A DNA stretch of 64,000 nt from a virus (IMGVR_UViG_3300026552_000002:1-64000); one strand, 5' to 3'. Counted from the stretch's first letter, positions 1 through 64,000 are shown. Numbers and translations: made by a program. Notes: generated by a model from the sequence alone, not told the origin.

Positions 1-9
1 CGATCACAC

Positions 10-63
10 AAAGCGACGCGCCAACCCCCTCGGCTGATCACCAGGTGGGTTGGCGCGTCGTTT
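10..63 (-). terminator. Rho-independent terminator of the integrase gene
   Basis: A 14-bp perfect stem (14-27 with 47-60) encloses a 19-nt loop just past the integrase stop codon. Read on the minus strand the stem is followed by TTTGTGTG, a short U-rich tail. Confidence 0.75.
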
Positions 64-70
64 GGATCGT

Positions 71-1498
71 TCAGGCAGCTTGGTGCTTGGGCAGGATTTG
101 GACAGTCTTGGGGTTGAAGTACCTGCCACCCGGTTGGCGACCCGGCCGCCCCTTCAGCAGTGTGATCTCGAACAGCGCATCGATGACCGCCCGCTTGCGT
201 CCGAGTGTCACGGCTTCCCACGCTTCTTCGACATCGTCAGCGTTGGCGATGCCGTTCAGCGGCGAGCGAGCGGACGACTCCTGCAGCTTCGCCTCGATCC
301 TCTTGAGGTCCTCATTCATGCGACCGGCCGCGATCTTGTAGGCCGCCCGGTCGATCTCCCGGTTACCCAGGTCGACCGCCAAGCCCTCCAACTCGGCCCG
401 GATGGCGTTGGCCTCGTCCTGCAACTTGGCGATCTCCGACTCCGGCACGTCATAGAGCCGCAGCTTCGCCTCGGGCCGCTTCAGGTAGGCCAGAACCACC
501 TCGGTCACGTAGGCGTCGGTGTACGTGATCGGCCGCGTCAGGTGGCTGCCGCCCCGGCACCGATACGCCTGCCGCCTTCCACGGCTTCCTCCGGAACTCC
601 CGACCTTCACGGTCGTACCGTCCGCGCAGACCCCACACCGAAACAACCCGGAACCCAGGTGCTTGCGGATTCGGACGTCGGTGGTACTCCGCGCCGGATC
701 GAGTAACTTGGCGCGGACACCCAACGTTTCGTGCTCAGCGCAGATGGTAGCCCACTGCGCCTTCTTATTGCGCACCTCGCCCTTGTGCGTACTGATACCG
801 GCGTTACGCCACCGGCACAGCACGTACTTCACTGAGGTTCGCGTCCACGTTCCACCGCGGGGGTTCTCAATGCCGAGCTCGATCCACTGACGTGCGATCT
901 CACCCAACGAGAAATCCGTGTCATTGGTAGCCAGCACCTGCTTCATGGCGTCATGGATCGCTTTGGCCTCGTTCGGACGGAGCGTAAGGCCATCCTTTTC
1001 GTATCCAGTCGGCCGCGACCCACCACGCCACAAGCCCTTATCAGCGGCGGCTTCCTTTTCCTCCCACATCCGTTCTTGCCCGTGCTCGATATCGTACGAA
1101 CCCACGGCGCTCTTGATGCGTGCGGTGAGCCGGCCTGCCGCTTTCCGCAGGTTGAGCGGACCCTCCTGCGTCTGGATTTCAAGATCATAAAGTCGCGCGA
1201 AATGGATCAGCTCGTTGAGCTCCTGGTCACGCCGGTACAGCCGCTCGGTGTCCCACGCGATGATCATCTCCGCTCCGCCGGTGCGGAGAAACTCCAGCAT
1301 CCTGACGTAGTCCTCGCGTGGCTTGTCCGAGTACGCGGTCAGATCGTTGTCCGTGAACACGGCAACCACGTCGGCGTCGAGCCGCTCGGCTAACGCCCGG
1401 TTCGCCTTCTCCTGGCGTTCGACGCCCAGCTCCCGCTGCTTGGGGTCGCTGGATATGCGCTGGTAGAGGACAGCTCGACGTCGCTGGGTCTCAGTCAC
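71..1498 (-). CDS. int: Large serine recombinase (phage integrase)
   Basis: 475-residue site-specific recombinase that would integrate the element by strand exchange between attP and attB. The N-terminal resolvase domain (about 1-150) has the nucleophile Ser16 in the motif YQRISSDP. A recombinase domain follows (about 165-275), then a zinc-ribbon region with FRCGVC and YRCRG (about 285-320) and a coiled-coil segment (about 345-400), which is the layout of phiC31/Bxb1-type integrases. The start is GTG with no clear ribosome-binding site, so the message may be leaderless. The gene diverges from the accessory genes and ends in a strong terminator at the left edge of the window. The attP site should lie beside this gene but no core can be identified without the flanking sequence. 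Confidence 0.95.
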   Translation of the reverse strand: MTETQRRRAVLYQRISSDPKQRELGVERQEKANRALAERLDADVVAVFTDNDLTAYSDKPREDYVRMLEFLRTGGAEMIIAWDTERLYRRDQELNELIHFARLYDLEIQTQEGPLNLRKAAGRLTARIKSAVGSYDIEHGQERMWEEKEAAADKGLWRGGSRPTGYEKDGLTLRPNEAKAIHDAMKQVLATNDTDFSLGEIARQWIELGIENPRGGTWTRTSVKYVLCRWRNAGISTHKGEVRNKKAQWATICAEHETLGVRAKLLDPARSTTDVRIRKHLGSGLFRCGVCADGTTVKVGSSGGSRGRRQAYRCRGGSHLTRPITYTDAYVTEVVLAYLKRPEAKLRLYDVPESEIAKLQDEANAIRAELEGLAVDLGNREIDRAAYKIAAGRMNEDLKRIEAKLQESSARSPLNGIANADDVEEAWEAVTLGRKRAVIDALFEITLLKGRPGRQPGGRYFNPKTVQILPKHQAA

Positions 1499-1528
1499 GC
1501 AGCGATCGTACGCTTAAACCGCCCTAAC

Positions 1529-1557
1529 TTGACAAGCGACCACTCGCTCTCTACGTT
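1529..1557 (+). promoter_or_regulatory. Probable sigma-70-type promoter of the rightward accessory genes
   Basis: TTGACA at 1529-1534, a 17-bp spacer, then TACGTT at 1552-1557, in the gap between the divergent integrase and the first plus-strand gene. The -35 hexamer matches the consensus exactly. Confidence 0.6.
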
Positions 1558-1594
1558 GGAGCGGTATCACTTCCACCCGAGCGGAGCAGCCACC

Positions 1595-1798
1595 ATGGAC
1601 GCACCACCGGCCGCGCAGCCTGACGTGACGCCGCAGGAGCGCGAGCGCTTCAACATTGGCTTGATCGCCAGTGTGTTCGACGTGCTGGAGAACCACGGGT
1701 ACCAGCGCCCTACCGAAGAACACGCGTGTAACCGTGCGACCGGTGGTGCCGTCAGCGCCCTACTGGTTCTCGTGGAGACCTTCGAGGGGAAGCGATGA
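1595..1798 (+). CDS. Small hypothetical protein, 67 aa
   Basis: First gene of the rightward accessory operon. The ATG at 1595 is chosen because GGAG lies 8 nt upstream. The product has a helical C-terminal half (residues about 20-67) and no recognisable motif. Its stop overlaps the next start (ATGA at 1795), so the two are probably translated together. I do not recognise the family. Confidence 0.65.
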   Translation: MDAPPAAQPDVTPQERERFNIGLIASVFDVLENHGYQRPTEEHACNRATGGAVSALLVLVETFEGKR

Positions 1799-2508
1799 GA
1801 AAGCGCCTCCCACGGGCGTGGCCGCTGGTCCCGCTGTCCGCACCGGCGACCGTCGCCATCTGGTCGGGCTGGGTCGGCGTGGGTGAGATGACCGGCTTCG
1901 GCCCGGTCAACCTGTTACCCGGCATTGGAGCCGGCCTGGAGCTCAACACCGCGATTACTCTGCCGATCGGCATGGAGACCTACGCGGCCTATGCGCTGCG
2001 GGTGTGGCTGTCCGGTGAGCACCACACTGAGAAGACTCGGCGATTCGCGCGGATTTCGGCGATTGCCTCGCTGGTCGTCGGCGCGCTCGGTCAGGTCGCG
2101 TATCACCTGATGCACTCTCTGAGCATCACGCAGGCGCCCTGGTGGATCACCGCGCTGATCGCCTGCTTGCCGGTGGCCACGCTCGGCATGGGCGCAGCGT
2201 TAGCTCACCTCTGCCACCAGGACACCCTCCAGGCTCGCCAGGAAGCTGGCGACGAGTTGGCGGAGGAGCACCAGGCACCTGGCGACGAGCTGGCGGGCGA
2301 CGAAACTGGTGAGTCCAGTAACGATGACGAGCCTCCGTCAGATGACCTTCTTGCGCGGGCCGAAAAGGTGATCGCCGAAGGCGCGAAGGACAAGGTCACG
2401 ATCGGGCGTGGCCGTCTCGCTCTGCGACTGGGCATCACCAAGCACCGCGCTCGCGTCGTCCTCGACGAGCTGGCCAAGCGCAAGCAGGCGTCTGCCGCCA
2501 GCGCGTAG
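1795..2508 (+). CDS. DUF2637/SpdB-like membrane protein
   Basis: 237-residue protein with about four hydrophobic segments in the first 140 residues (near 10-30, 35-55, 80-105 and 115-140) and an acidic, charged C-terminal half. This is the layout of the DUF2637 family, which is common on actinomycete integrative elements and phages and is sometimes compared with the SpdB plasmid-spread proteins. The last 60 residues look like a helical DNA-binding-type tail (ITKHRARVVLDEL). It overlaps the preceding gene by 4 nt. A role in intercellular spread or lysogen physiology is only inferred from the family context. Confidence 0.65.
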   Translation: MRKRLPRAWPLVPLSAPATVAIWSGWVGVGEMTGFGPVNLLPGIGAGLELNTAITLPIGMETYAAYALRVWLSGEHHTEKTRRFARISAIASLVVGALGQVAYHLMHSLSITQAPWWITALIACLPVATLGMGAALAHLCHQDTLQARQEAGDELAEEHQAPGDELAGDETGESSNDDEPPSDDLLARAEKVIAEGAKDKVTIGRGRLALRLGITKHRARVVLDELAKRKQASAASA

Positions 2509-2569
2509 CAACGCCCCCACAGACTTCGCGCGGCACCACCCGACCGCGCGGTGAGAGAAAGCAGGAAAA

Positions 2570-3103
2570 GTGAATAACGTTCAACCTCCCATGGAGCCGA
2601 CCCGGCTCGCATCCGAGGCCGAGGCGGCGTCGGCGACGCCGGCCAAGAAGTCCCGCAAGCTGGTCAAGGTGGCCAAGGTTGGTGGCATCGTTGCTGGTCT
2701 CTTGATCGCGTATGCGATCGGGCACTCCGGGAGCAGCTCGACCGCAGCGACGGCCGCCACGCCCGCTGCTCCGTCCGTGTCGACCTACACCAAGACGGAG
2801 GTCTCCACGGTCACCGCATCGCCGTCGGTCATCACCCAAGTGGTCCCGCCGGCCGCCCCGCCCGCGCCGACGACGTGGGAGGACGGCACCTATCAGGTGG
2901 TCGCCGCCGGTGCATCGACGGACAGCACCAGCATTCCGGCCGGCACCTACGCGGTGACCGCTAAGAAGACGCTGTGCCTGTGGAACACCTCGAACAGCTA
3001 CGACGTCGGCAACAACATCAAGGGCCAGGGCACGGACCTCGTTGTGCTGCATCCGGGCGAGTATGTCGAGTTCGAGGGCGGCTGCACCTGGGCGAGGAAG
3101 TGA
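2570..3103 (+). CDS. Single-pass membrane protein with exported Thr/Ser/Pro-rich stalk
   Basis: 177 residues starting at GTG 2570, with AGCAGGAAAA just upstream. A basic stretch (KKSRKLVKVAKV) precedes one membrane segment (about residues 38-52). An Ala/Thr/Pro-rich linker follows, then a small globular domain (about 100-177) with two cysteines that could pair outside the cell. The topology is that of an anchored exported protein. The C-terminal domain resembles small actinobacterial surface domains with a WEDGTYQV opening, but no function is assigned. As a prophage accessory gene it could alter the lysogen surface, for example in superinfection exclusion (inference). Confidence 0.7.
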   Translation: MNNVQPPMEPTRLASEAEAASATPAKKSRKLVKVAKVGGIVAGLLIAYAIGHSGSSSTAATAATPAAPSVSTYTKTEVSTVTASPSVITQVVPPAAPPAPTTWEDGTYQVVAAGASTDSTSIPAGTYAVTAKKTLCLWNTSNSYDVGNNIKGQGTDLVVLHPGEYVEFEGGCTWARK

Positions 3104-3105
3104 CG

Positions 3106-3210
3106 GTGAAGACTGACCGGTTGATCCGCACCTGCTGCGCGGTGGTGTCCACGGTCATGCTGATGCTGATCGCGTACGAGCTCAGCGGCGTGTACCACGC
3201 CTTCAACTGA
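3106..3210 (+). CDS. Tiny single-pass membrane protein, 34 aa
   Basis: Starts at GTG 3106 after GAGGAAG and lies 2 nt past the previous stop. Residues about 9-27 form one hydrophobic helix. It is probably co-transcribed with the membrane protein upstream and is followed at once by a strong terminator. Function unknown. Confidence 0.5.
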   Translation: MKTDRLIRTCCAVVSTVMLMLIAYELSGVYHAFN

Positions 3211-3221
3211 CGGTGAGCGAT

Positions 3222-3260
3222 GTGAGGGGCCAGTCCGGGCTAGTGGGCTGGCCCCTCACT
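3222..3260 (+). terminator. Strong hairpin terminator
   Basis: Perfect 12-bp stem GTGAGGGGCCAG (3222-3233) with CTGGCCCCTCAC (3248-3259), placed straight after the membrane-protein genes. It also insulates the CRISPR-like unit on its right from upstream transcription. Confidence 0.75.
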
Positions 3261-3353
3261 CTGTTAGCGTGATCGCGCTCCACCCGGACTCCATTGCGGC
3301 GACCAGTTGCGGAGCGCGGAAGCGCTCAGGCAACACCCCTCTCCGGGCGGAGC

Positions 3354-3444
3354 ACCTTCCCCGCGCTCGCGGGGGTGGCTCGTACCGGGCGTCGTGCAGG
3401 TTGCAGAGCAGACCGCATGTCCCCGCGCACGCGGGGGTGCAACC
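3354..3444 (+). CRISPR. Two-repeat type I-E-like CRISPR unit (mini-array or RNA anti-CRISPR)
   Basis: Two 29-nt units (3354-3382 and 3416-3444) share an 18-of-19 core that differs at one loop base, CCCCGCGCTCGCGGGGGTG versus CCCCGCGCACGCGGGGGTG. This is the palindromic core typical of actinomycete type I-E repeats. The 33-nt interval is the usual I-E spacer length. The repeat ends have diverged. No third repeat occurs at the expected positions on either side, and no cas genes lie in the window. A terminator sits on each side (3222-3260 and 3501-3540), so the unit could be made as its own small RNA. It may be a phage-borne mini-array, or a decoy repeat RNA of the Racr type. Which one cannot be told from sequence alone. 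Confidence 0.6.
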
Positions 3445-3500
3445 CCTCGGGGTTGAGGATCACAACGAACGTTCCCCACCTGATCACCGGGTGACAGTGA

Positions 3501-3540
3501 AGGGGCCTCCTCGCCAGGCGAGAGGAGGCCCCTCCATTTT
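3501..3540 (+). terminator. Terminator after the CRISPR-like unit
   Basis: 12-bp perfect stem AGGGGCCTCCTC (3501-3512) with GAGGAGGCCCCT (3522-3533), extended inward by CTCGCC/GGCGAG, and followed by CCATTTT. It gives a plausible 3' end for a small RNA carrying both repeats. Confidence 0.75.
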
Positions 3541-3634
3541 GTGCAAAATGGTGGCAGGAGGGGGTTGCATCTGCTGTCAGGTGCATCCAGAGTGATGATC
3601 CTGACGGCAGGAGCGTCGAGGAGGTCCCACCACC

Positions 3635-3877
3635 ATGGGCTCTCGTCTTGTAGGACGATCACAGCGCGCGGGCTTCAACCATCGGGCGGTATCAGTCACT
3701 GACGGCGAGAAGACAGCGATCTGTCCCCACTGCGGTCGAGACGTGCAGCCGGACCCGTTTGGCCCCGAGGGGTTACGACGGCACACGGTGATCAGCGACA
3801 GAGCGAAGCCGGGGAGCAAGTATCCGCCCAAGGCCGAGTGCAACGCGCGGTATTGGTCGCGGCGGCGCGCGAGCTAG
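3635..3877 (+). CDS. Small zinc-finger-like protein, 80 aa
   Basis: Starts at ATG 3635 with GAGGAGG about 10 nt upstream. The motif CPHCGRDV (residues about 30-37), a His near residue 50 and a Cys near residue 70 (AECNARYW) suggest one zinc site. The termini are rich in Arg and Lys. It is monocistronic between terminators. Small single-zinc proteins like this are common in actinophages but no function is assigned. Confidence 0.6.
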   Translation: MGSRLVGRSQRAGFNHRAVSVTDGEKTAICPHCGRDVQPDPFGPEGLRRHTVISDRAKPGSKYPPKAECNARYWSRRRAS

Positions 3878-3889
3878 CTGCAGACGAAG

Positions 3890-3926
3890 CGAGGGGCCAG
3901 CCCACTACTCCTGGGCTGGCCCCTCG
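3890..3926. terminator. Bidirectional terminator between convergent genes
   Basis: Perfect 15-bp stem (3890-3904 with 3912-3926) and a 7-nt loop between the zinc-finger gene and the DUF397 gene, which converge here. Its core GAGGGGCCAG is shared with the terminator at 3222-3260. Confidence 0.75.
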
Positions 3927-3945
3927 TCCATCGTGGGTGGGCAGG

Positions 3946-4116
3946 TCAGCGGCTGAAGCGCCCCGCCTTCACCGCGGCGACGAGTGCGGACACGTCCACA
4001 CGCAGCGTTGGGCCGGTGGGGTTCTTCGAGTCGCGGAGTCGGCCATCGTTCGACAGCTCGACGCAGTTGGCGCCGTTGCCGGAACTTCGGCTCGCTTTGC
4101 GCCAGGTGGGTTCCAC
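3946..4116 (-). CDS. DUF397 domain protein, 56 aa
   Basis: Begins at GTG 4116 (reading VEPTWRKASRSSGNGANCVE), with TGAGG a few nt upstream. The order WRKAS, GNGANCVE, LRDSKNPTGP and a final VKAG.FSR is the signature of DUF397. It lies 11 nt downstream of the XRE regulator and is co-transcribed with it. In actinomycetes such pairs act together: the DUF397 protein binds and counteracts or modulates its partner regulator. Here the pair may work as the lysogeny or accessory-gene switch (inference). Confidence 0.85.
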   Translation of the reverse strand: MEPTWRKASRSSGNGANCVELSNDGRLRDSKNPTGPTLRVDVSALVAAVKAGRFSR

Positions 4117-4127
4117 TGGTTACCTCA

Positions 4128-4967
4128 CTAATTGATCATTCCTGAGATGAGCTTGAGGCTCTCCTCTTCATCGAGCGCTTGTGCGCCCAGGTGATCGAAC
4201 AGCATAGAGAGCTGTGTGACCACGTCTTCATCGTCCACGAGATGTCCACCCACGGCATACTCGGTATAACCGACGGGCAAGGAGACCTCGGGCTTGAAGC
4301 CAAGAACAGCGAAGCCCCCGGCCATGCTCACGTGCAAGCCGGTCGTGATCGGTAGCACCTGAACCGTGATGTTTGACCGTCCTGCCATCGCTACCAGGTG
4401 CCTGAGCTGCGCTGCTGCAACATCGGTATGGGCCAAACGGTGCAGTGCTGACTCAGATACTACGACGTGCAGGTCCAGTAGTGCTTCGGTGTCGAACAGC
4501 CGCTGCTGACGCCGCATCCTTACTGCCACCTTGCGCTCGATCTCACCCGGATCGGCTGTCGGTGCGAACAGGTAGTGCACCTGACGTGCGTACTCCTCGG
4601 TCTGCAGCAGCCCGGGGATGAGTTCCAGCTCGAAGGTGCGCTCGCGAGTAGCGACCGCCTCCATGCCGACGAACGCCCCGAACCAAGGCGGCAGCTTGTA
4701 GGTCGACCACCAGCCCTGCTTGCTCGCCTCGCGACGGATCTCCTCCAGGACCTCGCGGACCTCGTCTGTCGCGCCGTAGAGGTCCAGTAAGACGGTCAGC
4801 TCCGGCTTGCGGAGTGCGTTCCTCCCGTTCTCGACGTGCCGCACCTTGCCTGGTGAGCATCCGAGCACGTCGGCGGCAGCCTCCACCGAGACGTCGGCTT
4901 GCTTGCGCAGTCTCTGCAGGTGATCGCCGAGCTGCTTCCGGCGCATTGTCGGGCTGGGTGACGACAT
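4128..4967 (-). CDS. Scr1-family XRE transcriptional regulator (HTH plus DUF5753)
   Basis: 279 residues from ATG 4967; an in-frame GTG at 5000 is a less likely start. The N-terminal helix-turn-helix (about residues 9-65) includes LGDHLQRLRKQADVSVEAAA and GKVRHVENGRNA. The rest matches the DUF5753 effector domain, with ELIPGLLQTEEYARQV and a C-terminal half containing ITVQVLP and GGFAVLGF. It is translated ahead of the DUF397 partner, and the promoter region upstream holds a palindrome it could bind. Such regulators control development and antibiotic genes in hosts. On a prophage it could be the immunity repressor or a cargo regulator. Confidence 0.88.
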   Translation of the reverse strand: MSSPSPTMRRKQLGDHLQRLRKQADVSVEAAADVLGCSPGKVRHVENGRNALRKPELTVLLDLYGATDEVREVLEEIRREASKQGWWSTYKLPPWFGAFVGMEAVATRERTFELELIPGLLQTEEYARQVHYLFAPTADPGEIERKVAVRMRRQQRLFDTEALLDLHVVVSESALHRLAHTDVAAAQLRHLVAMAGRSNITVQVLPITTGLHVSMAGGFAVLGFKPEVSLPVGYTEYAVGGHLVDDEDVVTQLSMLFDHLGAQALDEEESLKLISGMIN

Positions 4968-5027
4968 GGCGGTGAGCCTACCGATCGCGTCGTAGTTCAC
5001 CCGTTTGGATGTGGGTGTGGCGTATCA

Positions 5028-5038
5028 CTACGTCGTAG
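5028..5038. promoter_or_regulatory. Palindromic operator candidate between XRE gene and plus-strand gene
   Basis: CTACGTCGTAG is a perfect palindrome around one central base. CGTAGT recurs at 4990-4995, and GTAG recurs several times up to 5085, within the 130-bp divergent intergenic region. This is the expected place for the XRE protein to bind. The link to that protein is inference. Confidence 0.4.
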
Positions 5039-5097
5039 CCTACACCCGTAGCTCACCGTCGATGACGTTAGACCGTAGCGTAGCGGGAGGCACCACC

Positions 5098-5409
5098 GTG
5101 AAGCAGACCGATGGCTTAGGCCGCGTCCTGGCCACACTGATCAGCCCTGGCCTCACGCCGTTCCTGGCGGTCGGGCTGCTCATGGCCGTTGCCATCTTGA
5201 TCGCGGTGCTCCGCGTCCTTCGAGCGCCGGGTCAGCACGCCGGCGCCGGTGAAGGTGCCGCACTGACCGTGAGCGAAGCGACGCTGCGGAACGCCACCGA
5301 GGACACCGGGGTCATGTACGTGTTCGACGCGGACGCCGACACCTACGGCCGGCACGCGCTGCGCATCGACGACTCCCTGCCGCTGATCTCGCTGGGATAC
5401 GTGGCCTGA
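5098..5409 (+). CDS. Hypothetical membrane-anchored protein, 103 aa
   Basis: GTG 5098 follows CGGGAGG at a good distance, so it is preferred to the ORF start at 5005. One hydrophobic segment (about residues 15-40) is followed by a soluble domain ending in LPLISLGYVA. The stop overlaps the next ATG (TGATG at 5407-5411). It is divergent from the XRE/DUF397 pair, a position in which partner genes of such regulators are often found. Confidence 0.6.
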   Translation: MKQTDGLGRVLATLISPGLTPFLAVGLLMAVAILIAVLRVLRAPGQHAGAGEGAALTVSEATLRNATEDTGVMYVFDADADTYGRHALRIDDSLPLISLGYVA

Positions 5410-6041
5410 TGATCTCCCGCGCTGCTCGCCACGGTTCGGCATCGGGCATTGGGCCCGGTGGCGAGACAGCGCGGGCGGGGTGTTCCCAATGCACCCCAGG
5501 GGATCGGTGGCGCCTCGACACCGTCGCCGGTCCCCGCTCGACCATCGTCCGCGACGCCGGCCTGACCAACCGGCCTGGCGCGGACATCCCTGGCGCGGCG
5601 GAGTGCCCGTGCCAGGCCGGCGACCCGGGGCCGTGCTGGTTCCTTCTCCTCGGGTCGCCGGCCATTCAAACGGCGGCGGTTACCCCCTCGACCGTCGCTT
5701 GGGCCGCCACGGGCAGCCCGCAGCCCCCCGTCTGCCCGTGGCGGCCCTTCCTCTCTCACTCGATCCGTCGGAGGTGCGTTGTGACGCACACGCGCGTGTC
5801 CCTGCCCGAGCCGATGCTGTGCCAGTCGGTGCGCAGACTCCTGCAGGGACCCAGACACCGCCGACGCATCGACGGGATCCGCGCCCGAGTCGACGCGACC
5901 CTGTCGTACCTGCTGACTCCGCCGTCCGACCCCGCCCCCGACCGGGACGGTCGGCGGTCCTACCGCGCCGCTGGTCCGGTTGTCCGAGTCACCGGGCCGG
6001 CGGCGTTCCCACGCCACTACGACCGGCGAGGTGCGGCATGA
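5409..6041 (+). CDS. Uncertain ORF; the likely real part starts at GTG 5781
   Basis: The frame is open from 5409 to 6041 (210 codons) and its ATG overlaps the previous stop. However, a 16-bp perfect hairpin lies in the middle (5701-5747). A second start, GTG 5781, has a good GGAGGTGC site and gives an 86-residue basic protein. The first half contains Cys-rich stretches (CSQC, CPCQ, PGPCW) and GC-rich third positions, so it may be a separate short gene. The stop overlaps the next ATG (6038). I do not recognise either half. Confidence 0.4.
   Translation: MISRAARHGSASGIGPGGETARAGCSQCTPGDRWRLDTVAGPRSTIVRDAGLTNRPGADIPGAAECPCQAGDPGPCWFLLLGSPAIQTAAVTPSTVAWAATGSPQPPVCPWRPFLSHSIRRRCVVTHTRVSLPEPMLCQSVRRLLQGPRHRRRIDGIRARVDATLSYLLTPPSDPAPDRDGRRSYRAAGPVVRVTGPAAFPRHYDRRGAA
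5701..5757 (+). terminator. 16-bp perfect hairpin, terminator-like
   Basis: GGGCCGCCACGGGCAG (5701-5716) pairs perfectly with 5732-5747 and is followed by TTCCTCTCTC. It sits inside an open frame, directly upstream of the ribosome-binding site for GTG 5781. It may end the regulator-linked transcript or attenuate it. Confidence 0.55.
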
Positions 6042-6418
6042 TCCTGCCACCCGAACAGATGATGTCGATTCCTGAAGCGATCAGCCGATGGCCGGTGTTG
6101 CGGCGGCTCGCTGACGAGGCCAAATCCGGCCACTGGTCCTTCGCGTACGCGGAGCAGCGCGGCGCGTGGGAGTGCACGGCGTTGCGTGTGCACCCGGACA
6201 GTACCGGCGACATCATGCGTTTCCGCTCCGATACCGACGCCGAGGCGCTCCGGGTGACACCGAATGCCGACATCGTCTGGAAGTGGACGGGCACGCTCGC
6301 CGAGGTGCTCGACAAGATCACCGACCTGCCGGCGCCCACTGACCCGTTCGCGCCTCGCCTGGTGCTCGGTCGCGCACCCGCCAAACCACTGACTGCACGT
6401 CTGATGTGGCCGCGTTGA
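6038..6418 (+). CDS. Hypothetical protein, 126 aa
   Basis: Begins with an ATG overlapping the previous stop. Short alternating hydrophobic/charged segments such as HWSFAYAEQRGAWECTALRVHP suggest a small mixed alpha/beta fold. It has no cysteine pair, membrane segment or known motif. It ends about 170 nt before the cargo operon and is followed by a hairpin, so it is likely transcribed separately from that operon. Confidence 0.6.
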   Translation: MILPPEQMMSIPEAISRWPVLRRLADEAKSGHWSFAYAEQRGAWECTALRVHPDSTGDIMRFRSDTDAEALRVTPNADIVWKWTGTLAEVLDKITDLPAPTDPFAPRLVLGRAPAKPLTARLMWPR

Positions 6419-6516
6419 CCCCGCGGCCCGAGGTTGCTGCTGCCGCGATCGAGGCTGCCCGGCGTGCACGCCGCGATCTGGTCAAAGCCGCTGATCGATC
6501 AGCTCCGTCGATGGAT

Positions 6517-6555
6517 CGAAGGCCCGTCCAGCGATAGGTGGGCCTTCGGCTTGTC
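6517..6555 (+). terminator. Hairpin upstream of the cargo operon
   Basis: CGAAGGCCC (6517-6525) pairs with GGGCCTTCG (6540-6548), followed by GCTTGTC. It probably separates the regulator-linked genes from the aminotransferase operon, though it lacks a long T-run. Confidence 0.45.
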
Positions 6556-6589
6556 CAGCACTAGTCCCACCTCACCGGGGGAGATTTAT

Positions 6590-8176
6590 GTGTCTACGCA
6601 GATGCCCCAGGACGTCTTCGACGACCTGTACTCGGCGGTCTACGCGATCCTTGACGACGCGAAGATGGACCGCGACCTGCTGAAGCTCTACAAGGGCAGC
6701 CATGGTGCGACCGATCCGCACAGCCACGTTCTGGAGTTCGGGAGGTTTTTCTACCAACAGCGGCGCGGCCTGCTCGGTTGGGTGGTCGACAAGGTGGGGC
6801 GCTGCTCTCCTGACGTTCTAGACGAGTTCGATGCGCTGCACCGTCCCCGCGTATCCATTCGCGCCGTGTTCGACATGTTGGCCAGTGTGAGCCGCCGCGA
6901 CGGGGAGTCCGACCAGGACTTTCTGCACTACCTGGCGCACCGCCGGCACAGTCTCGGCGCGTACCGGGGCGGGTCCAGCGGTTACGACGACGAGGCGCGG
7001 GCGTTCGCAGCAGCGTGCTTTCAGCACTCCGGACTGCAGGTCACCCCGGACGAGGTGTTGGTGTGCTGTGGCGGGGCCAAGGGCGTGTTCCTGGCCTTCG
7101 CCGCGGCGTTGATGTGCACGCGGGTGTTCGACGACCTGCATCACGGCGGCGGACAGCTTCTCGCCCCTGACGGCTACTACCAGTCGCTACGCTTGATTCC
7201 CGCCATCTTCGGTGGGGACATCGCGGTCGCACCTCAGCTCACGGGCCCGGTTGTGCGGGAATGGCTGGCCGATAGCCAGGGCCAGCAGGGACGAGCCATC
7301 TACGTGCCGCTGGTCAACAACCTGGACGGGCGGGTTCTGGACCGTGACCGCGCACTGGGTATCGCCCAGGTGGTGCTCACCCATAACCAGGATCACCCAG
7401 GCGACCCGGTGTACGTGCTCGCTGACGACGTGTACGCCGGCAGCTACCTCGGGGACGTCGACCCACAGCCGATCGGCGCGGTCACCGGTGTCGACCTCGG
7501 GGACCACTCCCTCGGGCGCATGTCCGACTGGACCGTCAGCGTCGTCACCCCATCCAAGACGGTCGCACTGCCGACTAGCCGCGTCGCGTTCGCGACGTCC
7601 ACTTCCGCGCGGCTGAGGCAGGCTGTGGCTCACTACCGCACGGTGTTCAGTCACGGTCGCGTGCCGCAGATCGACGAGCTGACGGCGGTTGCGGCGCTGT
7701 GTCTGACTCCGCAGTCGTGGGTGGATGGGTGGAACCTGCGCTACCGGCGCACTGTGCTCGGCCTGGAGCGTGATGTGGCCGCGCTCAACGCGGAGATCGG
7801 GTGGGAGGCGTACCGGCTGGAGGTGCCGCAGGGCGGCTGGTACATGCCGCTGCAGATGTCCCATCGGCTCCTGCCTTCGCAGGTCACCAGCAGCGTGGAT
7901 GCCTTCAGTGTGCTCCTGCACTACGGCGGTGATCGCGTTGACACCGGGATCGGGATGCTGCCCGGCGAGCTGTTCGGCTACAGATCCTCGAACGCCTTCA
8001 CTCTGCGCGGCAGTTTCGCCGTCGGTGATGAGGTGCTCGCCGAGCTGGTGCCCCGGCTGCGGGACATGGCCACGATTCTCACTGGTCCCGACGCGACGGC
8101 CGTGGTTGACCAGGCGCTGACCCGTGCCCGCAAGGTTGCCCCGGTCGACGCGATCTTGCGGCACTGCCGATATTGA
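6590..8176 (+). CDS. PLP-dependent class I/II aminotransferase-like enzyme
   Basis: 528 residues from GTG 6590, which follows GGGGGAG at 6 nt; the ORF itself opens at 6434. It has fold-type I features: a cofactor-binding Asp/Tyr motif VLADDVYAG, the Schiff-base lysine Lys323 in TPSKTVALP, and LVNNLDGRVLD where classical enzymes have an N-P-x-G loop. The N-terminal 130 residues are longer than in standard aminotransferases and may form an extra domain. It would move an amino group to or from an unknown substrate, or act as a PLP lyase. It opens a six-gene operon with a TSCPD protein, a methyltransferase and base-housekeeping proteins, so its substrate may be a nucleoside or guanidino/amino-acid precursor (inference). 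Confidence 0.88.
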   Translation: MSTQMPQDVFDDLYSAVYAILDDAKMDRDLLKLYKGSHGATDPHSHVLEFGRFFYQQRRGLLGWVVDKVGRCSPDVLDEFDALHRPRVSIRAVFDMLASVSRRDGESDQDFLHYLAHRRHSLGAYRGGSSGYDDEARAFAAACFQHSGLQVTPDEVLVCCGGAKGVFLAFAAALMCTRVFDDLHHGGGQLLAPDGYYQSLRLIPAIFGGDIAVAPQLTGPVVREWLADSQGQQGRAIYVPLVNNLDGRVLDRDRALGIAQVVLTHNQDHPGDPVYVLADDVYAGSYLGDVDPQPIGAVTGVDLGDHSLGRMSDWTVSVVTPSKTVALPTSRVAFATSTSARLRQAVAHYRTVFSHGRVPQIDELTAVAALCLTPQSWVDGWNLRYRRTVLGLERDVAALNAEIGWEAYRLEVPQGGWYMPLQMSHRLLPSQVTSSVDAFSVLLHYGGDRVDTGIGMLPGELFGYRSSNAFTLRGSFAVGDEVLAELVPRLRDMATILTGPDATAVVDQALTRARKVAPVDAILRHCRY

Positions 8177-8259
8177 CCCCGACCGTGCGCGTGGCGTGCC
8201 ACCACAACATACGGGGCCGCGCCATGATCTACCCCCAACACCTAGTAGAGGAGGTACCT

Positions 8260-8634
8260 GTGACCGTCCTATCCGATCGCTCACCCGCACCAACCGCGGA
8301 GCTGCCCCAGCGGAAGTTCAGTGGTCTCGCCGTCGAGGTTTCGATTGGCGGCCAACTACACATGCGTGTCGCTACCACGGTCGTCGACAACCGGGTGGTC
8401 GGCATCGACGTTCGGGCAGAGCGGATCGCTGGTTCGGTTCCGGACGGACTGCTGCGCCAGCTCGGGGAGATGGCAACCGTCCTGCTGCAGAGCGGCTACC
8501 CACTGGAGAAGCTCATTGAGTCGTGGCGCGACGTCTGGTTTGAGCCTCTCGGCCACACTGACGACCCCGACATTCAGGACGTGAAAAGCCCGCTCGACTA
8601 CGTGGCCCGTTGGCTGGAAAGGAACTATCTGTGA
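8260..8634 (+). CDS. Stand-alone TSCPD-domain protein (class II ribonucleotide reductase C-terminal-like)
   Basis: 124 residues from GTG 8260 after GAGGAGG; the ORF opens at 8173. The second half reads LLRQLGEMATVLLQSGYPLE, then WFEPLGHTDDP, then KSPLDYVARWL. This matches the conserved end of B12-dependent ribonucleotide reductases, where FEPxGxTxxP is followed by KSxxDYxxRWL. No catalytic reductase domain is present. Free-standing TSCPD proteins are thought to act as small ligand- or nucleotide-sensing modules. The stop overlaps the methyltransferase start (GTGA). Its presence hints that the operon concerns nucleotides. Confidence 0.75.
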   Translation: MTVLSDRSPAPTAELPQRKFSGLAVEVSIGGQLHMRVATTVVDNRVVGIDVRAERIAGSVPDGLLRQLGEMATVLLQSGYPLEKLIESWRDVWFEPLGHTDDPDIQDVKSPLDYVARWLERNYL

Positions 8635-9383
8635 CCGAGGACGTCGTCCATTACCAGAAGCTGGCGCCCCAGTTCGAGGACTACTGGTCCTACAGTCCTG
8701 AGTTCGTCGGCTGGATGACCGACAGCCTGGTTGAGCATCTTGGACTGACCGGCATCGAGCGCGTTGTCGACATCGGATGCGCTACCGCTCTGTACGCGCG
8801 GGGCATCGTCAAGCACGCCAGCGAGGTAGTCTGCGTGGACCCTTCGGTGGAAATGTTGGCTCAGATTCCCACCAATCTACATCTAGTGCCGGTGTGTGGC
8901 ACTGCCGAGGAAGTCGCTTGCTGCTCGCTGCTGGCCGCCGAACGATTCGACGCGGTTCTACTCAAGGAAGTTATCCACCACGTGCGGCGCGAGGCCCGGG
9001 AAGCCGTACTCGCTGGCCTCGCTCGCCGGCTTACCCCGGGTGGTCGGTTGCTGGTGGCCATGTTGCCTGACCAGCTCGACTATCCCCTGTTTCAGGCAGC
9101 GCTGGACCGTTACGAAGTCGGCACCCGTAAGTACAACGCTAGCCATGTCGTCGAGGCCATGCGCAACGCCGATCTGGACACCGAGGTCGTCACCGTCTCG
9201 TTCCCACTGCGCATCGCGAAGGAGCACTACCTGAATATGGTGCGCGGCCGGTACATGAGCTTGTTCAGTAAGTTCGACGACGAGCAGTTGGCCGCCGGAC
9301 TTCTCGAAATGGACCGCGCCCACCCCGAAGAAATCCTGGAGTTCACCGACCGGTTCGCGTTTGTGCGGGGCGTGGCCCGATGA
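8631..9383 (+). CDS. Class I SAM-dependent methyltransferase
   Basis: 250 residues from GTG 8631 (AAAGGA upstream), overlapping the previous stop. Motif I is VVDIGCATALYARG (Asp47-Cys50 core), followed by the acidic VCVDPS strand end and motif IV FDAVLLKEVIHHV. The post-motif LTPGGRLLVAML is typical of Methyltransf_11/25 enzymes acting on small molecules. The C-terminal cap (about 145-230) probably sets substrate choice. There is no target-recognition domain of a DNA methylase, so a small-molecule or nucleoside substrate is more likely. The gene is translationally coupled to its neighbours on both sides. Confidence 0.88.
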   Translation: MTEDVVHYQKLAPQFEDYWSYSPEFVGWMTDSLVEHLGLTGIERVVDIGCATALYARGIVKHASEVVCVDPSVEMLAQIPTNLHLVPVCGTAEEVACCSLLAAERFDAVLLKEVIHHVRREAREAVLAGLARRLTPGGRLLVAMLPDQLDYPLFQAALDRYEVGTRKYNASHVVEAMRNADLDTEVVTVSFPLRIAKEHYLNMVRGRYMSLFSKFDDEQLAAGLLEMDRAHPEEILEFTDRFAFVRGVAR

Positions 9384-10159
9384 GCGATCACGCCGAGTTA
9401 TTTCGTGGATTGGCGCCCACCGTTTCTTATGGAGACAGGTCGTTTCCGAGTCCTGAACAGTACCGGCGTCAGGTCATCCGCCACAGCGGCATCAAGGCCG
9501 GCGACTTCAGCGAACTCTGCATCGCTGCGCAGCGGGACTGGCACGTACGTGGCCAAACCGGCTGCCAGTTCGCGCGCCTGGCCGCGCTGCAAGCACACAG
9601 CCTGCGTTGGGACACGCTGGTCATCCCTGACCCGGTGGCACTGCCAGACGTGGATGCCCGCTTGCGGGCGGCCGTCACCAGTGCCGACATCGAGATCATG
9701 AGTCTGTTGTTCCCCACCATCGCTGATGGCGTTATCGCGGCGGTTGTGATTCGATCCCTCGTTGACCGGTTCGACTTTTGGCTCGAACGTGACGAAGTGT
9801 CCGGCGAAATGCTTCATCTTGGCCTTCGATACCCGGTTGGCTACGACGGCATCCCGGCCTGGGTCATGGCGTTCGCACCTTTCGGCTTCATGCCGAATAC
9901 GCGCCGCGGTCCCTACTTCGAGCTGGCGATCAGGGTCAAGGACAAGCCCGAATCGATCTTCCACCGGCTCAACCAGGACAGGGGGGTCGCACACCTCGCT
10001 GATGCGCCACTGTCGATGTCCGCCAAGCACTGGGAGCATCGATGGGAATCCACGCTGCGACGTACACGCATGATCCTCGGGGGTGAACCTGACGAAGTGT
10101 CGGCGGCGAAAACGACCCTCTCCATCCCTGTCTCGCAGCTAAGCTTCGCCCGTGACTGA
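9380..10159 (+). CDS. Unknown protein, possibly a YqcI/YcgG-like heme oxygenase
   Basis: 259 residues; the ATG overlaps the previous stop. I do not firmly recognise it. Visible features are GCQFARLAALQAHSLRW (about residues 55-71), a central hydrophobic region with FPTIADGVIAAVVIRSLV, and WVMAFAPFGFMPNTRRGPYF (about 157-176). Length and the order 'Cys-x-Phe-Ala-x-x-Ala ... Pro-rich aromatic loop ... RRGP' faintly recall YqcI/YcgG (GntA-like) heme-dependent N/C-hydroxylases. If correct, the operon would contain an N-hydroxylating step. That assignment is weak and rests on pattern memory only. Confidence 0.55.
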   Translation: MSDHAELFRGLAPTVSYGDRSFPSPEQYRRQVIRHSGIKAGDFSELCIAAQRDWHVRGQTGCQFARLAALQAHSLRWDTLVIPDPVALPDVDARLRAAVTSADIEIMSLLFPTIADGVIAAVVIRSLVDRFDFWLERDEVSGEMLHLGLRYPVGYDGIPAWVMAFAPFGFMPNTRRGPYFELAIRVKDKPESIFHRLNQDRGVAHLADAPLSMSAKHWEHRWESTLRRTRMILGGEPDEVSAAKTTLSIPVSQLSFARD

Positions 10160-10898
10160 CGCTGCACCTCTCCGCATCACCAACTTGTTCGCCAAGGCGG
10201 CGCACGGCGCACCGATGACTCCGGTGCGCCGTCTGCGTGTGTGCGCGACAGACGGTGTGTGCGACGACGCCAACCCGGCGGGGCGCTCACCACGGCAGGT
10301 GTGCATCGCTGAGGCGTCGAGCCTCGCCGCACACGGGGTAAGCCCGGCAAGCTCTCGCGCGAATCTCGTCCTTGATGACGGGTCGGGGCAACTGCACCCG
10401 GGGGCGCTACTCACGGTCGGTTCTGTGCGGTTGCGAGTGACATTGACCTGCGAGCCGTGCGCGTACGGTGCTCGACTCGCCGGTACTCCAACCAGGCGGT
10501 TCCGCAACATCGTCCGATGGCTCGCTGTCGTGATCGATGGTGGCGAGCTGCTGGATGGCGACGAAGCGGTCGTGACTGCGGGTGTCTTTCCTGCCGCGCC
10601 TGACGGATTCCGCGAGCGATGTGCCTGGGCACTGGATTACGTGCCGCCGGGCCGAGTCGTGACGAACCTTGAATTTCTGACTGCGATCGGGGCTGGCAGA
10701 AGCTATGCCCGGGTACTGCCCCGCTGGTTGGCGCCGGCACGTACTCAGGGTCGGCCGGTCCACCGGGTACTTACTGCCAATCTTGAGCCGCCGTCGTGGG
10801 CGCCCGATGCCCCTCGGTGGCTCGCGAACGAAGGGCTGGATCAGGGACAACTGAACGCTGGTCGTTACGCGCTCACCCAAGCGCTTTGGTTCAGCTAG
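10152..10898 (+). CDS. MOSC domain fused to an alkyltransferase-like (ATL/MGMT) domain
   Basis: 248 residues from GTG 10152, overlapping the previous gene by 8 nt. Residues about 20-145 form a MOSC domain with LHPGALLTVG and the cysteine motif TCEPCAYGARL (Cys100/Cys103), where MOSC proteins hold the molybdenum cofactor. Residues about 152-235 look like the DNA-binding domain of O6-alkylguanine transferases: VPPGRVVTNLEFL, then PVHRVL. The catalytic Cys of the usual PCHRV is Val203, so it should bind but not dealkylate, as ATL proteins do. MOSC proteins YcbX and YiiM reduce N-hydroxylated base analogues. The fusion suggests a protein that recognises an unusual base. Confidence 0.7.
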   Translation: MTDAAPLRITNLFAKAAHGAPMTPVRRLRVCATDGVCDDANPAGRSPRQVCIAEASSLAAHGVSPASSRANLVLDDGSGQLHPGALLTVGSVRLRVTLTCEPCAYGARLAGTPTRRFRNIVRWLAVVIDGGELLDGDEAVVTAGVFPAAPDGFRERCAWALDYVPPGRVVTNLEFLTAIGAGRSYARVLPRWLAPARTQGRPVHRVLTANLEPPSWAPDAPRWLANEGLDQGQLNAGRYALTQALWFS

Positions 10899-10914
10899 CC
10901 TATGAAAGGCTGAC

Positions 10915-11493
10915 ATGATCAACCGTATCTCTTTGATCACCGGGAGTGAGCGTAAGGCCCGGGTATACACCGCACTGTTCGGTGTTGAGATTGTCCCAGT
11001 CCAGACCAAACTCACCGAGATTCAGTCGCTCGACGTGACTGAGGTGGCTCGCAGGAAGGTCGAAGACGCCTACCTGAAATTGCGCAGCCCCGTATTGGTG
11101 GACGACACCGGTCTAAGCCTACTGGCGTGGAACGGTCTGCCGGGTGCGCTGGTCGCTTGGTTTTTGGAAGCCGTAGGCGCTCAGGGGATCTTGGACATGA
11201 CGACGGGCCTTGCCGACCGGCAGGCCACTTCGATCACCGCACTCGGTTACGCGGACGCTAATGGCGTGCGGGTCTTCACGGGCAGCATGGATGGAATGCT
11301 CGCCACAGAGCAGCGTGGCCACAATAGCTTTGGGTACGACACCATCTTTATTCCATCCGGCTGGGATATCACGTTCGCGGAAATGTCTGACGAGCAGAGG
11401 AATGCCATTTCACAGCGTCGGCGAGCAGTTGACGAGTTGCAGAAGGAGATCGGTTTGGTTGACGAGTGGCTGGGACCGGCCGGTGGCCCGTGA
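10915..11493 (+). CDS. Ham1/RdgB-family non-canonical purine NTP pyrophosphatase
   Basis: 192 residues, ATG 10915 after GAAAGG. Family motifs are the N-terminal TGSERKARVY, the acidic VLVDDTGLSL, GHNSFGYDTIFIP, and TFAEMSDEQRNAISQRRRA (canonical enzymes have SHR where this has SQR). The enzyme hydrolyses ITP, XTP and N-hydroxylaminopurine triphosphates to monophosphates plus PPi, which keeps odd purines out of nucleic acids. As the last gene of the cargo operon, it may remove a triphosphate form of the operon's product or protect the cell against a base analogue. The Q for H change could affect activity. Confidence 0.88.
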   Translation: MINRISLITGSERKARVYTALFGVEIVPVQTKLTEIQSLDVTEVARRKVEDAYLKLRSPVLVDDTGLSLLAWNGLPGALVAWFLEAVGAQGILDMTTGLADRQATSITALGYADANGVRVFTGSMDGMLATEQRGHNSFGYDTIFIPSGWDITFAEMSDEQRNAISQRRRAVDELQKEIGLVDEWLGPAGGP

Positions 11494-11548
11494 CTGACTA
11501 CGGCACACGGATCACGGCAACACACAGCGACAGGCCAGGGAGAACACC

Positions 11549-11728
11549 ATGGACGGTGCACGGGATGACAGCGTGTTCGACTACATCCCCGACGAGGCCG
11601 CACGGGCGCATATCGCCCAGTCGCAGGAGCAGGCCGAGGACGACGAGATCGCTCATGACCCGGGCGACGACGATGGCGGGTTCGGGCCCGGCAGCTACTA
11701 CGACCGGGCGATGAGCAAGGACGACTGA
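11549..11728 (+). CDS. Small acidic protein, 59 aa
   Basis: ATG 11549 follows AGGGAGAA. The product is rich in Asp and Glu with no hydrophobic core, ends in SKDD, and is probably disordered. It lies 55 nt past the ITPase gene with no terminator between, so it may be co-transcribed with the cargo operon. Function unknown. Confidence 0.5.
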   Translation: MDGARDDSVFDYIPDEAARAHIAQSQEQAEDDEIAHDPGDDDGGFGPGSYYDRAMSKDD

Positions 11729-11751
11729 CCCACTGTGGAAGAGAGATCATC

Positions 11752-11889
11752 ATGGCAAAGAAGCGGAACAACGGCAGTTGCCCCGTGTGCACGCAGACAG
11801 TGAACGTGCCGCCCGGCGGGACCGTGCCTCTACACCAGCAAGCCGACAAGCCGGGCACGTGTCCTGGCTCCGGCCAGGCCGCCAACTGA
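11752..11889 (+). CDS. Tiny zinc-ribbon-like protein, 45 aa
   Basis: ATG 11752 after GAAGAGAG. The product has CPVC near residues 10-13 and later H and C residues (LHQQADKPGTCPG), so one zinc site is possible. It is basic at the N-terminus (MAKKRNN). Family not recognised. Confidence 0.5.
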   Translation: MAKKRNNGSCPVCTQTVNVPPGGTVPLHQQADKPGTCPGSGQAAN

Positions 11890-11903
11890 CGTACGGTATC
11901 GGC

Positions 11904-12131
11904 GTGAAGCTGCGCGAGCTGGATGAGCTGGTGGTCGAGCAGCTCCTGAAGGCTGACCACCCAGAGATCACTCAGATACGGTTCGTCCCCACCACGGACC
12001 AGCCCGACGACCACACGCGGCTCGTCGTCGAGTTCGCGGACGGCTCGACGGGTTATGCCATGGCGACCGAAGTGGCTGGCCCAGGCATCCCGCGGCACCG
12101 TCGCTTCGAGCTCCCCAAGGAGGCGCTGTAA
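11904..12131 (+). CDS. Hypothetical protein, 75 aa
   Basis: GTG 11904 gives a compact alpha/beta product (KLRELDELVVEQLL, then TRLVVEFADGSTGY). Its stop TAA overlaps the next ATG (TAATG at 12129-12133), so it is coupled to the following gene. No known family. Confidence 0.55.
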   Translation: MKLRELDELVVEQLLKADHPEITQIRFVPTTDQPDDHTRLVVEFADGSTGYAMATEVAGPGIPRHRRFELPKEAL

Positions 12132-12373
12132 TGCAGGTTCCTGAGTTTCGGAAGCTGTTCGTCAGTGCTCTGGAGGGTCAGCCGGGCATCCGATCAGTGG
12201 AGGACTACCCGGTGCCCGAGGACAGCCACGGGCTGACGGACACGGTCGTGCACTGCACGGACGGCGTCTCTGTCCGGTACCGGCTCGTTCGCACCTCGCC
12301 GCCCGGTGGGGAGCAGAACGCCTCGGATGCCGTGCGGGAGCCGGGCACGACGATTCAGGTCGTTCGGCCGTAG
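12131..12373 (+). CDS. Hypothetical protein, 80 aa
   Basis: Coupled to the previous gene through a shared A of TAATG. The sequence (FRKLFVSALEGQPGIRSVED, then GVSVRYRLVRTSPPG) suggests a small alpha/beta protein. A terminator follows directly, so this is the end of the transcript. Confidence 0.55.
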   Translation: MQVPEFRKLFVSALEGQPGIRSVEDYPVPEDSHGLTDTVVHCTDGVSVRYRLVRTSPPGGEQNASDAVREPGTTIQVVRP

Positions 12374-12380
12374 ATACGAC

Positions 12381-12427
12381 AAAACGCCCCCTGCCGCGGA
12401 TACGTTCTCCGCGACAGGGGGCGTCGT
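12381..12427 (+). terminator. Hairpin terminator closing the accessory/cargo transcript
   Basis: ACGCCCCCTG (12384-12393) pairs with CAGGGGGCGT (12415-12424). The loop carries an extra CGCGGA/TCCGCG stem. It lies 8 nt past the preceding stop. Confidence 0.7.
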
Positions 12428-12474
12428 CTGCTCGGCTCCTATTCGGATGAAGTGGATGAAAGGCGACAATAGTC

Positions 12475-12750
12475 GTGGATCTGGTGCAGTGGGATGTTCC
12501 CAAGAAGCGGCGCAACGGTAGTTCGTATTATGAACAGTCGGGGGTTCATGCGACGGAAGACCGGAAGAACACTGTCTGCGGCACTGACATCACCACGAAG
12601 CGCAACCCTTCGATCTTTCGTACAATCACGTGGGCAGCCGTGGTGACCTGCTACAACTGCGCCTACCGGTTGGCGCTGCAGGGGAAGTGGCCGCTGGACC
12701 GGGTCCCCGGCAAGAACGGGACCACCCACCCGGCGCCGGTCGCCCAATGA
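12475..12750 (+). CDS. Small protein with a possible zinc site, 91 aa
   Basis: GTG 12475 preceded by AAAGGCGAC. It contains one cysteine in TVCGTD and a later CYNC (residues about 60-63), consistent with a single zinc knuckle spread over the chain. The stop overlaps the next ATG (ATGA at 12747). Not recognised beyond its resemblance to small actinophage zinc proteins. Confidence 0.55.
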   Translation: MDLVQWDVPKKRRNGSSYYEQSGVHATEDRKNTVCGTDITTKRNPSIFRTITWAAVVTCYNCAYRLALQGKWPLDRVPGKNGTTHPAPVAQ

Positions 12751-13151
12751 GCGTCCACTGGCACGGCACCGCCCACGGCGAGGTCGTTGACGACGAGGGA
12801 AATACCCGCATCGTCGGAATTCCGCAGGTCGGACTGGACGAGGTCGTGGCACTGCTGGATCCGGACGCGGTTGCCAACTGGGTTCAGCAGCTCACTCGCG
12901 ACTACGCCATGCGTGAGCCGATCGTGTGCCAGCCCCCGAACGTACGTTGGGCCTTGACGCACGACGCAGAGAACCAGCTCGAAGCCGCGAAACGGGACCG
13001 CATCGTGGCCATGATGGGTGACAGCCTGATCATCACGTTCCGCGACGACAACGGTGTTCTCCTGGTCATCGAGTGCCGGGCCGTCCACTCCCCGATGCCC
13101 ATGCAGGGCGGTGGCGGCGTGGTGTGCGTCGTGTGTGGCGCTGCCTGCTGA
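12747..13151 (+). CDS. Hypothetical protein, 134 aa
   Basis: Overlaps the previous gene by 4 nt. It is mostly soluble and ends in a glycine-rich, cysteine-containing tail GGGGVVCVVCGAAC that might bind metal. It ends 10 nt from the end of the convergent late operon, with no obvious terminator between them. Confidence 0.55.
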   Translation: MSVHWHGTAHGEVVDDEGNTRIVGIPQVGLDEVVALLDPDAVANWVQQLTRDYAMREPIVCQPPNVRWALTHDAENQLEAAKRDRIVAMMGDSLIITFRDDNGVLLVIECRAVHSPMPMQGGGGVVCVVCGAAC

Positions 13152-13160
13152 GTGCGCCGG

Positions 13161-13499
13161 CTACAGCGCGATGACGGTATAGCTTCCGTACCCGGCTGTT
13201 TTTCGTTTGCCGCCGGAGATGACGTCCACGCGCATAACCCAGTTGGTACACGCTGTGGCGGTGACGGCGCTGGACACGGTCACGGTGGCCTGCCCGCCGA
13301 CTGCGTTGGTGAGCGCGATCTCGCCGGTGGTGGTTGACAGGGTGGTGCCGGTGGAGTCCGCCACTGTGGTTGACGACTTGATCACCATGTCGACTTCGCA
13401 GCCGGTGAGATTGTAGGGCTGACCACCGGAAGTGATCGTCAGATAGACCGTCTCGTCGTTGCGCTGCCGCAAGCTCAAGGCGATGTTGTTGGTGGTCAG
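13161..13499 (-). CDS. Small tail/baseplate accessory protein, last gene of the late operon
   Basis: Read from CTG 13499 because AGGGGG sits 3 nt before it and the sequence LTTNNIALSLRQRNDETVYL begins there; the first canonical start, TTG 13478, lacks a ribosome-binding site. It is a beta-rich protein of about 112 residues, similar in feel to small beta-sandwich tail-fibre accessory proteins (QPYNLTGCEVDMVIK). It lies directly downstream of the repeat-rich fibre and may chaperone or cap it. The position, not a domain, is the main evidence. Confidence 0.6.
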   Translation of the reverse strand: MTTNNIALSLRQRNDETVYLTITSGGQPYNLTGCEVDMVIKSSTTVADSTGTTLSTTTGEIALTNAVGGQATVTVSSAVTATACTNWVMRVDVISGGKRKTAGYGSYTVIAL

Positions 13500-13506
13500 A
13501 AACCCC

Positions 13507-15069
13507 CTACGTACCTCGGATGTCCGCTGCGGCGTCGATCGTGGCGACCGCGGGGGCCAGGTCGATCGTGTCTACCGACGTCCCCAGGTCGATAGCACCG
13601 TCGGCGGCTGACAGATCGATCTCCGCGGTGGTCGGCTGAGCCAGATCCGGCGGGGGAGCCACCGACACCGCCACGTCGAGCGTGGTCACCACGACGTTGG
13701 TTGGCAGCACGTCGAGCACGACCGGCGCCAGGTCGAGGCTGAAGATTGTGACGAGCTGCCCCGTGCCGGCAAGGGTGATGGACGCAGCGGCGCCCAGCGC
13801 CGGCACGGGTGTGGTCAGCACGCTGGCTCCGGCGAAAGTCACCACACCGAGCTCGGTGAGCTTCGCGCCGCCGGCGGTCAGCGTCCCTAGGCCGAGCATG
13901 GCCAGACCGGGCCCAGCCGCGCCGGTCGCGCTCAGCGACCCCGCGCCGGCGAGAAACGTCGTGGATCCGGATGTCGCGGTGTCGGTGAGCGTCCCCGCCC
14001 CGGTAAGGGTGACGGTGGCTTTCTCCGCCAGGGTGGGCGTGTCTGCCAGGGAGCCGGACCCGGCCAAGGCAACGGCCCCGGTCTCGGTCTGGGTAGCCGC
14101 GGCGGTCAGCGAGCTGGCCCCCGCGAGGTTGACCACCCCGGTCCAGGTGGTCGGTGGAATCGCGGTCAGCGCGCCCGAGCCGGCCAGTGCTGCCGTGGCG
14201 GTTTCGGTCTGTGCCGGCCCCGCGGTCAGCGCGCTGGACCCGACCAGGCTGACGGTTCCGGACCAGTTCGCCGGCAGTGTTGCGGTGAGCGCGCCCGCAC
14301 CGGCCAGCGATGCCGCGGTGGTCTCGGTCAGTGCGGCCGAGTCACTGAGACTGCCCGCGCCGGCGAGACTCACCGCGGCCGTGGCCGTGAGTGTGGCCGC
14401 ATCAGTCAGACTGCCGCTGCCGGCAAGCGCGGCGCTGCCGGACTGGCCACTCTTGAGTTCGATACCGACGATCGCCGACTGCTCGCCCGTCGGCGCACTC
14501 AACCCGGCCGTCTTCGCTCCCGCCGGCCCGGTGTCGCTGTAGTACGCGGAGTACACCGTGTACTGGGAGGCGATGTTGTTGTAGAGCTCGCTTGTCGCCG
14601 CGACGTTGACGGTCAGCCAGGTGCCCGGACCGACGATCGCGTTCCAGTCGCCGATGCCGACCACCAGCGCAGAGTTGGCGCCTTGGGTGGTGATCGGCAG
14701 TGACGGGGTGGTGTTCGCCGCGTGGTTCTGGGCGCTAGCACCGAGTGCCGATACGCCGGAGAACCGGTACACCATCACGCCGAAATCCAGGCCACCGCCA
14801 GCGCTGGACAGTGACAGCGTGAATGTCTGACTCGTCGAGCTGGTGGCGGTCCACAGTCGGGTGTAGCAGTAGGACGAGACGGCCACCGTCTGTTGCAGGG
14901 TGTAGCTCAGCCCGCCACCCGTCGGGGTGCCCAGCGTGGTGCCGCTGTCCTGGCTGATGCCGATGACGACGAGGGTGTCCCCTGCGGTAGCCGTGATCGA
15001 CACCGTCTTGGGGCTGGTGGTCGTGTTCCACGCCGACTGGGAGAAGCTCTGAAAGGTCGGCGGTGCCAT
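13507..15069 (-). CDS. Repeat-rich tail fibre protein
   Basis: 520 residues, ATG 15069. The N-terminal domain (about 1-205) is a beta-sandwich-like module (FQSFSQSAWNTTTSPKTVSI to VGIELKSG). Next come about ten imperfect repeats of 19-26 residues (about 210-445) around the unit LAGAGSLTD, and an Asp/Ile/Ala-rich C-terminus. Such Ala/Gly/Thr/Ser repeats fit an extended fibre. Its start lies 5 nt past the stop of the upstream tail gene, so the genes are coupled. It is the most probable candidate for a long receptor-contacting fibre in this virion. The repeats could change length by slippage or recombination. Confidence 0.75.
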   Translation of the reverse strand: MAPPTFQSFSQSAWNTTTSPKTVSITATAGDTLVVIGISQDSGTTLGTPTGGGLSYTLQQTVAVSSYCYTRLWTATSSTSQTFTLSLSSAGGGLDFGVMVYRFSGVSALGASAQNHAANTTPSLPITTQGANSALVVGIGDWNAIVGPGTWLTVNVAATSELYNNIASQYTVYSAYYSDTGPAGAKTAGLSAPTGEQSAIVGIELKSGQSGSAALAGSGSLTDAATLTATAAVSLAGAGSLSDSAALTETTAASLAGAGALTATLPANWSGTVSLVGSSALTAGPAQTETATAALAGSGALTAIPPTTWTGVVNLAGASSLTAAATQTETGAVALAGSGSLADTPTLAEKATVTLTGAGTLTDTATSGSTTFLAGAGSLSATGAAGPGLAMLGLGTLTAGGAKLTELGVVTFAGASVLTTPVPALGAAASITLAGTGQLVTIFSLDLAPVVLDVLPTNVVVTTLDVAVSVAPPPDLAQPTTAEIDLSAADGAIDLGTSVDTIDLAPAVATIDAAADIRGT

Positions 15070-15073
15070 CGCG

Positions 15074-15424
15074 CTACGACAGGGATGCGGTAATCGCGCC
15101 GGCCGCGAACGACAAGGTGTCGCCCGAGGCCGTCGTGCGACTGGCGGAGAGGTTCCCGAACCACCGTCGCACTGGCGTGGCCTCGCTGCCCCAGATGTCG
15201 ATGCCGGTCACGGTGACCGCGGGCATTGAGGTGAAGGACACGGCCGCCGAGTTGGAGGTCGAGCCGGCCGACGCGGCAGAGAAGGTCACGGACTGTCGGG
15301 CGTAGCTGCCACCGGTTACCTCGGTTCCCGCGGCCGTGGCCGAACCTGTCGCGGTCACCAAAGCCACCTTGAGTGGCGTCGTGGGTCCGGTGAAAGCGGT
15401 ACCGGTACCGAGCGAACCATTCAA
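15074..15424 (-). CDS. Small beta-rich tail protein
   Basis: The canonical start TTG 15424 gives 116 residues. The frame extends to a GTC at 15460 that has GAGGTG 5 nt upstream and adds VANIVQVEANNI, which resembles the N-terminus of related actinophage tail proteins. So the true start may be non-canonical. Residues 30-75 (GTEVTGGSYARQSVTFSAAS) are typical of a small phage tail/structural family. It stands between the GH172 protein and the fibre. Confidence 0.65.
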   Translation of the reverse strand: MNGSLGTGTAFTGPTTPLKVALVTATGSATAAGTEVTGGSYARQSVTFSAASAGSTSNSAAVSFTSMPAVTVTGIDIWGSEATPVRRWFGNLSASRTTASGDTLSFAAGAITASLS

Positions 15425-15469
15425 TATGTTGTTCGCTTCGACCTGAACGATATTCGCGACCGAATCACC

Positions 15470-15688
15470 TCACCATTCCTTGGGCGGCAGGCTCACCAGA
15501 TGCTCACGCAACTCGTCACCTCTGGCTCCATTCGCCCCTTTGACTTGATCCGCACATACTGCGCAACCGGTGGCGGCTTCGTGGCAGTCCATGTGCCAGG
15601 TGACCTCGGAGCCGTCAGCGGTGGCGATCACGTGCCGCGGGTGATCATCGGACTTTTCGCACCCGATACAGGTCCGAATGGGATGCAC
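15470..15688 (-). CDS. Small zinc-binding protein, 72 aa
   Basis: GTG 15688 is preferred because AAGGGGCGA precedes it; an ORF start at 15736 lacks a site. The sequence VHPIRTCIGC, DDHPRH, HMDCH and CAVC gives four Cys plus His ligands for one or two zincs. Proteins with this HPIRTCIGC opening are frequent among actinophage late genes. Role unknown. Confidence 0.65.
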   Translation of the reverse strand: MHPIRTCIGCEKSDDHPRHVIATADGSEVTWHMDCHEAATGCAVCADQVKGANGARGDELREHLVSLPPKEW

Positions 15689-15698
15689 GACTCGCCCC

Positions 15699-16640
15699 TT
15701 ACTGGTAGTACAGAACCGCCCAGCAGAACCGGTCACCGGTGATACATGCTGGCTCGGTCAGCACCTGGAACTGGCAGGAGGTGTTGAAGGAAACGCCGCC
15801 CCACTTGCTCCAGAAGTCGGTGACCATACCGACCACGTGGGGCTGGTTGGCCGGCTTGTCCGTGCCGACATAGGAGTGGAAGCTGGTGCCGTAATCCGCC
15901 CAGCCCTCGAAGTACCAGGCGCTGTCGTACCAATCCTCGGTACCCGTCGCCTGAATGCTCGGACTCGTTTCGCCATCGATGTAGAAAGCGAAGTTACGCT
16001 CCATCCAGGAGTCCTGGTTTGTCGAGTTCGGCGACAGGGTGGCGGCGTCGACACCGCCGACCTGGGAATGATAGACGACCCAGCCGGGGCCCCCGGTGAC
16101 GTTGGCCAGGGTGGTCGTGTCGCCGGCAGCGCGAGTGACGAGCTGGTCGGCGTAGCGGGCGCCCTGGCAGCGCAGACGCTTGCCGCCGGCCTGGTCGACC
16201 GAGTACAGCTCGTAGGTGCACATGCTGTAGACCCAGGCGGTCTGTGTCGTGCTGGGGTTGTAATAGGCCACCTTGATGCGTGTCCCGAAAGGCATCGGGA
16301 ACGTCATTAGCCAGCCGGTGTTGTAGTTGGTCGAATTGATTTCCACATGCATGTGCGTGCACGAGTGGGTTCCGGTATGGGCACCAGCTCCCCAATGAGT
16401 GGCGAACAGCGTGCCCATATCAATATCGATACTCGGGCTGGTCGCCCCGTCGTAATAGACACGCAGCCGGCCGTCCAGCGCCGGACCGTTTCCGCCACCG
16501 AGCGCCATCCAAACAGAAACCACGTTGCCAGGGCCGGCAATGTCGAGCAGGGTCTGCTCGGTCTGATAGCCGACCTGAACGTTTTCCACCTTGGCGAGGT
16601 AGAGCCGGTCGTCTCGCAGGTCCGCAAGCGGGTTCGTCAG
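15699..16640 (-). CDS. DUF2961/GH172-family protein, probable tail-borne arabinan hydrolase
   Basis: 313 residues from CTG 16640 (AAGGAG 5 nt upstream), giving an N-terminus LTNPLADLRDDRLYLAKVEN; the first canonical start is GTG 16589. The family signature GTEDWYDSAWYFEG lies at about 245-258, and the protein has the beta-jellyroll pattern of DUF2961. GH172 members include D-arabinofuranosidases and difructose-anhydride enzymes, and some degrade mycobacterial D-arabinan. A virion or lysis enzyme of this type could open arabinogalactan of the host wall. It sits between the holin and tail-fibre genes. Family membership is fairly sure; the substrate is inferred. Confidence 0.8.
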   Translation of the reverse strand: MTNPLADLRDDRLYLAKVENVQVGYQTEQTLLDIAGPGNVVSVWMALGGGNGPALDGRLRVYYDGATSPSIDIDMGTLFATHWGAGAHTGTHSCTHMHVEINSTNYNTGWLMTFPMPFGTRIKVAYYNPSTTQTAWVYSMCTYELYSVDQAGGKRLRCQGARYADQLVTRAAGDTTTLANVTGGPGWVVYHSQVGGVDAATLSPNSTNQDSWMERNFAFYIDGETSPSIQATGTEDWYDSAWYFEGWADYGTSFHSYVGTDKPANQPHVVGMVTDFWSKWGGVSFNTSCQFQVLTEPACITGDRFCWAVLYYQ

Positions 16641-16915
16641 AAATTCTCCTTATCCATACGGTGTACGCCGGATGTCTGGGTGGGCCTGATGACCTCGGCC
16701 TGGTCAGCCAGCTTGCGTTCAGTGATCTTGTTCACGACGACACCATGGGTGACGGCGACGATGACGCCGAGAATCGCGGTCAGCAGCGTCTGCAGCGCAT
16801 TCGACAGGCTGGTGTTGAGGATGCCGACGGTGCCGCCGATGGCGACGAGTGCCGCGAGCACGCTCACCACACCTTGGGGTGTCTTGAACGCATCCGTGAT
16901 GACCTTGATGTTCAT
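16637..16915 (-). CDS. Holin
   Basis: 92 residues, ATG 16915 after AAAGGGG. Two membrane helices (about residues 16-32 and 42-62) with a short turn and a polar C-terminal tail fit a class II holin that forms membrane lesions to release the lysins. It is directly downstream of the lysin gene and overlaps the following gene by 4 nt. Confidence 0.8.
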   Translation of the reverse strand: MNIKVITDAFKTPQGVVSVLAALVAIGGTVGILNTSLSNALQTLLTAILGVIVAVTHGVVVNKITERKLADQAEVIRPTQTSGVHRMDKENF

Positions 16916-16926
16916 GTGCGCCCCTT

Positions 16927-17820
16927 TCAGGAACTACTGGACTTGTGCAGCACCGCGAGCAGGGCGGTGACGATGGCTTCGGGCAGGCCGGCGGCAATCA
17001 GCGCCTGGGCGTCCACGCTGGGGGTGCTTTCGGCCTTGATGGCGGCGAGCAGCTCACCCTCGGCGGTGCCCACGGCGGCGGCCAGGGTGGCAAGCTCGGC
17101 GCGCATCGACACGACGTGGCCGTACAGGGTGTCCAGGGCGGGGCGCTGGTCCGGGGTGGCACGAGTGGCGAGGTCGATCCTGCTGTTGACTTCGCGGTCG
17201 ATCTCGCGGATGTAGTTGAGCAAAGTGAAGGTGGTGTCGGCGGTGTCGATGGGGGCGTACCGGTAGCTGGGCCAGCCGGGGTATTGGCCGTCGACCGCGT
17301 TGGGGCCGGCGTGCTGCTGGTAGATCGAGGCCAGCTCGGCCATATCGAGTCCTCCTTGATCCACACCGGGCCACACGTCGGCCACGTAGCTGGCGTCCCA
17401 ATCGGCCGTGTTCTGGTACTGCTTCGCGACGGCGGTGATTCCGTTGAGGGTGGGCAGTTCGGGGATGCCGTCGTAGTCGGCGATCCAGTAGTGCGGCTGC
17501 CCGACACCAGCATTCGCGAACGCGGCCTGCACCTCGGGCCAGGTCGAGAGGTTGCAGTAGACGGTGGGGTCCACATCGGACGCTCGGCGCATCCGCACCC
17601 AGCCCGGCGCCTCGTTCGGCGTGGCGTCGCCGGGTTCGACATCCAGCACGTGGCCATCGTTGGTGGTTGCGAACACGGCGATGCCGACCTGCACCGCGTG
17701 CGGGAATCGGGCCCAGTCGCCGGCCGACCAGCGGTAGTGGCCGTCGATGTAGCCGGCGACCATCTCCGCATCAGCGGGGATGGCGGCTGGGTCGACGGAG
17801 TCGTACATCGTCCGGGGCAT
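16927..17820 (-). CDS. Endolysin with GH25-like/DUF1906-like catalytic domain
   Basis: 297 residues. The N-terminal domain (about 1-165) is a TIM-barrel-like hydrolase with VAGYIDGHYRWS, GIAVFATTNDGHVLDVEPGDAT, PTVYCNLSTW and HYWIADYDG, the strand-end acidic pattern of GH25-like lysozymes seen in actinophage lysins. A helical C-terminal region (about 200-297) may bind wall or oligomerise. It would cut peptidoglycan glycan strands at the end of infection. It lies between the papain-like peptidase and the holin, so the host wall is attacked on two kinds of bond. Confidence 0.78.
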   Translation of the reverse strand: MPRTMYDSVDPAAIPADAEMVAGYIDGHYRWSAGDWARFPHAVQVGIAVFATTNDGHVLDVEPGDATPNEAPGWVRMRRASDVDPTVYCNLSTWPEVQAAFANAGVGQPHYWIADYDGIPELPTLNGITAVAKQYQNTADWDASYVADVWPGVDQGGLDMAELASIYQQHAGPNAVDGQYPGWPSYRYAPIDTADTTFTLLNYIREIDREVNSRIDLATRATPDQRPALDTLYGHVVSMRAELATLAAAVGTAEGELLAAIKAESTPSVDAQALIAAGLPEAIVTALLAVLHKSSSS

Positions 17821-17821
17821 G

Positions 17822-18571
17822 TCAGATCACCGGTTGGACGACGTCGCCGCCGAGGTGCAGCAACAGATCGAAGTCGTGCCAGCTCAACCAGAACGCGCCC
17901 TGGTTGCCCCAGGCGCTGCCCCAGGAGTTCCAGCCGCCAACGCGCTGGTTGTCCACGTCGAGGCTGTTGAGCTCGATCTCGTGGCCACCGGCCAAGCCGG
18001 AGTTCTCGTCCACGCTGATCGTGCCGTCGCCTGCCGGGGTGAACATGTTGTTGAACCAGGACACCCCAATAGCTACGGGCCCGACCATCAGCAGCCGCAG
18101 CGCGGTATGCAGGGAGCGGGTGTGGTGCCAGTCGTGGATCAAACCGTTGTTGACCAGTGCCTGCATCGCCCAGCCGCCGGTGGAGCCGGTGTCGTCGGTG
18201 GGCCACACGCCGGGGATCTGGGAATTGTCGAGGGTGGTTTCTTCGTGGTAGAGGCGAACCGCGTCGTCTTCTGTGTAGTTCCACTCCGGCTGGTGGAACG
18301 GTTCGGTCATCAATACGCCGAGCGCGGCGTTGGCGGTGCAGTTACCCAGCGCGGTCTGGCTCGGGTCGCCGCCGAGCGCTTCGATGACCTGCGGGTTGCA
18401 GTGGTTCTGGTCGAACGGCGCGCAGCTTCGCAAATGCTCGACGGACTTCAGTGGACGGAACCACGCTGCACGGAAGGCGTCGCGCTCGGGGTGCAGCGCG
18501 TCGGGGATCTGGTGACGGCCGAGCCGGTAAGGGGCATCGGGACGCTCGGCGAGATAGCGGAAGCTAGTCAG
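17822..18571 (-). CDS. Papain-like (C1A) cysteine peptidase in the lysis cassette
   Basis: 249 residues from CTG 18571, which stands 3 nt after AGGAGG; no canonical start gives a full protein with a site. The active-site elements are in papain order: oxyanion Gln72 and nucleophile Cys78 in QTALGNCTANAA, His197 in LAGGHEIEL, and Asn215 in WNSWGSAWGNQGAFWLSW. It probably acts as a peptidoglycan amidase or peptidase partner to the GH25-like lysin, or processes virion proteins. The former is favoured by position. A true C1A fold is less common for endolysins than CHAP or NlpC/P60. Confidence 0.78.
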   Translation of the reverse strand: MTSFRYLAERPDAPYRLGRHQIPDALHPERDAFRAAWFRPLKSVEHLRSCAPFDQNHCNPQVIEALGGDPSQTALGNCTANAALGVLMTEPFHQPEWNYTEDDAVRLYHEETTLDNSQIPGVWPTDDTGSTGGWAMQALVNNGLIHDWHHTRSLHTALRLLMVGPVAIGVSWFNNMFTPAGDGTISVDENSGLAGGHEIELNSLDVDNQRVGGWNSWGSAWGNQGAFWLSWHDFDLLLHLGGDVVQPVI

Positions 18572-18749
18572 AATCCTCCTGGATGTTGGCGACGTGGGCG
18601 TGCAGCTCGTCGAGCTTGGTACGGACGTGTTCGCGGTATCGTTCGGCGCGTTTGAGATGTGGGCGAATCTTCCAGAACCACACGGCAACCCCGCAGAGGA
18701 TGGAAGCGACGATGTTGGGCCACACCTGGTCGACGAACCAGGCCCACAT
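18564..18749 (-). CDS. Small membrane protein with coiled-coil tail, holin/spanin-like, 61 aa
   Basis: ATG 18749 overlaps the previous stop (TGATG). One membrane helix (about 10-28, WPNIVASILCGVAVWFW) is followed by a charged helix (RAERYREHVRTKLDELHAHV) that could form a coiled coil. With the preceding gene it forms a pair of small membrane proteins at the head of the lysis cassette. They may be holin and antiholin, or envelope-disrupting partners. Confidence 0.65.
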   Translation of the reverse strand: MWAWFVDQVWPNIVASILCGVAVWFWKIRPHLKRAERYREHVRTKLDELHAHVANIQEDSD

Positions 18750-19042
18750 CAGCGCCCCCAGATTTGCCAGGCGGTCAGGCCGATGAGAACGATGGTGAGC
18801 AACACGGGGACGGCGTAACGGCGCCATTCGGTGCTCATCTGCCGCATCCGGTTCTGGTGGTCGAGTTCACGCTCAATGAGATCCACACGTCGGTGGAGGT
18901 CCTCGATCTCACGCCTGGCACGGTCGAGATCGTCGTGATCGGCCTTCGAGTCGAGGGCCTTGTTGATCTCTTCCATGCGGTTGCGGCCCATGGCCAACAG
19001 ATCCTTGAGGGTGTAGACGATGCTCGCCCCGTCGTCGGCCAT
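18749..19042 (-). CDS. Coiled-coil membrane protein of the lysis cassette, 97 aa
   Basis: A long amphipathic helix (about residues 15-65, with heptad pattern DRARREIEDLHRRVDLIERE) ends in one C-terminal membrane segment (about 75-93, VPVLLTIVLIGLTAWQIW). The start ATG overlaps the HNH gene stop. This layout resembles tail-anchored proteins encoded beside actinophage holins. The exact role is unknown. Confidence 0.65.
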   Translation of the reverse strand: MADDGASIVYTLKDLLAMGRNRMEEINKALDSKADHDDLDRARREIEDLHRRVDLIERELDHQNRMRQMSTEWRRYAVPVLLTIVLIGLTAWQIWGR

Positions 19043-19461
19043 CAGGTGATCAAGCCCGTCACGAACTTGGATGCCTCATAGTCGGCCGCCGCCGCGCAGT
19101 GCACGCCGCCGTGGCCGCGGTGATGCCAGCGGCACAACCACTGGAAGTTGGTCACGGACTCGACCCAGGCACCCACGTCGTCGGGGTTGGAGATGCCTGG
19201 GTAGACGTGTTCGAGCCGTGCGAAGTCGACGCCGTTGGTCAGGGCAAACTCGATGTGCGCGTGGTGCAACTCCAATGGGCCGTCGCAGTCGGAGTCGTCG
19301 TCGACCTCGTCGGCGAAGGCGCAGATCGCGCTGTTCACGGTGTGCCGGCGGTAGTGCTCGAAGTCCTTGTAGTGCGGGTCGTCTTCGCGGGGTCCGTGTT
19401 CGGGGTAGTGCATGATGTAGCGGTGGTGGGCGCCCTGCTCGTGCGCGGGGGTATCGGCCAC
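19042..19461 (-). CDS. HNH-type nuclease-like protein
   Basis: 139 residues, GTG 19461 after GGAGG. The motif pair CDGPLELHHAHIEFALTNG (about 58-76) and FQWLCRWHHRGHGGVHC (about 105-121) gives the His-Asn/His-His pattern and two Cys of a beta-beta-alpha metal finger. It may nick or cut DNA during packaging or act as a homing-type nuclease. HNH proteins usually neighbour the terminase, whereas this one sits between the tail and lysis genes. Confidence 0.7.
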   Translation of the reverse strand: MADTPAHEQGAHHRYIMHYPEHGPREDDPHYKDFEHYRRHTVNSAICAFADEVDDDSDCDGPLELHHAHIEFALTNGVDFARLEHVYPGISNPDDVGAWVESVTNFQWLCRWHHRGHGGVHCAAAADYEASKFVTGLIT

Positions 19462-19468
19462 AAACCTC

Positions 19469-21334
19469 CTACAGCTCGGTGACGCCGGTCGGTGGCCACA
19501 GCCCCGAACTCGGCCAAGTGGTGCTGGAGTAGTCCGGCACGGCGGAGTAGTTGACCGCGGCGGCGCTCGCGTTCAGCGAGCCGTCCGCGAGCGCCGTGGA
19601 TTCGGCGACGCCGAGCAGCCGGGCGTCCGGGGTGGTGGCGTACGCCAGGGTGGTGATGCGGTTACCGCCGTCTTCCCAGGTGTGCCATGGTTGGCTGTTC
19701 GCCGTGAGGTCGAAGACTTGGATGGGGATGTCCTGGTAGAAGCCGCCCACGGCCGTCCAGGTGCCGCTGCCGCCGCGCGCACGGGTTTGGGCGACCGGAT
19801 TGCCCGGAAACACTTGGTGGTCGAGCACACTGCGCAGGTAGTTGTTGGCATCCCCGCCCTGCTGGGCCAACACCAGGTGATAGGTAGCCCCGTCGCGCAG
19901 TCCGTCGGTGGGAAGCGGCACGGAGATCCGGGGCATTTGATAGATGGTGCTGGTGACGAAGTTGGCCGCGAAGAACCAGTACATCTGCCACTGACCGAGA
20001 CCGCTCTGGAAGCAGGCGATGGGGTTGTAGATGTTCGTGGCGGTCTGTCCCTGCCAGGTGGTGGACAGTCCGGACGGCCCGGCGCTCAGCGACATCATGT
20101 TGGGGCCGTTTGATCCTTGGGGGACCATGATGCCGCCGCCGACGGGTGTCGACAGTCCCACAGGGTTGGTGCCGGGGTAGAGGTCCACCGCCAGCGGCAA
20201 CGATGGTCCGGTGTTCCAGCCGCCGAGCGACCCATCAGCGTTGATGTTGGCGTAGTAGCAGGCGGTTGTGTCCGATCCGCTGCTGGTAATGCCGCCGGCG
20301 ACGACCAGGAGGTTGCCGGTGACCGCGGCGATCGGGTCCTCCAATGCCATCGGCAGTGGTGGTCCCGTGTTCCACGCGGTGATCTGTCCGTTCTGGACGG
20401 TGGCGTAGTAGACGGTGTTCAGGTTGTGGCCGCCGACGACATAGACGGTTTCGCCCCATGACGCGCACGCATGGAACACCAACGCCTGGGGTAACGCGGC
20501 CTGCGCTGTCCACGACTCCAGCTTGCCGGTGTTGGAGTCCCATGAGGCGACGAACACGTTGCTGGTGGCCACCCCGCCCACCAGGCCGCCGGCGACGACG
20601 AGGTAGTCCGGGGTGCAGGCCGCGCCGGGTTGTTCCGTCGGCACGGGCAGGCTGGGTTGGGGCACCGGGGGGCCGATGGAACTGGCGTCGGTGCCGCCCA
20701 GCCACTGGTTGACGAACACCATGCCGGTGACCACCGGGTTGGTGCCGCCGGTGTTGCCGCCCAGCGAGATGAAGTAGTTGCCGGACTGCACACAGCTTCC
20801 GTTGGCGGCGCCACCGTTGGCTCCAACCGCGGCGGACTTCCAGTTGTAGCTGAGGTAGGCGCCGTAGCGCAGGTCGTTGTACTGCGGCAGGGCCAACGGG
20901 CTGTCGGTGGGTTCGAGGTACAGGCCCGACGATGTCGCGGAGATGCCCTGGATCGCGGAGAACGCGTTGATCCACTTGGCTGGGACGCGGATCGTGTTGA
21001 GCAGGGTGCCAGGTGCGCCGCCGGAGTCGGTGTAGAGACTGACCTGCAGGTCCGCGCCGTCGCCCATGGGCAGCAGCGGGATGCCGATACGGCCGATCTG
21101 GTCGCCGGACAGCGGAAACGGCACGTCGTAGTCGTGCTGACTGAGATCGCACTGCCAGAAGCCGATCGGGTCGCCGACGCCCACACCCGTGCCAGCCGAG
21201 GGGGTGACCACCCTGTTGCCCTGGTAGATCACCGTCTGCGGATGGGTGGCCAGGTGCTGATTGACGTGTGCGCTCTTGTCGGTGCCGGAAGTGTCGCCGG
21301 GGAAGCCGTTGCGGGCGGCCTGCCATGTCGCCAC
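19469..21334 (-). CDS. Kelch-repeat tail protein
   Basis: 621 residues, GTG 21334 after GAGAGGAC. The middle (about 230-390) holds Kelch-like blades: LVVAGGLVGG...NVFVASWD, TVYVVGGHNLNTVYYATV and LLVVAGGI...TTACYYANI, each followed by a W-x-x-G/Lxx-LP element. These should form a beta-propeller. The flanks are beta-rich carbohydrate-binding-like modules. The C-terminal part (about 500-600) shares the W.TWEDGGNRITTLAY pattern with the protein of 22781-23518. Likely a receptor-binding or baseplate protein. Confidence 0.72.
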   Translation of the reverse strand: MATWQAARNGFPGDTSGTDKSAHVNQHLATHPQTVIYQGNRVVTPSAGTGVGVGDPIGFWQCDLSQHDYDVPFPLSGDQIGRIGIPLLPMGDGADLQVSLYTDSGGAPGTLLNTIRVPAKWINAFSAIQGISATSSGLYLEPTDSPLALPQYNDLRYGAYLSYNWKSAAVGANGGAANGSCVQSGNYFISLGGNTGGTNPVVTGMVFVNQWLGGTDASSIGPPVPQPSLPVPTEQPGAACTPDYLVVAGGLVGGVATSNVFVASWDSNTGKLESWTAQAALPQALVFHACASWGETVYVVGGHNLNTVYYATVQNGQITAWNTGPPLPMALEDPIAAVTGNLLVVAGGITSSGSDTTACYYANINADGSLGGWNTGPSLPLAVDLYPGTNPVGLSTPVGGGIMVPQGSNGPNMMSLSAGPSGLSTTWQGQTATNIYNPIACFQSGLGQWQMYWFFAANFVTSTIYQMPRISVPLPTDGLRDGATYHLVLAQQGGDANNYLRSVLDHQVFPGNPVAQTRARGGSGTWTAVGGFYQDIPIQVFDLTANSQPWHTWEDGGNRITTLAYATTPDARLLGVAESTALADGSLNASAAAVNYSAVPDYSSTTWPSSGLWPPTGVTEL

Positions 21335-21346
21335 GTCCTCTCCCCT

Positions 21347-21820
21347 CTATGCGTGGGCCCAGATGACGTCCAGGCGGGAATCCAGGTCGAGGTTGGCAGT
21401 GGCGGTCGAGCTGGCCACGCTGGTCCAGCCGTGCACCTCGACGTAGTCACCGACGGCGAGATACACCTGCACGGGTTTGCTGGCCACGGTGGGCCAGTCG
21501 CCGGAGGCCGCGGAGTCCTGCAGGGAGCCGGGGATGCGGTTTCCGTTGACCGCGAGCACCGTGGTTCGGAACCCCGTCGTCTGGGCGTTACTCCAGCACA
21601 CCACGCCGCTGATGTCGTACCAGCCGGGGATCAAGGCGACATACCGCGTGGGGGCCGCGATCGACCAGCCGCCGTAGGTGTCGGTGATGGTGACCTGCAT
21701 CGCGATCGGGGTCCAGGTCGAAGCCGGTACCGACTGGGTTGTGTACTGGCGGATCGCGGCGATGGGCTTGTGCAGCAACAGGTTGGTCTCGGCCAACAGC
21801 AAAACCTCGGTGGTGGCCAT
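21347..21820 (-). CDS. C1q-like minor tail protein, copy 3
   Basis: 157 residues. It aligns along its length with the next two genes: LxxLxxx..N-terminus, PTRYVALIPGWYDISGVV, NAQTTGFRTTVLAVNGN, VYLAVGDYVEV, and a C-terminal SRLDVIWAH. The GWYxIxG..W...GxR...LxVNG pattern is like C1q/TNF-type jelly-rolls that trimerise in phage tips. ATG overlaps the previous stop. Probably a receptor-binding tip protein. Confidence 0.7.
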   Translation of the reverse strand: MATTEVLLLAETNLLLHKPIAAIRQYTTQSVPASTWTPIAMQVTITDTYGGWSIAAPTRYVALIPGWYDISGVVCWSNAQTTGFRTTVLAVNGNRIPGSLQDSAASGDWPTVASKPVQVYLAVGDYVEVHGWTSVASSTATANLDLDSRLDVIWAHA

Positions 21821-22290
21821 CAGCGGTGCTCCCAGGTCACATCCAGGCGTGTGCGCAGGTCGGGCACGGTGACCGCCGTCGAAGTGGCTACGTTCGTGTA
21901 GCCAACGAGCTCGACGAAATCACCGCTGTTGAGCCAGACCAACACGGGTTTGCTGGCGACGGTGGTGTAGTCCGGGCTGGCCGGTACGTCCTGGGCGCTG
22001 CCGGGTACCCGGGCGCCGTTGACGGCCACCATGGCACTGCGGAATCCGGAGGTTTGCGCGTTGGACCAGCAGATGGTTCCGCGGGGCTTGTACCAACCGG
22101 AGTCGACGGCGGTGTAACGGGTGGCGTTCTGCGCGCTGTAGGAGCCCCAGCCGTCGATCACCACGGTCTGCATGGGCATGGCGGTCCACGTGTTGGCGGC
22201 GGCGCTGACCGAGACGGTCTGGTACATGGCGAAGATCGGACGATTGGTCAGAAACGCCATCTGGGCGAGCAGGAGCGGTTCAAAGGCCAC
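21820..22290 (-). CDS. C1q-like minor tail protein, copy 2
   Basis: 156 residues, GTG 22290 after GGGGAGG. It is closest to copy 3 (shared ICWSNAQTSGFR/VCWSNAQTTGFR and VASKPV). The variable first third (FLTNRPIFAMYQTVS) differs most between copies. Same presumed jelly-roll and tip role as its neighbours. Confidence 0.7.
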   Translation of the reverse strand: MAFEPLLLAQMAFLTNRPIFAMYQTVSVSAAANTWTAMPMQTVVIDGWGSYSAQNATRYTAVDSGWYKPRGTICWSNAQTSGFRSAMVAVNGARVPGSAQDVPASPDYTTVASKPVLVWLNSGDFVELVGYTNVATSTAVTVPDLRTRLDVTWEHR

Positions 22291-22300
22291 GGTCCTCCCC

Positions 22301-22771
22301 TCACGGGTGTTTCCAGCTCACGTCGAGCCGGGAGCAGCCCGGCAGGAGGATGGCGGTGCCCAGGGTGGTGCCGCCGACGTAGCCGAACAGCTCGACGTAG
22401 TCGCCGGCGTTCATGTAGATCAGCGACTGGCCGGTGGCGATCACGGTGTAGTCGCTGTTGGCGGGCCAGTCCTGGCCGTCGTGAATGCGGTTGCCGTTCA
22501 CGCCGAGCGTGGCGCTGCGAAATCCGGTGGGGTTGATCGGGTAGGAGGCGACGCCGGCGGCTTCGTACCAACCTGACCAGGGCGCGGTGTAGCGCGTGGG
22601 GCGCGCGCTCGACCAGCCGCTGTAGTTGTCGGTGATGACGGTGTCCAGACCGATCGTGCCCCAGCCGGCCCAGGCCGCCGACGTGGTCACGCCCTGGTAG
22701 CCGGCGAAGCTCGGGGGGCTGGAGACCAGGGCCAGTTGGGTAGAAACCAGGAGCTCGGCGGTGGTGGCCAC
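22301..22771 (-). CDS. C1q-like minor tail protein, copy 1
   Basis: 156 residues, GTG 22771 after GGGAGG. It has the same skeleton as copies 2 and 3 (PTRYTAPWSGWYEAAGV, NPTGFRSATLGVNGN, GDYVELFGY, SRLDVSWKH) but is the most divergent. It is the first of three tandem paralogues. Confidence 0.7.
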   Translation of the reverse strand: MATTAELLVSTQLALVSSPPSFAGYQGVTTSAAWAGWGTIGLDTVITDNYSGWSSARPTRYTAPWSGWYEAAGVASYPINPTGFRSATLGVNGNRIHDGQDWPANSDYTVIATGQSLIYMNAGDYVELFGYVGGTTLGTAILLPGCSRLDVSWKHP

Positions 22772-22780
22772 AGACCTCCC

Positions 22781-23518
22781 TCACGCGACGGCGGTCAGTC
22801 GGCCGCCGGTGTAGGTCAGGGTGCGCGACGAATACAGGTAGCCGGTCGTCGTCTGCCCCTGGGTGAATTCGATCAATGCGGTGATGCGGCCGGTGGTGTC
22901 GTATGAGTAGGTCTGCCAGCGAGCCCCGGCGTCGTCCCAGGTGTGCATCAGCGCCCCGCCGGTGGCGGTGCCGTCGAAGACGGCGAAGATCATTCCGTAG
23001 GTCTGGGCGGTCCAGGTGGTGCCCGAGGTTGACGTGGAGGTGCCGGAGGTCTGGGCCGACCGCGCCCAGGAGTAGTAGTTGCTGGCGTCGCCAACGGCGG
23101 CGGTGACCAGCCAGTAGGTGGTGGATGCGGTCAGGCCGGTGGCCGGCAGCGGGATGCTCACGGTGGCCTGCGTCGTGGCCAGCAGCTCGTGGGGCACCAG
23201 TGTGGTCACCAGCGCCGAGCCGGTGGGGCCGGCGTTGTTGGCGTACAGGCTCACCGACAGCGGTGTGGGCGTGCCGGTCACGGCCAGTGAGAGGGTGATG
23301 CGGCCGATGGTGGTCTGTCCGGCCGCGGTGGCGAACTGCTGGCCGATCCAGGTCCCGTTGGAGTGCGTGGTGGTGCCGCCGCTGGCTCCGGTGAGGTGGT
23401 TGGCCTGTTGCGTACCGGGGTAGACCAGGCTGCTGGTGTGGGTGCCGAGCATCTGGTTGATCTGGCCGGCGCGGGTGGGTTGGTTGGCGGTGGCCGCGAG
23501 CCAGGCGGGTGTGGGCAC
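22781..23518 (-). CDS. Minor tail protein with carbohydrate-binding-like domain
   Basis: 245 residues from GTG 23518 after GGAGG; the longer ORF opening at 24220 is antisense overlap of other genes. It has an N-terminal linker (PTRAGQINQMLGTHTSSLVYPG), then a beta-rich module (FATAAGQTTIGRITLSLAV to STTYWLVTAAVGDASNYYSW) like phage carbohydrate-binding or fibronectin-type domains. It ends in a domain with ALMHTWDDAGARWQTYSYD, shared with the Kelch protein. The shared N-terminal linker and C-terminus suggest both attach to the same baseplate site. Confidence 0.65.
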   Translation of the reverse strand: MPTPAWLAATANQPTRAGQINQMLGTHTSSLVYPGTQQANHLTGASGGTTTHSNGTWIGQQFATAAGQTTIGRITLSLAVTGTPTPLSVSLYANNAGPTGSALVTTLVPHELLATTQATVSIPLPATGLTASTTYWLVTAAVGDASNYYSWARSAQTSGTSTSTSGTTWTAQTYGMIFAVFDGTATGGALMHTWDDAGARWQTYSYDTTGRITALIEFTQGQTTTGYLYSSRTLTYTGGRLTAVA

Positions 23519-23526
23519 GAGACCTC

Positions 23527-24063
23527 CTACGGACCCAACGCGAGCGAAACCTGCAGGATCAGTGATTGCGTCGTCGACACGGCCACGCTGGGCGAAAACG
23601 CCCAATGGTCGATCAGGTTGCCGGAGCCGGGGGTGTCGCTCGCGCCGGCGAACATGCCGGCCTCGGTCACGGTGAGCGCGTTGGCTGGTTGGGGGAAGTA
23701 GAACAGGAAGGTGACCTGGGCGGCCACGGTTGGTGTGGCCGGCGCGGACGCCGCGGCTCCGACGACCTGGCGGGCGATTTCGGTGAACAGGGCGGTGTTG
23801 GACTTGGCTGGTGTGCCGGTGCCGGTGCCAATTGCGCCGTAGAGCGGGGTGAGGTAGGTGGCGTTGGTTTGCCCGATCTGGGCGGCCTGGTCCTCGATGC
23901 CGGGCCAGACCAGCGCGGCGGCAAGTGCGGTGTATCCGCCGGTGGTGATGACGTTGTCGCCGGCGCGGTAGTCGACGAGCTGCCCGCCGGGGTCGTAGAC
24001 GCTCAGGGCGAGGTGGCCGGACAGCGCCAGGCGGTCGGTCAGCTCCATGTCGTCGAACCCCAT
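23527..24063 (-). CDS. Hypothetical tail/baseplate protein, 178 aa
   Basis: Overlaps the previous gene by 25 nt. The content is beta-rich (GHLALSVYDPGGQLVDYRAGDN, AAQVTFLFYFPQPANALTVTEAGMFAG) and matches the general style of tail proteins with a T-E-A-G-M-F signature found in baseplate-associated modules. The start is ATG 24063 or ATG 24048, and neither has a strong site. Confidence 0.6.
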   Translation of the reverse strand: MGFDDMELTDRLALSGHLALSVYDPGGQLVDYRAGDNVITTGGYTALAAALVWPGIEDQAAQIGQTNATYLTPLYGAIGTGTGTPAKSNTALFTEIARQVVGAAASAPATPTVAAQVTFLFYFPQPANALTVTEAGMFAGASDTPGSGNLIDHWAFSPSVAVSTTQSLILQVSLALGP

Positions 24064-24254
24064 TCGCCGTTGTCCCAGGTCGCGGTGACCGCCACCCTGG
24101 TCGTGGCCGAGTCGCCCAGCGGCAGACCCTCGTCGACCTCGGCGAGCTGGCCCAGACCCCCGGTGGCAAACGCCGAGTCGATGGGGGCTTCGGACTGGTC
24201 AACCACTGAGCCGATGACATCGACGAAGGTCTGCGGGCGCATCACGCCGGGCAT
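24039..24254 (-). CDS. Small tail-region protein, 71 aa
   Basis: ATG 24254 directly follows the stop of the upstream minor tail gene, with GGAGTGCGG before it. It ends in WDNGEWGSTTWS and overlaps the next gene out of frame. It is a short linker between two baseplate proteins; no known domain. Confidence 0.55.
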   Translation of the reverse strand: MPGVMRPQTFVDVIGSVVDQSEAPIDSAFATGGLGQLAEVDEGLPLGDSATTRVAVTATWDNGEWGSTTWS

Positions 24255-25622
24255 TTAGATCCGCACTCCCGTGATTGTCATCTGTCGGTAGCCGCCGGAG
24301 ACGAACTGGATGCGGTTCTGCGTGCACAGAAACCGTCCGTTCAGCCCCCAGGAGTAGTTATTCCGGGAGTCCGGGGCCATCGCGGTGTTGTAGCCGAAGG
24401 TCTGTCCGCTACGGATCCAGCCGACGAAGTCTTCGGTCGTGTTGAACGTGACTTTTTCGGCCGCGAACGCGAACTCGGCGCGTTCCCGTTGCGCGCGGGC
24501 CAGCGCCATCGACGTCGTGGTCAGGCCCTGGTCCGAAATGTAGTCACCGAAGATGCCGTGGTTCGGACCCGGATAGGCGGCCTGCGATGCGTAGTCATTG
24601 GCGACGCCGATCACCGGGATTTGATAGTTGTACCAGAATTTGATCACGGTGCCGGCCGCGGGCGGGTTGGCCGAGGTGAGAAACCACGCGCCGTTGGCGT
24701 TCTGCTCGATAAACCAATTGGCTTGAGTGTCGTGCGGCTGGCCGGGGTGGAGTTGGTCGGCCTGGGTGGACACACCGTTGATGGTCAGTCGCTGCACGCC
24801 GGCGAAGGTGAACCGCAGCGGCCACGCGCTGCCGATACCGTCGGCGAGCCAGGTGTCCGTGGGTGGGCCTTGCGGACGCGAGTAGATGGTCTGCGCCGCA
24901 CCCTGCACCAGCACCCGGTTGTGGATGCTGGTGCCGTCCCACTCATAGCCGAATTGGTTGTCCAGGGCGATGTGGCCTTCACTGACCGAGCCGCCCTGGG
25001 TGGGTTCAGTCGTGAACGTCACCCCAGAGTCCAGCGCGGTAGTGGAGTCATAGAAGTGCAACCGCAATTGCTCGTCCACATACCAGCCGTACGGGGTGAC
25101 CTGTGAACTCAGCCGGGCCAGCAGTCGCCACGCCGAGGACAGTGCCTGGTAGTTGATGGCGACCGAGGGCAGCATCACCGCGGGCGCGACGAAGCCGCCC
25201 TGGGAGGTGGGTGCCGCGGTGATGCCGCAGTCGGCCTGCTCGGTCAAGGCGATCACCACCGCATCGGCTGTGAATCCGTTGTAATACGGTCCATAGACCG
25301 GGGTCGAGTGATCGGCATAGTACGTGTAGTCGGTGCAGCCCAGCCGCCATTCGTTCAGCGTCGCAGAAACCGGGGACAGGACCGGGTCGTTGACCACGCC
25401 GGCGAACAATGTCTGGTTGAGGTAGTTGTCCACCAGCTTGATTTGGCTCATCACCGGAATGGTGAAGTTCGGTGTCATCCGGTACTCGTCGAGCAACACC
25501 AGGACTGCGGTGTCGCCCTGGCGGCCGAAGTTCTGTTGGATCTGCGGTGGTGTGCTGCCCCCGGTGAACGTGAGGTTGTGGGTGTAGTCGACGGGGTTGC
25601 CGCCGGGTGGGGTGATGGTCAA
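24255..25622 (-). CDS. Minor tail protein, baseplate hub-like
   Basis: 455 residues from TTG 25622, which has no ribosome-binding site. The frame continues to GTC codons at 25647-25652 that sit 4-7 nt after GGAGG and add VVTAPRPNLT, so the true start may be there. The first gene after the tape measure usually encodes the distal-tail or hub protein. Its N-terminal beta region (LTITPPGGNPVDYTHNL, QQNFGRQGDTAVLVLLDEY) and a central region with tryptophan/tyrosine-rich strands fit this. It ends just before a small overlapping gene. Confidence 0.7.
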   Translation of the reverse strand: MTITPPGGNPVDYTHNLTFTGGSTPPQIQQNFGRQGDTAVLVLLDEYRMTPNFTIPVMSQIKLVDNYLNQTLFAGVVNDPVLSPVSATLNEWRLGCTDYTYYADHSTPVYGPYYNGFTADAVVIALTEQADCGITAAPTSQGGFVAPAVMLPSVAINYQALSSAWRLLARLSSQVTPYGWYVDEQLRLHFYDSTTALDSGVTFTTEPTQGGSVSEGHIALDNQFGYEWDGTSIHNRVLVQGAAQTIYSRPQGPPTDTWLADGIGSAWPLRFTFAGVQRLTINGVSTQADQLHPGQPHDTQANWFIEQNANGAWFLTSANPPAAGTVIKFWYNYQIPVIGVANDYASQAAYPGPNHGIFGDYISDQGLTTTSMALARAQRERAEFAFAAEKVTFNTTEDFVGWIRSGQTFGYNTAMAPDSRNNYSWGLNGRFLCTQNRIQFVSGGYRQMTITGVRI

Positions 25623-25653
25623 GGTGAGGTTGGGGCGCGGAGCTGTGACGACA

Positions 25654-28600
25654 TCACCTCCGCGGGAACACGCCGGCCTGCTGGAGGTTGCGGACTAGCG
25701 AGGGGCCCATCTTGGTCACGAACTGATCCATATCCCGATCCGACATGATGTGGTTGCCGGTGAAGGTGATCTGCACGTTCGGCCTCGCGCTGCCGGCGCC
25801 CGCGAGCGCGGCGGCGTTCAGACCCAGGCTGCCGGTCAGATTGGCCGCCACACCGGTGGTGCCGCCGACGCCGGCCGCAGTCGTCAACGCGGCTGAGGCC
25901 CGGCGGATGGCGCCGACCTGCGACAGCATCCCGTCGGCGAGCTGGCGGCCGATGGAGATGCCGGCGTAGATCGGAGCGCCCGAACCGGACAGCGGGCCGA
26001 TCTTGGCCGGGGAGAACGGCAGGTGGTCGCGGATCCAGCCGACAATGTTGGACACCGCGCTGTAGATTTCGCCGGCCATGGACTGGATACCGTTGTAGAG
26101 CCCGACCATCAGGTTGTAGCCGGCGTTGTAAAGCCACGACCCGGCCCCAGCGAAAAAGCCGGTGATGTGGCCGGGGATACCGCTGATGAAGCCGGTCACG
26201 CTGCCGATCATGTTCTGCAGTCCCTGCAGGAAGCCCTGCAGCACGTCGGCACCGATCTGCATGAAGATTGTCGACGGCGAGCCGACGCCCAGGCCCTTCT
26301 TGAAACCACTGATCCAGCCCTGGATGCCCTTCTGCAGTTCATCGCTGATGGGTTGGAACCAGCCGATCAGGCCGTTTTTGAAGCCCTCCATGACGTCGCT
26401 GCCGATCTTCGGTGTCAGATCGACCGTCCTGCGCAGCATATCGACGATCTGCTGTGGCAACTTGCCCAGCCAGTCGGTCACCGCACGCCAGGCGTTTTCC
26501 GCACCGTCACGCAGGCCGACCAGGGCGTTGTAGCCCGCGTTGTTCAGCCAGGTGCGGGCGGGAGCGAAAAGCTGCTTGATGCTTCCGGGGATGCTGTTCT
26601 GCCACTGCTGGTAGGCCCGCCAGCCGTTTTCCGCACCGTCACGCAGGCCGACCAGGGCGTTGTATCCGGTGTTGTTCAGCCAGGTGCGGGCACCTTGCAT
26701 AAACGTGCTGATCTTGTGGGGCAGTTGCTTCCAGAAATCGACCAACTGGACTTCTCCGCGGGCCATTCCGTCCAGGAATGAATGGACGAAGTCCTGGCCC
26801 TGCTTGTTCATACTGCCCATGCCCTGACCGATGGCTGAACCGATTTTCGCCGGCAGGTCCTGGAACCACTTCACGGCCGCCTGTACGGCCTTGCCGATCG
26901 AGTCCGGCAACGAGTCCCACCATTTCTTGAAATCGTCGCCGGTCTTCTTCATGTTCTCGACGCGGTCGTGCCACCACTTTTCCAGGGCGCTCCAGCTTTG
27001 CTTGGCCGCGTCCTCGATGTCGCGCCAGGTTTTGATCAAGAAATCCTTGATCTGGCCCCAGTGCGTGTAGATCAGCACGCCGGCGGCGACCAGGGCCGCG
27101 ACCAGCAGGACCCAGGGGTTGTCCAGCAGGAACGGCAGGACGTCCTCGACGAGCGTGGTGCCGATCCACTTGAGCGCCTTGACCACCTTTTCGGCGGCCT
27201 TGCCGAGGCTTTCGAGGGTGTCGAGCAGGGTGCCGACCGCCTTGACAATTCCCCCGATGGCCGCGGGGATACCCAGCAGCCCGATGACACGCCAGACGAT
27301 GAACAAACCGATGATTTCGCCGAGCATCGACGCCAGTTGCGGGTGACGCTTGAGGAAATCGTCGATCTGCTGGACCACCGGGGTCAGCGCCCTGGCCAGT
27401 GCGGTCGCGCCTTCGATGAAGGCGCCGAGCATCCTGACCACGCCGGGCAGCAGCAGCCGCGCCAGCTCGCCCAGCGGCGGAATCAGCGGTCCGAGCGCGC
27501 TGGCCAGATCGGACAGCGGACGTCCCAGAGTGGTCAGCGCGTTTCCGGTCGCCAACAGCGCCGGCCGAAGTCCATTGATCAGCGCATCCAGCAGCCGCAG
27601 GACCGGCGGCAGGATGTCGTGCAGGATGGCGTTGCCGATCGGCATGAACGCCGTCAGCAGATCGCCCAGCACACCCATCAGTTGCCGCAGATCGTCAAAG
27701 AAGAACACGACGCCGGCGGCGGCCTGCCGGAAATCGATGCGCGCGAAGAAATCAACAAAGCCCTGGGCAAGCGAGCGCAGTCCGACACCGAACGCGGCGA
27801 CCACGTCCTGCACGTCCTTCATGATCGGCAGAAAACCGTTCGTGAGGATGCGGACGAAATCGCCGAACGCGGCACCCAGTGTCGTGATCATGGGGCCCAT
27901 GTCGCGGACGATCGCCTGGAACTGCGGCGACAGCGACTGCATAACCGCACCGAAACCGCGGGCCGCGCCGATCAGTTCGGGTTGCAGTTGATTGAATGCC
28001 TTGGCCAGCGGCTCGACGATCGGCAGCATCAACTGCTGAGTCAGGGTCAGTTGTTGACCGGCGGCCTGGGCCTTCTGGATGCTGTTGGCCATCCCGATCG
28101 CGGCGAGACCGATGCCGCCGAACAGGGCGGGGATGCCCAGCGACAGCAGCCCGGCGATCGGTCCGGACAGGCCGGCAATCGCGGCGGCCACACCGGCGAT
28201 GATGAGCTGCATTCGACTCATGTGCCCCGAGGCACCGTCCGCTGAGGAGCCCAGGCCGGCGATGGCCTTGCCCGTGTCCTCGGCACCCCGGCTCAGACGG
28301 CTGAGCAGGCTTTCGGTGTCCTTGGCGGCGTTGCCAACCTTGTCGATGCCCTCCTTGGCGTCCTCGGCACCCCTGCGAACCTTCTCCTCGGCCTGCTCGG
28401 CATCGGAAAAGGACTTCAGCAGCTTGCGGGCCTCGGCCTCGGTGATGCCCAGCGAGCTGGCGAGCTGCTGGTGGGCGATGCGCAGTCGCTGGACGTCCTG
28501 GGCCGCCGCCGAGAGCCGTTCCCAGTCGACGTCGGTGACCTTCATGGCGTCCAGGGCGACCCGGCCCAGCGCCTCGTCGACCGAGTTCATCTCGACGGCC

Positions 28601-29343
28601 AGGGCGCGGGCGTCCTCGCCGGTCTTGGGGATCTCCGCGCCGGCGGCCTTCAGGCTGGACAGGGCCTTACGGAAGTCCGCATCGGTGACGCCCATCGACC
28701 GCGCGAGCTGCTGGAAGGACTCGCGCATGAGCTTGGCGTCGTCGGCAGCCTTGCGCAGATCCGAGTCCATGCCGCCCAACGTCGAGCGCACCGAGGACCA
28801 CTGATCGATGACCTCGGCCGCGGCGGTGCCGTTGGATCGCACGGCCTCGTCCAGGTTGGACAGATCCCCGGCCGTGCCGCTGGCGGCGTGGCCGGTGTCG
28901 ATGACCTCGGTAGTCAGGCCATGAGCGGCTGTCTTGCCCTCACCCAACACACGGGTGGTGTCCTCGGCGGCGATCTGGATGGTGCGCATGTCATCGGCGC
29001 TGGCATGGGCGGCGTCGCCGATACCGGTGATGTGCTGGGACGCCTGTTCGGCGTCGTAGCCCATCTGGGACAACATCGCGTCCAGATCAGGGATGTCGCT
29101 TCTGGACAGTCCCTGCATGTTCTCCGACAGGCCCCGCTCGGCTTCCTTGGCCACCTCGGTTTCGGCGGCGTTGGCGGCCAGGGAGGCATCCATCGAGGCC
29201 GTGGCGGCGTCGATGTTGGCAGCAGCGGCGTCGACCACGGCGGCGAGCTCGGCGATGGCCCGCTTCTCGCGATCGATCTTCTCGGTGGCGCGGTCCTCGG
29301 CATCCAGCACGAGCAGGAGGGTGGAAACGTCCTCAAAGGCCAC
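25654..29343 (-). CDS. Tape measure protein
   Basis: 1229 residues, GTG 29343 after GGAGG. Long alpha-helical coiled-coil segments (about 1-330) come first, then a hydrophobic membrane-like stretch (about 370-430, VAAAIAGLSGPIAGLLSLGIPALFGGIGLA), helical regions, and repeated Trp-rich segments such as ALVGLRDGAENGWRA and ALVGLRDGAENAWRA (about 890-960). It sets tail length and carries DNA-ejection functions. It follows the tail chaperone pair as expected. At about 0.15 nm of tail per residue it predicts a tail near 180 nm, using the general rule for this protein type. Confidence 0.92.
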   Translation of the reverse strand: MAFEDVSTLLLVLDAEDRATEKIDREKRAIAELAAVVDAAAANIDAATASMDASLAANAAETEVAKEAERGLSENMQGLSRSDIPDLDAMLSQMGYDAEQASQHITGIGDAAHASADDMRTIQIAAEDTTRVLGEGKTAAHGLTTEVIDTGHAASGTAGDLSNLDEAVRSNGTAAAEVIDQWSSVRSTLGGMDSDLRKAADDAKLMRESFQQLARSMGVTDADFRKALSSLKAAGAEIPKTGEDARALAVEMNSVDEALGRVALDAMKVTDVDWERLSAAAQDVQRLRIAHQQLASSLGITEAEARKLLKSFSDAEQAEEKVRRGAEDAKEGIDKVGNAAKDTESLLSRLSRGAEDTGKAIAGLGSSADGASGHMSRMQLIIAGVAAAIAGLSGPIAGLLSLGIPALFGGIGLAAIGMANSIQKAQAAGQQLTLTQQLMLPIVEPLAKAFNQLQPELIGAARGFGAVMQSLSPQFQAIVRDMGPMITTLGAAFGDFVRILTNGFLPIMKDVQDVVAAFGVGLRSLAQGFVDFFARIDFRQAAAGVVFFFDDLRQLMGVLGDLLTAFMPIGNAILHDILPPVLRLLDALINGLRPALLATGNALTTLGRPLSDLASALGPLIPPLGELARLLLPGVVRMLGAFIEGATALARALTPVVQQIDDFLKRHPQLASMLGEIIGLFIVWRVIGLLGIPAAIGGIVKAVGTLLDTLESLGKAAEKVVKALKWIGTTLVEDVLPFLLDNPWVLLVAALVAAGVLIYTHWGQIKDFLIKTWRDIEDAAKQSWSALEKWWHDRVENMKKTGDDFKKWWDSLPDSIGKAVQAAVKWFQDLPAKIGSAIGQGMGSMNKQGQDFVHSFLDGMARGEVQLVDFWKQLPHKISTFMQGARTWLNNTGYNALVGLRDGAENGWRAYQQWQNSIPGSIKQLFAPARTWLNNAGYNALVGLRDGAENAWRAVTDWLGKLPQQIVDMLRRTVDLTPKIGSDVMEGFKNGLIGWFQPISDELQKGIQGWISGFKKGLGVGSPSTIFMQIGADVLQGFLQGLQNMIGSVTGFISGIPGHITGFFAGAGSWLYNAGYNLMVGLYNGIQSMAGEIYSAVSNIVGWIRDHLPFSPAKIGPLSGSGAPIYAGISIGRQLADGMLSQVGAIRRASAALTTAAGVGGTTGVAANLTGSLGLNAAALAGAGSARPNVQITFTGNHIMSDRDMDQFVTKMGPSLVRNLQQAGVFPRR

Positions 29344-29350
29344 AGACCTC

Positions 29351-29560
29351 CTACCGCTGTTGTTGCCGGGACCGGGCGGCGGATTCCTCGCGGTCGATCG
29401 CCTGGATGATGTCTAGGTAATCGCGGACTTCTTTCCAGGGGCGCTCACCCAACGGCGCTGCCTGGATACCCAGGTGCTCCCACAGTTTCTTCTCCGCCAG
29501 GAATTTCTGCAGAATCGGCGGCCCCGGGGTGCCCATTCTCAGCGCCCCAGACAGTTTCAC
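29351..29560 (-). CDS. Tail assembly chaperone, downstream frame (made by frameshift)
   Basis: The frame continues the tail chaperone of 29445-29948 in the +1 (equivalent to -2) register and ends 7 nt before the tape measure gene. Its own GTG 29560 has no good ribosome-binding site. It carries KLWEHLGIQAAPLGERPWKEVRDYLDII, the typical helical C-terminal extension of siphovirus tail chaperones. It is probably made only as a fusion with the upstream frame. Confidence 0.75.
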   Translation of the reverse strand: MKLSGALRMGTPGPPILQKFLAEKKLWEHLGIQAAPLGERPWKEVRDYLDIIQAIDREESAARSRQQQR

Positions 29561-29948
29561 CGCGAAAATCGCTCCGGTCGTCGGAGTCCTCGGTGTCGTT
29601 GTTCAGCTCGTCCACGCGGCGCAGCAGCTTCTGGAAGACTTTGTCCGGCAGCCGCTTGACGTTGCGGCGTTTCGCGGAGTCCGGTTCCAGCCGCCAGATC
29701 GAGCCGTCCCGCTCGTCGAGGTTCCAGTCGACGATCGAAGCGCACACGCGGTCGAACTGGGCCGCGCCGACATCCGGGTTGACGACCGTCTGCATCTTGC
29801 CGTTCTCGTCGACCACGCCGCGCACCTTGGCCAGATGCTTGTTGGCGGTGGCGATGTCGTCCTGAGTGAGGCAGGTGCGGATCTCGATCCAGTAGCCGAT
29901 CGCGACGTCGATGCGTTCGGTGCCGGTGTAGAAGTCCTCGAATGCCAC
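29445..29948 (-). CDS. Tail assembly chaperone
   Basis: 167 residues, beginning VAFEDFYTGTERIDVAIGYW or at its ATG, between the major tail protein and the tape measure gene. It is the conserved position of the gpG-type chaperone that wraps the tape measure during tail assembly. The C-terminal 40 residues (ENGHPGAADSAEIPGGEE) look like out-of-frame sequence, so the functional long form shifts frame within 29445-29560 into the downstream ORF. Confidence 0.82.
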   Translation of the reverse strand: MAFEDFYTGTERIDVAIGYWIEIRTCLTQDDIATANKHLAKVRGVVDENGKMQTVVNPDVGAAQFDRVCASIVDWNLDERDGSIWRLEPDSAKRRNVKRLPDKVFQKLLRRVDELNNDTEDSDDRSDFRGETVWGAENGHPGAADSAEIPGGEETVGAPGYPGSAVG

Positions 29949-29961
29949 ATGCGCTCCTGGG

Positions 29962-30939
29962 TCAGTAGGCGGTGTTCACGCCGTTTTTCGCCACGGCCTG
30001 GATGGTGTACTGGTTGGTTCCGGAAAGAGGGCGGGATGCCTCGAATTCGAGCGTGGACAACACGGTGTCGGCGACCTTGAGGTCATGCTTGTCTTTGGCC
30101 AGCACGACCTGGGGCAGGGTGAACTGCACGCTGTATCCGCTGGCGCCGGGGTGGGCCAGGGTGAGGCTCAGTGCACCCTGGTTCCCGTTGATCATGGACA
30201 TGAAGTCGCCGTACACCGGGTCGTTCAGCGAGGACCACACCACGTCGAACGATCCGTTGACCCGCAGGTTGACTGGGGTGATGAAGTTCGGGCCGTGCTG
30301 CTGGGAAAACGTATAGGACTCCTTGAGCCCGTTTTCGATGTCGAGTGTGAAGTTCTTCGCTTCGGCGCGGGTGTTACCGAACAGGTTCAGGGATGCCTCG
30401 GCGAATACGAACGGGGCCTCGTTGACGAAGTTCTGCGCGGTCGGGGTGTTCAGCACCGTCACCGACTGGCCGACGACATCGGCGGTGACGTGTGCTGCTT
30501 CGTTGCCGGAGGTGACCTTCAACGTGTACTTGTTGACCTTGCAGCCGGCGAACTGCTGGCTCTGAAACCCCCCGATGTTCTTCTCGATCGTCAGCGAGTC
30601 GAGCGTATTGGCCTCGTTGATGGTGTGCGTGTAGGGCGCGGCGGTGCCGGTCAGGGTGTCGGTGCCCAGGGCGGCCTTGAGCAGGCCAATGCCCATGGAG
30701 GGAAAAAGGGGGCCTTCCAGGTTGCCCTGGAATTTCGATTCGCCGTACAGATTAAAAACCTGCTGGTCCCGGAATCCCATCATCAGATGCGGGGAAAACC
30801 AACCGGGATCAGCCTCCAACGTGCACGCGGTGCTGGGGAGGAAAGCCGACGCGGCCACCGGGGTACCGAAGGCCGTCTCCCGCGCGTACCCGACCGCACT
30901 GAGTGATCCGGGACGTTCGGTGATGGTGCTGAACGCCAG
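29962..30939 (-). CDS. Major tail (tube) protein
   Basis: Read from CTG 30939, 6 nt after AGGAGGT, which gives LAFSTITERPGSLSAVGYARETAFGTPVAA, a conserved-looking N-terminus. The first canonical start, GTG 30858, lies inside it and lacks a site. The protein is about 325 residues with beta-barrel-like strands (KNIGGFQSQQFAGCKVNKYTL, VKSS...VVWSSLNDPVYGDFM). Tube proteins of this class stack as hexamers around the tape measure. Position just ahead of the chaperone pair supports the call. Confidence 0.82.
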   Translation of the reverse strand: MAFSTITERPGSLSAVGYARETAFGTPVAASAFLPSTACTLEADPGWFSPHLMMGFRDQQVFNLYGESKFQGNLEGPLFPSMGIGLLKAALGTDTLTGTAAPYTHTINEANTLDSLTIEKNIGGFQSQQFAGCKVNKYTLKVTSGNEAAHVTADVVGQSVTVLNTPTAQNFVNEAPFVFAEASLNLFGNTRAEAKNFTLDIENGLKESYTFSQQHGPNFITPVNLRVNGSFDVVWSSLNDPVYGDFMSMINGNQGALSLTLAHPGASGYSVQFTLPQVVLAKDKHDLKVADTVLSTLEFEASRPLSGTNQYTIQAVAKNGVNTAY

Positions 30940-30950
30940 AAAACTACCTC

Positions 30951-31142
30951 CTACTCGGCCGGAGCCTCGGCCGTCTTCTCAGTCTTGGCGGTCTTAGTGG
31001 TGGCCTTGACCTCTTCGATCTCGCCGTGCTGCAGGTATGCTGTCTCCTGCCCCGGCGGCACCTCGAACTCCGCGCCCGGTTCGACCGTGCCGACCGGGGC
31101 TTGAAACGCCGTGGGCTGCGTACCGGTGTAGCGAACCTTCAT
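30951..31142 (-). CDS. Small head-tail region protein, 63 aa
   Basis: ATG 31142, with RBS overlap from the previous gene. The first half is a small beta fold (MKVRYTGTQPTAFQAPVGTVEPGAEFEVPPGQ), followed by a Lys/Thr/Ala/Glu tail. This opening is common among short actinophage proteins between the connector and major tail genes. Possibly a tail-tube or decoration accessory protein. Confidence 0.6.
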   Translation of the reverse strand: MKVRYTGTQPTAFQAPVGTVEPGAEFEVPPGQETAYLQHGEIEEVKATTKTAKTEKTAEAPAE

Positions 31143-31149
31143 CGCCTAC

Positions 31150-31611
31150 CTACTCCTTGAAACTGTCCTCGACGGCGCGGGAGAAGTTCCGCTCGATGTC
31201 GTCGCGCTTGGCTTCCAACACGCGCGCCGGGAAATCGTTGGGCCGCTCGATACCGGGGTGGTTGACGTGCAAGCCGCGAACGAACCAACGCCCCTCCCGT
31301 TCCCAGAAGAAATGCAGGAAGCGAGCGGCCACGGGTTCGATGCCGTGCGGCGCCGCACCACCGATGACCCACTTCGCGTAGCGCTTGGGGGTCTCGAAGA
31401 ACAGTTGGACGCCGTCGCCGGCCTGGGTGTTGCGCCGATAGCGGATGGACAGAGCCAGGCTGCCGGTCTTCTTGGGCGCTTCGTCCGAGAGCGCCTGGCG
31501 TACCGGCGGGCCGGTGTCATCGGCGAACTTCACCGCCGCCTTGGTCCAGCGCCAGCGGTGCACGTGCGAGTTGGTCCACCCCGGTCCATCGCGGTAGATC
31601 CGCAGACTCAT
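31150..31611 (-). CDS. HK97 gp10-like head-tail joining protein
   Basis: 153 residues; ATG overlaps the previous stop. It has a helix (KFADDTGPPVRQALSDEAPKKTGSLALSI), then strands with IGGAAPHGIEPVAARFLHFFW, and a final helix. This is the pattern of the gp10/minor-tail family that completes the connector between capsid and tail tube. It is coupled to the preceding gene. Confidence 0.78.
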   Translation of the reverse strand: MSLRIYRDGPGWTNSHVHRWRWTKAAVKFADDTGPPVRQALSDEAPKKTGSLALSIRYRRNTQAGDGVQLFFETPKRYAKWVIGGAAPHGIEPVAARFLHFFWEREGRWFVRGLHVNHPGIERPNDFPARVLEAKRDDIERNFSRAVEDSFKE

Positions 31612-32096
31612 GCCTGCACCACCTCCAACACCTCGGTCTGCAGCCGGGCGACGTAATAGACCATCCGCATCGTGTTGGGCGTGCGCTCCGGCGGATACTC
31701 CAGCTCGAAGTCCTCGCCAATCTCCAGCATCTGGGAGACCTCGCCCGTGGTCGGGTCGGTGATGGCAACCGGCATGATGTCGGTGCGCAGCGCCTTCATG
31801 ACGGCGTCGATCACCAGGGGAAACTCCTGATCAACCACGGGATCGTGCGTCGTGTCGGACACCGTTTCATACGACAGGAACGCATCGACCTTCCAGCGGT
31901 ACTCCTGGAAGCCACCTCCGCGCGGGATGGTCTGTCGCCGACCCCGCATCCGGCCGCCCCAGATATAGCACTTGGGGCCGTCGAGGTTTTCCATCGCCGG
32001 TGGCTGAATCCACGCCACCAGGGCGGGAAGCTGCCCGGGAAGCGCGAGTCCGTCGAGGATCCCTTGCACGTGGTGCTGGACCGCGTTCAGCCCCAT
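31608..32096 (-). CDS. Tail terminator/head-completion-like protein
   Basis: 162 residues; ATG overlaps the previous stop (TGATG). It is alpha/beta, with an N-terminal helix (AVQHHVQGILDGLALPGQLPA) and beta strands (KVDAFLSYETVSDTTHDPVVDQEFPLVIDAVM) as in gpU-type tail terminators. The place in the operon, between connector and gp10-like genes, fits. Identity is by layout more than by motif. Confidence 0.65.
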   Translation of the reverse strand: MGLNAVQHHVQGILDGLALPGQLPALVAWIQPPAMENLDGPKCYIWGGRMRGRRQTIPRGGGFQEYRWKVDAFLSYETVSDTTHDPVVDQEFPLVIDAVMKALRTDIMPVAITDPTTGEVSQMLEIGEDFELEYPPERTPNTMRMVYYVARLQTEVLEVVQA

Positions 32097-33025
32097 CAGA
32101 TGACCCGACCGTAGGCTTCGAGGATCTTCTTAGCCTGCCGGCGCAGGTCCTCGGCGCCCTTGCCGCCGATGGTCTCCGAACCGGACACGCTCTGCATGAG
32201 CATCGCCGAGGCGCCGGAGTCCAGCACCTCCGATGAGGCCAGCAGGATCGTGGCCCAGGAGATGTCCTGCGGGATGGCCGAGCACACGATGCCGGCGGCG
32301 TGGCTGCTGGCCAGCGGAGTCGTCAGGGTGGCGGTGCCGGGCCCGACCGGGACCGAGGTACCCATGACGGTCGCCGGCGCGTCCGCGGTGACCGAGTTGA
32401 CGGTGACCATCTCGGTGTTGGCCCCGTCATACAGCCAACAGCGGGCGCCGGCCATGCCGGTGACGTCGTCCACGCGCAGGCTGGTCGCGCCGGCGGCGGC
32501 CGTGGCCAGCAGCGCCGCGTGCGGCCAGCCGTTGACATAGCTAACCTGCAGCCGGTGTCCGCGGCGACCGTTCCACCAGGACACGTAGCCCGGCGAGATG
32601 TCGATCATCGATGGTCCGTCGGCTGACGCACCGGGTGCGGTGGTGCCATACACGCTGCTGATCTGCGCACTTGGGCGCATCGCGGTACCGGGGATCGTGA
32701 TCCAGTTCGGGGGGATCACATCCGCCGGCGAATACTGGCCGCCGATGATGCTGATGATCGGCCAGCGGGAGGCGAGCAGGGTGACCACGCCGGTGTTGTC
32801 CACCGTCACGCGGTAGTCCGGGCCGACCTCTTCCTCCACGTCCAGCGTTGCCCGCAGCGGCTGGTTGCACAGCCGATCCACCTCGCCGGTGGCCCGCCAG
32901 CACACGTTGGTCTGCTCGGCGAGCTGCTCGGCCGCGGTCGCCTTGGGCCAGGGCACGACGGACCAGGGTAGGCCGGTGGGCGCGTTGACGATCATCTCCG
33001 GCGTGACGTAGGGGGTGGCCGTCAG
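32096..33025 (-). CDS. Head-tail connector protein
   Basis: Read from CTG 33025, one nucleotide past the previous stop with GGTGAGG upstream, giving LTATPYVTPEMIVNAPTG; ATG 32995 is the first canonical start. It has about 309 residues: a helical N-terminus (EQLAEQTNVCWRATGEVDRLCNQPL), a beta region and an Ig-like insertion (about 180-245, ATSLRVDDVTGMAGARCWLYDG). The head and tail of this protein match adaptor-type proteins that extend the portal. Confidence 0.68.
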   Translation of the reverse strand: MTATPYVTPEMIVNAPTGLPWSVVPWPKATAAEQLAEQTNVCWRATGEVDRLCNQPLRATLDVEEEVGPDYRVTVDNTGVVTLLASRWPIISIIGGQYSPADVIPPNWITIPGTAMRPSAQISSVYGTTAPGASADGPSMIDISPGYVSWWNGRRGHRLQVSYVNGWPHAALLATAAAGATSLRVDDVTGMAGARCWLYDGANTEMVTVNSVTADAPATVMGTSVPVGPGTATLTTPLASSHAAGIVCSAIPQDISWATILLASSEVLDSGASAMLMQSVSGSETIGGKGAEDLRRQAKKILEAYGRVI

Positions 33026-33026
33026 A

Positions 33027-33203
33027 TCACCTCACCTTCGCTCGCCGCACACACCGCTTGCACCACCACGACTCGCCCATCCAACGGGCGTGGCGTTCAC
33101 AGACCCGGTTGTCGCACTCGGTGCACGCGATGATGCCCACGGGTCGGGTTTTGCGTGCCCTCTGACCGCCACACAGGGCGCAGCCGAGGTTGCCGATGCC
33201 CAT
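33027..33203 (-). CDS. Small treble-clef zinc protein, 58 aa
   Basis: ATG 33203. Seven cysteines (CALCGG, CTECDNRVC, WWCKRC) and His39 suggest two zinc sites in a RING- or treble-clef-like fold. It lies in the head module between connector genes. Similar very short zinc proteins appear in many actinophage structural regions, but their function is not known to me. Confidence 0.65.
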   Translation of the reverse strand: MGIGNLGCALCGGQRARKTRPVGIIACTECDNRVCERHARWMGESWWCKRCVRRAKVR

Positions 33204-33204
33204 G

Positions 33205-33525
33205 TCAGTCCTTGTTGGACAGCCGCTTGATCTCCTCCATGAGGCCGGGGATCGCGGCCAGGGATTCGAGGATGTTCTTGTTGGCCGCGCGCTCCTGGGC
33301 TTCGAGCTGGGCGGCCTCGTCCTTGGTTGGCGGTGCCGGCTTGTCGGCCGGACCCCACAGTTCGTGCCCGGCCAGCGTCGGCTCACAGGTGGGGCAGGCG
33401 ATCACGAACTCGTCATGCTCGGTGGTGGCATTGCGGCCGGTGCCGACCTTGCGCGTCTTGCGGGTGTGGGTGCACCCGTCCGGACCGACGTAGCTCATCA
33501 CCGAGCTAGCAGCGCGGAGAGCCAT
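33205..33525 (-). CDS. Hypothetical head-module protein, 106 aa
   Basis: ATG 33525, four nt past the previous stop with GGAG upstream. It has Cys18 and a CPTC motif (about 44-47), then a Pro-rich linker and a helical coiled-coil-like C-terminus (EAAQLEAQERAANKNILESLA). Possibly a zinc-binding capsid accessory protein. Confidence 0.6.
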   Translation of the reverse strand: MALRAASSVMSYVGPDGCTHTRKTRKVGTGRNATTEHDEFVIACPTCEPTLAGHELWGPADKPAPPTKDEAAQLEAQERAANKNILESLAAIPGLMEEIKRLSNKD

Positions 33526-33528
33526 GGT

Positions 33529-33795
33529 TTAGAGCTCCTTGAGAGTAGCCCCGCAGCGCGGGCAGCGGATCGAAAACGAGTGCGGCGTGAAACCGCAGGT
33601 ACAGCGCTCGCCAGGCAGCGACGTGAAACCGGTGATGCGAGCGTGGACGTACTTTCCGGCCTTGCTGCGGATCTCGGCATCGTGGACCGGGTTGTCAACG
33701 GTGATGTGCCCGGAAGCATCCGCGGAATACCGCGTACCGTCCTTGTCCATTGTCAATCCGTCGCAACCCGGCGGAAGCGTGTACTGAGTCGCCAT
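33529..33795 (-). CDS. Small zinc-ribbon protein next to the major capsid gene, 88 aa
   Basis: ATG 33795, 6 nt after AAAGGG; the ORF start at 33801 is also possible. It ends in CTCGFTPHSFSIRCPRCGATL, a classic four-cysteine zinc ribbon. The first half is beta-rich. The gene directly follows the major capsid gene, where decoration or head-completion proteins are usually encoded. Confidence 0.62.
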   Translation of the reverse strand: MATQYTLPPGCDGLTMDKDGTRYSADASGHITVDNPVHDAEIRSKAGKYVHARITGFTSLPGERCTCGFTPHSFSIRCPRCGATLKEL

Positions 33796-33867
33796 CACCA
33801 TCCCTTTCTGGGGCCCGCGGCGGCGCGCACCGAGGGGAGAAGCAGTACGCGCCGCCGTGGGTGGAAC

Positions 33868-35715
33868 TCAGGAGTACGGCGTGGTCGAGCTGCGCTGCAG
33901 ACCACCGAGAATGGCGTTGTACTGCGGGGCCATGCACACCACAGTTCCGTACAACGCAATCGAGTACCGGAACGACATGTCAATGACCGGCCAGCTAATG
34001 CTCAAGTAGTCCTGAACATTGTTGACTTCCCAAACATTGGACACGTTGCTCCACGGCTGGGACAGCGTGTACGAATTGAGCATCGCATTGCCCTGCGGCA
34101 TCCACGGATGCACCATGATCTTCACGACGTCGCGGGTCACCGGGTTGACCACCTGGGACACCGCGACGCCACCGGTCACGCCGGAGACCTGACCCTGGTC
34201 CACGGTCAACCGGTAATTGTTGCCGTGACCGTTGGCGATAATGTCGTCCGAAAGATGGCCGATGTCGCTGCCCTCGGCGATGATCTCGGCGGGGTTGACC
34301 CGCCAGCCGCCGGCGGTGGTGTAGGTGTTGTTGCCGAAACCGGTCACGGTGGTGCCGCCATCCCACATGGCTTCCAGCGCGGTGTTCACCACATTCAGCG
34401 ACAACATCTGACCGACCGACTTGTTGATGTAGCCGCCGACAAACCCGCTCGGGTACACGCCGTGGTTGGCGGCGTGCCCGCTCACCACGCTCATCATGCC
34501 CTCATAGGCGTTGGTGAACCCGGTGGTGTCGGTGGTCGGCGGGTTGGCGGATGTGGTGGGCAGCGCACCCTGCAGGGTGTAGCGGGTGCCGCCCACGCCG
34601 GAGGCCATCAGGTGGAATCCGGTGTTGGCCGGCGCGGCGGTGCCGGTGCCCACGTAAAGGTTGGCGGCCAAGCCCGCGAGCGGCGGGTTGTTGATCGTGA
34701 CGTCCACGACGTTGCCGGCGGCGGGCGCCACGCTCGCCGCGGTGGAGGCGACGGTCTCGCCGTTGAAGTTGGTGAACGTGACAACCACGTAGAGGTTGGT
34801 CGTGACGCCGGTGAGGCCCACTTCGCCGGTACCGGCCGCGCGGGCGGTCAGCGTCGGGGTGCCGGGTGCACCGAGGTTGCTCGCGGTGGAACCGATGAGC
34901 TGGTATTCCTCCGCCAGCATGGCCTCCTGCAGGAGGATGAGGTTGGCCAGGCCCGACAGGTCCTCGAACCCTTGCCCGGCGAATTGCGCTGGCCAGGTCA
35001 GCGATTCGGTAAGGCCCTGGAAGGAGTAGGGGATGTTGATTTCCGTGGCGGACTGCGAACCGGCCGGCGGGAGCTGGTTCGGCCAGTTGCCGCTGATCTG
35101 GCTGGTGGTCAGTTCCGGGATGAACATGGACTTGCCGGCGCCCTGGCCGCCGGTCTGGCTGCCCTGAATCCCGGTGATGAGCTTCGCGCGCACCGACGTG
35201 CCCTGCCCCTGCGTGCGCGGCAGCTTGTTGCGCATGGGGCTGAAAAACGGGTAGATCAACCGGCTCGGGGCGAGCAGGTTGAAGGGCACGAACCCGGAGG
35301 GCAGCGGCGAATTCAGGGTGAAGTTCTTGCCGAGGTCCGCGCCGATCTGCTTGATGGCGTCGGTGACCTGGCTCATCCACGGATTGCTGCCCGACGGGGA
35401 GGACTGGAACGCCGCGGCCAGAATCTGCTGGAATTCGGGCGCGATGCCCTTCTTGACCTCGGCCGGCGCGTGGAAACCCTTCCAGGTGGCTTCGGCCATG
35501 GAGTCCTGGGCGGAGCCGAGCCGGTCGATGATTTCGGTGTAGTCCTCGGTCGGGCGCTGCCCGCTGACGTAACCGGCGCCCTTGACCAAGTCGGGCTTGC
35601 GGAAAGCGTCGTCGAGTGCGGCCCGGACATCGGCGTGGCCGGCGGCCTCGCGCTCGGCCTTCTGCTTGATGTCGTCGGTTCCGGCTTCGGCGCCGGAGGG
35701 AAGAACTGTCGCCAC
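33868..35715 (-). CDS. Major capsid protein with an Ig-like inserted domain
   Basis: 615 residues, GTG 35715 after GGAGG TTT. The N-terminal arm (about 1-120) and the body (NLLAPSRLIYPFFSPMRNKLPR, GQGFEDLSGLANLILLQEAMLAEEYQLIG, DVVKIMVHPWMPQGNAML) fit the HK97-type coat of large actinophages. A beta-sandwich module (about 278-400, from PGTPTLTARAAGTGE to YTLQGALPTT) interrupts it and looks like an Ig/fibronectin domain that would project from the capsid. It follows the protease-scaffold gene. Confidence 0.85.
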   Translation of the reverse strand: MATVLPSGAEAGTDDIKQKAEREAAGHADVRAALDDAFRKPDLVKGAGYVSGQRPTEDYTEIIDRLGSAQDSMAEATWKGFHAPAEVKKGIAPEFQQILAAAFQSSPSGSNPWMSQVTDAIKQIGADLGKNFTLNSPLPSGFVPFNLLAPSRLIYPFFSPMRNKLPRTQGQGTSVRAKLITGIQGSQTGGQGAGKSMFIPELTTSQISGNWPNQLPPAGSQSATEINIPYSFQGLTESLTWPAQFAGQGFEDLSGLANLILLQEAMLAEEYQLIGSTASNLGAPGTPTLTARAAGTGEVGLTGVTTNLYVVVTFTNFNGETVASTAASVAPAAGNVVDVTINNPPLAGLAANLYVGTGTAAPANTGFHLMASGVGGTRYTLQGALPTTSANPPTTDTTGFTNAYEGMMSVVSGHAANHGVYPSGFVGGYINKSVGQMLSLNVVNTALEAMWDGGTTVTGFGNNTYTTAGGWRVNPAEIIAEGSDIGHLSDDIIANGHGNNYRLTVDQGQVSGVTGGVAVSQVVNPVTRDVVKIMVHPWMPQGNAMLNSYTLSQPWSNVSNVWEVNNVQDYLSISWPVIDMSFRYSIALYGTVVCMAPQYNAILGGLQRSSTTPYS

Positions 35716-35747
35716 AAACCTCCGTAATTGGGGGTCGACTGAGAGAT

Positions 35748-38132
35748 TCAGCGCTGGATGAGCTTCTGGAGTGCCTCCCGAGCGGCTTCGCGCTGCTGCG
35801 GGTCCGGCGAGCTCAGCCAGCGGGCGGTCCTGGAAATCTTTTCAGCCGTGGCCCCCTCCGGGGGCTCCTGAGCGTTCTTGGTGAGTTCGGGCAGGACCTG
35901 TTCCAGTCCGGCCATACCCCGCCACGGGGCCTGGCGCGGGTCGGGCTGCGCCGACAGCTCGTCGAGCTGGCTGCGCATCTTGGTCAGTTCGGCTTCGTAG
36001 ACCTGGGCCTGTTCGGACAGCTTCGTCTGGATCTGCTCGTTCACCAGGTCGGCGACGGCCGTCTTGAGCACGTCCGGCGAGGCGTGCTTGAACAACTCCG
36101 CGGTCGCGGCGGCGTGCACGGCCTGGGGGCCGTCGTCGGCGTGGTTGTCCTGGGTGTCGGTGCTGGGCTTGGGCTGCTCGGCCCATTCCAGGTGATACGG
36201 GCCCATGGGGCAGATGTGCGGGTGCGCGTCGGAGACGTGGTTGTGCAGGGTGGCCAGCGTCTTGACCAGGTCGGCCTCCACGCCCTTCTCTCCCGGCGCG
36301 GTGGACGACTGACTGCGCCCGCCCCGGCTGGGGGTGGCACCGCCGGAGCCGTGATCGCCGCGGAACTGTTCCGCCGAGATGGTGTGCGTGGGCGTGGGAA
36401 TCCGCGGGGACGATCCGGTCGCGGTCTGCGGGGCCCGCCCTGCGGACAGGAACGCGCGGCGGAACTGCTCGGGATGCGGCTGCTTGCCGCCCTCGCCGGT
36501 GGCCACCGGGGTCAGATGCGGGGCGTCCGGGTTGGCGCTGCGGAACGCCTTATGCAGCTCGCGGCGGGCCTGAGCCAGCTCGTCCTCGCCGTGCTCACCG
36601 ATGGCCGCGGCCGTGGAGTACGCCTTGGCCAGACCAGCGATGCGCTCGGCCATCTCGACCGACCCGGCCTGGTCGGTGATGGTGTTGTACGCCTGACTCA
36701 GCGCGCCGTGCAGCAAGGTGGGCGCGTTGTCGACCAGCTCACCCAGTGAGGTCTGCTCCAACCCGGGGTAGGCCGACTTCACGGTGACCCAGTCGTAGGC
36801 GCCGCACACCGCGTCGTGCAGGCGCCGCATCCCGTATGACACTCCGTCGGCCGGGTTGACCATCGGGGCGGCGCTGCCGGTGAGGTCGAGGTGATCGGGC
36901 TGCGCGGCCTTGTGTGCCTCGGCGTCCTCGCGTTCGTCCTGGCGCTGGTCGGCGATGGCGCGATCCACGTCCTCGTCGAGCGCTTCGAGGTCAGCCGTGA
37001 CCTGACGGTCGGCGGCATGACTGTCGCGGTCGGGGTCGCGCTGCTGGGCGCCGATGGCCTCACGGATGGCGTCCTTGATGTCCTCCAGCCCGGCTTCCAC
37101 CGTCTGGTCGGCGCTGGCCGACTTGCGGGTGGGCTTGGCGCCGCCGTCGCCGTAGTCGTCCGGGTCCTTGTCGTCGTCCTGGTCGTCATCCTTCGGCGTC
37201 TGGTCAGGCTTGTCATCGTCGTCGTCGGAGTCGTTGTCCTGAGGCTTGGCCATGTCGGCGTCGGCGACCTTCTTGTTGTCCGAGTCGTCGCCGTCCTTCC
37301 ACGAGTCCGGGATCTTGGCCTCGAACTCGGGGCCCTTACGCCGGGCGATGGCCTTGATGCGGCGGCGCACGGCGGCGGGGTCGTCGGCCTTACCGGCGAG
37401 GCTGGCGGCGTCGGAAACGTCCTTCGGGGACACGATCGGGTACGACCGGTTGGGCCCGGCGAAGTCCTTCTCCGGAATCTTGTCCCGGTCGGTGCCGCCA
37501 CCCACGCCCTTGTCATAGTCACGCTTTTCCACCGCTCCGTTGGCGTGACCGAGACGGCGCAGCATGTCGGCGACGTCGGAGGGGTTCACCGTGACCGCTT
37601 TATCCAGGTCCTGGACCTCCTGCCCCGTGAGGTCCACCAGGTCGTCGGCCATCTTCGCCAGCGTGACACGGCAGGACGGATTCGCCGGCCGGTCCACCAG
37701 GGACACTTCCACCGTCTCGCCATCCACGACCCGGCCGCCCTTGGCTACGGCGTCGCGGATAATGCGGGGCTTGGCGATGCCCACGCTGTATGCCTGCAAC
37801 ACTCCTTTGTTGACCAGACGCACGGCGGTCGGCTCACTGATCTCGGCCTTGAGCCACTCGCCGTCGTCGCGGCTGACGAGCTCGATGCCCTTCCCAGCAG
37901 GGTAGAGGCTGGCGGAGTGCATCACGCGGACGTTGGCTCCGGAGGCGAACCAGGACTGCAGCGACTTCTTGGCGAAACCAGGATCGATGATCTGCTGGTC
38001 GCGGTCCAACGCGCCGTCGGTGGCCAGACCCCACACCAGGACCGACCCGTCGTCCTGCTGTTCTGCCTTGGTGATCGGGATAGATACCCGAGCCATTTCG
38101 GTGTCGGGGTCGGCGGTGTAGAGCTGTGCCAC
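35748..38132 (-). CDS. Prohead protease fused to a scaffold-like region
   Basis: 794 residues from GTG 38132 (GGAGG TTT before it). The N-terminal protease domain (about 1-190) is of the XkdF/HK97 type: VWGLATDGALDRDQQIIDPG, FASGANVRVMHS with the catalytic His and VEVSLVDRPANPSC with the Ser context. After it come a very acidic segment (about 305-335, Asp-rich), helical coiled-coil stretches and a Gln-rich C-terminus typical of scaffolds. It would guide coat assembly then cleave itself and the coat N-terminus. Protease and scaffold as one gene is known in other phages, but this is a long version. Confidence 0.82.
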   Translation of the reverse strand: MAQLYTADPDTEMARVSIPITKAEQQDDGSVLVWGLATDGALDRDQQIIDPGFAKKSLQSWFASGANVRVMHSASLYPAGKGIELVSRDDGEWLKAEISEPTAVRLVNKGVLQAYSVGIAKPRIIRDAVAKGGRVVDGETVEVSLVDRPANPSCRVTLAKMADDLVDLTGQEVQDLDKAVTVNPSDVADMLRRLGHANGAVEKRDYDKGVGGGTDRDKIPEKDFAGPNRSYPIVSPKDVSDAASLAGKADDPAAVRRRIKAIARRKGPEFEAKIPDSWKDGDDSDNKKVADADMAKPQDNDSDDDDDKPDQTPKDDDQDDDKDPDDYGDGGAKPTRKSASADQTVEAGLEDIKDAIREAIGAQQRDPDRDSHAADRQVTADLEALDEDVDRAIADQRQDEREDAEAHKAAQPDHLDLTGSAAPMVNPADGVSYGMRRLHDAVCGAYDWVTVKSAYPGLEQTSLGELVDNAPTLLHGALSQAYNTITDQAGSVEMAERIAGLAKAYSTAAAIGEHGEDELAQARRELHKAFRSANPDAPHLTPVATGEGGKQPHPEQFRRAFLSAGRAPQTATGSSPRIPTPTHTISAEQFRGDHGSGGATPSRGGRSQSSTAPGEKGVEADLVKTLATLHNHVSDAHPHICPMGPYHLEWAEQPKPSTDTQDNHADDGPQAVHAAATAELFKHASPDVLKTAVADLVNEQIQTKLSEQAQVYEAELTKMRSQLDELSAQPDPRQAPWRGMAGLEQVLPELTKNAQEPPEGATAEKISRTARWLSSPDPQQREAAREALQKLIQR

Positions 38133-38146
38133 AAACCTCCTGATTG

Positions 38147-38629
38147 CTAGGGGCGTTGTGCGTAGTCGTGGTGATGTGTCGAGCGGGCGTGGGTGTGCGG
38201 GGCGTACCCGTGGGCGCGCAACACCCGGGCGATGCGGGTGTCGAGCCGGCGCCAGTCGCGGGCCGGTGTCCCGTCGTCGCAGACCCGGCCGACCCGTTCC
38301 AGCAGATCGGGTTGTCGTTGTTTGAGCCGGGCGGCGAACCTGGTGCAGCCCAAGCCTTCGGTCAGCCACCCGTTGGCGATGCGATACGGGCTCACGCACC
38401 AGCGCCGGCGGCAGTCCTGCATCCGCAGCGTCACGCCGCGGGCGGGAACCATGTCCTGCTCGACGATGACCAGGTCCTCATCCACCGTGGCCCACTCGCC
38501 GGCGAGCAGGGTCCAGTAGTGGTCGTCCTGCGCGGGATCGAGCTCCCATAAGGTGGCGCCACTGGCCTGGGCCCAGGTCTCGGTGTGGGGGTGCAGCATC
38601 CCCGCGACGTACGGGACGATGACGCTCAC
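38147..38629 (-). CDS. Small glycosyltransferase-like protein in the head module
   Basis: 160 residues, ATG 38629. VIVPYVAGMLHPHTETWAQA, then DLVIVEQDMVPARG and WCVSPYRIANGWLTEGLGCTRFAA resemble the short GT-A-like proteins found beside actinophage capsid genes, where E-Q-D stands in for the metal-binding DxD. It could add sugars to the capsid or tail proteins. The domain is shorter than a complete GT-A fold, and activity is unproven. It lies between the portal-MuF and protease genes. Confidence 0.6.
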   Translation of the reverse strand: MSVIVPYVAGMLHPHTETWAQASGATLWELDPAQDDHYWTLLAGEWATVDEDLVIVEQDMVPARGVTLRMQDCRRRWCVSPYRIANGWLTEGLGCTRFAARLKQRQPDLLERVGRVCDDGTPARDWRRLDTRIARVLRAHGYAPHTHARSTHHHDYAQRP

Positions 38630-38641
38630 TCGTCCGTCCTC

Positions 38642-41600
38642 TCAGTATTCGGCGACCAGCTCGTCCCATTCGGCGATGGCCTTGCGTGAGGCTTCCCGCA
38701 CCACCTCGGTCACGTGGCCCTTGCCCTCAGCCCAGTTCCGCACGATGCCCACGGCCATGTGGATGGCCTCGGATTCGCCGTGCCCGGCCTCGCGGAGGCC
38801 CTTGGCCACCTGCGAGATGTAGTTCGGCAACTTCAGGCCGGGATGGCGCCACAGCGGGTGCGGGCCGTGGCTGTGGTGGTGGCTGGAGTAGTAGGGCGTT
38901 TTCTCCGATTTGGTGAACAGCCGGTCCACCGCGTGTTGGATTTCCTCCGGGGACACGTCGGCGTAGTCCCGGGTCGTGCCCGCCCCGAGCACGTCCGCGA
39001 TCACCCGTGCCGGCACGTCGGAGGGCTCGATCGACACACCCGGGTAGCCGCCGGACGCGCGGATGCGTTCGTTGGCCAGCCGCGCGATCTCGTCGCGGAG
39101 CGCATCGCGGCTGGCCGCCCGCATCCGCGGACCCTCCGGGAGCTGCGCCACGAACCGCTCGCGGTTGGTTCGTGCGGTCTCACGCAGTTCCCGGATGCGG
39201 CGGTTCTGCTCGGTGTAATGGTGCAGAGCCCACTCGCGCTGCGGGTTGTGGGCCGTGTCCACCGTTTCGTCACCGCGGCGGAACTCCAGCCAACACGCGC
39301 ACCGGGGCCCGCCCTCGCACAGCGGCCCGCCGAAGTTCCCGTCGCCGGGCCAGCCGGGCAACGTCTCGAACGTGTAGCTCTTGCCGTCCCGGGCCATGCA
39401 CAGCGCGCAGTGCTCGGCATCACCGAGATGCCAGATGATCTGGTAGTCCGGGTGCTCGGCGGCGACCGCCTCGCCGTAGGAGCGGTTGTACTGCCCCGTG
39501 AGGGTGTCGCCGTACTGCTCCAGCCGCGCGGAGAGCTGCTCGTCGGTGATGACGTGCATGTCGCGCAGCAGGTCGGTGACATAACCGCGCTGTGCCTCAG
39601 CGGCGACCTGGGCGAGGTCGGTGACATCCGGCGCGGGGGTGGCGTGGTCGACGTGCGCGTGCGCGATGCCGGCCTGGGCCGCGTCCCGGTAGCCATCAGC
39701 CATCACCTCCACCGCCAGGTCGACCGCGGCCGGCAGGGACAGTCCCCCGCTGCGGTACCGCTCGATCAGCCGCTGCAGGTGGCGCACGACCCGGCGCATG
39801 ATCTCGCCGAGCGCGTCGAGTCGACGGCGCAGGTACGCGTCGGCACGGGCCATGCTCTTGCCGATCTCGATACCGGTCTCAAGATCGCCCGCCTCGGCGA
39901 CGGCCGTCACAATCTCCGGCGTCAAGGCTTTTGGGGTCCAGTCATCAACCCGCCTTCCCTTGTGCACGTGCCGGCGTAGCGCGTCCAGCTCGGCGAACGC
40001 GGCCTTGGCCGCCGGTGCGGTGGTGGCTACCGGTCGAGGTGTCGGGCCGGTGGTGGTGCGCCGTGGGGTCTGGCTGTTCTGTGCGGCTTGGGCGGCGTGG
40101 TGCGCCGGGGTGGGCTGGCCGCCGCTCTGGCCGGCGACCTGCGGGGTACCGGCGTGCGCGGCGGCGGCCGGCAGCTCCTGGCGCGTGGCGTCCGGGGCCT
40201 CGTCGCCGTAGGTCTCGGCCTGGTTGATGGCCTGTTGCGCCTCGGGCGAGCCGGGGATGACATTCGCCGTCAGCGGCACCGGACCCGATGCGGTCTGGAC
40301 CATCGGCACGGATGTCTGCGGCAGTCCCCACGGCTGCAGGCCGAATTCGACCGCCGCCTGATCGATCGAGGCGATGCCATTCTTGACCAGCGAGGTCCAG
40401 ACCTCCACCTTGATCGACTGGTCCTCGGGAGTTTCCATCCCGGGCCAGTGCCATTCCATGTCGGTCTGGCCCCACAGTTTCTGCATCACATAGTCGAAGA
40501 TGGCGTGCTTGAGGAATTCCAGCCGTGGCTTCACGCCCCTTTTCTGGGTGTTCTGCGAGTTGATCTGGCTGAATTCCTTGGTCTCCGACGGGGACTGCAC
40601 GGCCGACACTCTGGGGGTAATACCCAAATCCATCGGCGTTTTTTCAAACGCCATGGTCACCTCGGCGGCGAGTACCTGGTCAAACTGGTCCGCGAGGTTG
40701 ATGGTCTTCTGCGGATCGATTTTCGACCCCGGCGGCAGCACGATGACCTTGTGTTTGTACGACTGATCGCCGGCGATGTTGTTCAGTGCCCGCTGCAGTT
40801 GGGCGATCTGCTGTGGGGTGGAGATGTCCGGGCCCGGCGTGACGTACACCGCGGGGATTGTGCCCTCGGTGTAGAATTGCATGGCGTAAATCTGCCTACG
40901 CAATCCCGTGGCCACCGGAATCAGCGCCCGTTCCAGGTTGGAGAACCCGTACGGCGTCCAGGACCGCTGGGTGAACGGCAGATACAGCAACTGGTCGCCG
41001 CGGAACTCGTCGACCAGTGTCGTGGTCATGCCCTCGTCGTCGGCGAGCATCGGCGTGGACAGGTCCACCCGTGGCACGCCCCACAGATACTGCTGGTAGG
41101 CGGGGTTCGGGGGCTTCGGGGTGCCGCCGCGGGTGTCCAGCAGCGGGCGGATCGTCGAGCCGTCCAGGATGTCCAGGCTGGCCAGATTCGACCCGAACGG
41201 GCCGTGCCCCTTGGCGCGCGTGGGATGCAGATACAGGCTCGGCGCGTCCAGGACGAACAGGTCCTCCAACAGGGCCTTCATCCAAGACGTCCAGGTCGGG
41301 TACTGCAGGTCCGGCTGGTACCAGAATTTGAGTGCCTCGGCGCGACGACGCGCGAAATCGTCCTGGGCCGACTGGTTGCCGTGCATCGCCAGTTCGGCTT
41401 CCTTGGTGGGCACGATGTCCCAGTCGGTGGAGACCACTTCCTGGATGCACATCTGGATTGTGGCCCGCACGACGCTATACAAATCGGCGAAGCTGCGCAG
41501 GGTGGCGAACGTCGCGATTTTTAGACCCTCGGTGCCGGGCGTTCCCGTCGGCAGGTTCCAGCCGACGTTGTACTCCCAACGCCGGGGCGCGGGCCGGTCG

Positions 41601-41836
41601 GCGCCGGCTTCCGGCTCGTCGATTCCGGAGGGGTGAATGGGTTCCTGGGGACCGAACTGGCCGGTGAGGAACCGGTGCGGATCGCGCGGCAGACCGACGT
41701 TGCCGCCGCTTTGGTATCCGGACTGCTGGTACTGCAGCGCCAGCGGGGACAGTCCCCCATAGCTGGCACCGCCCTGACTCATCTCGGAGGCGCGCGAGCC
41801 GATGCCACGGGCGATCGAAGACAGGGAATTCGCCAT
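38642..41836 (-). CDS. Portal protein fused to a MuF-like head protein
   Basis: 1064 residues; ATG 41836 after GGGAGG. Residues about 60-530 are an SPP1/HK97-type portal (RRQIYAMQFYTEGTIPAVYV, LAAEVTMAFEKTPMDLGI). A Pro/Ala/Thr linker follows (about 560-625). The C-terminal third is MuF-like, with HLGDAEHCALCMARDGKSYTFETL and LCEGGPRCACWLEF (about 805-865), a cysteine pattern typical of the family. The portal is the DNA entry ring and MuF is packaged inside the head. The fusion would place about twelve MuF copies at the portal. Confidence 0.88.
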   Translation of the reverse strand: MANSLSSIARGIGSRASEMSQGGASYGGLSPLALQYQQSGYQSGGNVGLPRDPHRFLTGQFGPQEPIHPSGIDEPEAGADRPAPRRWEYNVGWNLPTGTPGTEGLKIATFATLRSFADLYSVVRATIQMCIQEVVSTDWDIVPTKEAELAMHGNQSAQDDFARRRAEALKFWYQPDLQYPTWTSWMKALLEDLFVLDAPSLYLHPTRAKGHGPFGSNLASLDILDGSTIRPLLDTRGGTPKPPNPAYQQYLWGVPRVDLSTPMLADDEGMTTTLVDEFRGDQLLYLPFTQRSWTPYGFSNLERALIPVATGLRRQIYAMQFYTEGTIPAVYVTPGPDISTPQQIAQLQRALNNIAGDQSYKHKVIVLPPGSKIDPQKTINLADQFDQVLAAEVTMAFEKTPMDLGITPRVSAVQSPSETKEFSQINSQNTQKRGVKPRLEFLKHAIFDYVMQKLWGQTDMEWHWPGMETPEDQSIKVEVWTSLVKNGIASIDQAAVEFGLQPWGLPQTSVPMVQTASGPVPLTANVIPGSPEAQQAINQAETYGDEAPDATRQELPAAAAHAGTPQVAGQSGGQPTPAHHAAQAAQNSQTPRRTTTGPTPRPVATTAPAAKAAFAELDALRRHVHKGRRVDDWTPKALTPEIVTAVAEAGDLETGIEIGKSMARADAYLRRRLDALGEIMRRVVRHLQRLIERYRSGGLSLPAAVDLAVEVMADGYRDAAQAGIAHAHVDHATPAPDVTDLAQVAAEAQRGYVTDLLRDMHVITDEQLSARLEQYGDTLTGQYNRSYGEAVAAEHPDYQIIWHLGDAEHCALCMARDGKSYTFETLPGWPGDGNFGGPLCEGGPRCACWLEFRRGDETVDTAHNPQREWALHHYTEQNRRIRELRETARTNRERFVAQLPEGPRMRAASRDALRDEIARLANERIRASGGYPGVSIEPSDVPARVIADVLGAGTTRDYADVSPEEIQHAVDRLFTKSEKTPYYSSHHHSHGPHPLWRHPGLKLPNYISQVAKGLREAGHGESEAIHMAVGIVRNWAEGKGHVTEVVREASRKAIAEWDELVAEY

Positions 41837-41846
41837 CAACCTCCCG

Positions 41847-42134
41847 TCAGGTATCGATGATGCCGAGCTGTTCGGGCCAGATCACCCCGCCCGGCTGATG
41901 CCATTCGTCCTGGCGCCAATACTCGACCTCGACGACGCGGTCACCCTCGGAGGTGCGCTCGCTGCGGCGCTTGATCCGGCGGCAGGTGCGCAGGTGCACC
42001 CCGCCACAGTGCTCACAGGCCCGGCGCTCGAAGTTGGTCTGGCCGAACTCGTCTTTTTCCAGCAGCGCCGCGCGGTCCTCGTCGGTGAGCTCGGTTTCGG
42101 TGTCGGGTTCGATCCACTCGCCGAGTTCGCTCAC
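41847..42134 (-). CDS. Small zinc-finger protein, 95 aa
   Basis: GTG 42134 overlaps the previous stop (GTGA). A CEHCGGVHLRTCRRIKRR segment (about 40-57) may bind zinc with a basic helix after it. It lies between terminase and portal genes, a usual place for small packaging accessories. Not assigned to a family. Confidence 0.6.
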   Translation of the reverse strand: MSELGEWIEPDTETELTDEDRAALLEKDEFGQTNFERRACEHCGGVHLRTCRRIKRRSERTSEGDRVVEVEYWRQDEWHQPGGVIWPEQLGIIDT

Positions 42135-42436
42135 GGCGTCTCCCCCACCGTCGGCACGCCGGCCTTGCCCGCCAGGGTGTGCATGGTGGCGACCAGGGTG
42201 TCCACGGCGTCGGCGTTCAGTGTGGCGTCCGGGAACAGCACCTGGATCGAGTAGACGATGCCGATCAGGGCGGCGCGGGCCTCGGCCGGGGAGCTGATCG
42301 CCACCCCCTCGTCCTGGAAACTGTCGCGGATGTAGGCCGTCCACTGGTCGCGCTGGCCGACCGACATACGGGTGTAGGTGTGGTCGGTGAAGCACTCCAG
42401 CCGATCGAGCAGCGCGCGGGCCTCGGCACTGATCAC
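42131..42436 (-). CDS. Hypothetical protein, 101 aa
   Basis: GTG 42436 after GGGAGG. An all-helical product (EARALLDRLECFTDHTYTRM, AALIGIVYSIQVLFPDATLN) with no motif. It lies in the terminase-portal interval. Confidence 0.55.
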   Translation of the reverse strand: MISAEARALLDRLECFTDHTYTRMSVGQRDQWTAYIRDSFQDEGVAISSPAEARAALIGIVYSIQVLFPDATLNADAVDTLVATMHTLAGKAGVPTVGETP

Positions 42437-42447
42437 GAGAGTCCTCC

Positions 42448-42609
42448 CTACGGCATCGCGTGGATCAGCGCGGGCAGCGCCATGAACAGCAACCCGATCG
42501 GCAGGAGGAAACCCGCCGGCACGTAGGCCGTGCGCACACCGGAGATGATCTCAGCCAGGGCCAACACCCCGAAGCAGATCACCGCGCACAGCAGGAGAGC
42601 AAAGTCCAT
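42448..42609 (-). CDS. Small two-helix membrane protein, 53 aa
   Basis: ATG 42609 shares an A with the terminase stop (TGATG). Two hydrophobic segments (about 3-22 and 28-50) joined by a short loop fill almost the whole protein. A holin-like hairpin here, far from the lysis genes, is unusual. Function unknown. Confidence 0.6.
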   Translation of the reverse strand: MDFALLLCAVICFGVLALAEIISGVRTAYVPAGFLLPIGLLFMALPALIHAMP

Positions 42610-44087
42610 CAGGAGTAGACCTCCAACCAGGGATTGAGCTCGGCGTCGTCGATGTAGTCGGCGGATTCGTCCGGGTCCAGGTAGACCGATCCCCAGTCGA
42701 GTTCGGCGTTGACGGTGCGCACGGGCACGGGTACGGCCACCCCCTCGGGGGTCTCGACCCACTCCTGCTCGGCCGGCGGCTCGCTGCGCGGCACCCGGGC
42801 CAGCTCGCGCGGCAGTCCGGCCACCGCCAGGCTTACGGCGTCGGGCAGGTCGTCGTGCAGGGATTCCAGCCGGGCGCCGATGCGCAGGCCGCCGGTCGGG
42901 GTGGGCTGCGCGGTGATGCCGCCGAGCTGCTTGAGCATTTCGGGATGGTTGGGCAGCACCAGTTGCCGTTCGGTCAGCAGGATGCGCACCCGGCCGTAGG
43001 CGTCCTCTTTGGACACCATCGTCGTCGGGGTGGAGCGCACGTTGACCAGTCCCCCGAGCCGGCGACCGAGCTCCTCGCTGGGAAACGCCCCGACGCCGGT
43101 CGTCTCCGTGCGCACGGACAGCGACCAGTTCTTGGCCAGGGCCTCGACCTCGGCGACCTGCAGGCCGTAGCGCCGGCGCGAGGTCTCCGCCCAGGGCACG
43201 ATGACGATCGAACGGCCGTTGTAGCCGTGGTCGTCGAGCAGTCCGGCCAAGGCCACGGCGTGCGCGTCCTGTCGTCTGCCCCAATCCAGGCCGCAGCTCA
43301 CGGGCATCCGTTCGCCGTGCCGGCGCATCTCGAAGTCCGCCACACAGGCCATGAGGTCGGTGTGGTCGAAATAGGCGTCGCCGGAGGCGATGAACTGCCC
43401 TTCGTATTCGGCCTGAAACCGCAACGGAGACATGGTCGCCCGCGCGGCCTCGATGACGGACTCGGAGATCCAGTGCGCGTCGGCGAGTTTCCAGTGGAAC
43501 GTGGCGATGTGGTCGTGGTGGGGATCGCGGCCTTGCATCGCGAAGGTGAAGAAACTGCCGGCGTCGCCCCAGGGGGATGAGGCCAGGATGATCCGGGCGT
43601 TCGGACGGGCCGCGGTGGTGGGCAGCGCCGCCGAGAGCAGCAGGTCTTCACTGACGAACGCGGCCTCGTCCACCAGCAGCAGGTCCACGCTCCAACCACG
43701 CACCTGGCGTTCGGAGGCGGGCACCGAGCGGATCTCGCTGCCGTTGGCCAGCACCACCCGGTGTTGGGTCTCGTCCACCACGGCGCCGGCCAGCAGCGCG
43801 TGGGCGCAGATGTCACGGATCATGCGCAGCAACCGGCCGGCAGCCTCCTCGCCGGCGGAGACCAGCAGCACCATCTGCCGGGGCCGGCGGAACGCCCAGT
43901 GGATGGCCTTGAGGCTCAAAGTTTGGGATTTGCCGCACTGCCTGGGCGAGACGATGCAGGTGTGGCGTTTGTCCAGCCGCATGGCATCGAGCTGCCAGGA
44001 CGTGCGCGGGTAGCCGAGAATCCGGCAGAACAGACCGAAGTCGTTGCGGGCCGCGCGCACGTCCTCGCGCTTAGGAATCGTCGGCAT
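42609..44087 (-). CDS. terL: Terminase large subunit
   Basis: 492 residues. ATPase: Walker A SPRQCGKS (47-54), Walker B DLLLVDEAAF (135-144), coupling motif ASSP (about 169). RNase H-like nuclease: GLDWGRRQDAHAV (about 265-277) and DDLPDAVSLA (about 416-425). It pumps DNA through the portal and cuts the genome ends. It overlaps the small subunit gene by 17 nt. It is the best single marker of phage type here. Confidence 0.96.
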   Translation of the reverse strand: MPTIPKREDVRAARNDFGLFCRILGYPRTSWQLDAMRLDKRHTCIVSPRQCGKSQTLSLKAIHWAFRRPRQMVLLVSAGEEAAGRLLRMIRDICAHALLAGAVVDETQHRVVLANGSEIRSVPASERQVRGWSVDLLLVDEAAFVSEDLLLSAALPTTAARPNARIILASSPWGDAGSFFTFAMQGRDPHHDHIATFHWKLADAHWISESVIEAARATMSPLRFQAEYEGQFIASGDAYFDHTDLMACVADFEMRRHGERMPVSCGLDWGRRQDAHAVALAGLLDDHGYNGRSIVIVPWAETSRRRYGLQVAEVEALAKNWSLSVRTETTGVGAFPSEELGRRLGGLVNVRSTPTTMVSKEDAYGRVRILLTERQLVLPNHPEMLKQLGGITAQPTPTGGLRIGARLESLHDDLPDAVSLAVAGLPRELARVPRSEPPAEQEWVETPEGVAVPVPVRTVNAELDWGSVYLDPDESADYIDDAELNPWLEVYS

Positions 44088-44625
44088 CGTCGGACCACAG
44101 CTTGGTCAGATCCACACTGGTCCGAGCAACATCCGCCTGAATCCGGGAGAAGCTCAACGGGTCCAGACCCAGCTTGGAGCGCAGATTCATGGCCAGGGTC
44201 TCCTCGCGGTGCAAGCGCTCCATCGCCGAAGAGACCCGCTTGGTCATCGTGACGCGCTTCTTGCCGGTGTAGGTCTCGTCTTCCTCTTCCTCGGTGTGCA
44301 CCCGCTCGCTCATGGCGTCCTCCACGCCCTGAACGCCGTCGAACTGGTTGAGGAAATCGGTGAGCAACTCGATGCGGGCCTCGGCCCGGAACAATGCCTT
44401 GATCGAGGACCGGTACATGGGGTTGTCCAGGTGCGGCGGCCAGCCCTCGGAGGTGCGGGCCTGGTGTTCGAGCTGCTCGGCCAGGGGTCCGAAGCGCCGC
44501 GGGGAGTTGGCGCCGTGCACCATCGACAGTGTGTGGCCCTTTTTGAACGGCTCCCGTTGGCCAGGGAAGGCCGGGGTCCACTCACCGGTCGTCGAGTCGA
44601 CGCCCGAGTCTGGCGTATCGCCCAC
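44071..44625 (-). CDS. Terminase small subunit
   Basis: 184 residues from GTG 44625, which has GGGAGG 3 nt upstream; the ORF opens at 44691. It has a Pro/Gly-rich N-terminus, a central helix region (MYRSSIKALFRAEARIELLTDFL), an acidic patch and a helical C-terminus with KRVTMTKRVSSAMERLHREE. Together with the large subunit it recognises the packaging site. First gene of the late operon, preceded by the tRNA-like region. Confidence 0.78.
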   Translation of the reverse strand: MGDTPDSGVDSTTGEWTPAFPGQREPFKKGHTLSMVHGANSPRRFGPLAEQLEHQARTSEGWPPHLDNPMYRSSIKALFRAEARIELLTDFLNQFDGVQGVEDAMSERVHTEEEEDETYTGKKRVTMTKRVSSAMERLHREETLAMNLRSKLGLDPLSFSRIQADVARTSVDLTKLWSDDADDS

Positions 44626-44731
44626 AAACCTCCCTGTGTGATACTGGGTCCAGCCCGGCGGAGCGGGCGCCTCTCGGGTGGAACCACGCAAGTGGCCGTA
44701 GATAGCGACCCCCGCCGGGCCCTTTCATGTC

Positions 44732-44869
44732 TGGCGCCCCCGCCCGGATTTGAACCGGGGTCTTCGCGCCGGGGCCACTCCGTGTCAGGCGGTTCGCCAC
44801 CGTGCGCGCCGGCGGCTGGGGACTCGAACCCCGCGGCTGCGACGTCCTGGGCCGCTGGACGACAGGGGC
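44732..44869 (-). tRNA. tRNA-like element: Glu-type acceptor and D arm with interrupted anticodon arm
   Basis: The 5' end GCCCCTG pairs with CGGGGGC near the 3' end, which is followed by GCCA. A perfect D arm (GTCC at 44857-44860, GGAC at 44844-44847) and a perfect T arm (44743-44759, loop TTCAAAT) are present. This matches the frame of tRNA-Glu, but the element is 138 nt, not 76. The excess lies at the anticodon loop, where TCGC and GCGA could still pair, and contains a second T-arm-like hairpin (44818-44832, loop TTCGAGT). No normal anticodon arm can be drawn. It may be an interrupted tRNA or the remains of two phage tRNAs. Confidence 0.5.
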
Positions 44870-44924
44870 GACGACGCACCGACGGGCTGTGTCATCTGGT
44901 TGACGACGGCGATAACCTGCGGGC

Positions 44925-45101
44925 ATGTCGACCGGCGTTGCCGTGCTCTGCGTGCTGCTGACGGCCGCGGCGGTGCATATCGGCATCGGGCACGCGGCGT
45001 TCGTTCGGCTGCGCCGCCGAGCCGCTGACCTCGCGCTGCACCCCCGCCAGGCCGATGATCTCGCGCTACGCGCACGCGATGCGGAGAAACCGAGAGGCTA
45101 A
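44925..45101 (+). CDS. Small membrane protein, 58 aa
   Basis: ATG 44925. One N-terminal hydrophobic segment (about 3-24, TGVAVLCVLLTAAAVHIGIG) then an Arg/Ala-rich helix. There is only a weak ribosome-binding site, with TTGACG about 24 nt upstream, so initiation may be leaderless. First plus-strand ORF right of the late-operon origin. Confidence 0.4.
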   Translation: MSTGVAVLCVLLTAAAVHIGIGHAAFVRLRRRAADLALHPRQADDLALRARDAEKPRG

Positions 45102-45200
45102 TGCGGTATCTCGGCTTGGGGGACGTGCATTATACCCCCCGGTACCGGGCCTGGCAAGCACCGAGCTCACACTGTGACCGAGCCGTAACGTAGCCCTGGC

Positions 45201-45261
45201 GTTTGCATGTGCACAACCTACCGACATAACACTACTTATGTCGGTGTGTTGCATTAGCAAA
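45201..45261. promoter_or_regulatory. 61-bp imperfect palindrome in the control region
   Basis: Core: CCGACATAA (45221-45229) and TTATGTCGG (45236-45244) around a 6-nt centre, perfect over 9 bp. It extends outward with interruptions to GTTTGC (45201-45206) and GCAAAC (45256-45261). This is larger than a usual repressor site and could be a bipartite operator, a hairpin or part of the origin. Confidence 0.5.
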
Positions 45262-45351
45262 CGTCTCCATAGGACACGCGCGGCAACCTGGCATCTCGCA
45301 CTGTTAGCCCAGCTCAGAGGGCAGGCTTAGCGATCACCATTGGTGCTCCAT

Positions 45352-45520
45352 TGTGGACACTCCACAACGGACACTCTATAGGGGACGCCTCTACTGTGGA
45401 CGCTCCATACAGGACGCCTCTACAAGGGACGTCCACGGAGGACACGTCCACCGTGGACCCGAGCTCGGCAGTATGTCCGATATACCCTATTCCACTGTGG
45501 ACGCCTCCACTGTGGACATG
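45352..45520. repeat. Iteron array with DnaA-box-like units (putative replication origin)
   Basis: GGAC cores occur at 45355, 45369, 45383, 45398, 45412, 45427, 45440 and 45455, and again at 45499 and 45514. Steps are 13-15 bp, and the gap from 45455 to 45499 equals three steps. The unit is about ACTGTGGACGCCTCC. TGTGGAC is the reverse complement of the actinobacterial DnaA-box core GTCCACA. No ORF of quality covers it. The array could bind DnaA, the phage primase-helicase, or a repressor. Confidence 0.65.
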
Positions 45521-45676
45521 CCGGATATGTCCACTTCCGAGTCCACATATTGTGACTCCGGTCACAGTAGGGTAGTCCGTTCTATCCGAATCATCCCCAC
45601 CGATGTGCCCCAGGTCACACCCCCAGTTCTCGTTTCCGCAGTTCACGCCTGTTGCGCTTCACAACAGGGAGGCGTA

Positions 45677-45904
45677 GTGTCGCTGTTGTTCGGCCAACGG
45701 GGGCCGAGCGGGACGGCCGGAAGGGATCCGGACGGGCGAGCGAAAGGGACGCTCGCGAGCGGACCCGCACGACGCGGGAAGAGGGAAGGCAGCAGACACA
45801 AGACACAGACTCCGGACCCACACAAAGAACGTGCATCGCGTGGCGCTGGACCGAGTAAGGCGGAGCATCCTCCGCTCAAAGGTCCCTCGACAAATTCTCG
45901 CTAG
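45677..45904 (+). CDS. Possible small basic protein, 75 aa
   Basis: GTG 45677 follows GGGAGG at 4 nt. The product is very basic and hydrophilic (KGTLASGPARRGKREGSRHK) without a hydrophobic core. It is therefore either disordered or a fortuitous ORF in a purine-rich leader. The upstream in-frame extension to 45353 runs through the iterons and is not believed. Confidence 0.35.
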   Translation: MSLLFGQRGPSGTAGRDPDGRAKGTLASGPARRGKREGSRHKTQTPDPHKERASRGAGPSKAEHPPLKGPSTNSR

Positions 45905-46012
45905 GGGCAGGCACCGACCGGAAGCCAAAGCCTCGACGCGGGCGGACACGCGACACACTCGGTAGCCGCGCAGCAGCGGTCCGAGCGGCCCTAGGGGCAT
46001 CATATTTGCTGA

Positions 46013-46060
46013 TGATCAATCCTCTCTCACTTGGGTTGATCATGCACGGTCGGATGATCA
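46013..46060. promoter_or_regulatory. Three TGATCA sites upstream of the early operon
   Basis: Palindromes TGATCA at 46013, 46037 and 46055, followed by GATCAC and CGATCG-type sites up to 46106. They lie in the AT-richer 200-bp leader before the first early gene. An operator cluster for an early repressor is plausible but not shown. Confidence 0.4.
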
Positions 46061-46135
46061 CTTATCCACCCGTGCGTGGTCACACTCGCACGATCACTCA
46101 CGATCGCGCGGGATCCGAGCGAAAGGGAACGGATC

Positions 46136-46438
46136 ATGATTGTGGTCACGCTGAACAGCGCGCCGGTCGCTCGGTTCACCAACCGAGCTCGGATGCAAAC
46201 ATGGTTGTTGGCCAGCGGTCGAGTCACCACACGCGGCGGATTCAAAACACACACGTTCGCCAGCGAAAGCGACGCACCATGGCGACACCTCAACCGCGTC
46301 CCGCTAGACCCGACCGGCGCACCCACGCGCCGAACCTACGGACGCAACGTGTTAGCGCACACCAGCGAAGCAAACAAGCGCGCACGGACCAGTGAGCACC
46401 CGGTCGCGCGACGCGCTAAGGGTCGCTTGTGGGAGTGA
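46136..46438 (+). CDS. First early-region protein, 100 aa
   Basis: ATG 46136 after GAAAGGGAACGGATC, the same site style as the later early genes. The product is basic and Thr/Arg-rich (MIVVTLNSAPVARFTNRARM; TRRTYGRNVL). It may bind nucleic acid. Family not recognised. Confidence 0.6.
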   Translation: MIVVTLNSAPVARFTNRARMQTWLLASGRVTTRGGFKTHTFASESDAPWRHLNRVPLDPTGAPTRRTYGRNVLAHTSEANKRARTSEHPVARRAKGRLWE

Positions 46439-46522
46439 GCGAATGACCAGTGTGGCGAACGGATACACGCCGTTCACCGCGCTGGCCATTAGGCCAACTC
46501 CACCCGAGAGAAAGAACCGATC

Positions 46523-46717
46523 ATGGCGGAAGTCACCGATACCGAGATCATCACGATGCTTCAGACGGTTTTCGCTACGGAAGACGATTGGGACCTCTCC
46601 CGAGAGGCCAACGTTTCCGAGCGATACGTCTCCCAGCTCAACGGCAGACGACCCATAAAGCACGTCCGTAACTGCGGCTACCCGTCTGGCGGCGTGTGTC
46701 GCTACGTCACCCCGTGA
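46523..46717 (+). CDS. Small HTH-like early protein, 64 aa
   Basis: ATG 46523 behind a leader copy. The sequence TDTEIITMLQTVFATEDDWDLSREANVSERYVSQLNGRRPI looks like a short helix-turn-helix (an S-E-R-Y-V-S-Q-L recognition helix). A small DNA-binding regulator is plausible, for example of the early operon. The assignment is by pattern only. Confidence 0.55.
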   Translation: MAEVTDTEIITMLQTVFATEDDWDLSREANVSERYVSQLNGRRPIKHVRNCGYPSGGVCRYVTP

Positions 46718-46810
46718 CCAGCCTGGCGGACAGACTCATTACTCCGTCCGCCGTACTGGCTACTGAGCAACCAGCTAGCTGCTCTTCGACCCGAGAGACA
46801 GGACAAGATC

Positions 46811-47242
46811 ATGGCCGAGAAGGTCAACAGGCACGACGCAGACAACAGCAGAGACCCGTTGTTTCGCACCGCTGACCGTGTGCTGATCCGCGACGGACTG
46901 CGCGTGTGGGACTACGACCTCAAGCCTGGCTCGGTGGACTTCACCGGATCGTCACTGTTCGATTCGCCGTATTGGAACGGCTGGTTCAACGTCATCACCG
47001 ACGACGGTCAGCACAGTCTCATGAACGGTGAACGGCTGTGCACCAAGCACCCGACCACGGGTGAGGCACCGTCGCCAGCGCCGGACAAGCTCTGCGACTA
47101 CTGCGACCAGCCTGCCGAACGGATCAGCAAGGACAGCGGCGAGCCGCTGTGCAAGGCGGATGCGCGCGACCAGTACGAAAACTGGCGCTACGACACGACT
47201 GTGCTCACCCCGCACACGCTGAAGAAATACAGCCGAGCCTGA
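46811..47242 (+). CDS. Early protein with a zinc knuckle, 143 aa
   Basis: ATG 46811. The first two thirds resemble small DUF-type phage proteins (SLFDSPYWNGWFNVITDDGQ). The end has CTKH, CDYCDQPAERI and CKADARDQYE, giving a plausible zinc site. The leader is a divergent version of the two-hairpin family. It reads like a regulatory or takeover protein; no known domain. Confidence 0.6.
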   Translation: MAEKVNRHDADNSRDPLFRTADRVLIRDGLRVWDYDLKPGSVDFTGSSLFDSPYWNGWFNVITDDGQHSLMNGERLCTKHPTTGEAPSPAPDKLCDYCDQPAERISKDSGEPLCKADARDQYENWRYDTTVLTPHTLKKYSRA

Positions 47243-47319
47243 CCGCTTGTGTCGTGTCCGGACCGTCCGGACACGGCACTGGCCGCCAGGCCAATTCCAC
47301 CCGAGAGAAAGAGACGATC

Positions 47320-47637
47320 ATGGCATTCGAGAACGAGGAGCCCGCATCGCTGTCGATCTGCGAAGACTGCCTTCAGATCCTCGCCAATGGCGAGATCAAC
47401 GACGGCACGAACCGTGGCGAGAAGTGCGCAGCGGCCATGGCCGAGAAGTGGGGCGACATTCACATCACGCTCGGCACCCTGGAGCACAACGACGGGTGCA
47501 AGCGGGAGACCGACAGTGAGTGCGACTGCGAAGACCTGGGTTTTCGCACGTCGGACTGCGACGGTTGCGGCTCATCTTTCCATGGTGACCGTCACGCGGC
47601 GACCGCATGGATTCCGAAGACCTCCACCAACGCCTGA
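47320..47637 (+). CDS. Cysteine-rich early protein, 105 aa
   Basis: ATG 47320 behind a leader copy. CEDCLQILANGEINDG near the start and CDCEDLGFRTSDCDGCGSS near the end give at least ten cysteines, several in CxC/CxxC pairs. Such CEDC...NGE proteins occur in many actinomycete mobile elements. Probably binds one or two zincs. Function unknown. Confidence 0.62.
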   Translation: MAFENEEPASLSICEDCLQILANGEINDGTNRGEKCAAAMAEKWGDIHITLGTLEHNDGCKRETDSECDCEDLGFRTSDCDGCGSSFHGDRHAATAWIPKTSTNA

Positions 47638-47714
47638 CCGCTTGTGTCGTGTCCGGGCAACCGGAAACGGCACTGGCCGCCAGGCCAATTCCACCCGAGA
47701 GAAGGACAACGATC

Positions 47715-48095
47715 ATGAAAGAACTCAACGACCTCATGGAGTTCGATCACGTGATCCGAGTGCACACGGACGGCAGTATCACCGAACCATCCGGAGTGCA
47801 CGCACCGGAAATCATCGTGGACACGGACGATGACGGTCAGATTCTGAACGCGCACGAAAAGCAAATGATCCGAAACGTCCGCGCTCAGGGCTGGTCACTG
47901 CTGACCGGATACACCGGACAGCACGGCTACCGGGGACCAATCATGCACCCGTCGGAATTCATCGGCGGACGGCTCGAAAAGGACATCCGGACCACACCGG
48001 GTCTCTACGTCGCGGTCATCGTCACCACGCTGGACGCTGCTGACGACAGGGACGACGTCGCCGGATGGGCCGTTGCCCACCAAGAAACCACCTGA
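47715..48095 (+). CDS. Early protein, 126 aa
   Basis: ATG 47715 behind a leader copy. Acidic, mixed alpha/beta; EFDHVIRVHTDGSITEPSGVHAPEI and GLYVAVIVTTLDA are its most regular parts. No motif recognised. Confidence 0.58.
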   Translation: MKELNDLMEFDHVIRVHTDGSITEPSGVHAPEIIVDTDDDGQILNAHEKQMIRNVRAQGWSLLTGYTGQHGYRGPIMHPSEFIGGRLEKDIRTTPGLYVAVIVTTLDAADDRDDVAGWAVAHQETT

Positions 48096-48172
48096 CCGCT
48101 TGTGTCGTGTCCGGACAACCGGAGACGGCACTGGCCGCCAGGCCAATTCCACCCGAGAGACAGGACAAGATC

Positions 48173-48754
48173 ATGAGCGCATGGGTGACCGGTCACAACC
48201 TGACCGGATACCTACCGGAAAGCGACACGCACGCCTACTCCGAATGGAAAGACGCGCGTGACGTGCTGATCGCGAACATGCAGGAGTACGCGGACCGAGA
48301 TGACGAGGCCGCATACGACCACCTGTCCGCGACCGCTCGCCGCGAAGACTACCCAGACTTCGAGAACAGCGGGTACGGGGACGACGAGCCGTCGATGCGT
48401 GCACAGGTCGACGCAGTTCTTAAGGACGACGGACCACAGGAAGGCCAGAACTTCGGCGCGATCATCGAGGACAACGACGAGCGAAACATCACGTTCTGGC
48501 TGTGGTGGGAAGAAGACAGATGGCCAGATGACTGGCACTGGCAATGGTGTGCCAACGACCTCGACATCTCAACTCACTTCTACGCCGAGGACGACGCAGC
48601 CGAGGCGCGACTGTGGGTCGAGGACGGCACGCTAATCGTCGCATTGGAACGCCAGAACGACGGTTGGCACGTCAGCGGTTCGGACAGCTACCACTGGACC
48701 GAGGACGCGCGGACGTTCCGTAAGCCTACAGACTGGACCATGCCGAAAGCCTGA
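48173..48754 (+). CDS. Early protein, Trp-rich and acidic, 193 aa
   Basis: ATG 48173 behind a leader copy. Residues about 95-135 are Trp-rich (ITFWLWWEEDRWPDDWHWQW) and the whole is acidic. Acidic surface-mimic proteins are sometimes inhibitors of host nucleases, but there is no direct evidence here. Confidence 0.58.
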   Translation: MSAWVTGHNLTGYLPESDTHAYSEWKDARDVLIANMQEYADRDDEAAYDHLSATARREDYPDFENSGYGDDEPSMRAQVDAVLKDDGPQEGQNFGAIIEDNDERNITFWLWWEEDRWPDDWHWQWCANDLDISTHFYAEDDAAEARLWVEDGTLIVALERQNDGWHVSGSDSYHWTEDARTFRKPTDWTMPKA

Positions 48755-48831
48755 CCGCTTGTGTCGTGTCCGGGCAACCGGAGACGGCACTGGCCGCCAA
48801 GCCAATTCCACCCGAGAGAAGGACAACGATC

Positions 48832-49188
48832 ATGCACAAATACGTACCGCGCCGGCAATCCAAACGCTGGCGGAACGGGGACTGCCCAGACGGGGTGCTG
48901 GCAATCTACGACGCTGGCCCGGAGACCTTCGACCGGTACACCGTGTTCTACGCCGAACCGGTCACCGGGACCACGTACGCGAACATGTGGCTCAGTTACC
49001 GAGGCATGTCCAAGCACCCGACAAGTCCACAAGGATTCGGCTGCGCCGGCGAGATGGAGGCGCACAAGGTCGCCGCGTATCGGTATCGGGTCAGGCACCA
49101 GGCGTGCCGCTGGACCGACCTCCCGGACGAGGTGCGCGAACTCGTCAAGCGCGACCTGGCCGACCGCGAGGAAGCGAAGCAAACCTGA
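48832..49188 (+). CDS. Early protein, 118 aa
   Basis: ATG 48832 behind a leader copy. VLAIYDAGPETFDRYTVFYAEP, NMWLSYRGMSKHPTSPQGFG and the helical end (DEVRELVKRDLADREEAKQT) match small actinomycete proteins of unknown role that occur in phages and plasmids. Basic N-terminus. Confidence 0.6.
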   Translation: MHKYVPRRQSKRWRNGDCPDGVLAIYDAGPETFDRYTVFYAEPVTGTTYANMWLSYRGMSKHPTSPQGFGCAGEMEAHKVAAYRYRVRHQACRWTDLPDEVRELVKRDLADREEAKQT

Positions 49189-49266
49189 CCGCTTGTGTCG
49201 TGTCCGGACAACCGGATGCGGCACTGGCCGCCAAGCCAATTCCACCCGAGAGACAGGACAACGATC

Positions 49267-49671
49267 ATGAAGGACGAGCAGCTCACCCAGGTCCTGGACG
49301 GAGTCGCCACGGTCGTCAATTCCGGACCGCAAACCGGTTGGATCGAAGGCCGGGTCACCGGCCACCAGCACCCCAACAACCCCAACGCGCATCTGTGGGG
49401 CGACTGGGCGGACGACACGTCCAGCGAGTGGCGGTTCAACAACCGCAAGCCGCAAGAGCGGAAGTGCGCCTACGGCTGCACGCAGTTCCGCGCATGGACG
49501 GGACCGTTCGCTGAAGACAGCGTCCCGCACCTGCGAACGGCGCTGAAGCACCTCCGTCAAGCCCTCCGGATCGAGAAGTCGGACGACCAGTGGGGGCTGG
49601 CGCTGCCGATCCGCAAGATCCGCGATGACCTGGAAGAACTGATCGCGCGAATCGACAACCTGGAGGTCTGA
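49267..49671 (+). CDS. Early protein with C-terminal helical pair, 134 aa
   Basis: ATG 49267 behind a leader copy. The first 80 residues contain WIEGRVTGHQHPNNPNAHLWGD and CAYGC. The last 45 residues (LKHLRQALRIEKSDDQWGLALPIRKIRDDLEELIARIDN) match the whole of the small protein at 51810-51977. That suggests a mobile helical module. Confidence 0.6.
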   Translation: MKDEQLTQVLDGVATVVNSGPQTGWIEGRVTGHQHPNNPNAHLWGDWADDTSSEWRFNNRKPQERKCAYGCTQFRAWTGPFAEDSVPHLRTALKHLRQALRIEKSDDQWGLALPIRKIRDDLEELIARIDNLEV

Positions 49672-49759
49672 TCCCTGACCGCCAGCGTGGTGGACGGACG
49701 AGCTCCGTTCGCCGCGCCGGCCGCCAGGCCGAATCCACCCGAGAGACAGGACAACGATC

Positions 49760-50119
49760 ATGACGAGCGACTACGCCTGGATCGTCGACAGCACCCGCAC
49801 GCCCAACGAGGACGACACGGGAACCGTCGAGGACACCGAGTACAGCCGCAACGGCACCATGGGGCCGCGCACCGCACCGGCCGACCTGCTCGCCCGGCTG
49901 AAGGCCGGCGAGGGCCGGAAGTGGCGGACACTGGTTGACGTCGACTACGCGGGACACCCCGAGGAGCCTCGCGTAATCCACATCGGCCGGTACCTGGACC
50001 GAGGTGAGGACAGCGACGCCGAAGCGGAGTTCGGTCCGCTGGACGACCTCTCCCAGCCGGACTCCGGATGCGTCGACATCCAGTACCAGAACGACCAGGG
50101 CAAGTGGGAAACGCTCTGA
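49760..50119 (+). CDS. Early protein, 119 aa
   Basis: ATG 49760 behind a leader copy. Acidic alpha/beta product with DYAWIVDSTRTPNEDDTG and SGCVDIQYQNDQGKWETL; no motif recognised. Leader copies from here to 50615 share a GCCGCGCCGG/CGGCCG-type stem that differs from the earlier GTGTCGTGTCC type. Confidence 0.55.
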   Translation: MTSDYAWIVDSTRTPNEDDTGTVEDTEYSRNGTMGPRTAPADLLARLKAGEGRKWRTLVDVDYAGHPEEPRVIHIGRYLDRGEDSDAEAEFGPLDDLSQPDSGCVDIQYQNDQGKWETL

Positions 50120-50197
50120 CCGCCAGCGTGGTGGACGGACGAGAGCCGTTCGCCGCGCCGGCCGCCAGGCCGAATCCACCCGAGAGGAGAAACAATC

Positions 50198-50542
50198 ATG
50201 CGTCGTTGCAGCCCTGTTCACGCCACGGCGGAAATCGTGACGGTGCGGAACGACAACGACATCCGCATCGGCACGGTGACCAAGGTCGAACCTTACGGGT
50301 CACCGACTCCGCAGTACCTGACGCAGGCGCACGACTGGGACGGAGAGCACCCCGACCCGGCGGATCGGTACGACCCGATCACCGTGGGTGTGTTCGACGA
50401 CCCGGACATGGCATTTGGTGAGATCGAGCGCCGAGCACGCAAGGAACAGGCGCCGGAAACGTTCTGCCCCGGGCATGAAAGTCTCGACGGCGCCCACATG
50501 GGTGAGTCCGTCTACTGCGACGGGTCATGCGTCAAGGGCTGA
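50198..50542 (+). CDS. Early protein with C-terminal Cys/His site, 114 aa
   Basis: ATG 50198 behind a leader copy. Beta-rich first half; the end has CPGHESLDGAHMGESVYCDGSC (about 89-110), a probable zinc site. No domain name assigned. Confidence 0.56.
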   Translation: MRRCSPVHATAEIVTVRNDNDIRIGTVTKVEPYGSPTPQYLTQAHDWDGEHPDPADRYDPITVGVFDDPDMAFGEIERRARKEQAPETFCPGHESLDGAHMGESVYCDGSCVKG

Positions 50543-50615
50543 CCGCCAGCGTGGTGGGCGGACGAGTTCCGTTCACTGCGCCGGCCGCCAGGCCGAATCC
50601 GAGAGGAGAACGATC

Positions 50616-50783
50616 ATGACGCTGAGAGCACTGCTTGACGAGCTTCAGTACCTCGTCAAGCAGAACCCACGTAACGCCGACCGCACCGTCATCGACGTGC
50701 AGTCCGGCTACGAGCTGTCCTCGGTCAACGTCGAATCGGACGACGAGGGTGACTGGGTGCTGCTGGAGTTCGCCAGAGACTGA
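50616..50783 (+). CDS. Short early protein, 55 aa
   Basis: ATG 50616 behind a leader copy. MTLRALLDELQYLVKQNPRNADRTVIDV starts with a helix, then short strands with VNVESDDEGDWVLLEF. This resembles other short phage proteins with an L-x-x-L...DxxV layout. Function unknown. Confidence 0.55.
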   Translation: MTLRALLDELQYLVKQNPRNADRTVIDVQSGYELSSVNVESDDEGDWVLLEFARD

Positions 50784-50880
50784 CCCTGACCTGACCACCA
50801 GCATGGCACCCAGTGGTGTCCGACACCCTGGGTACCGTGCCGGTCGCCAGGACCGATACCACCCGAGAGGAGACACGATC

Positions 50881-51354
50881 ATGGACATGACCGAGCTCAA
50901 GAACCTGTCCCTATACGAGCTGGACAACATCGCTGGACTGAAGGTGGGCAGCGACGCGGACACGCCCAAGGGCAAGCAGATCCTGGAGGGTCTGCGGGAC
51001 GCGATCGTGGAGGCAAGCGACTACGACCGGTGGGACGTACCACGGGGGCGTGCGGAGGTGATCCACGAGCTGGTGGACAGCCTCGTCCCGATCTACACCA
51101 CGGACCGCGTCAAGGAGTTCGCGATCATCGCGGAGTGCTGGCACCTCGACCTGGAGGGCTTCAACGCCTACGCCGGCGCGTTCGACTTCGGCCAGCTCGA
51201 CGTCTATCACATGGACAGCGAGACCACGGCGGTCGTGGAGATCGGCCGCGCGCTGTACCTGGCCTACACCCAGGCCATCCAGAACGTGCTGAAGTGGGTC
51301 GAGGAAAACCAGCCGGAGGACGAAGACGAGGACGAGGACGAGGACGAGGGCTGA
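50881..51354 (+). CDS. Early protein with acidic tail, 157 aa
   Basis: ATG 50881 behind a leader copy. All-helical, with LSLYELDNIAGLKVG, RAEVIHELVDSLVP and IGRALYLAYTQAIQNVLKWV, ending in an E-D run (about 140-157) encoded by GAC/GAG repeats. The acidic tail could mimic DNA. No family known to me. Confidence 0.57.
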   Translation: MDMTELKNLSLYELDNIAGLKVGSDADTPKGKQILEGLRDAIVEASDYDRWDVPRGRAEVIHELVDSLVPIYTTDRVKEFAIIAECWHLDLEGFNAYAGAFDFGQLDVYHMDSETTAVVEIGRALYLAYTQAIQNVLKWVEENQPEDEDEDEDEDEG

Positions 51355-51440
51355 CCGTCAGCGTGGTGCACGGACCTGTGCCGTTCACCGCGCCGGCCGT
51401 CAGACCAACTGTAGGGCCACCCGAGAGGAGAAGATCCACC

Positions 51441-51683
51441 ATGGCAAGCGAGGGTGCCGAGTTCGACGCTGTGATCGAGAGCGTGGACCGGCTCAACAAC
51501 AGCGCCAACGGCAATCCGCGATACCGCGTACATCTGCGCGGTGGCGACGTGCTTCAGACGAAGCCGGACGCGGCGATCAACTATGGGATCTCGAACAGCG
51601 ACGTCCACAACGTACCTGTGCGGATCACGACGGACGGCAAGAACCAGATCACCTACGTCACGAAAGAAGGCGAGCACATCTAG
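51441..51683 (+). CDS. Early protein, 80 aa
   Basis: ATG 51441 behind a leader copy. Beta-rich: EFDAVIESVDRLNNSANGNPRYRVHL, then GGDVLQTKPDAAINYG and QITYVTKEG. A small OB-like fold would fit the length and strand spacing, but this is a guess. Nucleic-acid binding possible. Confidence 0.57.
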   Translation: MASEGAEFDAVIESVDRLNNSANGNPRYRVHLRGGDVLQTKPDAAINYGISNSDVHNVPVRITTDGKNQITYVTKEGEHI

Positions 51684-51809
51684 TCTCTGACCGCCGGCGT
51701 GGCGCCCGAGGTCACTCGGGTACCGCGCCGGCCGCCAGGCCGATTCCACCGGAAACAAGGAGACACGATCATGGGTCAGCCGATTCCACCCGAGATGGGG
51801 AGAACGATC

Positions 51810-51977
51810 ATGGGTCAGGACACCCGTGTGCTGCTGGGTAACGCCCTCGCCATGGTCCGCCAAGCACGCAAGATCGAAACGGAAAACAGCGATGAGTGGG
51901 GTCTCGCCGGTTCCATTAATGACATCGAAAGAAAACTGCACACCCTGACCGAGAAGATGGACAACGGCGAAATCTAA
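51810..51977 (+). CDS. Small helical early protein, 55 aa
   Basis: Starts at ATG 51810 or, in frame, ATG 51771. The stretch 51741-51815 holds two copies of the ribosome-binding site, start codon and MGQ codons. The protein (LLGNALAMVRQARKIETENSDEWGLAGSINDIERKLHTL) is a paralogue of the C-terminal module of the protein at 49267-49671. Confidence 0.55.
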   Translation: MGQDTRVLLGNALAMVRQARKIETENSDEWGLAGSINDIERKLHTLTEKMDNGEI

Positions 51978-52000
51978 TTCCACCCGAGAGGAGAACGATC

Positions 52001-52384
52001 GTGGACGGGGAACCCTCGATCCAGGTTTGGAAACACCCCGAGATGGACATCCTGCGTGTCCAACTCGACGGAGACGAGATCCGCGAGGTGAATTTCGCGC
52101 GGTTCGAATATGGCGACCCTGTGAACGACGTCCCGGACGACTGGATGCTGCTCGCTCCGGTCGCCACATCCCGCGAAAACACCGAGAACGAGAATGGGGA
52201 CGAACCCCAACATGGGGCACGCGCGGCCTGCCGAGTGTGCGATCTGGACATCGAATTTGGGTACGGAGAGTGGATCGACCGCGGGGGTAACAAGCGATGC
52301 GCGACCGGCGGGGGTGCCAAGTACGACGTGGACGGCAACCCCATCCCTCTGCCCGACACACCGCATGTCCCACTCAAGGACTGA
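52001..52384 (+). CDS. Early protein with zinc finger, 127 aa
   Basis: GTG 52001, preceded only by the 3' part of the leader (CCACCCGAGAGGAGAACGATC). Contains CRVCDLDIEFGYGEWIDRGG (about 80-99) and a further Cys in KRCATGGG. The N-terminal half is beta-rich (IQVWKHPEMDILRVQLDGDE). Function unknown. Confidence 0.57.
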   Translation: MDGEPSIQVWKHPEMDILRVQLDGDEIREVNFARFEYGDPVNDVPDDWMLLAPVATSRENTENENGDEPQHGARAACRVCDLDIEFGYGEWIDRGGNKRCATGGGAKYDVDGNPIPLPDTPHVPLKD

Positions 52385-52467
52385 CCGCCAGCGTGGCGGA
52401 TGGGGTACCAGCTCCGTCCACCGCGCCGGCCGCCAGGCCGATTCCACCCGAGAGAAAGACAACGATC

Positions 52468-53574
52468 ATGACTACAACCGAACCGCGTGCGCCGTCGGAC
52501 ATCGCGACGGCACTCGGTGACCTGTTCGCTGAGCAGGGTGTTCGGGCGCGCGTCGTGGGTGCGAACACGGGTGCGGCCATCAGCCGGTACAACATCGCGT
52601 TGTCGCCGGGTGAGCGGCCGGAGAGCGTGCTCAAGCTGCTGCTAACCATCCAGTACACGCTGGGCACGCCCCAGGTCCGGATTCAGGTGCCGGTGCCGGG
52701 TCATCCGCTGATGGGGATCGAGGTGCCGAACGCCGAGCGGGTGACCGTGAAGCTCACGGACATTGACATGCGGGGCCAGCCGCGGCTGAGTGTGCCGTTG
52801 GGGCCGAACATCGATGGTGGTCCGCAGGTGGCCAACCTGGCGGACATGCCGCACCTGTTTCTAGCGGGTCAGACCGGCAGCGGTAAGAGCAACTGGTTGA
52901 CGGCGGCGCTGTGCACGCTGTTCATGCGCAACCTGCCGGAAGACCTGCGGGCGCTGTTGATCGACCCGAAGATGGTGGAGTTCACGCCGTACCGAGGGCT
53001 GCCCCATCTGCTGCGTCCGCCGGTAACCGACCCGAACGAGGCGGTGCGGGCGCTGAAGCAGCTCTGTGAGGAGATGGATCGTCGCTACGAACGCATGTGC
53101 GCCGCTGGCGTGCGTGACCTCGACTCCTACAACGCTCTGCCGGGTGTGGCGAGGATGGCGCGTATCGCGGCGGTGGTGGACGAGATCGCCGATCTGATGG
53201 CCGTCGCCGGTAAGGCCGTGACGAACTACGTGCAGCGTGCCGGACAGAAGGCGCGAGCCAGCGGTATCCACCTGGTGCTGGCCACGCAGCACCCGTCGCG
53301 GAAGATCCTGCCGGGCGAGATCAAGACAAATGTGCCGGCGAGGTTGGCGTTCGCGTTGCCCCAGGCGGTGGATTCCCGGATGGCTCTCGACCGTCCCGGG
53401 GCGGAAAGTCTGCTCGGTGCGGGTGATGGGTTGTACTGCGCACCGAACGGCTCAATGGTGCGGTTCCAGGCACCGTACGTGACGGATGCCGAGCGGGATT
53501 ACTTCATCGAGCGCGTACTGAAGCGGGATGCCCCGCAGGTCGCTCAGCGGCCACCATTGCGCGTGGTCAGTTAG
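52468..53574 (+). CDS. FtsK/SpoIIIE-type DNA translocase without membrane or gamma domains
   Basis: 368 residues, ATG 52468 behind a leader copy. The alpha domain (about 1-115; VRARVVGANTGAAISRYNIALSPG and PVPGHPLMGIEVPN) and the RecA-like beta domain (Walker A AGQTGSGKSN near 133, LRALLIDPKM, VVDEIADLM near 230, HLVLATQHPSRK) are complete. The N-terminal membrane helices and the gamma DNA-sequence reader of FtsK are absent, so this is a soluble motor. Possible roles are DNA transfer or segregation of a non-integrated form, or processing of replicating DNA. It ends the early operon. Confidence 0.85.
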   Translation: MTTTEPRAPSDIATALGDLFAEQGVRARVVGANTGAAISRYNIALSPGERPESVLKLLLTIQYTLGTPQVRIQVPVPGHPLMGIEVPNAERVTVKLTDIDMRGQPRLSVPLGPNIDGGPQVANLADMPHLFLAGQTGSGKSNWLTAALCTLFMRNLPEDLRALLIDPKMVEFTPYRGLPHLLRPPVTDPNEAVRALKQLCEEMDRRYERMCAAGVRDLDSYNALPGVARMARIAAVVDEIADLMAVAGKAVTNYVQRAGQKARASGIHLVLATQHPSRKILPGEIKTNVPARLAFALPQAVDSRMALDRPGAESLLGAGDGLYCAPNGSMVRFQAPYVTDAERDYFIERVLKRDAPQVAQRPPLRVVS

Positions 53575-53587
53575 GGAAGGGGGAGCC

Positions 53588-53830
53588 ATGGAGATCAGCA
53601 AGGAGGAGTTGGGGCAGCTCATCGTCGGCTATGCCGAGATCGGTGACATGTACGAAGAGCTGCTGGGCAAGCGAGTCACGCTGTCGCTCATCCGGCGCTT
53701 GATGAATCATCCCCGAGCTCCCGGACGCATTCCGGGCCTGGCCACGGCGGTGTTCCTCCGCAGCGAGGCACGAGAATGGATTCTCACCGACCGGCCGGCA
53801 GGCAAGCACCTGGGACCGCGCAAGGGGTAG
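53588..53830 (+). CDS. Excisionase-like/winged-helix DNA-binding protein, 80 aa
   Basis: ATG 53588 after GGGAGCC. The sequence EIGDMYEELLGKRVTLSLIRRLM, then PGRIPGLATAVFLRSEAREWI has the MerR/AlpA-like pattern seen in small excisionases. It could be the recombination directionality factor for the serine integrase, but its distance of more than 50 kb is unusual if so. Last gene of the early run. Confidence 0.55.
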   Translation: MEISKEELGQLIVGYAEIGDMYEELLGKRVTLSLIRRLMNHPRAPGRIPGLATAVFLRSEAREWILTDRPAGKHLGPRKG

Positions 53831-53835
53831 TCGAA

Positions 53836-53902
53836 TGGCCCCGGAGCGGGCGGAGCGTGCCTCGGATGTATCGCTCGACGCCTGCTCTACGGGGCCACTC
53901 GT
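53836..53902. terminator. Long imperfect hairpin between convergent transcripts
   Basis: TGGCCCCG (53836-53843) pairs with CGGGGCCA (53895-53902), with further pairing inward (GAGCGGGCG against CGCCTGCTC). It separates the early operon from the minus-strand replication operon. Confidence 0.45.
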
Positions 53903-53945
53903 CCCACCATGGACAACCTGAGCGTGACAGTCGTGTTCGCGCTGC

Positions 53946-54800
53946 TCAAGGGACTTTCGAGGGATGACCTCGACGTTGGGTGCGGGTGGGCTCTTGAGCG
54001 TGTTGGATCGCTCGGTTGAGCACGTCTCCGACGCGGTAGCGAGGCGTACGGCGTGGATCGCGGGGGTGGGGTTCGTAGGTGGCCAGTCGATCGCGAGCGG
54101 CCCACTGGCGGATGGTGGCGGGTTTGACGGGTAGACCCAGCGCGGTGAGTCCACGGCCGATGGCGGTCGCGGTGGCCAGTTCGTCGGCGAGAACGTCGCG
54201 GAGCTGTGCCTGGCGGGCGGCGACGTCGATGTCCTGCCCGCAGGTGCAGCGGAGCTGGGCGCGGCCGGCGCGGGCGTACAGGACGGTGTCGCAGCCGGGG
54301 CAGCGGCCGAGGCAGATGGTGTCCTCGGGGAGGTCGATGGCGGCCCAGACGCGGCCGACCACGGACAGGATGCTGGTGTGCATGTCGCCGGCGGCGGGGT
54401 GGGCGGCGAGCAGGGTGGGGTAGCGACTCATCCACGCGGCGGCGCCGGCGACCGTGCGCCAGGCGGGGCGTAGGTGGGTGTTCACGCGGGCGAGTTCGCC
54501 TGCCCAGAGCGCGACGGTGCTGGCCATGACGGTCCAGGTTTCGGCCGCGCGGGGGTCGTGCGGCAGGGGTTGGGCGTGCCCGGAGCCGAACAGTTTGATC
54601 TTTTCGTACGCTCCGACGGGGCTGGGTCGCCGGGTCATGGTCAGCGCGAGGTCGGCGGCGAGACCGTGTTCGCGCCGGCCGTCCACGTCGGTGACCGCGA
54701 GCGAGCGCAGTGCGGCTACCAGCTCGTCGCGTGAGCCGCCGCAGAGCATGGTCTCGGTGGGTCGGTCGCAGTCGGCGGCGGCGCAGACCTGGTGGGTCAT
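53946..54800 (-). CDS. Zinc-ribbon/HTH phage protein of the replication region, 284 aa
   Basis: From ATG 54800 after GGGGAGA; the ORF opens at 55034. N-terminus ACAAADCDRPTETMLCGG with paired Cys, a helical middle, a zinc ribbon CPGCDTVLYARAGRAQLRC.CG (about 190-212) and an HTH-like end (GLPVKPATIRQWAARDRL with YRVGDVLNRA). The last part resembles DNA-binding domains that read a binding motif. It lies last in the replication operon, just past the polymerase fusion. Confidence 0.6.
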   Translation of the reverse strand: MTHQVCAAADCDRPTETMLCGGSRDELVAALRSLAVTDVDGRREHGLAADLALTMTRRPSPVGAYEKIKLFGSGHAQPLPHDPRAAETWTVMASTVALWAGELARVNTHLRPAWRTVAGAAAWMSRYPTLLAAHPAAGDMHTSILSVVGRVWAAIDLPEDTICLGRCPGCDTVLYARAGRAQLRCTCGQDIDVAARQAQLRDVLADELATATAIGRGLTALGLPVKPATIRQWAARDRLATYEPHPRDPRRTPRYRVGDVLNRAIQHAQEPTRTQRRGHPSKVP

Positions 54801-54811
54801 GGGCTCTCCCC

Positions 54812-57800
54812 TCAACTCGTGTAGCAGTCGGCCCAGTTGCGACCGGAGCCGGAGACGTCGGCGTGCACGGTGATCGGACGGCTGGCGCCGGGTGGGGCCC
54901 ACTGGAAGGTCATGGCCTTGAGCACTTCGGCGGCGACCTCGTCCACGTCGTTCTCGGGGACTTCCAGCACGACCTCGTCGTGGACCTGAATGCGGATCAT
55001 GCGTGCGATGTCGTCGGGCAGCCGCAGTAGGCATTCCATCATCAGATCGCGGGCGGTGCCCTGGCCCATCAGCGCGGGTGCCTGGGTGTGGGCGCGGGCG
55101 GGGTTGCAGCGCATGAGCCGGCCGAAACCGTTGTCGAGCACACCGTGGCTGCGGGCCAGGTCGCGGACGTGCTCGCGCCAGGCGACTAGGCCGGGGAAGC
55201 GTTCGCGCATGGTGTGGTCGAACTCGGCGGCCACGTGCTCGGGTACGCCGGCGTTGCGAGCGAGTCCGTCCAGACCCATGCCGTAGTTCCAGCCGTGTCC
55301 GATGGCTTTGGCGTCCTGCCGGCGGCTGGCATCACCCCAGACCATGCGCGCGACCTCGGTGTGGGAGTCCACGCCGGGTTCGAACAGGCTCAGATAGGCC
55401 GGGTCCTGGCAGTGGGCGGCAACCGCGCGAGCGTCGATCTGGGACAGGTCGGCGGCGAGCAGGAGGTTGCCGTCGTCGGCGCGGAAGACGGCACGCTCGG
55501 CCACGCGACCGCCGCGCTTCCCGAACACGGTCAGTCCGGGCTTGGTCACCGACCACCGGCCGGATGCCTGGTACATGGTGATCTGGGGGTGCACGCGACC
55601 GTCGGCGTGGGTGTGTTCCAGGGCGGTGGCGTACACGGTGCGGGCGCCGGCCATGTCGGCGACCGCGTCGCAGAGCTCGGCCACCTCGCCGCCGTATTTG
55701 CGGGCCAGCTCGCGCATCCCGTCGCCACCGAAGCTGTAGGCGCCCTTGTCGGTGCGGGGCAGGTCGGCGTCGTCCACGCCGAGGTCGGCGAAGGCGGCCA
55801 CGAGTGCAGCTTTGCCTTCCTTGGTGGCGTGGGCGGACTCGACGGGTTTGCCAGCGGCGTTGACCGTGGGCAGGCCGTAGCGCTGGGCGAGCCGGCGGGT
55901 GAGGTCGGCCTTGCGGTTGCGGGTGCGCCAGTAGCGGTCCTGCAGCAGGGGCATGTCCACGGCCAGACCGGCATCGGACATGATCGCGGCGATGGCGGCC
56001 ACACGGTGTTCGCGCCAGACGTAGTCGCGCAGGTGTGGGGCTTGGGCGTCGGCGAGTGCCCGGGTGGCGTCCACGTCGCCGCGCAGGTAGGCGCGGTACC
56101 GGGGGTCGTCGACCGGGATGGCGTCATAGCCGCCGTGGTGTTTGGCGAGTTCGTCGAGTCGGTCCGTCTTGCCGGGTAGTCCGCGGCGCTCGGCGATGGC
56201 GTTCAGGCGGTAGCGCGCGGCGGCGCGGGCCACGGCGTTCGGCCGTTCGTCGACCTCCGGTGGATCGAGTACGGCTTCGGTGACCATGGTGTCCAGAACG
56301 CGCCGACAGCGGGTCAGTTCCAACAGGTCGATCGAGCCGGGTGCGACGGCGTCCAGCACGGGCAGGTCGAAGCTGATCAGGTTGTGTCCAACCAGCAGCT
56401 CGGCGTTGCCGGCGGCGTGGGCCACGGCGGGGATGTCGGTGGTGTCGTAGTACGTGCCGTCCGCGTTGAGACCAGCCAGGCGGACGAACGCCCGGGGGTC
56501 GGTGTCGTAGCGATCCTTCTTGGCATCGCCGGTTTCCAGGTCCAGCACAATCGCTACCGGCGCGCGAGGTGGCGCGGTATCCAGCACGGCACTGTCGACT
56601 TCCAGCGCCTGGGCCTTGATCATTTCTCGTCGGGGAGCATCCGGCTCTGATGACTCTGTGTGACCATTGGAGTTGATCAGTTGTTGATCATGGGTTCCAG
56701 AGGTTCCAAAGTTCGCCGTTCCCCATAGGGAAAAGCCCTGTTGATCTCGTGATGCAAAATCTGTGGGGAACGACAACTTTGGAACCTCTGGAACTTCGCA
56801 GGTCAACAGATCAACTTTAGTTCTCGCTGAACCGACCATCTCCCGGTTATCCACAACCTGTGGATAACTCCCCTCGTCATGATCATCTCGGAAGCGCAGC
56901 CCCATCCAGGCCCAATAAGCGGATGGAATGTCACTCGTGGTGACTGCTCCCGGCCGAGCGGGACGCTGCGACAACCCCTCCTGTCGCTTGATCTTGCGGC
57001 GTTTGACTCCGCGTCCGGTGATCTCCGAGTGGCCCTCCAGTCGACTGGTCAGCAACTGCTTGGACCAGGGCCGGTGTCCCTGTCCGGTGAGGTACTCGTT
57101 GATGTCGTCGAGCAGCTCGGACGACATGACGTGCCGGTTCGCGTCGAAGATCATCCGCTCGTCGAGCCAACCCCAGATCAGGTCCGCACCGGCCCGCCAC
57201 TCCCGGGTGTCGGCCAGCACACGCTCGGGATGGGTGGGCATGACCTTGCCGGCCGCGTACCACTTCCGGGCACCGTCGACCAACCACGCCAACACGGCTT
57301 CGTGCTGGCCGGTCTCGCCAAGCCGGATGCGCTCCCGCAGGCCCGGATCGCCACGGCGGTCGTGCTCGCGCACCAGCTCGGCCTCCCGCCCGCGGAACCG
57401 ATAGGGAAACCGCAGCGCGGCCAGTCGGCGCCAGGTGCCGTGGTCGACCTCCTGGACCACGGGCAGGTAGTTCGTCGACAAGAACAGCGAGTGCGTCGCG
57501 GCGAAGGTGATCGGATCGCGGCGCATCCGCCGGGCGGTGATGGTGGGCGTGCCGATCAGGGCCTTGAGCTTGACCACCTCCAGCCGCCGCGCCTCCGGAG
57601 TTTCCTCCAGCAGCGCCAGCCGCGCCCCGTGGAAATCCATCAACTCGGTAGGTACCGAGTCCGACGACGCCAGCAGCGCGCGGTGCGAGACATCCAGGAA
57701 GAACCCGCCCAGTGCGCCCCGCAGACCCGTCATGACCGTAGTTTTGCCGTTCTCACCCCCGCCGACCTGGACCAACAACGTGTCGTCCGGGGTCATGTGG

Positions 57801-59242
57801 CCGGTGGCGGCCTGTCCCATCCGCACCTGGTACCACTCGTGGACGTCGTCGGGCACCGCGGCCAGCGCCGCGTCCCAGTCCGCGTGGGCGGCACCGGGGA
57901 CGTAGTCGCATCCGGCGATCTTGGTCATCAACAACTCGGGGTCGTGCGGCGACAGTTCGCCGGTGCGCAGGTCGACCACGCCGTTTCTGACATTGAGCAG
58001 GTCCGGGTGGGCATCGAAGTCCTCGGCCCGTGCACGGACCCCGTCCATGCCCTGGCACAGCTCGATGAGGTTGCCGAGCTTGGTTTTGTTGCCCAGGGCG
58101 CTGACCTTCTTGACCAGGTCCGCGTCCCCGCCGGCGGCGACAACGCTGCCGTGCAGCCAGATCACGTACTGGCGGACGTCGTCCACGACCACCGAACGGT
58201 CCACGGTCTTCCAGCGCGCCCCGTCCCAGGCCATCCATCCCAGTCCCGACGACCAGCGAAACCGCCCGGCCAGACGCTGCACATGGATACGCTCGACGAA
58301 CCAGCCCTCCAGCAGACCGAGGCTGTTCAGCGCCGGCGGACGCTCAGCCACGGAGTCGGTGGCCTCTTCCATCCGCGTGACCGCACCGTCGGCATAGCGC
58401 TCCCACACCGAGTTGATCGCCGCCAGGTACTCCTCCCGGCTGAAGGCGTGCCCGGCCTGGTCCTGGTCGATCACGGGCCACACGACCGCGTCCATGTAGG
58501 CAATCGCGTCGTCCAGGCGCCAGCCACCCCGGCCCCGCAACGCGGCGGCCAGTTTCATCACGCCGTCGTTACGCCCGCCGGCCAAGGTCGCGGCGACATC
58601 CGCCCACGGGCCGGTACGCATGAACTCCTCAATGGAGGCCACGGCCTCGCCCCGTGCCTCGCCGCCGGGCACCACACCCTCGCCGCGGGCCGCACGCACC
58701 AACGCCGCCAGCCCCGCGCCGGAGTCGTCCGTGGGCCCCTCGCGACGGAGCCGGTCGACATCCGGCACCTTGCCCCACACATACCGGCGTGGATGACCGT
58801 CCACCTTGGACATTCGCACCGTCGGCGGGAGGAACGCGAAGCCCCGGCCTTTGCCGTCCGCGTCCCCGCTCTTGACGTCAATCCCCGCCTTCACGTTGTT
58901 CTTCGACCTCACCCCGATCGAGGCGATGAAGGAGTGCACCCCGCCCGAGGGGGTGGCCGCCGCCGCATACGACCGGGGCAGTTCACAGTCCAACTGCGAC
59001 AGATCGCCGCCGTTGCGCGGGTCGATGTCGATCAGATCGAGTCCGTGCCCCATCACCGCGCACAGCGCCATGCCCGGCTGCCAGGCATCGACGACGGAGG
59101 GGTCAGCCGTCGTCTCCTGCCAGTGGTGCGGCAGGGCGAACCCGGTCTGGGCGGTCTCGTCCGGCGCCGCCAGAAACAGCGGAACGCCGGCACGGGCCAG
59201 CTCGCGGGCCACGTCCAGAGCATCAGTCACGGCATCGGTCAC
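54812..59242 (-). CDS. Primase-helicase-exonuclease-DNA polymerase fusion (replisome in one chain)
   Basis: 1476 residues from GTG 59242 (GAGAGGG upstream), overlapping the RuvC-like stop. In order: AEP primase-polymerase domain (about 1-200, with LIDIDPRNGGD near 70); D5-type SF3 helicase (about 340-720, Walker A GGGENGKTT near 494, LALLEETPEARR near 540); a low-complexity linker (about 790-870); DnaQ-like 3'-5' exonuclease (VLDLETGD near 899, VGHNLISFDLP); and family A polymerase with motif A ADLSQIDARA, motif B RQDAKAIGHGWNYGMG and motif C IQVHDEVVLEV (about 1267, 1313 and 1421). Related phages usually split these functions. No stop or frameshift interrupts the frame. An internal ATG at about residue 868 could give the polymerase alone. 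Confidence 0.9.
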   Translation of the reverse strand: MTDAVTDALDVARELARAGVPLFLAAPDETAQTGFALPHHWQETTADPSVVDAWQPGMALCAVMGHGLDLIDIDPRNGGDLSQLDCELPRSYAAAATPSGGVHSFIASIGVRSKNNVKAGIDVKSGDADGKGRGFAFLPPTVRMSKVDGHPRRYVWGKVPDVDRLRREGPTDDSGAGLAALVRAARGEGVVPGGEARGEAVASIEEFMRTGPWADVAATLAGGRNDGVMKLAAALRGRGGWRLDDAIAYMDAVVWPVIDQDQAGHAFSREEYLAAINSVWERYADGAVTRMEEATDSVAERPPALNSLGLLEGWFVERIHVQRLAGRFRWSSGLGWMAWDGARWKTVDRSVVVDDVRQYVIWLHGSVVAAGGDADLVKKVSALGNKTKLGNLIELCQGMDGVRARAEDFDAHPDLLNVRNGVVDLRTGELSPHDPELLMTKIAGCDYVPGAAHADWDAALAAVPDDVHEWYQVRMGQAATGHMTPDDTLLVQVGGGENGKTTVMTGLRGALGGFFLDVSHRALLASSDSVPTELMDFHGARLALLEETPEARRLEVVKLKALIGTPTITARRMRRDPITFAATHSLFLSTNYLPVVQEVDHGTWRRLAALRFPYRFRGREAELVREHDRRGDPGLRERIRLGETGQHEAVLAWLVDGARKWYAAGKVMPTHPERVLADTREWRAGADLIWGWLDERMIFDANRHVMSSELLDDINEYLTGQGHRPWSKQLLTSRLEGHSEITGRGVKRRKIKRQEGLSQRPARPGAVTTSDIPSAYWAWMGLRFRDDHDEGSYPQVVDNREMVGSARTKVDLLTCEVPEVPKLSFPTDFASRDQQGFSLWGTANFGTSGTHDQQLINSNGHTESSEPDAPRREMIKAQALEVDSAVLDTAPPRAPVAIVLDLETGDAKKDRYDTDPRAFVRLAGLNADGTYYDTTDIPAVAHAAGNAELLVGHNLISFDLPVLDAVAPGSIDLLELTRCRRVLDTMVTEAVLDPPEVDERPNAVARAAARYRLNAIAERRGLPGKTDRLDELAKHHGGYDAIPVDDPRYRAYLRGDVDATRALADAQAPHLRDYVWREHRVAAIAAIMSDAGLAVDMPLLQDRYWRTRNRKADLTRRLAQRYGLPTVNAAGKPVESAHATKEGKAALVAAFADLGVDDADLPRTDKGAYSFGGDGMRELARKYGGEVAELCDAVADMAGARTVYATALEHTHADGRVHPQITMYQASGRWSVTKPGLTVFGKRGGRVAERAVFRADDGNLLLAADLSQIDARAVAAHCQDPAYLSLFEPGVDSHTEVARMVWGDASRRQDAKAIGHGWNYGMGLDGLARNAGVPEHVAAEFDHTMRERFPGLVAWREHVRDLARSHGVLDNGFGRLMRCNPARAHTQAPALMGQGTARDLMMECLLRLPDDIARMIRIQVHDEVVLEVPENDVDEVAAEVLKAMTFQWAPPGASRPITVHADVSGSGRNWADCYTS
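56671..56816. repeat. Large inverted repeat inside the polymerase fusion linker
   Basis: Perfect 20-bp arms 56694-56713 and 56775-56794, continued inward by CGTTCCCCA/TGGGGAACG (56717-56725 and 56764-56772) and outward by AGTTGATC/GATCAACT. The loop is about 38 nt. The region is lower in GC than its flanks. In the protein the arms read EVPEVPKL and NFGTSGT. Confidence 0.8.
56846..56868. promoter_or_regulatory. Two inverted consensus DnaA boxes within the fusion gene
   Basis: TTATCCACA (56847-56855) and TGTGGATAA (56859-56867) match the DnaA box exactly and face each other around ACC, 50 bp from the large inverted repeat. They may be a second origin-related or regulatory site. Confidence 0.5.
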
Positions 59243-59760
59243 AAAGCCCTCTCCCTCTGCCCACGGGCGTGTTTGCTCAACGGGTCCGGCAGGCCGGCGT
59301 CGTGCACCGCGGTGTAAAGCGCGTGGCGGGTGGCGTCCCCGGCGTGCCGGCCGACCTTCAGCGCGTGGTCCAGCAGCCCGGCGGCCTTCAGGCGCTCGTT
59401 GTTCGCCCAGCGCTTGACCGTGGACGCCGACCGGCAGGCCCAGCCCACGCGCTCGTCGTTCTCCGGGCTGCGCTGGACGTAGAACAGCTCGGCGATGAGC
59501 GCGCGGGTGACCCGACCTGCTGCGGGCGTGCGCGAGCGCGCGGCGCGGGGCCCGTTCACCCACCGCTCGACCGCCAGGATCGCCGGCAGCGGCGCCCACG
59601 CATCAAGCCACATGCCCACCACTTCCCGCGCCGTCTCGGGTCCACACTGGACGGGCCGCATGTGTATCTCGCCGAGCGGCGTCGTGCCGAGGTGCGAAAG
59701 GGCGCACAGGCCGACGGTCTCGCCGGGGTCGACGCCGATGACCAGAAGCGGTTGGCTCAT
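59239..59760 (-). CDS. RuvC-like Holliday junction resolvase
   Basis: 173 residues from ATG 59760 after GGAGG. It has the RuvC/RNase H-like pattern: VIGVDPGETVGL (first acidic residue in D-P-G), LAVERWVNG (second) and DATRHALYTAVHD (third, near the C-terminus). It would resolve recombination intermediates made in phage replication. It overlaps the fusion gene by 4 nt and the next small gene by 4 nt. Confidence 0.82.
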   Translation of the reverse strand: MSQPLLVIGVDPGETVGLCALSHLGTTPLGEIHMRPVQCGPETAREVVGMWLDAWAPLPAILAVERWVNGPRAARSRTPAAGRVTRALIAELFYVQRSPENDERVGWACRSASTVKRWANNERLKAAGLLDHALKVGRHAGDATRHALYTAVHDAGLPDPLSKHARGQRERAL

Positions 59761-59867
59761 CGCGACGACCTCCGGCGGATGTAGAAGCGATCCAGCGCCC
59801 AACCGATGGCCATGCCGAGTCCGGTCGTGCCCAGCATGGTCACCAGCAGCACGACGAGTTCAGTCAT
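59757..59867 (-). CDS. Tiny membrane protein, 36 aa
   Basis: ATG 59867 after GGAGG, overlapping both neighbours by 4 nt. One membrane helix (about 4-24, LVVLLVTMLGTTGLGMAIGWAL) and a basic tail RFYIRRRSSR. It could tether replication proteins to the membrane, or be a small regulatory peptide. Confidence 0.5.
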   Translation of the reverse strand: MTELVVLLVTMLGTTGLGMAIGWALDRFYIRRRSSR

Positions 59868-61645
59868 GCGACTTTCCTCCTGTCCACATCGGACCCGCCG
59901 AGCAGCTCGGCGACCACCCGCGGGTCCTGCACGAAATCTGAGAGCTGACCCGCCTTGGACCGCAGGGCGGCCCGCACACGGGTGTCGATCGTGTTGGCCG
60001 CGACGATGTCGATCACCTCGATCGACTCGTGGATTTCCGAGCCGATGCGATGCGCCCGGTCCTCGGCCTGCACCGACTCCTTCAGCGACCACGGCCTCTG
60101 CAGGAACACCACCGTCCCGGCCGCGGTCAGGGTGATGCCCTCCCCGCCGGCGCCGGTGGTCGCGCACATCAGGTCCAACGCACCGGCCTGGAACGCCTCG
60201 ATCGACGCGGTCCGCTCGGCCGCGGTCTGCCCGCCGACCACCAGCCCCACGCGGTAGCCGGCCTGTCGCGCGGCGTCGGCCGCGAGCGTCATCAACTGCC
60301 GCGACGGCGCGAACGCCAGCACCGGAGTTCCGCCTCGCTCGGCCAGCACCTCCAACAGCGCGTCGACCTTCCAACTCGGCGCCTTCAGCGTCACCGAGTA
60401 GTGCGCCTTGTCGGCACCGGTGAGCTCGTCCGGCTCGTAGCTGACCTCGACGTCGCAGGCGGCGCTGGCAAGCTGCTGCAGCCGGGTGAGTTGCGCGATG
60501 GCGTCCATAACCGGCAGCTCGCCGCCGTCGGGCAGCTCGGCGAGCATCTGGCGTTCCATCGAGTCGTACGCCCGGCGCCACTTGCCCGGCAGCTCGACCT
60601 GCCGCACCGAGTACACCTTCGGCGGCAGCGACGACAGCACGTCCACCTTGGCCACCCGGCGAAACTGCCCGAGCAGGCACGTGCGGAACTCCGCCTCGGT
60701 GGCCGGATCCAGCCCGAGCACCTCGGCGCCGTAGTCGCCGGGCACGGTCAGGCAGTAGCGCGACATCCACCGCTCGCGCGAGGGCCACGCCGCCGGCTCG
60801 ATTACCGTCAGCGTCGGCCACAGATCCGCGGTGTTGCGGGTGATGGGAGTGCCTGACAGGGCGATGACGTACGGCGCGGGGGTAGCCAGCCGGCGCACGG
60901 CCTTGGTGCGCTCGGCGTGGCTGTTCTTGATGGCATGGCACTCATCGATGACCACCGCCCCGGGCCGCAACCCCACCAGGCGGTTGTGTCGTGCGCCGGC
61001 GTGGCTGCCCTGCGCGTCCATGCGGGCGATGTCGTAGGAGGTCACGTACACGTCGGCGGTGCCGGACAAGGCGTGGCGCTTGGTCGGTGTGCCGCGCCAG
61101 GCGACGGTGCTCCAGTCCGGGGCCCAACGCTGGAACTCGGCGACCCAGGAGTCCACTACCGAGGCCGGACACACGACCACGATGGGGGCGATGTCGAGGT
61201 TGTCCCGCAACGCGGATGTCTCTCGCAACCCGAGGATTGCGGTGATGGTTTTGCCGGTCCCCGGTTCGTCGCAGATCAGCGCCTTGCCGGTCGCCGCGAC
61301 CAGATGCGCGCCCTGAACCTGGTAGTCCCGGGGGGTGAGACCCTCGGGCACCCGGGCGGACAGCGAGCTGGTGGTCTCCGCGGTGCGTCGCGCGGCCTCG
61401 GCAGAAAGCCACTCACCCAGCCGCGGGCCCGGCCGCCAGGCGTCGCCGAAGCTTGCGGCGAGCTGCACGGCGGTGGGCCAGGTCGCCTCGGTCACCAGCG
61501 CGCCGGGCGGTTCGGAGGTGCGGATCAACGGGGTGAGCAGTTGCAGACGCTTCGCGGCGTAGGCGACGTCCTCGATCGCGCCGGCGCCGACCAGGACGAT
61601 CTCGCTGCGGTCCGCGGTGAGTTCCGCGTGTACGGCGTAAGTCAT
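59864..61645 (-). CDS. SNF2/SWI2-family DNA helicase
   Basis: 593 residues, ATG 61645 after GGGAGGG. Motif I DEPGTGKT (126-133), motif II VIDECHAIKN (about 233-242), motif III ALSGTPITRN, motif V/VI ATTGAGGEGITLTAA and QAEDRAHRIGS. A phage-encoded SNF2-type ATPase moves along double-stranded DNA and often aids replication or recombination. It is coupled by 4-nt overlap to the small membrane protein. Confidence 0.9.
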   Translation of the reverse strand: MTYAVHAELTADRSEIVLVGAGAIEDVAYAAKRLQLLTPLIRTSEPPGALVTEATWPTAVQLAASFGDAWRPGPRLGEWLSAEAARRTAETTSSLSARVPEGLTPRDYQVQGAHLVAATGKALICDEPGTGKTITAILGLRETSALRDNLDIAPIVVVCPASVVDSWVAEFQRWAPDWSTVAWRGTPTKRHALSGTADVYVTSYDIARMDAQGSHAGARHNRLVGLRPGAVVIDECHAIKNSHAERTKAVRRLATPAPYVIALSGTPITRNTADLWPTLTVIEPAAWPSRERWMSRYCLTVPGDYGAEVLGLDPATEAEFRTCLLGQFRRVAKVDVLSSLPPKVYSVRQVELPGKWRRAYDSMERQMLAELPDGGELPVMDAIAQLTRLQQLASAACDVEVSYEPDELTGADKAHYSVTLKAPSWKVDALLEVLAERGGTPVLAFAPSRQLMTLAADAARQAGYRVGLVVGGQTAAERTASIEAFQAGALDLMCATTGAGGEGITLTAAGTVVFLQRPWSLKESVQAEDRAHRIGSEIHESIEVIDIVAANTIDTRVRAALRSKAGQLSDFVQDPRVVAELLGGSDVDRRKVA

Positions 61646-61665
61646 CGCCCTCCCCGCAAGAACCG

Positions 61666-61707
61666 ACGGCGCCGGCCACCCGTTCGGGGTCGGGTGACCG
61701 GCGCCGT
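61666..61707 (-). terminator. 17-bp hairpin between the Pro/Gln-rich gene and the SNF2 gene
   Basis: 61666-61682 pairs with 61691-61707 with one G-U pair. It lies 7 nt past the stop of the upstream gene and about 20 nt before the helicase start. It may be an attenuator that lowers downstream expression, because there is no T-run. Confidence 0.6.
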
Positions 61708-61713
61708 GGGGTG

Positions 61714-62556
61714 TTACTGCTGTTGTCCGCCGGTCAACCGGGCCAGCAGATCCTGCTGGGCCTGGGAGAGGTCCGGGGGCGCCTGGGGATTGGCCGCCTG
61801 CTGGGGCGGTGGGGACGCCGCCGGAGGGGGAGCCGGCGCGGGCGACGGAGCGGGCGCGGATGCCTGCGGAGGCTGTGTCGGGGCATCCGGACCCTGCTGG
61901 GGCTGGATCGCCTCCGCGGGCTGCTCAGTCGCCTGCCTCGGGGTGGCACCGGCCCCACCCTCCGGCGGCTGGTACTTCACCGTGAACTGGTTGGACGGGT
62001 TGAAACCCGGGGTGCGGCTGGGCTTCTTTCCCGTCAGACTCACCTGGATCACCGCGCCCTGCTGCGGCGGGCCCTCGGTCACACCGGCCTCGGCCATCGC
62101 CCGGACCAGCTCATCGCGGGCCTGCCCCTGGACGAACCACGTGGCGCGGCCCTCGGGAAAGTCCTGGTCCGGCTGCACCACCATCGGCACCCTCATCACG
62201 AACTTGGGCCTGCCGTCCCGGTAGGTTGCCGGCCTGCCGTCGGTGAGGTTGGTTTGCTGCTGGATGTCGCTGTCCTTGACGTCCCGCTCGACCATGCCGA
62301 TGTAGGTCGTGCCGACCGGCTTGTCCTTGAACGACCACGCCGGACCGCCGCTCACGCTGGGCTGGTTGAAGAACTCGCTCAAGCTTCCCTGGGCTGGCGG
62401 CGGCCCCTGCTGCTGCGGCTGCTCGTAGGGCATCTGCGGCGGCGGCTGCGGCGGCGGAGACCCGAACTGCTGCGGCGATCCGTACTGCGGCTGCTGGTAC
62501 TGCTGCGGTGGTGGTCCGTACTGGTGTCCGTGTGTCCAGATAGGCTGTTGACTCAT
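61714..62556 (-). CDS. Pro/Gln-rich protein with a central beta domain, possible ssDNA-binding protein
   Basis: 280 residues, ATG 62556. An N-terminal Gln/Pro-rich tail (about 1-55), a central domain with SFKDKPVGTTYIGMVE, TYRDGRPKFVMRVPMVVQPD and GAVIQVSLTGKKPSRTPGF (about 70-185), and a Pro/Ala/Gln-rich C-terminus ending AQQDLLARLTGGQQQ. The fold of the central part looks OB-like. Phage SSB or a recombination accessory would fit its place next to the Cas4-like nuclease. Confidence 0.6.
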   Translation of the reverse strand: MSQQPIWTHGHQYGPPPQQYQQPQYGSPQQFGSPPPQPPPQMPYEQPQQQGPPPAQGSLSEFFNQPSVSGGPAWSFKDKPVGTTYIGMVERDVKDSDIQQQTNLTDGRPATYRDGRPKFVMRVPMVVQPDQDFPEGRATWFVQGQARDELVRAMAEAGVTEGPPQQGAVIQVSLTGKKPSRTPGFNPSNQFTVKYQPPEGGAGATPRQATEQPAEAIQPQQGPDAPTQPPQASAPAPSPAPAPPPAASPPPQQAANPQAPPDLSQAQQDLLARLTGGQQQ

Positions 62557-62611
62557 TCGGGGTACCTCATGGGTTGTGCGTTTTCCTACTCACCCGGTCG
62601 GGGCCGGGGGT

Positions 62612-63427
62612 CTACTGGGGACGGTTGCCGACCGTCCCGGGACAGCCCGATCCACCGTCATGCGCGCTCTGGGGTCGGTAGAACGGGCAGAAGTAGCACT
62701 CGGAATCACTCGGCGCGCAGGGGATGTCGCGCAGCTCGACGTAGCCGGCACTCAACAGCGCCGCCATCTCCCGACGCAGCGCGGTCTGCTCCAGCACCTG
62801 CTCAATCAACTCATCGTCGGCCGGGGTGTAGGGCCGCTCCCACACGTACAGTCCGTCCAGAGTGGACGACGTCCGCGGGTAGGCCGCGAGCACCACGCGC
62901 TGCACCGGCAGGCCGAGCCGCCGGTACCCGAGGCCGTAGAGCAACAACTGCGTCACGTATCGGCGCGGCGGCCCGTCGGCCGACTGCACCTTGCGCATCG
63001 AGGTCTCGCCCAACACCTTGTGGTCGACGACGGCGGCCTCCACCGCGTCGTAGAGATCCGCGGTGCCGGGATGGGCGTCGGTGGGTGACACCCGCACCTC
63101 GGGCGCCCATCGCAGGAGATTGCGACGCAGGTTGTCGGCCGCGAACGCCTCGGCGAGCCAGACGTGCACCGCCGTGCCCACCACCGAAGGCCACGGGTCG
63201 GCGACGTGGTTGGTGGTCGGCAGCCCGGCGAGCTTGCCGGCCACCTGCCGGTCGCACGGTGTGCCCAACTCGCTCGGGCCGAGGTGGCGCTGCAGGGACC
63301 GCGGCGCGCGGGCGGCGTGCGTGACGACCACGCGACGCAGCTCGTCGGCGTACCGCGACGCCCAGGGCGTGTTGCCGCTTAAGGGCGCCGGGGCCGCCGA
63401 CATGAACTCGGCCGGACTGATCGACAT
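62612..63427 (-). CDS. Cas4/RecB-like PD-(D/E)XK nuclease
   Basis: 271 residues, ATG 63427. It has GTPCDRQVAGKL, a catalytic core GTADLYDAVEAAVVDHKVLGE and PPRRYVTQLLLYGLGYRRLG (Q-x-x-x-Y motif). The cysteines near the N-terminus (about 58) and C-terminus (CAPSDSECYFCPFY, GCPG) fit a four-Cys iron-sulphur cluster as in AddB/Cas4. A 5'-3' exonuclease or end-processing role in phage recombination is likely. Confidence 0.85.
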   Translation of the reverse strand: MSISPAEFMSAAPAPLSGNTPWASRYADELRRVVVTHAARAPRSLQRHLGPSELGTPCDRQVAGKLAGLPTTNHVADPWPSVVGTAVHVWLAEAFAADNLRRNLLRWAPEVRVSPTDAHPGTADLYDAVEAAVVDHKVLGETSMRKVQSADGPPRRYVTQLLLYGLGYRRLGLPVQRVVLAAYPRTSSTLDGLYVWERPYTPADDELIEQVLEQTALRREMAALLSAGYVELRDIPCAPSDSECYFCPFYRPQSAHDGGSGCPGTVGNRPQ

Positions 63428-63430
63428 GGC

Positions 63431-63892
63431 TCACACCGCCGGTTCAGACCAGGGGTCGAGCCGGGACAGGCCGGTGCGGTGGAGCTGGGCTTCCCACTGC
63501 GGGTCGTCATCGACGAACCAGATGGAATCCTCGGCGGTGATGCCCTCGGGTGCGTTGATCGCGCCGTCGGTGTAGACCTCTGCGAGGTACCACAGGTCGG
63601 CGAGGCTGTTGTCTGGGGCAAACAGGTGCGCCGACTGCGCCATGTTCAAGCCCAGCTCTTTCTCCGCGACGGTGTCGATGGCCTCGCCGCTGCGGGTGTA
63701 GTACACCGGCAGGTCCCCGGGCATCCAGGCGATTTCGTGGCCGCTCATCACCGCGGCGTGACCGGCGACGCAGAAGGCCGTGCCGCACGGGGAACTGTCG
63801 GTCTGGATCGCCCAGGATCCCTGGTCCCACTCGTCGGGGTGCGCGGTGATGTGGTCTAGCACCTTGCGCAGCAATGGAATGTTGATGCTCAT
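63431..63892 (-). CDS. Hypothetical protein, 153 aa
   Basis: ATG 63892 shares its A with the previous stop (TGATG). MSINIPLLRKVLDHITAHPDEWDQGSWAI, then CGTAFCVAGHAAVMSG and AIDTVAEKELGLNMAQSAHLF match a family of small actinophage proteins with a CGTxxCxAGxA motif. It lies between the Cas4-like nuclease and the next gene; function unknown. Confidence 0.62.
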   Translation of the reverse strand: MSINIPLLRKVLDHITAHPDEWDQGSWAIQTDSSPCGTAFCVAGHAAVMSGHEIAWMPGDLPVYYTRSGEAIDTVAEKELGLNMAQSAHLFAPDNSLADLWYLAEVYTDGAINAPEGITAEDSIWFVDDDPQWEAQLHRTGLSRLDPWSEPAV

Positions 63893-64000
63893 CACGCCAC
63901 CGCCTCGGTCAGCGCGTCAGTGCCTTCTGCCTGGTCCGCTTCGGTCGTCTCGGGCTCGGCCGTCTCGGGCTCGGACGCCTGGGCGGCAGCTTCTGCGGTG
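63892..64000 (-). CDS. C-terminal end of an Ala/Glu/Thr-rich protein (partial)
   Basis: Only the last 35 residues are inside the window (TAEAAAQASEPETAEPETTE and EGTDALTEAVA). The acidic Pro/Thr/Glu repeats look disordered. The rest continues past the right edge. Its stop overlaps the next start (TGATG), so it is co-translated with the gene downstream. Confidence 0.5.
   Translation of the reverse strand, partial: TAEAAAQASEPETAEPETTEADQAEGTDALTEAVA

What the first reader, a model, noticed from the sequence alone, without database searches (positions are those of the whole stretch)
46443..52467. A 13-copy family of two-hairpin leaders drives the early genes
Thirteen intergenic leaders share the same architecture: a long stem of variable sequence, a mini-hairpin with GCCA-like loop, then CCACCCGAGAG and a purine run before ATG. 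Stem halves co-vary or use G-U pairs, so RNA shape appears selected. Two sub-types exist (the GTGTCGTGTCC type and the GCG-TGG type). Comparable start-associated and extended start-associated sequences are known in cluster K mycobacteriophages, but this form differs in sequence and has two stems. Possible roles are mRNA stabilisation and processing, uncoupling from upstream translation, control by a phage regulator, or a recombination site for gene shuffling.
Basis: partly seen in the sequence, partly recalled or inferred. Interest (0 to 1): 0.82.

Follow-up and report, generated by a model that had tools for sequence, protein, structure and literature searches.

The report
RNA hairpins between phage early genes
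A virus of an unidentified, probably actinobacterial host places the same folded RNA element, starting at or just after one gene's stop signal and ending at the next gene's start, between its small early genes 14 times; it probably keeps the genes of one long messenger separate, and it differs from the start-site repeats known in mycobacterial viruses.

Summary
There are 14 full copies (46443-52470), each running from a TGA to the next start codon. They are intercistronic modules: in 10 of 14 the upstream gene's own stop codon is the first base of the module. The long stem (P2) shows compensatory changes (covariation 0.419, shuffles 0.203±0.022; slid partners at most 0.115). Its wobble pairs favour the sense strand (28 against 5), so the selected object is mRNA, not a DNA operator. 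The mini-hairpin (P3) follows P2 with no spacer in any copy. 'Drives the early genes' is not supported: no sigma-70-like promoter, and the first gene of the operon has only the ribosome-binding part. A related phage (L058) has its own diverged array at the same genomic place on unrelated genes, and Streptomyces elements carry one stop-P2-P3-SD leader. SAS/ESAS membership fails. Best mechanism (moderate confidence): an insulator and stabiliser between cistrons of one early transcript. Exchange between copies (mosaic SD parts, gene ends swapped at the boundary) looks like a consequence. A second, mutually exclusive fold that pairs the stop codon is suggestive only. New variant of a known kind.

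The parts
46115..46138 (+). hairpin-less SD module of the first gene of the operon (CCGAGCGAAAGGGAACGGATCATG; gene 46136-46438)
   Evidence: sequence; ORF read
46443..46525 (+). leader c01 (P3 loop ATTA)
   Evidence: A1; CM 81.7 bits
46715..46813 (+). leader c02, most diverged; P3 degenerate with an insertion
   Evidence: 49 bits
47240..47322 (+). leader c03, type A
47635..47717 (+). leader c04, type A
48093..48175 (+). leader c05, type A
48752..48834 (+). leader c06, type A
49186..49269 (+). leader c07, type A hairpin with an SD part identical to that of c08
49676..49762 (+). leader c08, type B
50117..50200 (+). leader c09, type B
50540..50618 (+). leader c10, type B (lacks CCAC before CCGAGAG)
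50792..50883 (+). leader c11, long apical stem; G-C to A-U change in both the P3 stem and the alternative stem
51352..51443 (+). leader c12 (P3 weakened)
51688..51773 (+). leader c13
51774..51812 (+). tandem duplication of the SD part and start (second copy)
   Evidence: (23 bits)
51978..52003 (+). hairpin-less SD module directly after the TAA of the preceding gene, before the GTG start at 52001
   Evidence: (20.7 bits over 51946-52003)
52382..52470 (+). leader c14, upstream of the FtsK-like translocase gene
52468..53574 (+). FtsK/SpoIIIE-like DNA translocase, last gene with a leader
   Evidence: Pfam PF01580 2.6e-45

Best explanation
The repeat is an intercistronic RNA element of one polycistronic early transcript. 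Shown here: it spans stop codon to start codon; it can form a 13-bp-or-longer hairpin (P2) and, in most copies, an abutting 5-bp hairpin (P3); the pairing, not the sequence, is conserved; and the sense-strand RNA is what is selected. Inferred: because the base of P2 lies 9 nt from the U of the upstream UGA, about where the leading edge of a terminating ribosome would sit, and because the SD part stays outside both hairpins, the element insulates neighbouring cistrons. It would stop post-termination ribosomes from drifting on, stop 3'-5' exonucleases at the end of each cistron (and possibly be cut by host RNases), and leave each gene its own SD. Copies exchange sequence by recombination, which homogenises neighbours and lets gene cassettes be swapped at the stop-codon edge. 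That the operon is one transcript is itself inferred from gene layout.
For: Covariation of P2. Sense fold more stable than antisense fold in 12 of 14 copies, wobble 28 against 5. P2-P3 spacing 0 in 14 of 14, and stop-to-P2 distance fixed (9 nt in most) while P3-to-ATG varies 20-33 nt. Starts without a hairpin are the first gene of the operon and one immediately abutting gene. In L058 too, the two hairpin-less starts are the first gene of the array and one preceded by a possible promoter (TTGCAT-18 nt-TAGACT, read by eye), as expected if the element is needed only between cistrons. A diverged array with the same plan and place, on genes with no detectable similarity to the window's, exists in L058. 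One stop-P2-P3-SD leader is kept in nine Streptomyces-type elements. No SigA-like promoter and no U-tract terminator at the leaders.
Against: No expression data. Stability, insulation and processing are not separated by sequence. In the fold with 25 nt of upstream context P3 is often replaced by an alternative pairing, so P3 may not form constitutively. Covariation within L058 and within the Streptomyces set is not significant on its own.
Confidence: 0.45

Rival explanations
1. Each hairpin is a partial transcription terminator, and the operon is read only by RNA polymerase carrying a phage or host antitermination factor, as in operons with many internal terminators (conAn of pLS20).
For: Arrays of hairpins between genes are the layout described for conAn operons (PMC8955417). 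The low-GC phage contig L024 has eight intergenic stems with strong covariation, a fixed loop GTCACAG and a T tract.
Against: The window leaders have no U tract; the terminator scan finds no excess and none at the leaders (5 found, 5.9 expected).
Confidence: 0.2
2. The modules are binding sites on mRNA for a phage or host RNA-binding protein (a post-transcriptional regulon of the early genes).
For: A few positions are invariant within otherwise variable stems (U.G at the fourth pair in 14 of 14), and P3 has a fixed GC-rich stem with a short loop, also in the Streptomyces elements.
Against: Most of P2 is free to change sequence; no candidate regulator was identified.
Confidence: 0.15
3. The modules are primarily recombination joints for gene-cassette shuffling, selected because they bring in new genes.
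For: SD parts and hairpin parts have discordant relationships (c07 hairpin type A, SD identical to c08; c05 SD identical to c02). Neighbouring copies are more alike than distant ones (rho -0.33, p 0.006). Cassette genes are almost all unrelated. In Streptomyces elements at least five different gene ends abut the same leader.
Against: Recombination between repeats needs no covarying RNA stems and no sense-strand wobble bias. No integron-like R boxes. The upstream genes of the Streptomyces set are partly homologous to each other.
Confidence: 0.12
4. The inverted repeats are DNA sites: promoters or operators as proposed for cluster K ESAS.
For: Position upstream of early genes, many copies, inverted repeats.
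Against: Arms have no fixed half-site consensus; compensatory changes; wobble bias; no TTGAC in any leader and no TANNNT in 13 of 14.
Confidence: 0.05

Closest known systems
SAS/ESAS of cluster K mycobacteriophages (Pope 2011, PMC3203893; Adephagia, PMC11373665)
   Same: Many copies upstream of early or non-structural genes in one genome; short form next to the start codon, long form with an inverted repeat; copies with and without the extension; genome-specific sequences.
   Different: SAS is GGGATAGGAGCCC (absent here beyond chance). ESAS arms have a fixed consensus with TTGACA, and departures break pairing (36 broken cells against 4 compensated in Adephagia). ESAS is read as a SigA-like promoter. 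Here the arms covary, there is no promoter, a second hairpin is present, and the stop codon is part of the unit.
Intergenic repeats of Gordonia cluster DJ phages (Pherobrine, PMC9753669)
   Same: Repeats in a run of small genes, intergenic, upstream of ATG starts.
   Different: Read here they share TATAAT before the SD and no common hairpin, that is, promoter-like.
Early stem-loop cassettes of T4-type phages (PeSL; recalled from memory, paper not held in the library)
   Same: Intergenic hairpins between small hypervariable early genes, thought to help gene shuffling.
   Different: PeSL is recalled to contain an early promoter; none was found here.
Operons with many internal terminators and processive antitermination (conAn, PMC8955417)
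   Same: Hairpins between genes along one long operon.
   Different: Those are intrinsic terminators; the window elements have no U tract. The L024 array resembles that kind more.
26-bp start-associated repeat of phage Mordin (PMC4611695)
   Same: Repeat upstream of the starts of 8 small hypothetical genes.
   Different: A single short consensus described without hairpins.

Membership tests
Cluster K SAS | 13-bp GGGATAGGAGCCC a few nt before the start codon | tested here: not met
   1 match with 2 mismatches in 64 kb, 2.15 expected; not in the leaders
Cluster K ESAS | 17-bp inverted repeats with a fixed consensus whose departures do not support RNA pairing | tested here: not met
   window arms covary; Adephagia control shows the opposite
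Cluster K ESAS | SigA-like -35 and -10 inside the repeat | tested here: not met
   no TTGAC in any leader, TANNNT in 1 of 14; 0 promoter-like sites in the region
Intrinsic terminator array | GC-rich hairpin followed by a U tract | tested here: not met
   no terminator-like site at the leaders
T4-type PeSL cassette | early promoter plus stem-loop between genes | tested here: not met
   stem-loop present, sigma-70-like promoter absent; other promoter types not covered by the scan
Integron attC-like cassette site | R boxes RYYYAAC and GTTRRRY flanking the inverted repeat | tested here: not met
   absent in all 14 leaders
Any RNA family in Rfam 15 | covariance-model match | tested here: not met
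   no match up to E = 1 in 45500-54500; only tRNAs in the related loci searched
Host RNase processing site (T7-like intercistronic sites) | cleavage in the stem and mRNA ends at the element | not testable with these tools
   needs RNA ends

The most novel reading that the evidence does not exclude
The module is a bistable switch read by the terminating ribosome: the flank holding the stop codon can pair with the 5' arm and loop of P3, extending P2 and excluding P3. A ribosome finishing the upstream gene would open this extension and let P3 form, so each cistron would report its translation to the stretch between it and the next. In L058 the stop codon sits in such an outer stem in nearly all copies.
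Probability: 0.15. Interest if true: 0.75.

Novelty: new variant of a known kind. Interest (0 to 1): 0.55.

Why it matters
Start-associated repeats of phage early genes have lacked a settled mechanism since 2011, and the best-known ones look like DNA sites. Here is a family of the same general layout where covariation and strand bias say that the RNA fold is what is kept, with many natural variants in one genome, a diverged array in a related phage, and a single-copy version in Streptomyces elements. This makes the questions (insulation, stability, ribosome sensing, cassette exchange) testable with a two-gene reporter.

Tried and rejected
No match of the early region in 50,697 phage records: megablast of the 40-60 kb stretch found nothing, and distant blastn found, among the hits listed, only matches in coding or low-complexity stretches. 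A leader pattern in 2.9 million viral contigs gave 14 single hits: near-identical pairs (L010/L012, L009/L020) and others in different contexts; L010, L011 and L012 share the SD-like string but not the hairpins. A stricter pattern in 84,980 genomes gave none. A covariance-model hit in the Actinoplanes genome (45 bits) lies antisense inside a sugar-transporter permease gene and was rejected; it shows that the model's E-values alone are not proof, so L058 is accepted for its repeated, stop-to-start anatomy, not for its score. A generic two-hairpin scan has too many chance hits to be used (38 against 30 in the reversed control). Terminase and a cassette protein found no relatives in viral contigs. 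Pol relatives L059, L065, L077 and L078 show no leader array in the stretch read. The closing stem UGA:UCA suggested by single folds is not supported in context.

Full report
What it is in. The window is 64,000 bases of a 67,796-base virus record. It encodes a terminase (42609-44087, minus strand), a fused primase/DNA polymerase A (54812-59599, minus), an integrase (71-1498, minus) and an FtsK-like translocase. Sequence relatives of the polymerase lie in Actinoplanes, Nocardioides and Streptomyces genomes, so an actinobacterial temperate phage is the likely source; the host itself was not identified. The early operon runs from about 46136 to 53830 on the plus strand, convergent with the polymerase.

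The observation. Fourteen modules lie between consecutive small genes. In 10 of 14 the first three bases of the module are the in-frame stop codon of the upstream gene; in the other four the upstream gene stops 4-8 nt earlier and the module's TGA is still present. P2 starts 9 nt into the module in most copies, P3 follows with no spacer in all 14, and the distance from P3 to the start codon varies from 20 to 33 nt. The 5' edge is therefore held more tightly than the 3' edge. The proteins served by the leaders are almost all unrelated to one another (g07 and g13 are 38% identical over 55 aa).

Is the fold real? Single-sequence folds beat shuffles (z -1.9 to -4.4). On the alignment 94% of cells pair, 11 of 18 pairs have compensated changes, and the covariation score is 0.419 against 0.203±0.022 in shuffles and at most 0.115 when partners are slid, a control that keeps relatedness. 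Some of this reflects one split between types A and B, but the apical stems of c01, c02, c11, c12, c13 and c14 also differ from both and still largely pair. Wobble pairs separate RNA from DNA: folding the reverse complement gives weaker stems (-16.1 against -22.0 kcal/mol, sense stronger in 12 of 14 copies, p 0.0017; copies are not independent) and 5 wobble pairs instead of 28, of which 14 come from one invariant U.G pair. The object under selection is most likely the sense RNA.

Relatives. No annotated phage record was found to share the array and Rfam has nothing. Through the polymerase a related contig, L058, was found. At the same place, convergent with its polymerase, it has six modules plus hairpin-less SD starts: TGAGCCGCCATGGTGCGAGGCCTC...GAGGTCTCGCGCCACGG..GCTCA..ACCGAGAGAGGACACCACACCATG. 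Five of six begin at a TGA that ends the upstream gene, and an outer stem pairs that stop (UGAGC with GCUCA). None of the L058 proteins tested shows significant similarity to the window's cassette proteins (two of the eight start coordinates were misread there, so six were compared). The hairpin-less starts in L058 are the first gene of the array and one preceded by a possible promoter (TTGCAT, 18 nt, TAGACT), read by eye from the sequence. Covariation within L058's six copies alone is not significant. Nine Streptomyces-type elements carry one stop-P2-P3-SD leader with P3 TGGCCGTTAGGCCA, close to TGGCCATTAGGCCA of c01. Pairing is kept, but covariation alone is not significant there. Whether these are homologous to the window family or convergent is open.

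Recombination. Hairpin and SD parts disagree about who is closest to whom (c07 has a type A hairpin and an SD identical to that of c08; c05 has the SD of c02). Similarity falls with distance along the operon (rho -0.33, permutation p 0.006). In the Streptomyces elements at least five different gene ends sit against the same leader, although the upstream genes are partly homologous. Exchange through the modules is therefore likely, but it does not need covarying RNA.

A possible second fold. With upstream context, P3 is often out-competed by pairing of the stop-codon flank with the P3 5' arm and loop. The alternative pairs are kept in all copies at 7-9 of 12 positions, with changes on both sides in c01, c02 and c11. 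Shuffling the flanks among copies reaches this in 5.7% of trials, and in 1.1% when duplicates are removed. This is suggestive, no more.

Comparison with known systems. SAS/ESAS of cluster K is the nearest description. Its authors found that the ESAS arms do not generally support RNA pairing, and later work reads ESAS as containing a SigA-like promoter. Applied to Adephagia, a similar count gives 36 cells broken by departures and 4 compensated (this site list was collected loosely and includes a few poor sites). The window elements fail all three tested SAS/ESAS features. Cluster DJ repeats are promoter-like. An unrelated low-GC contig, L024, shows an eight-copy array with covariation stronger still (0.876 against 0.247±0.054), a conserved loop and T tracts. 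It is more like a series of terminators, and shows that arrays of intercistronic hairpins have more than one form.

Mechanism and confidence. That the element is an RNA structure between cistrons is well supported (about 0.85). That its main job is insulation and stabilisation is an inference (0.45). Termination with antitermination, a protein-binding regulon and a recombination joint are the live rivals.

Noticed in passing
L024 396-6476 (+), IMGVR_UViG_3300028591_000183: Eight-copy array in a low-GC FtsK-bearing contig: TAA, stem of 11-14 pairs with different sequence in each copy, loop GTCACAG, T tract, CCTGTTAA, GGAGG, ATG; the strongest covariation seen (0.876).
   Followed up: partly
window 46013-46106: Non-coding stretch before the operon with TGATCA three times and CGATCA/CGATCG twice, plus CTTATCCACC like a DnaA box; possible operator or origin.
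   Followed up: no
window 51734-51812: About 39-nt tandem duplication of the SD part with start codon (ATGGGTCAG twice), giving two possible starts for the gene ending at 51977.
   Followed up: no
L071 9365-10362, L073 1570 and 4115, L072 11288 (+): Other polymerase-related contigs have intergenic hairpins after stop codons with a common GGGGTTGCA-like motif; L071 has several alike.
   Followed up: no
L043 (Pherobrine) 23582-32108: Cluster DJ intergenic repeats share TATAAT followed by GAGACCCCTACGAAAGG, i.e. look like repeated promoters.
   Followed up: partly
window 54812-59599 (-): D5-type primase/helicase and DNA polymerase A domains in one 1595-aa frame; among relatives the frame length varies widely.
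   Followed up: no
G002:C289:7499-7578 (L099 1501-1580, -): A 45-bit match to the leader model antisense inside a sugar-transporter permease gene of Actinoplanes; taken as chance, but unexpectedly high.
   Followed up: partly
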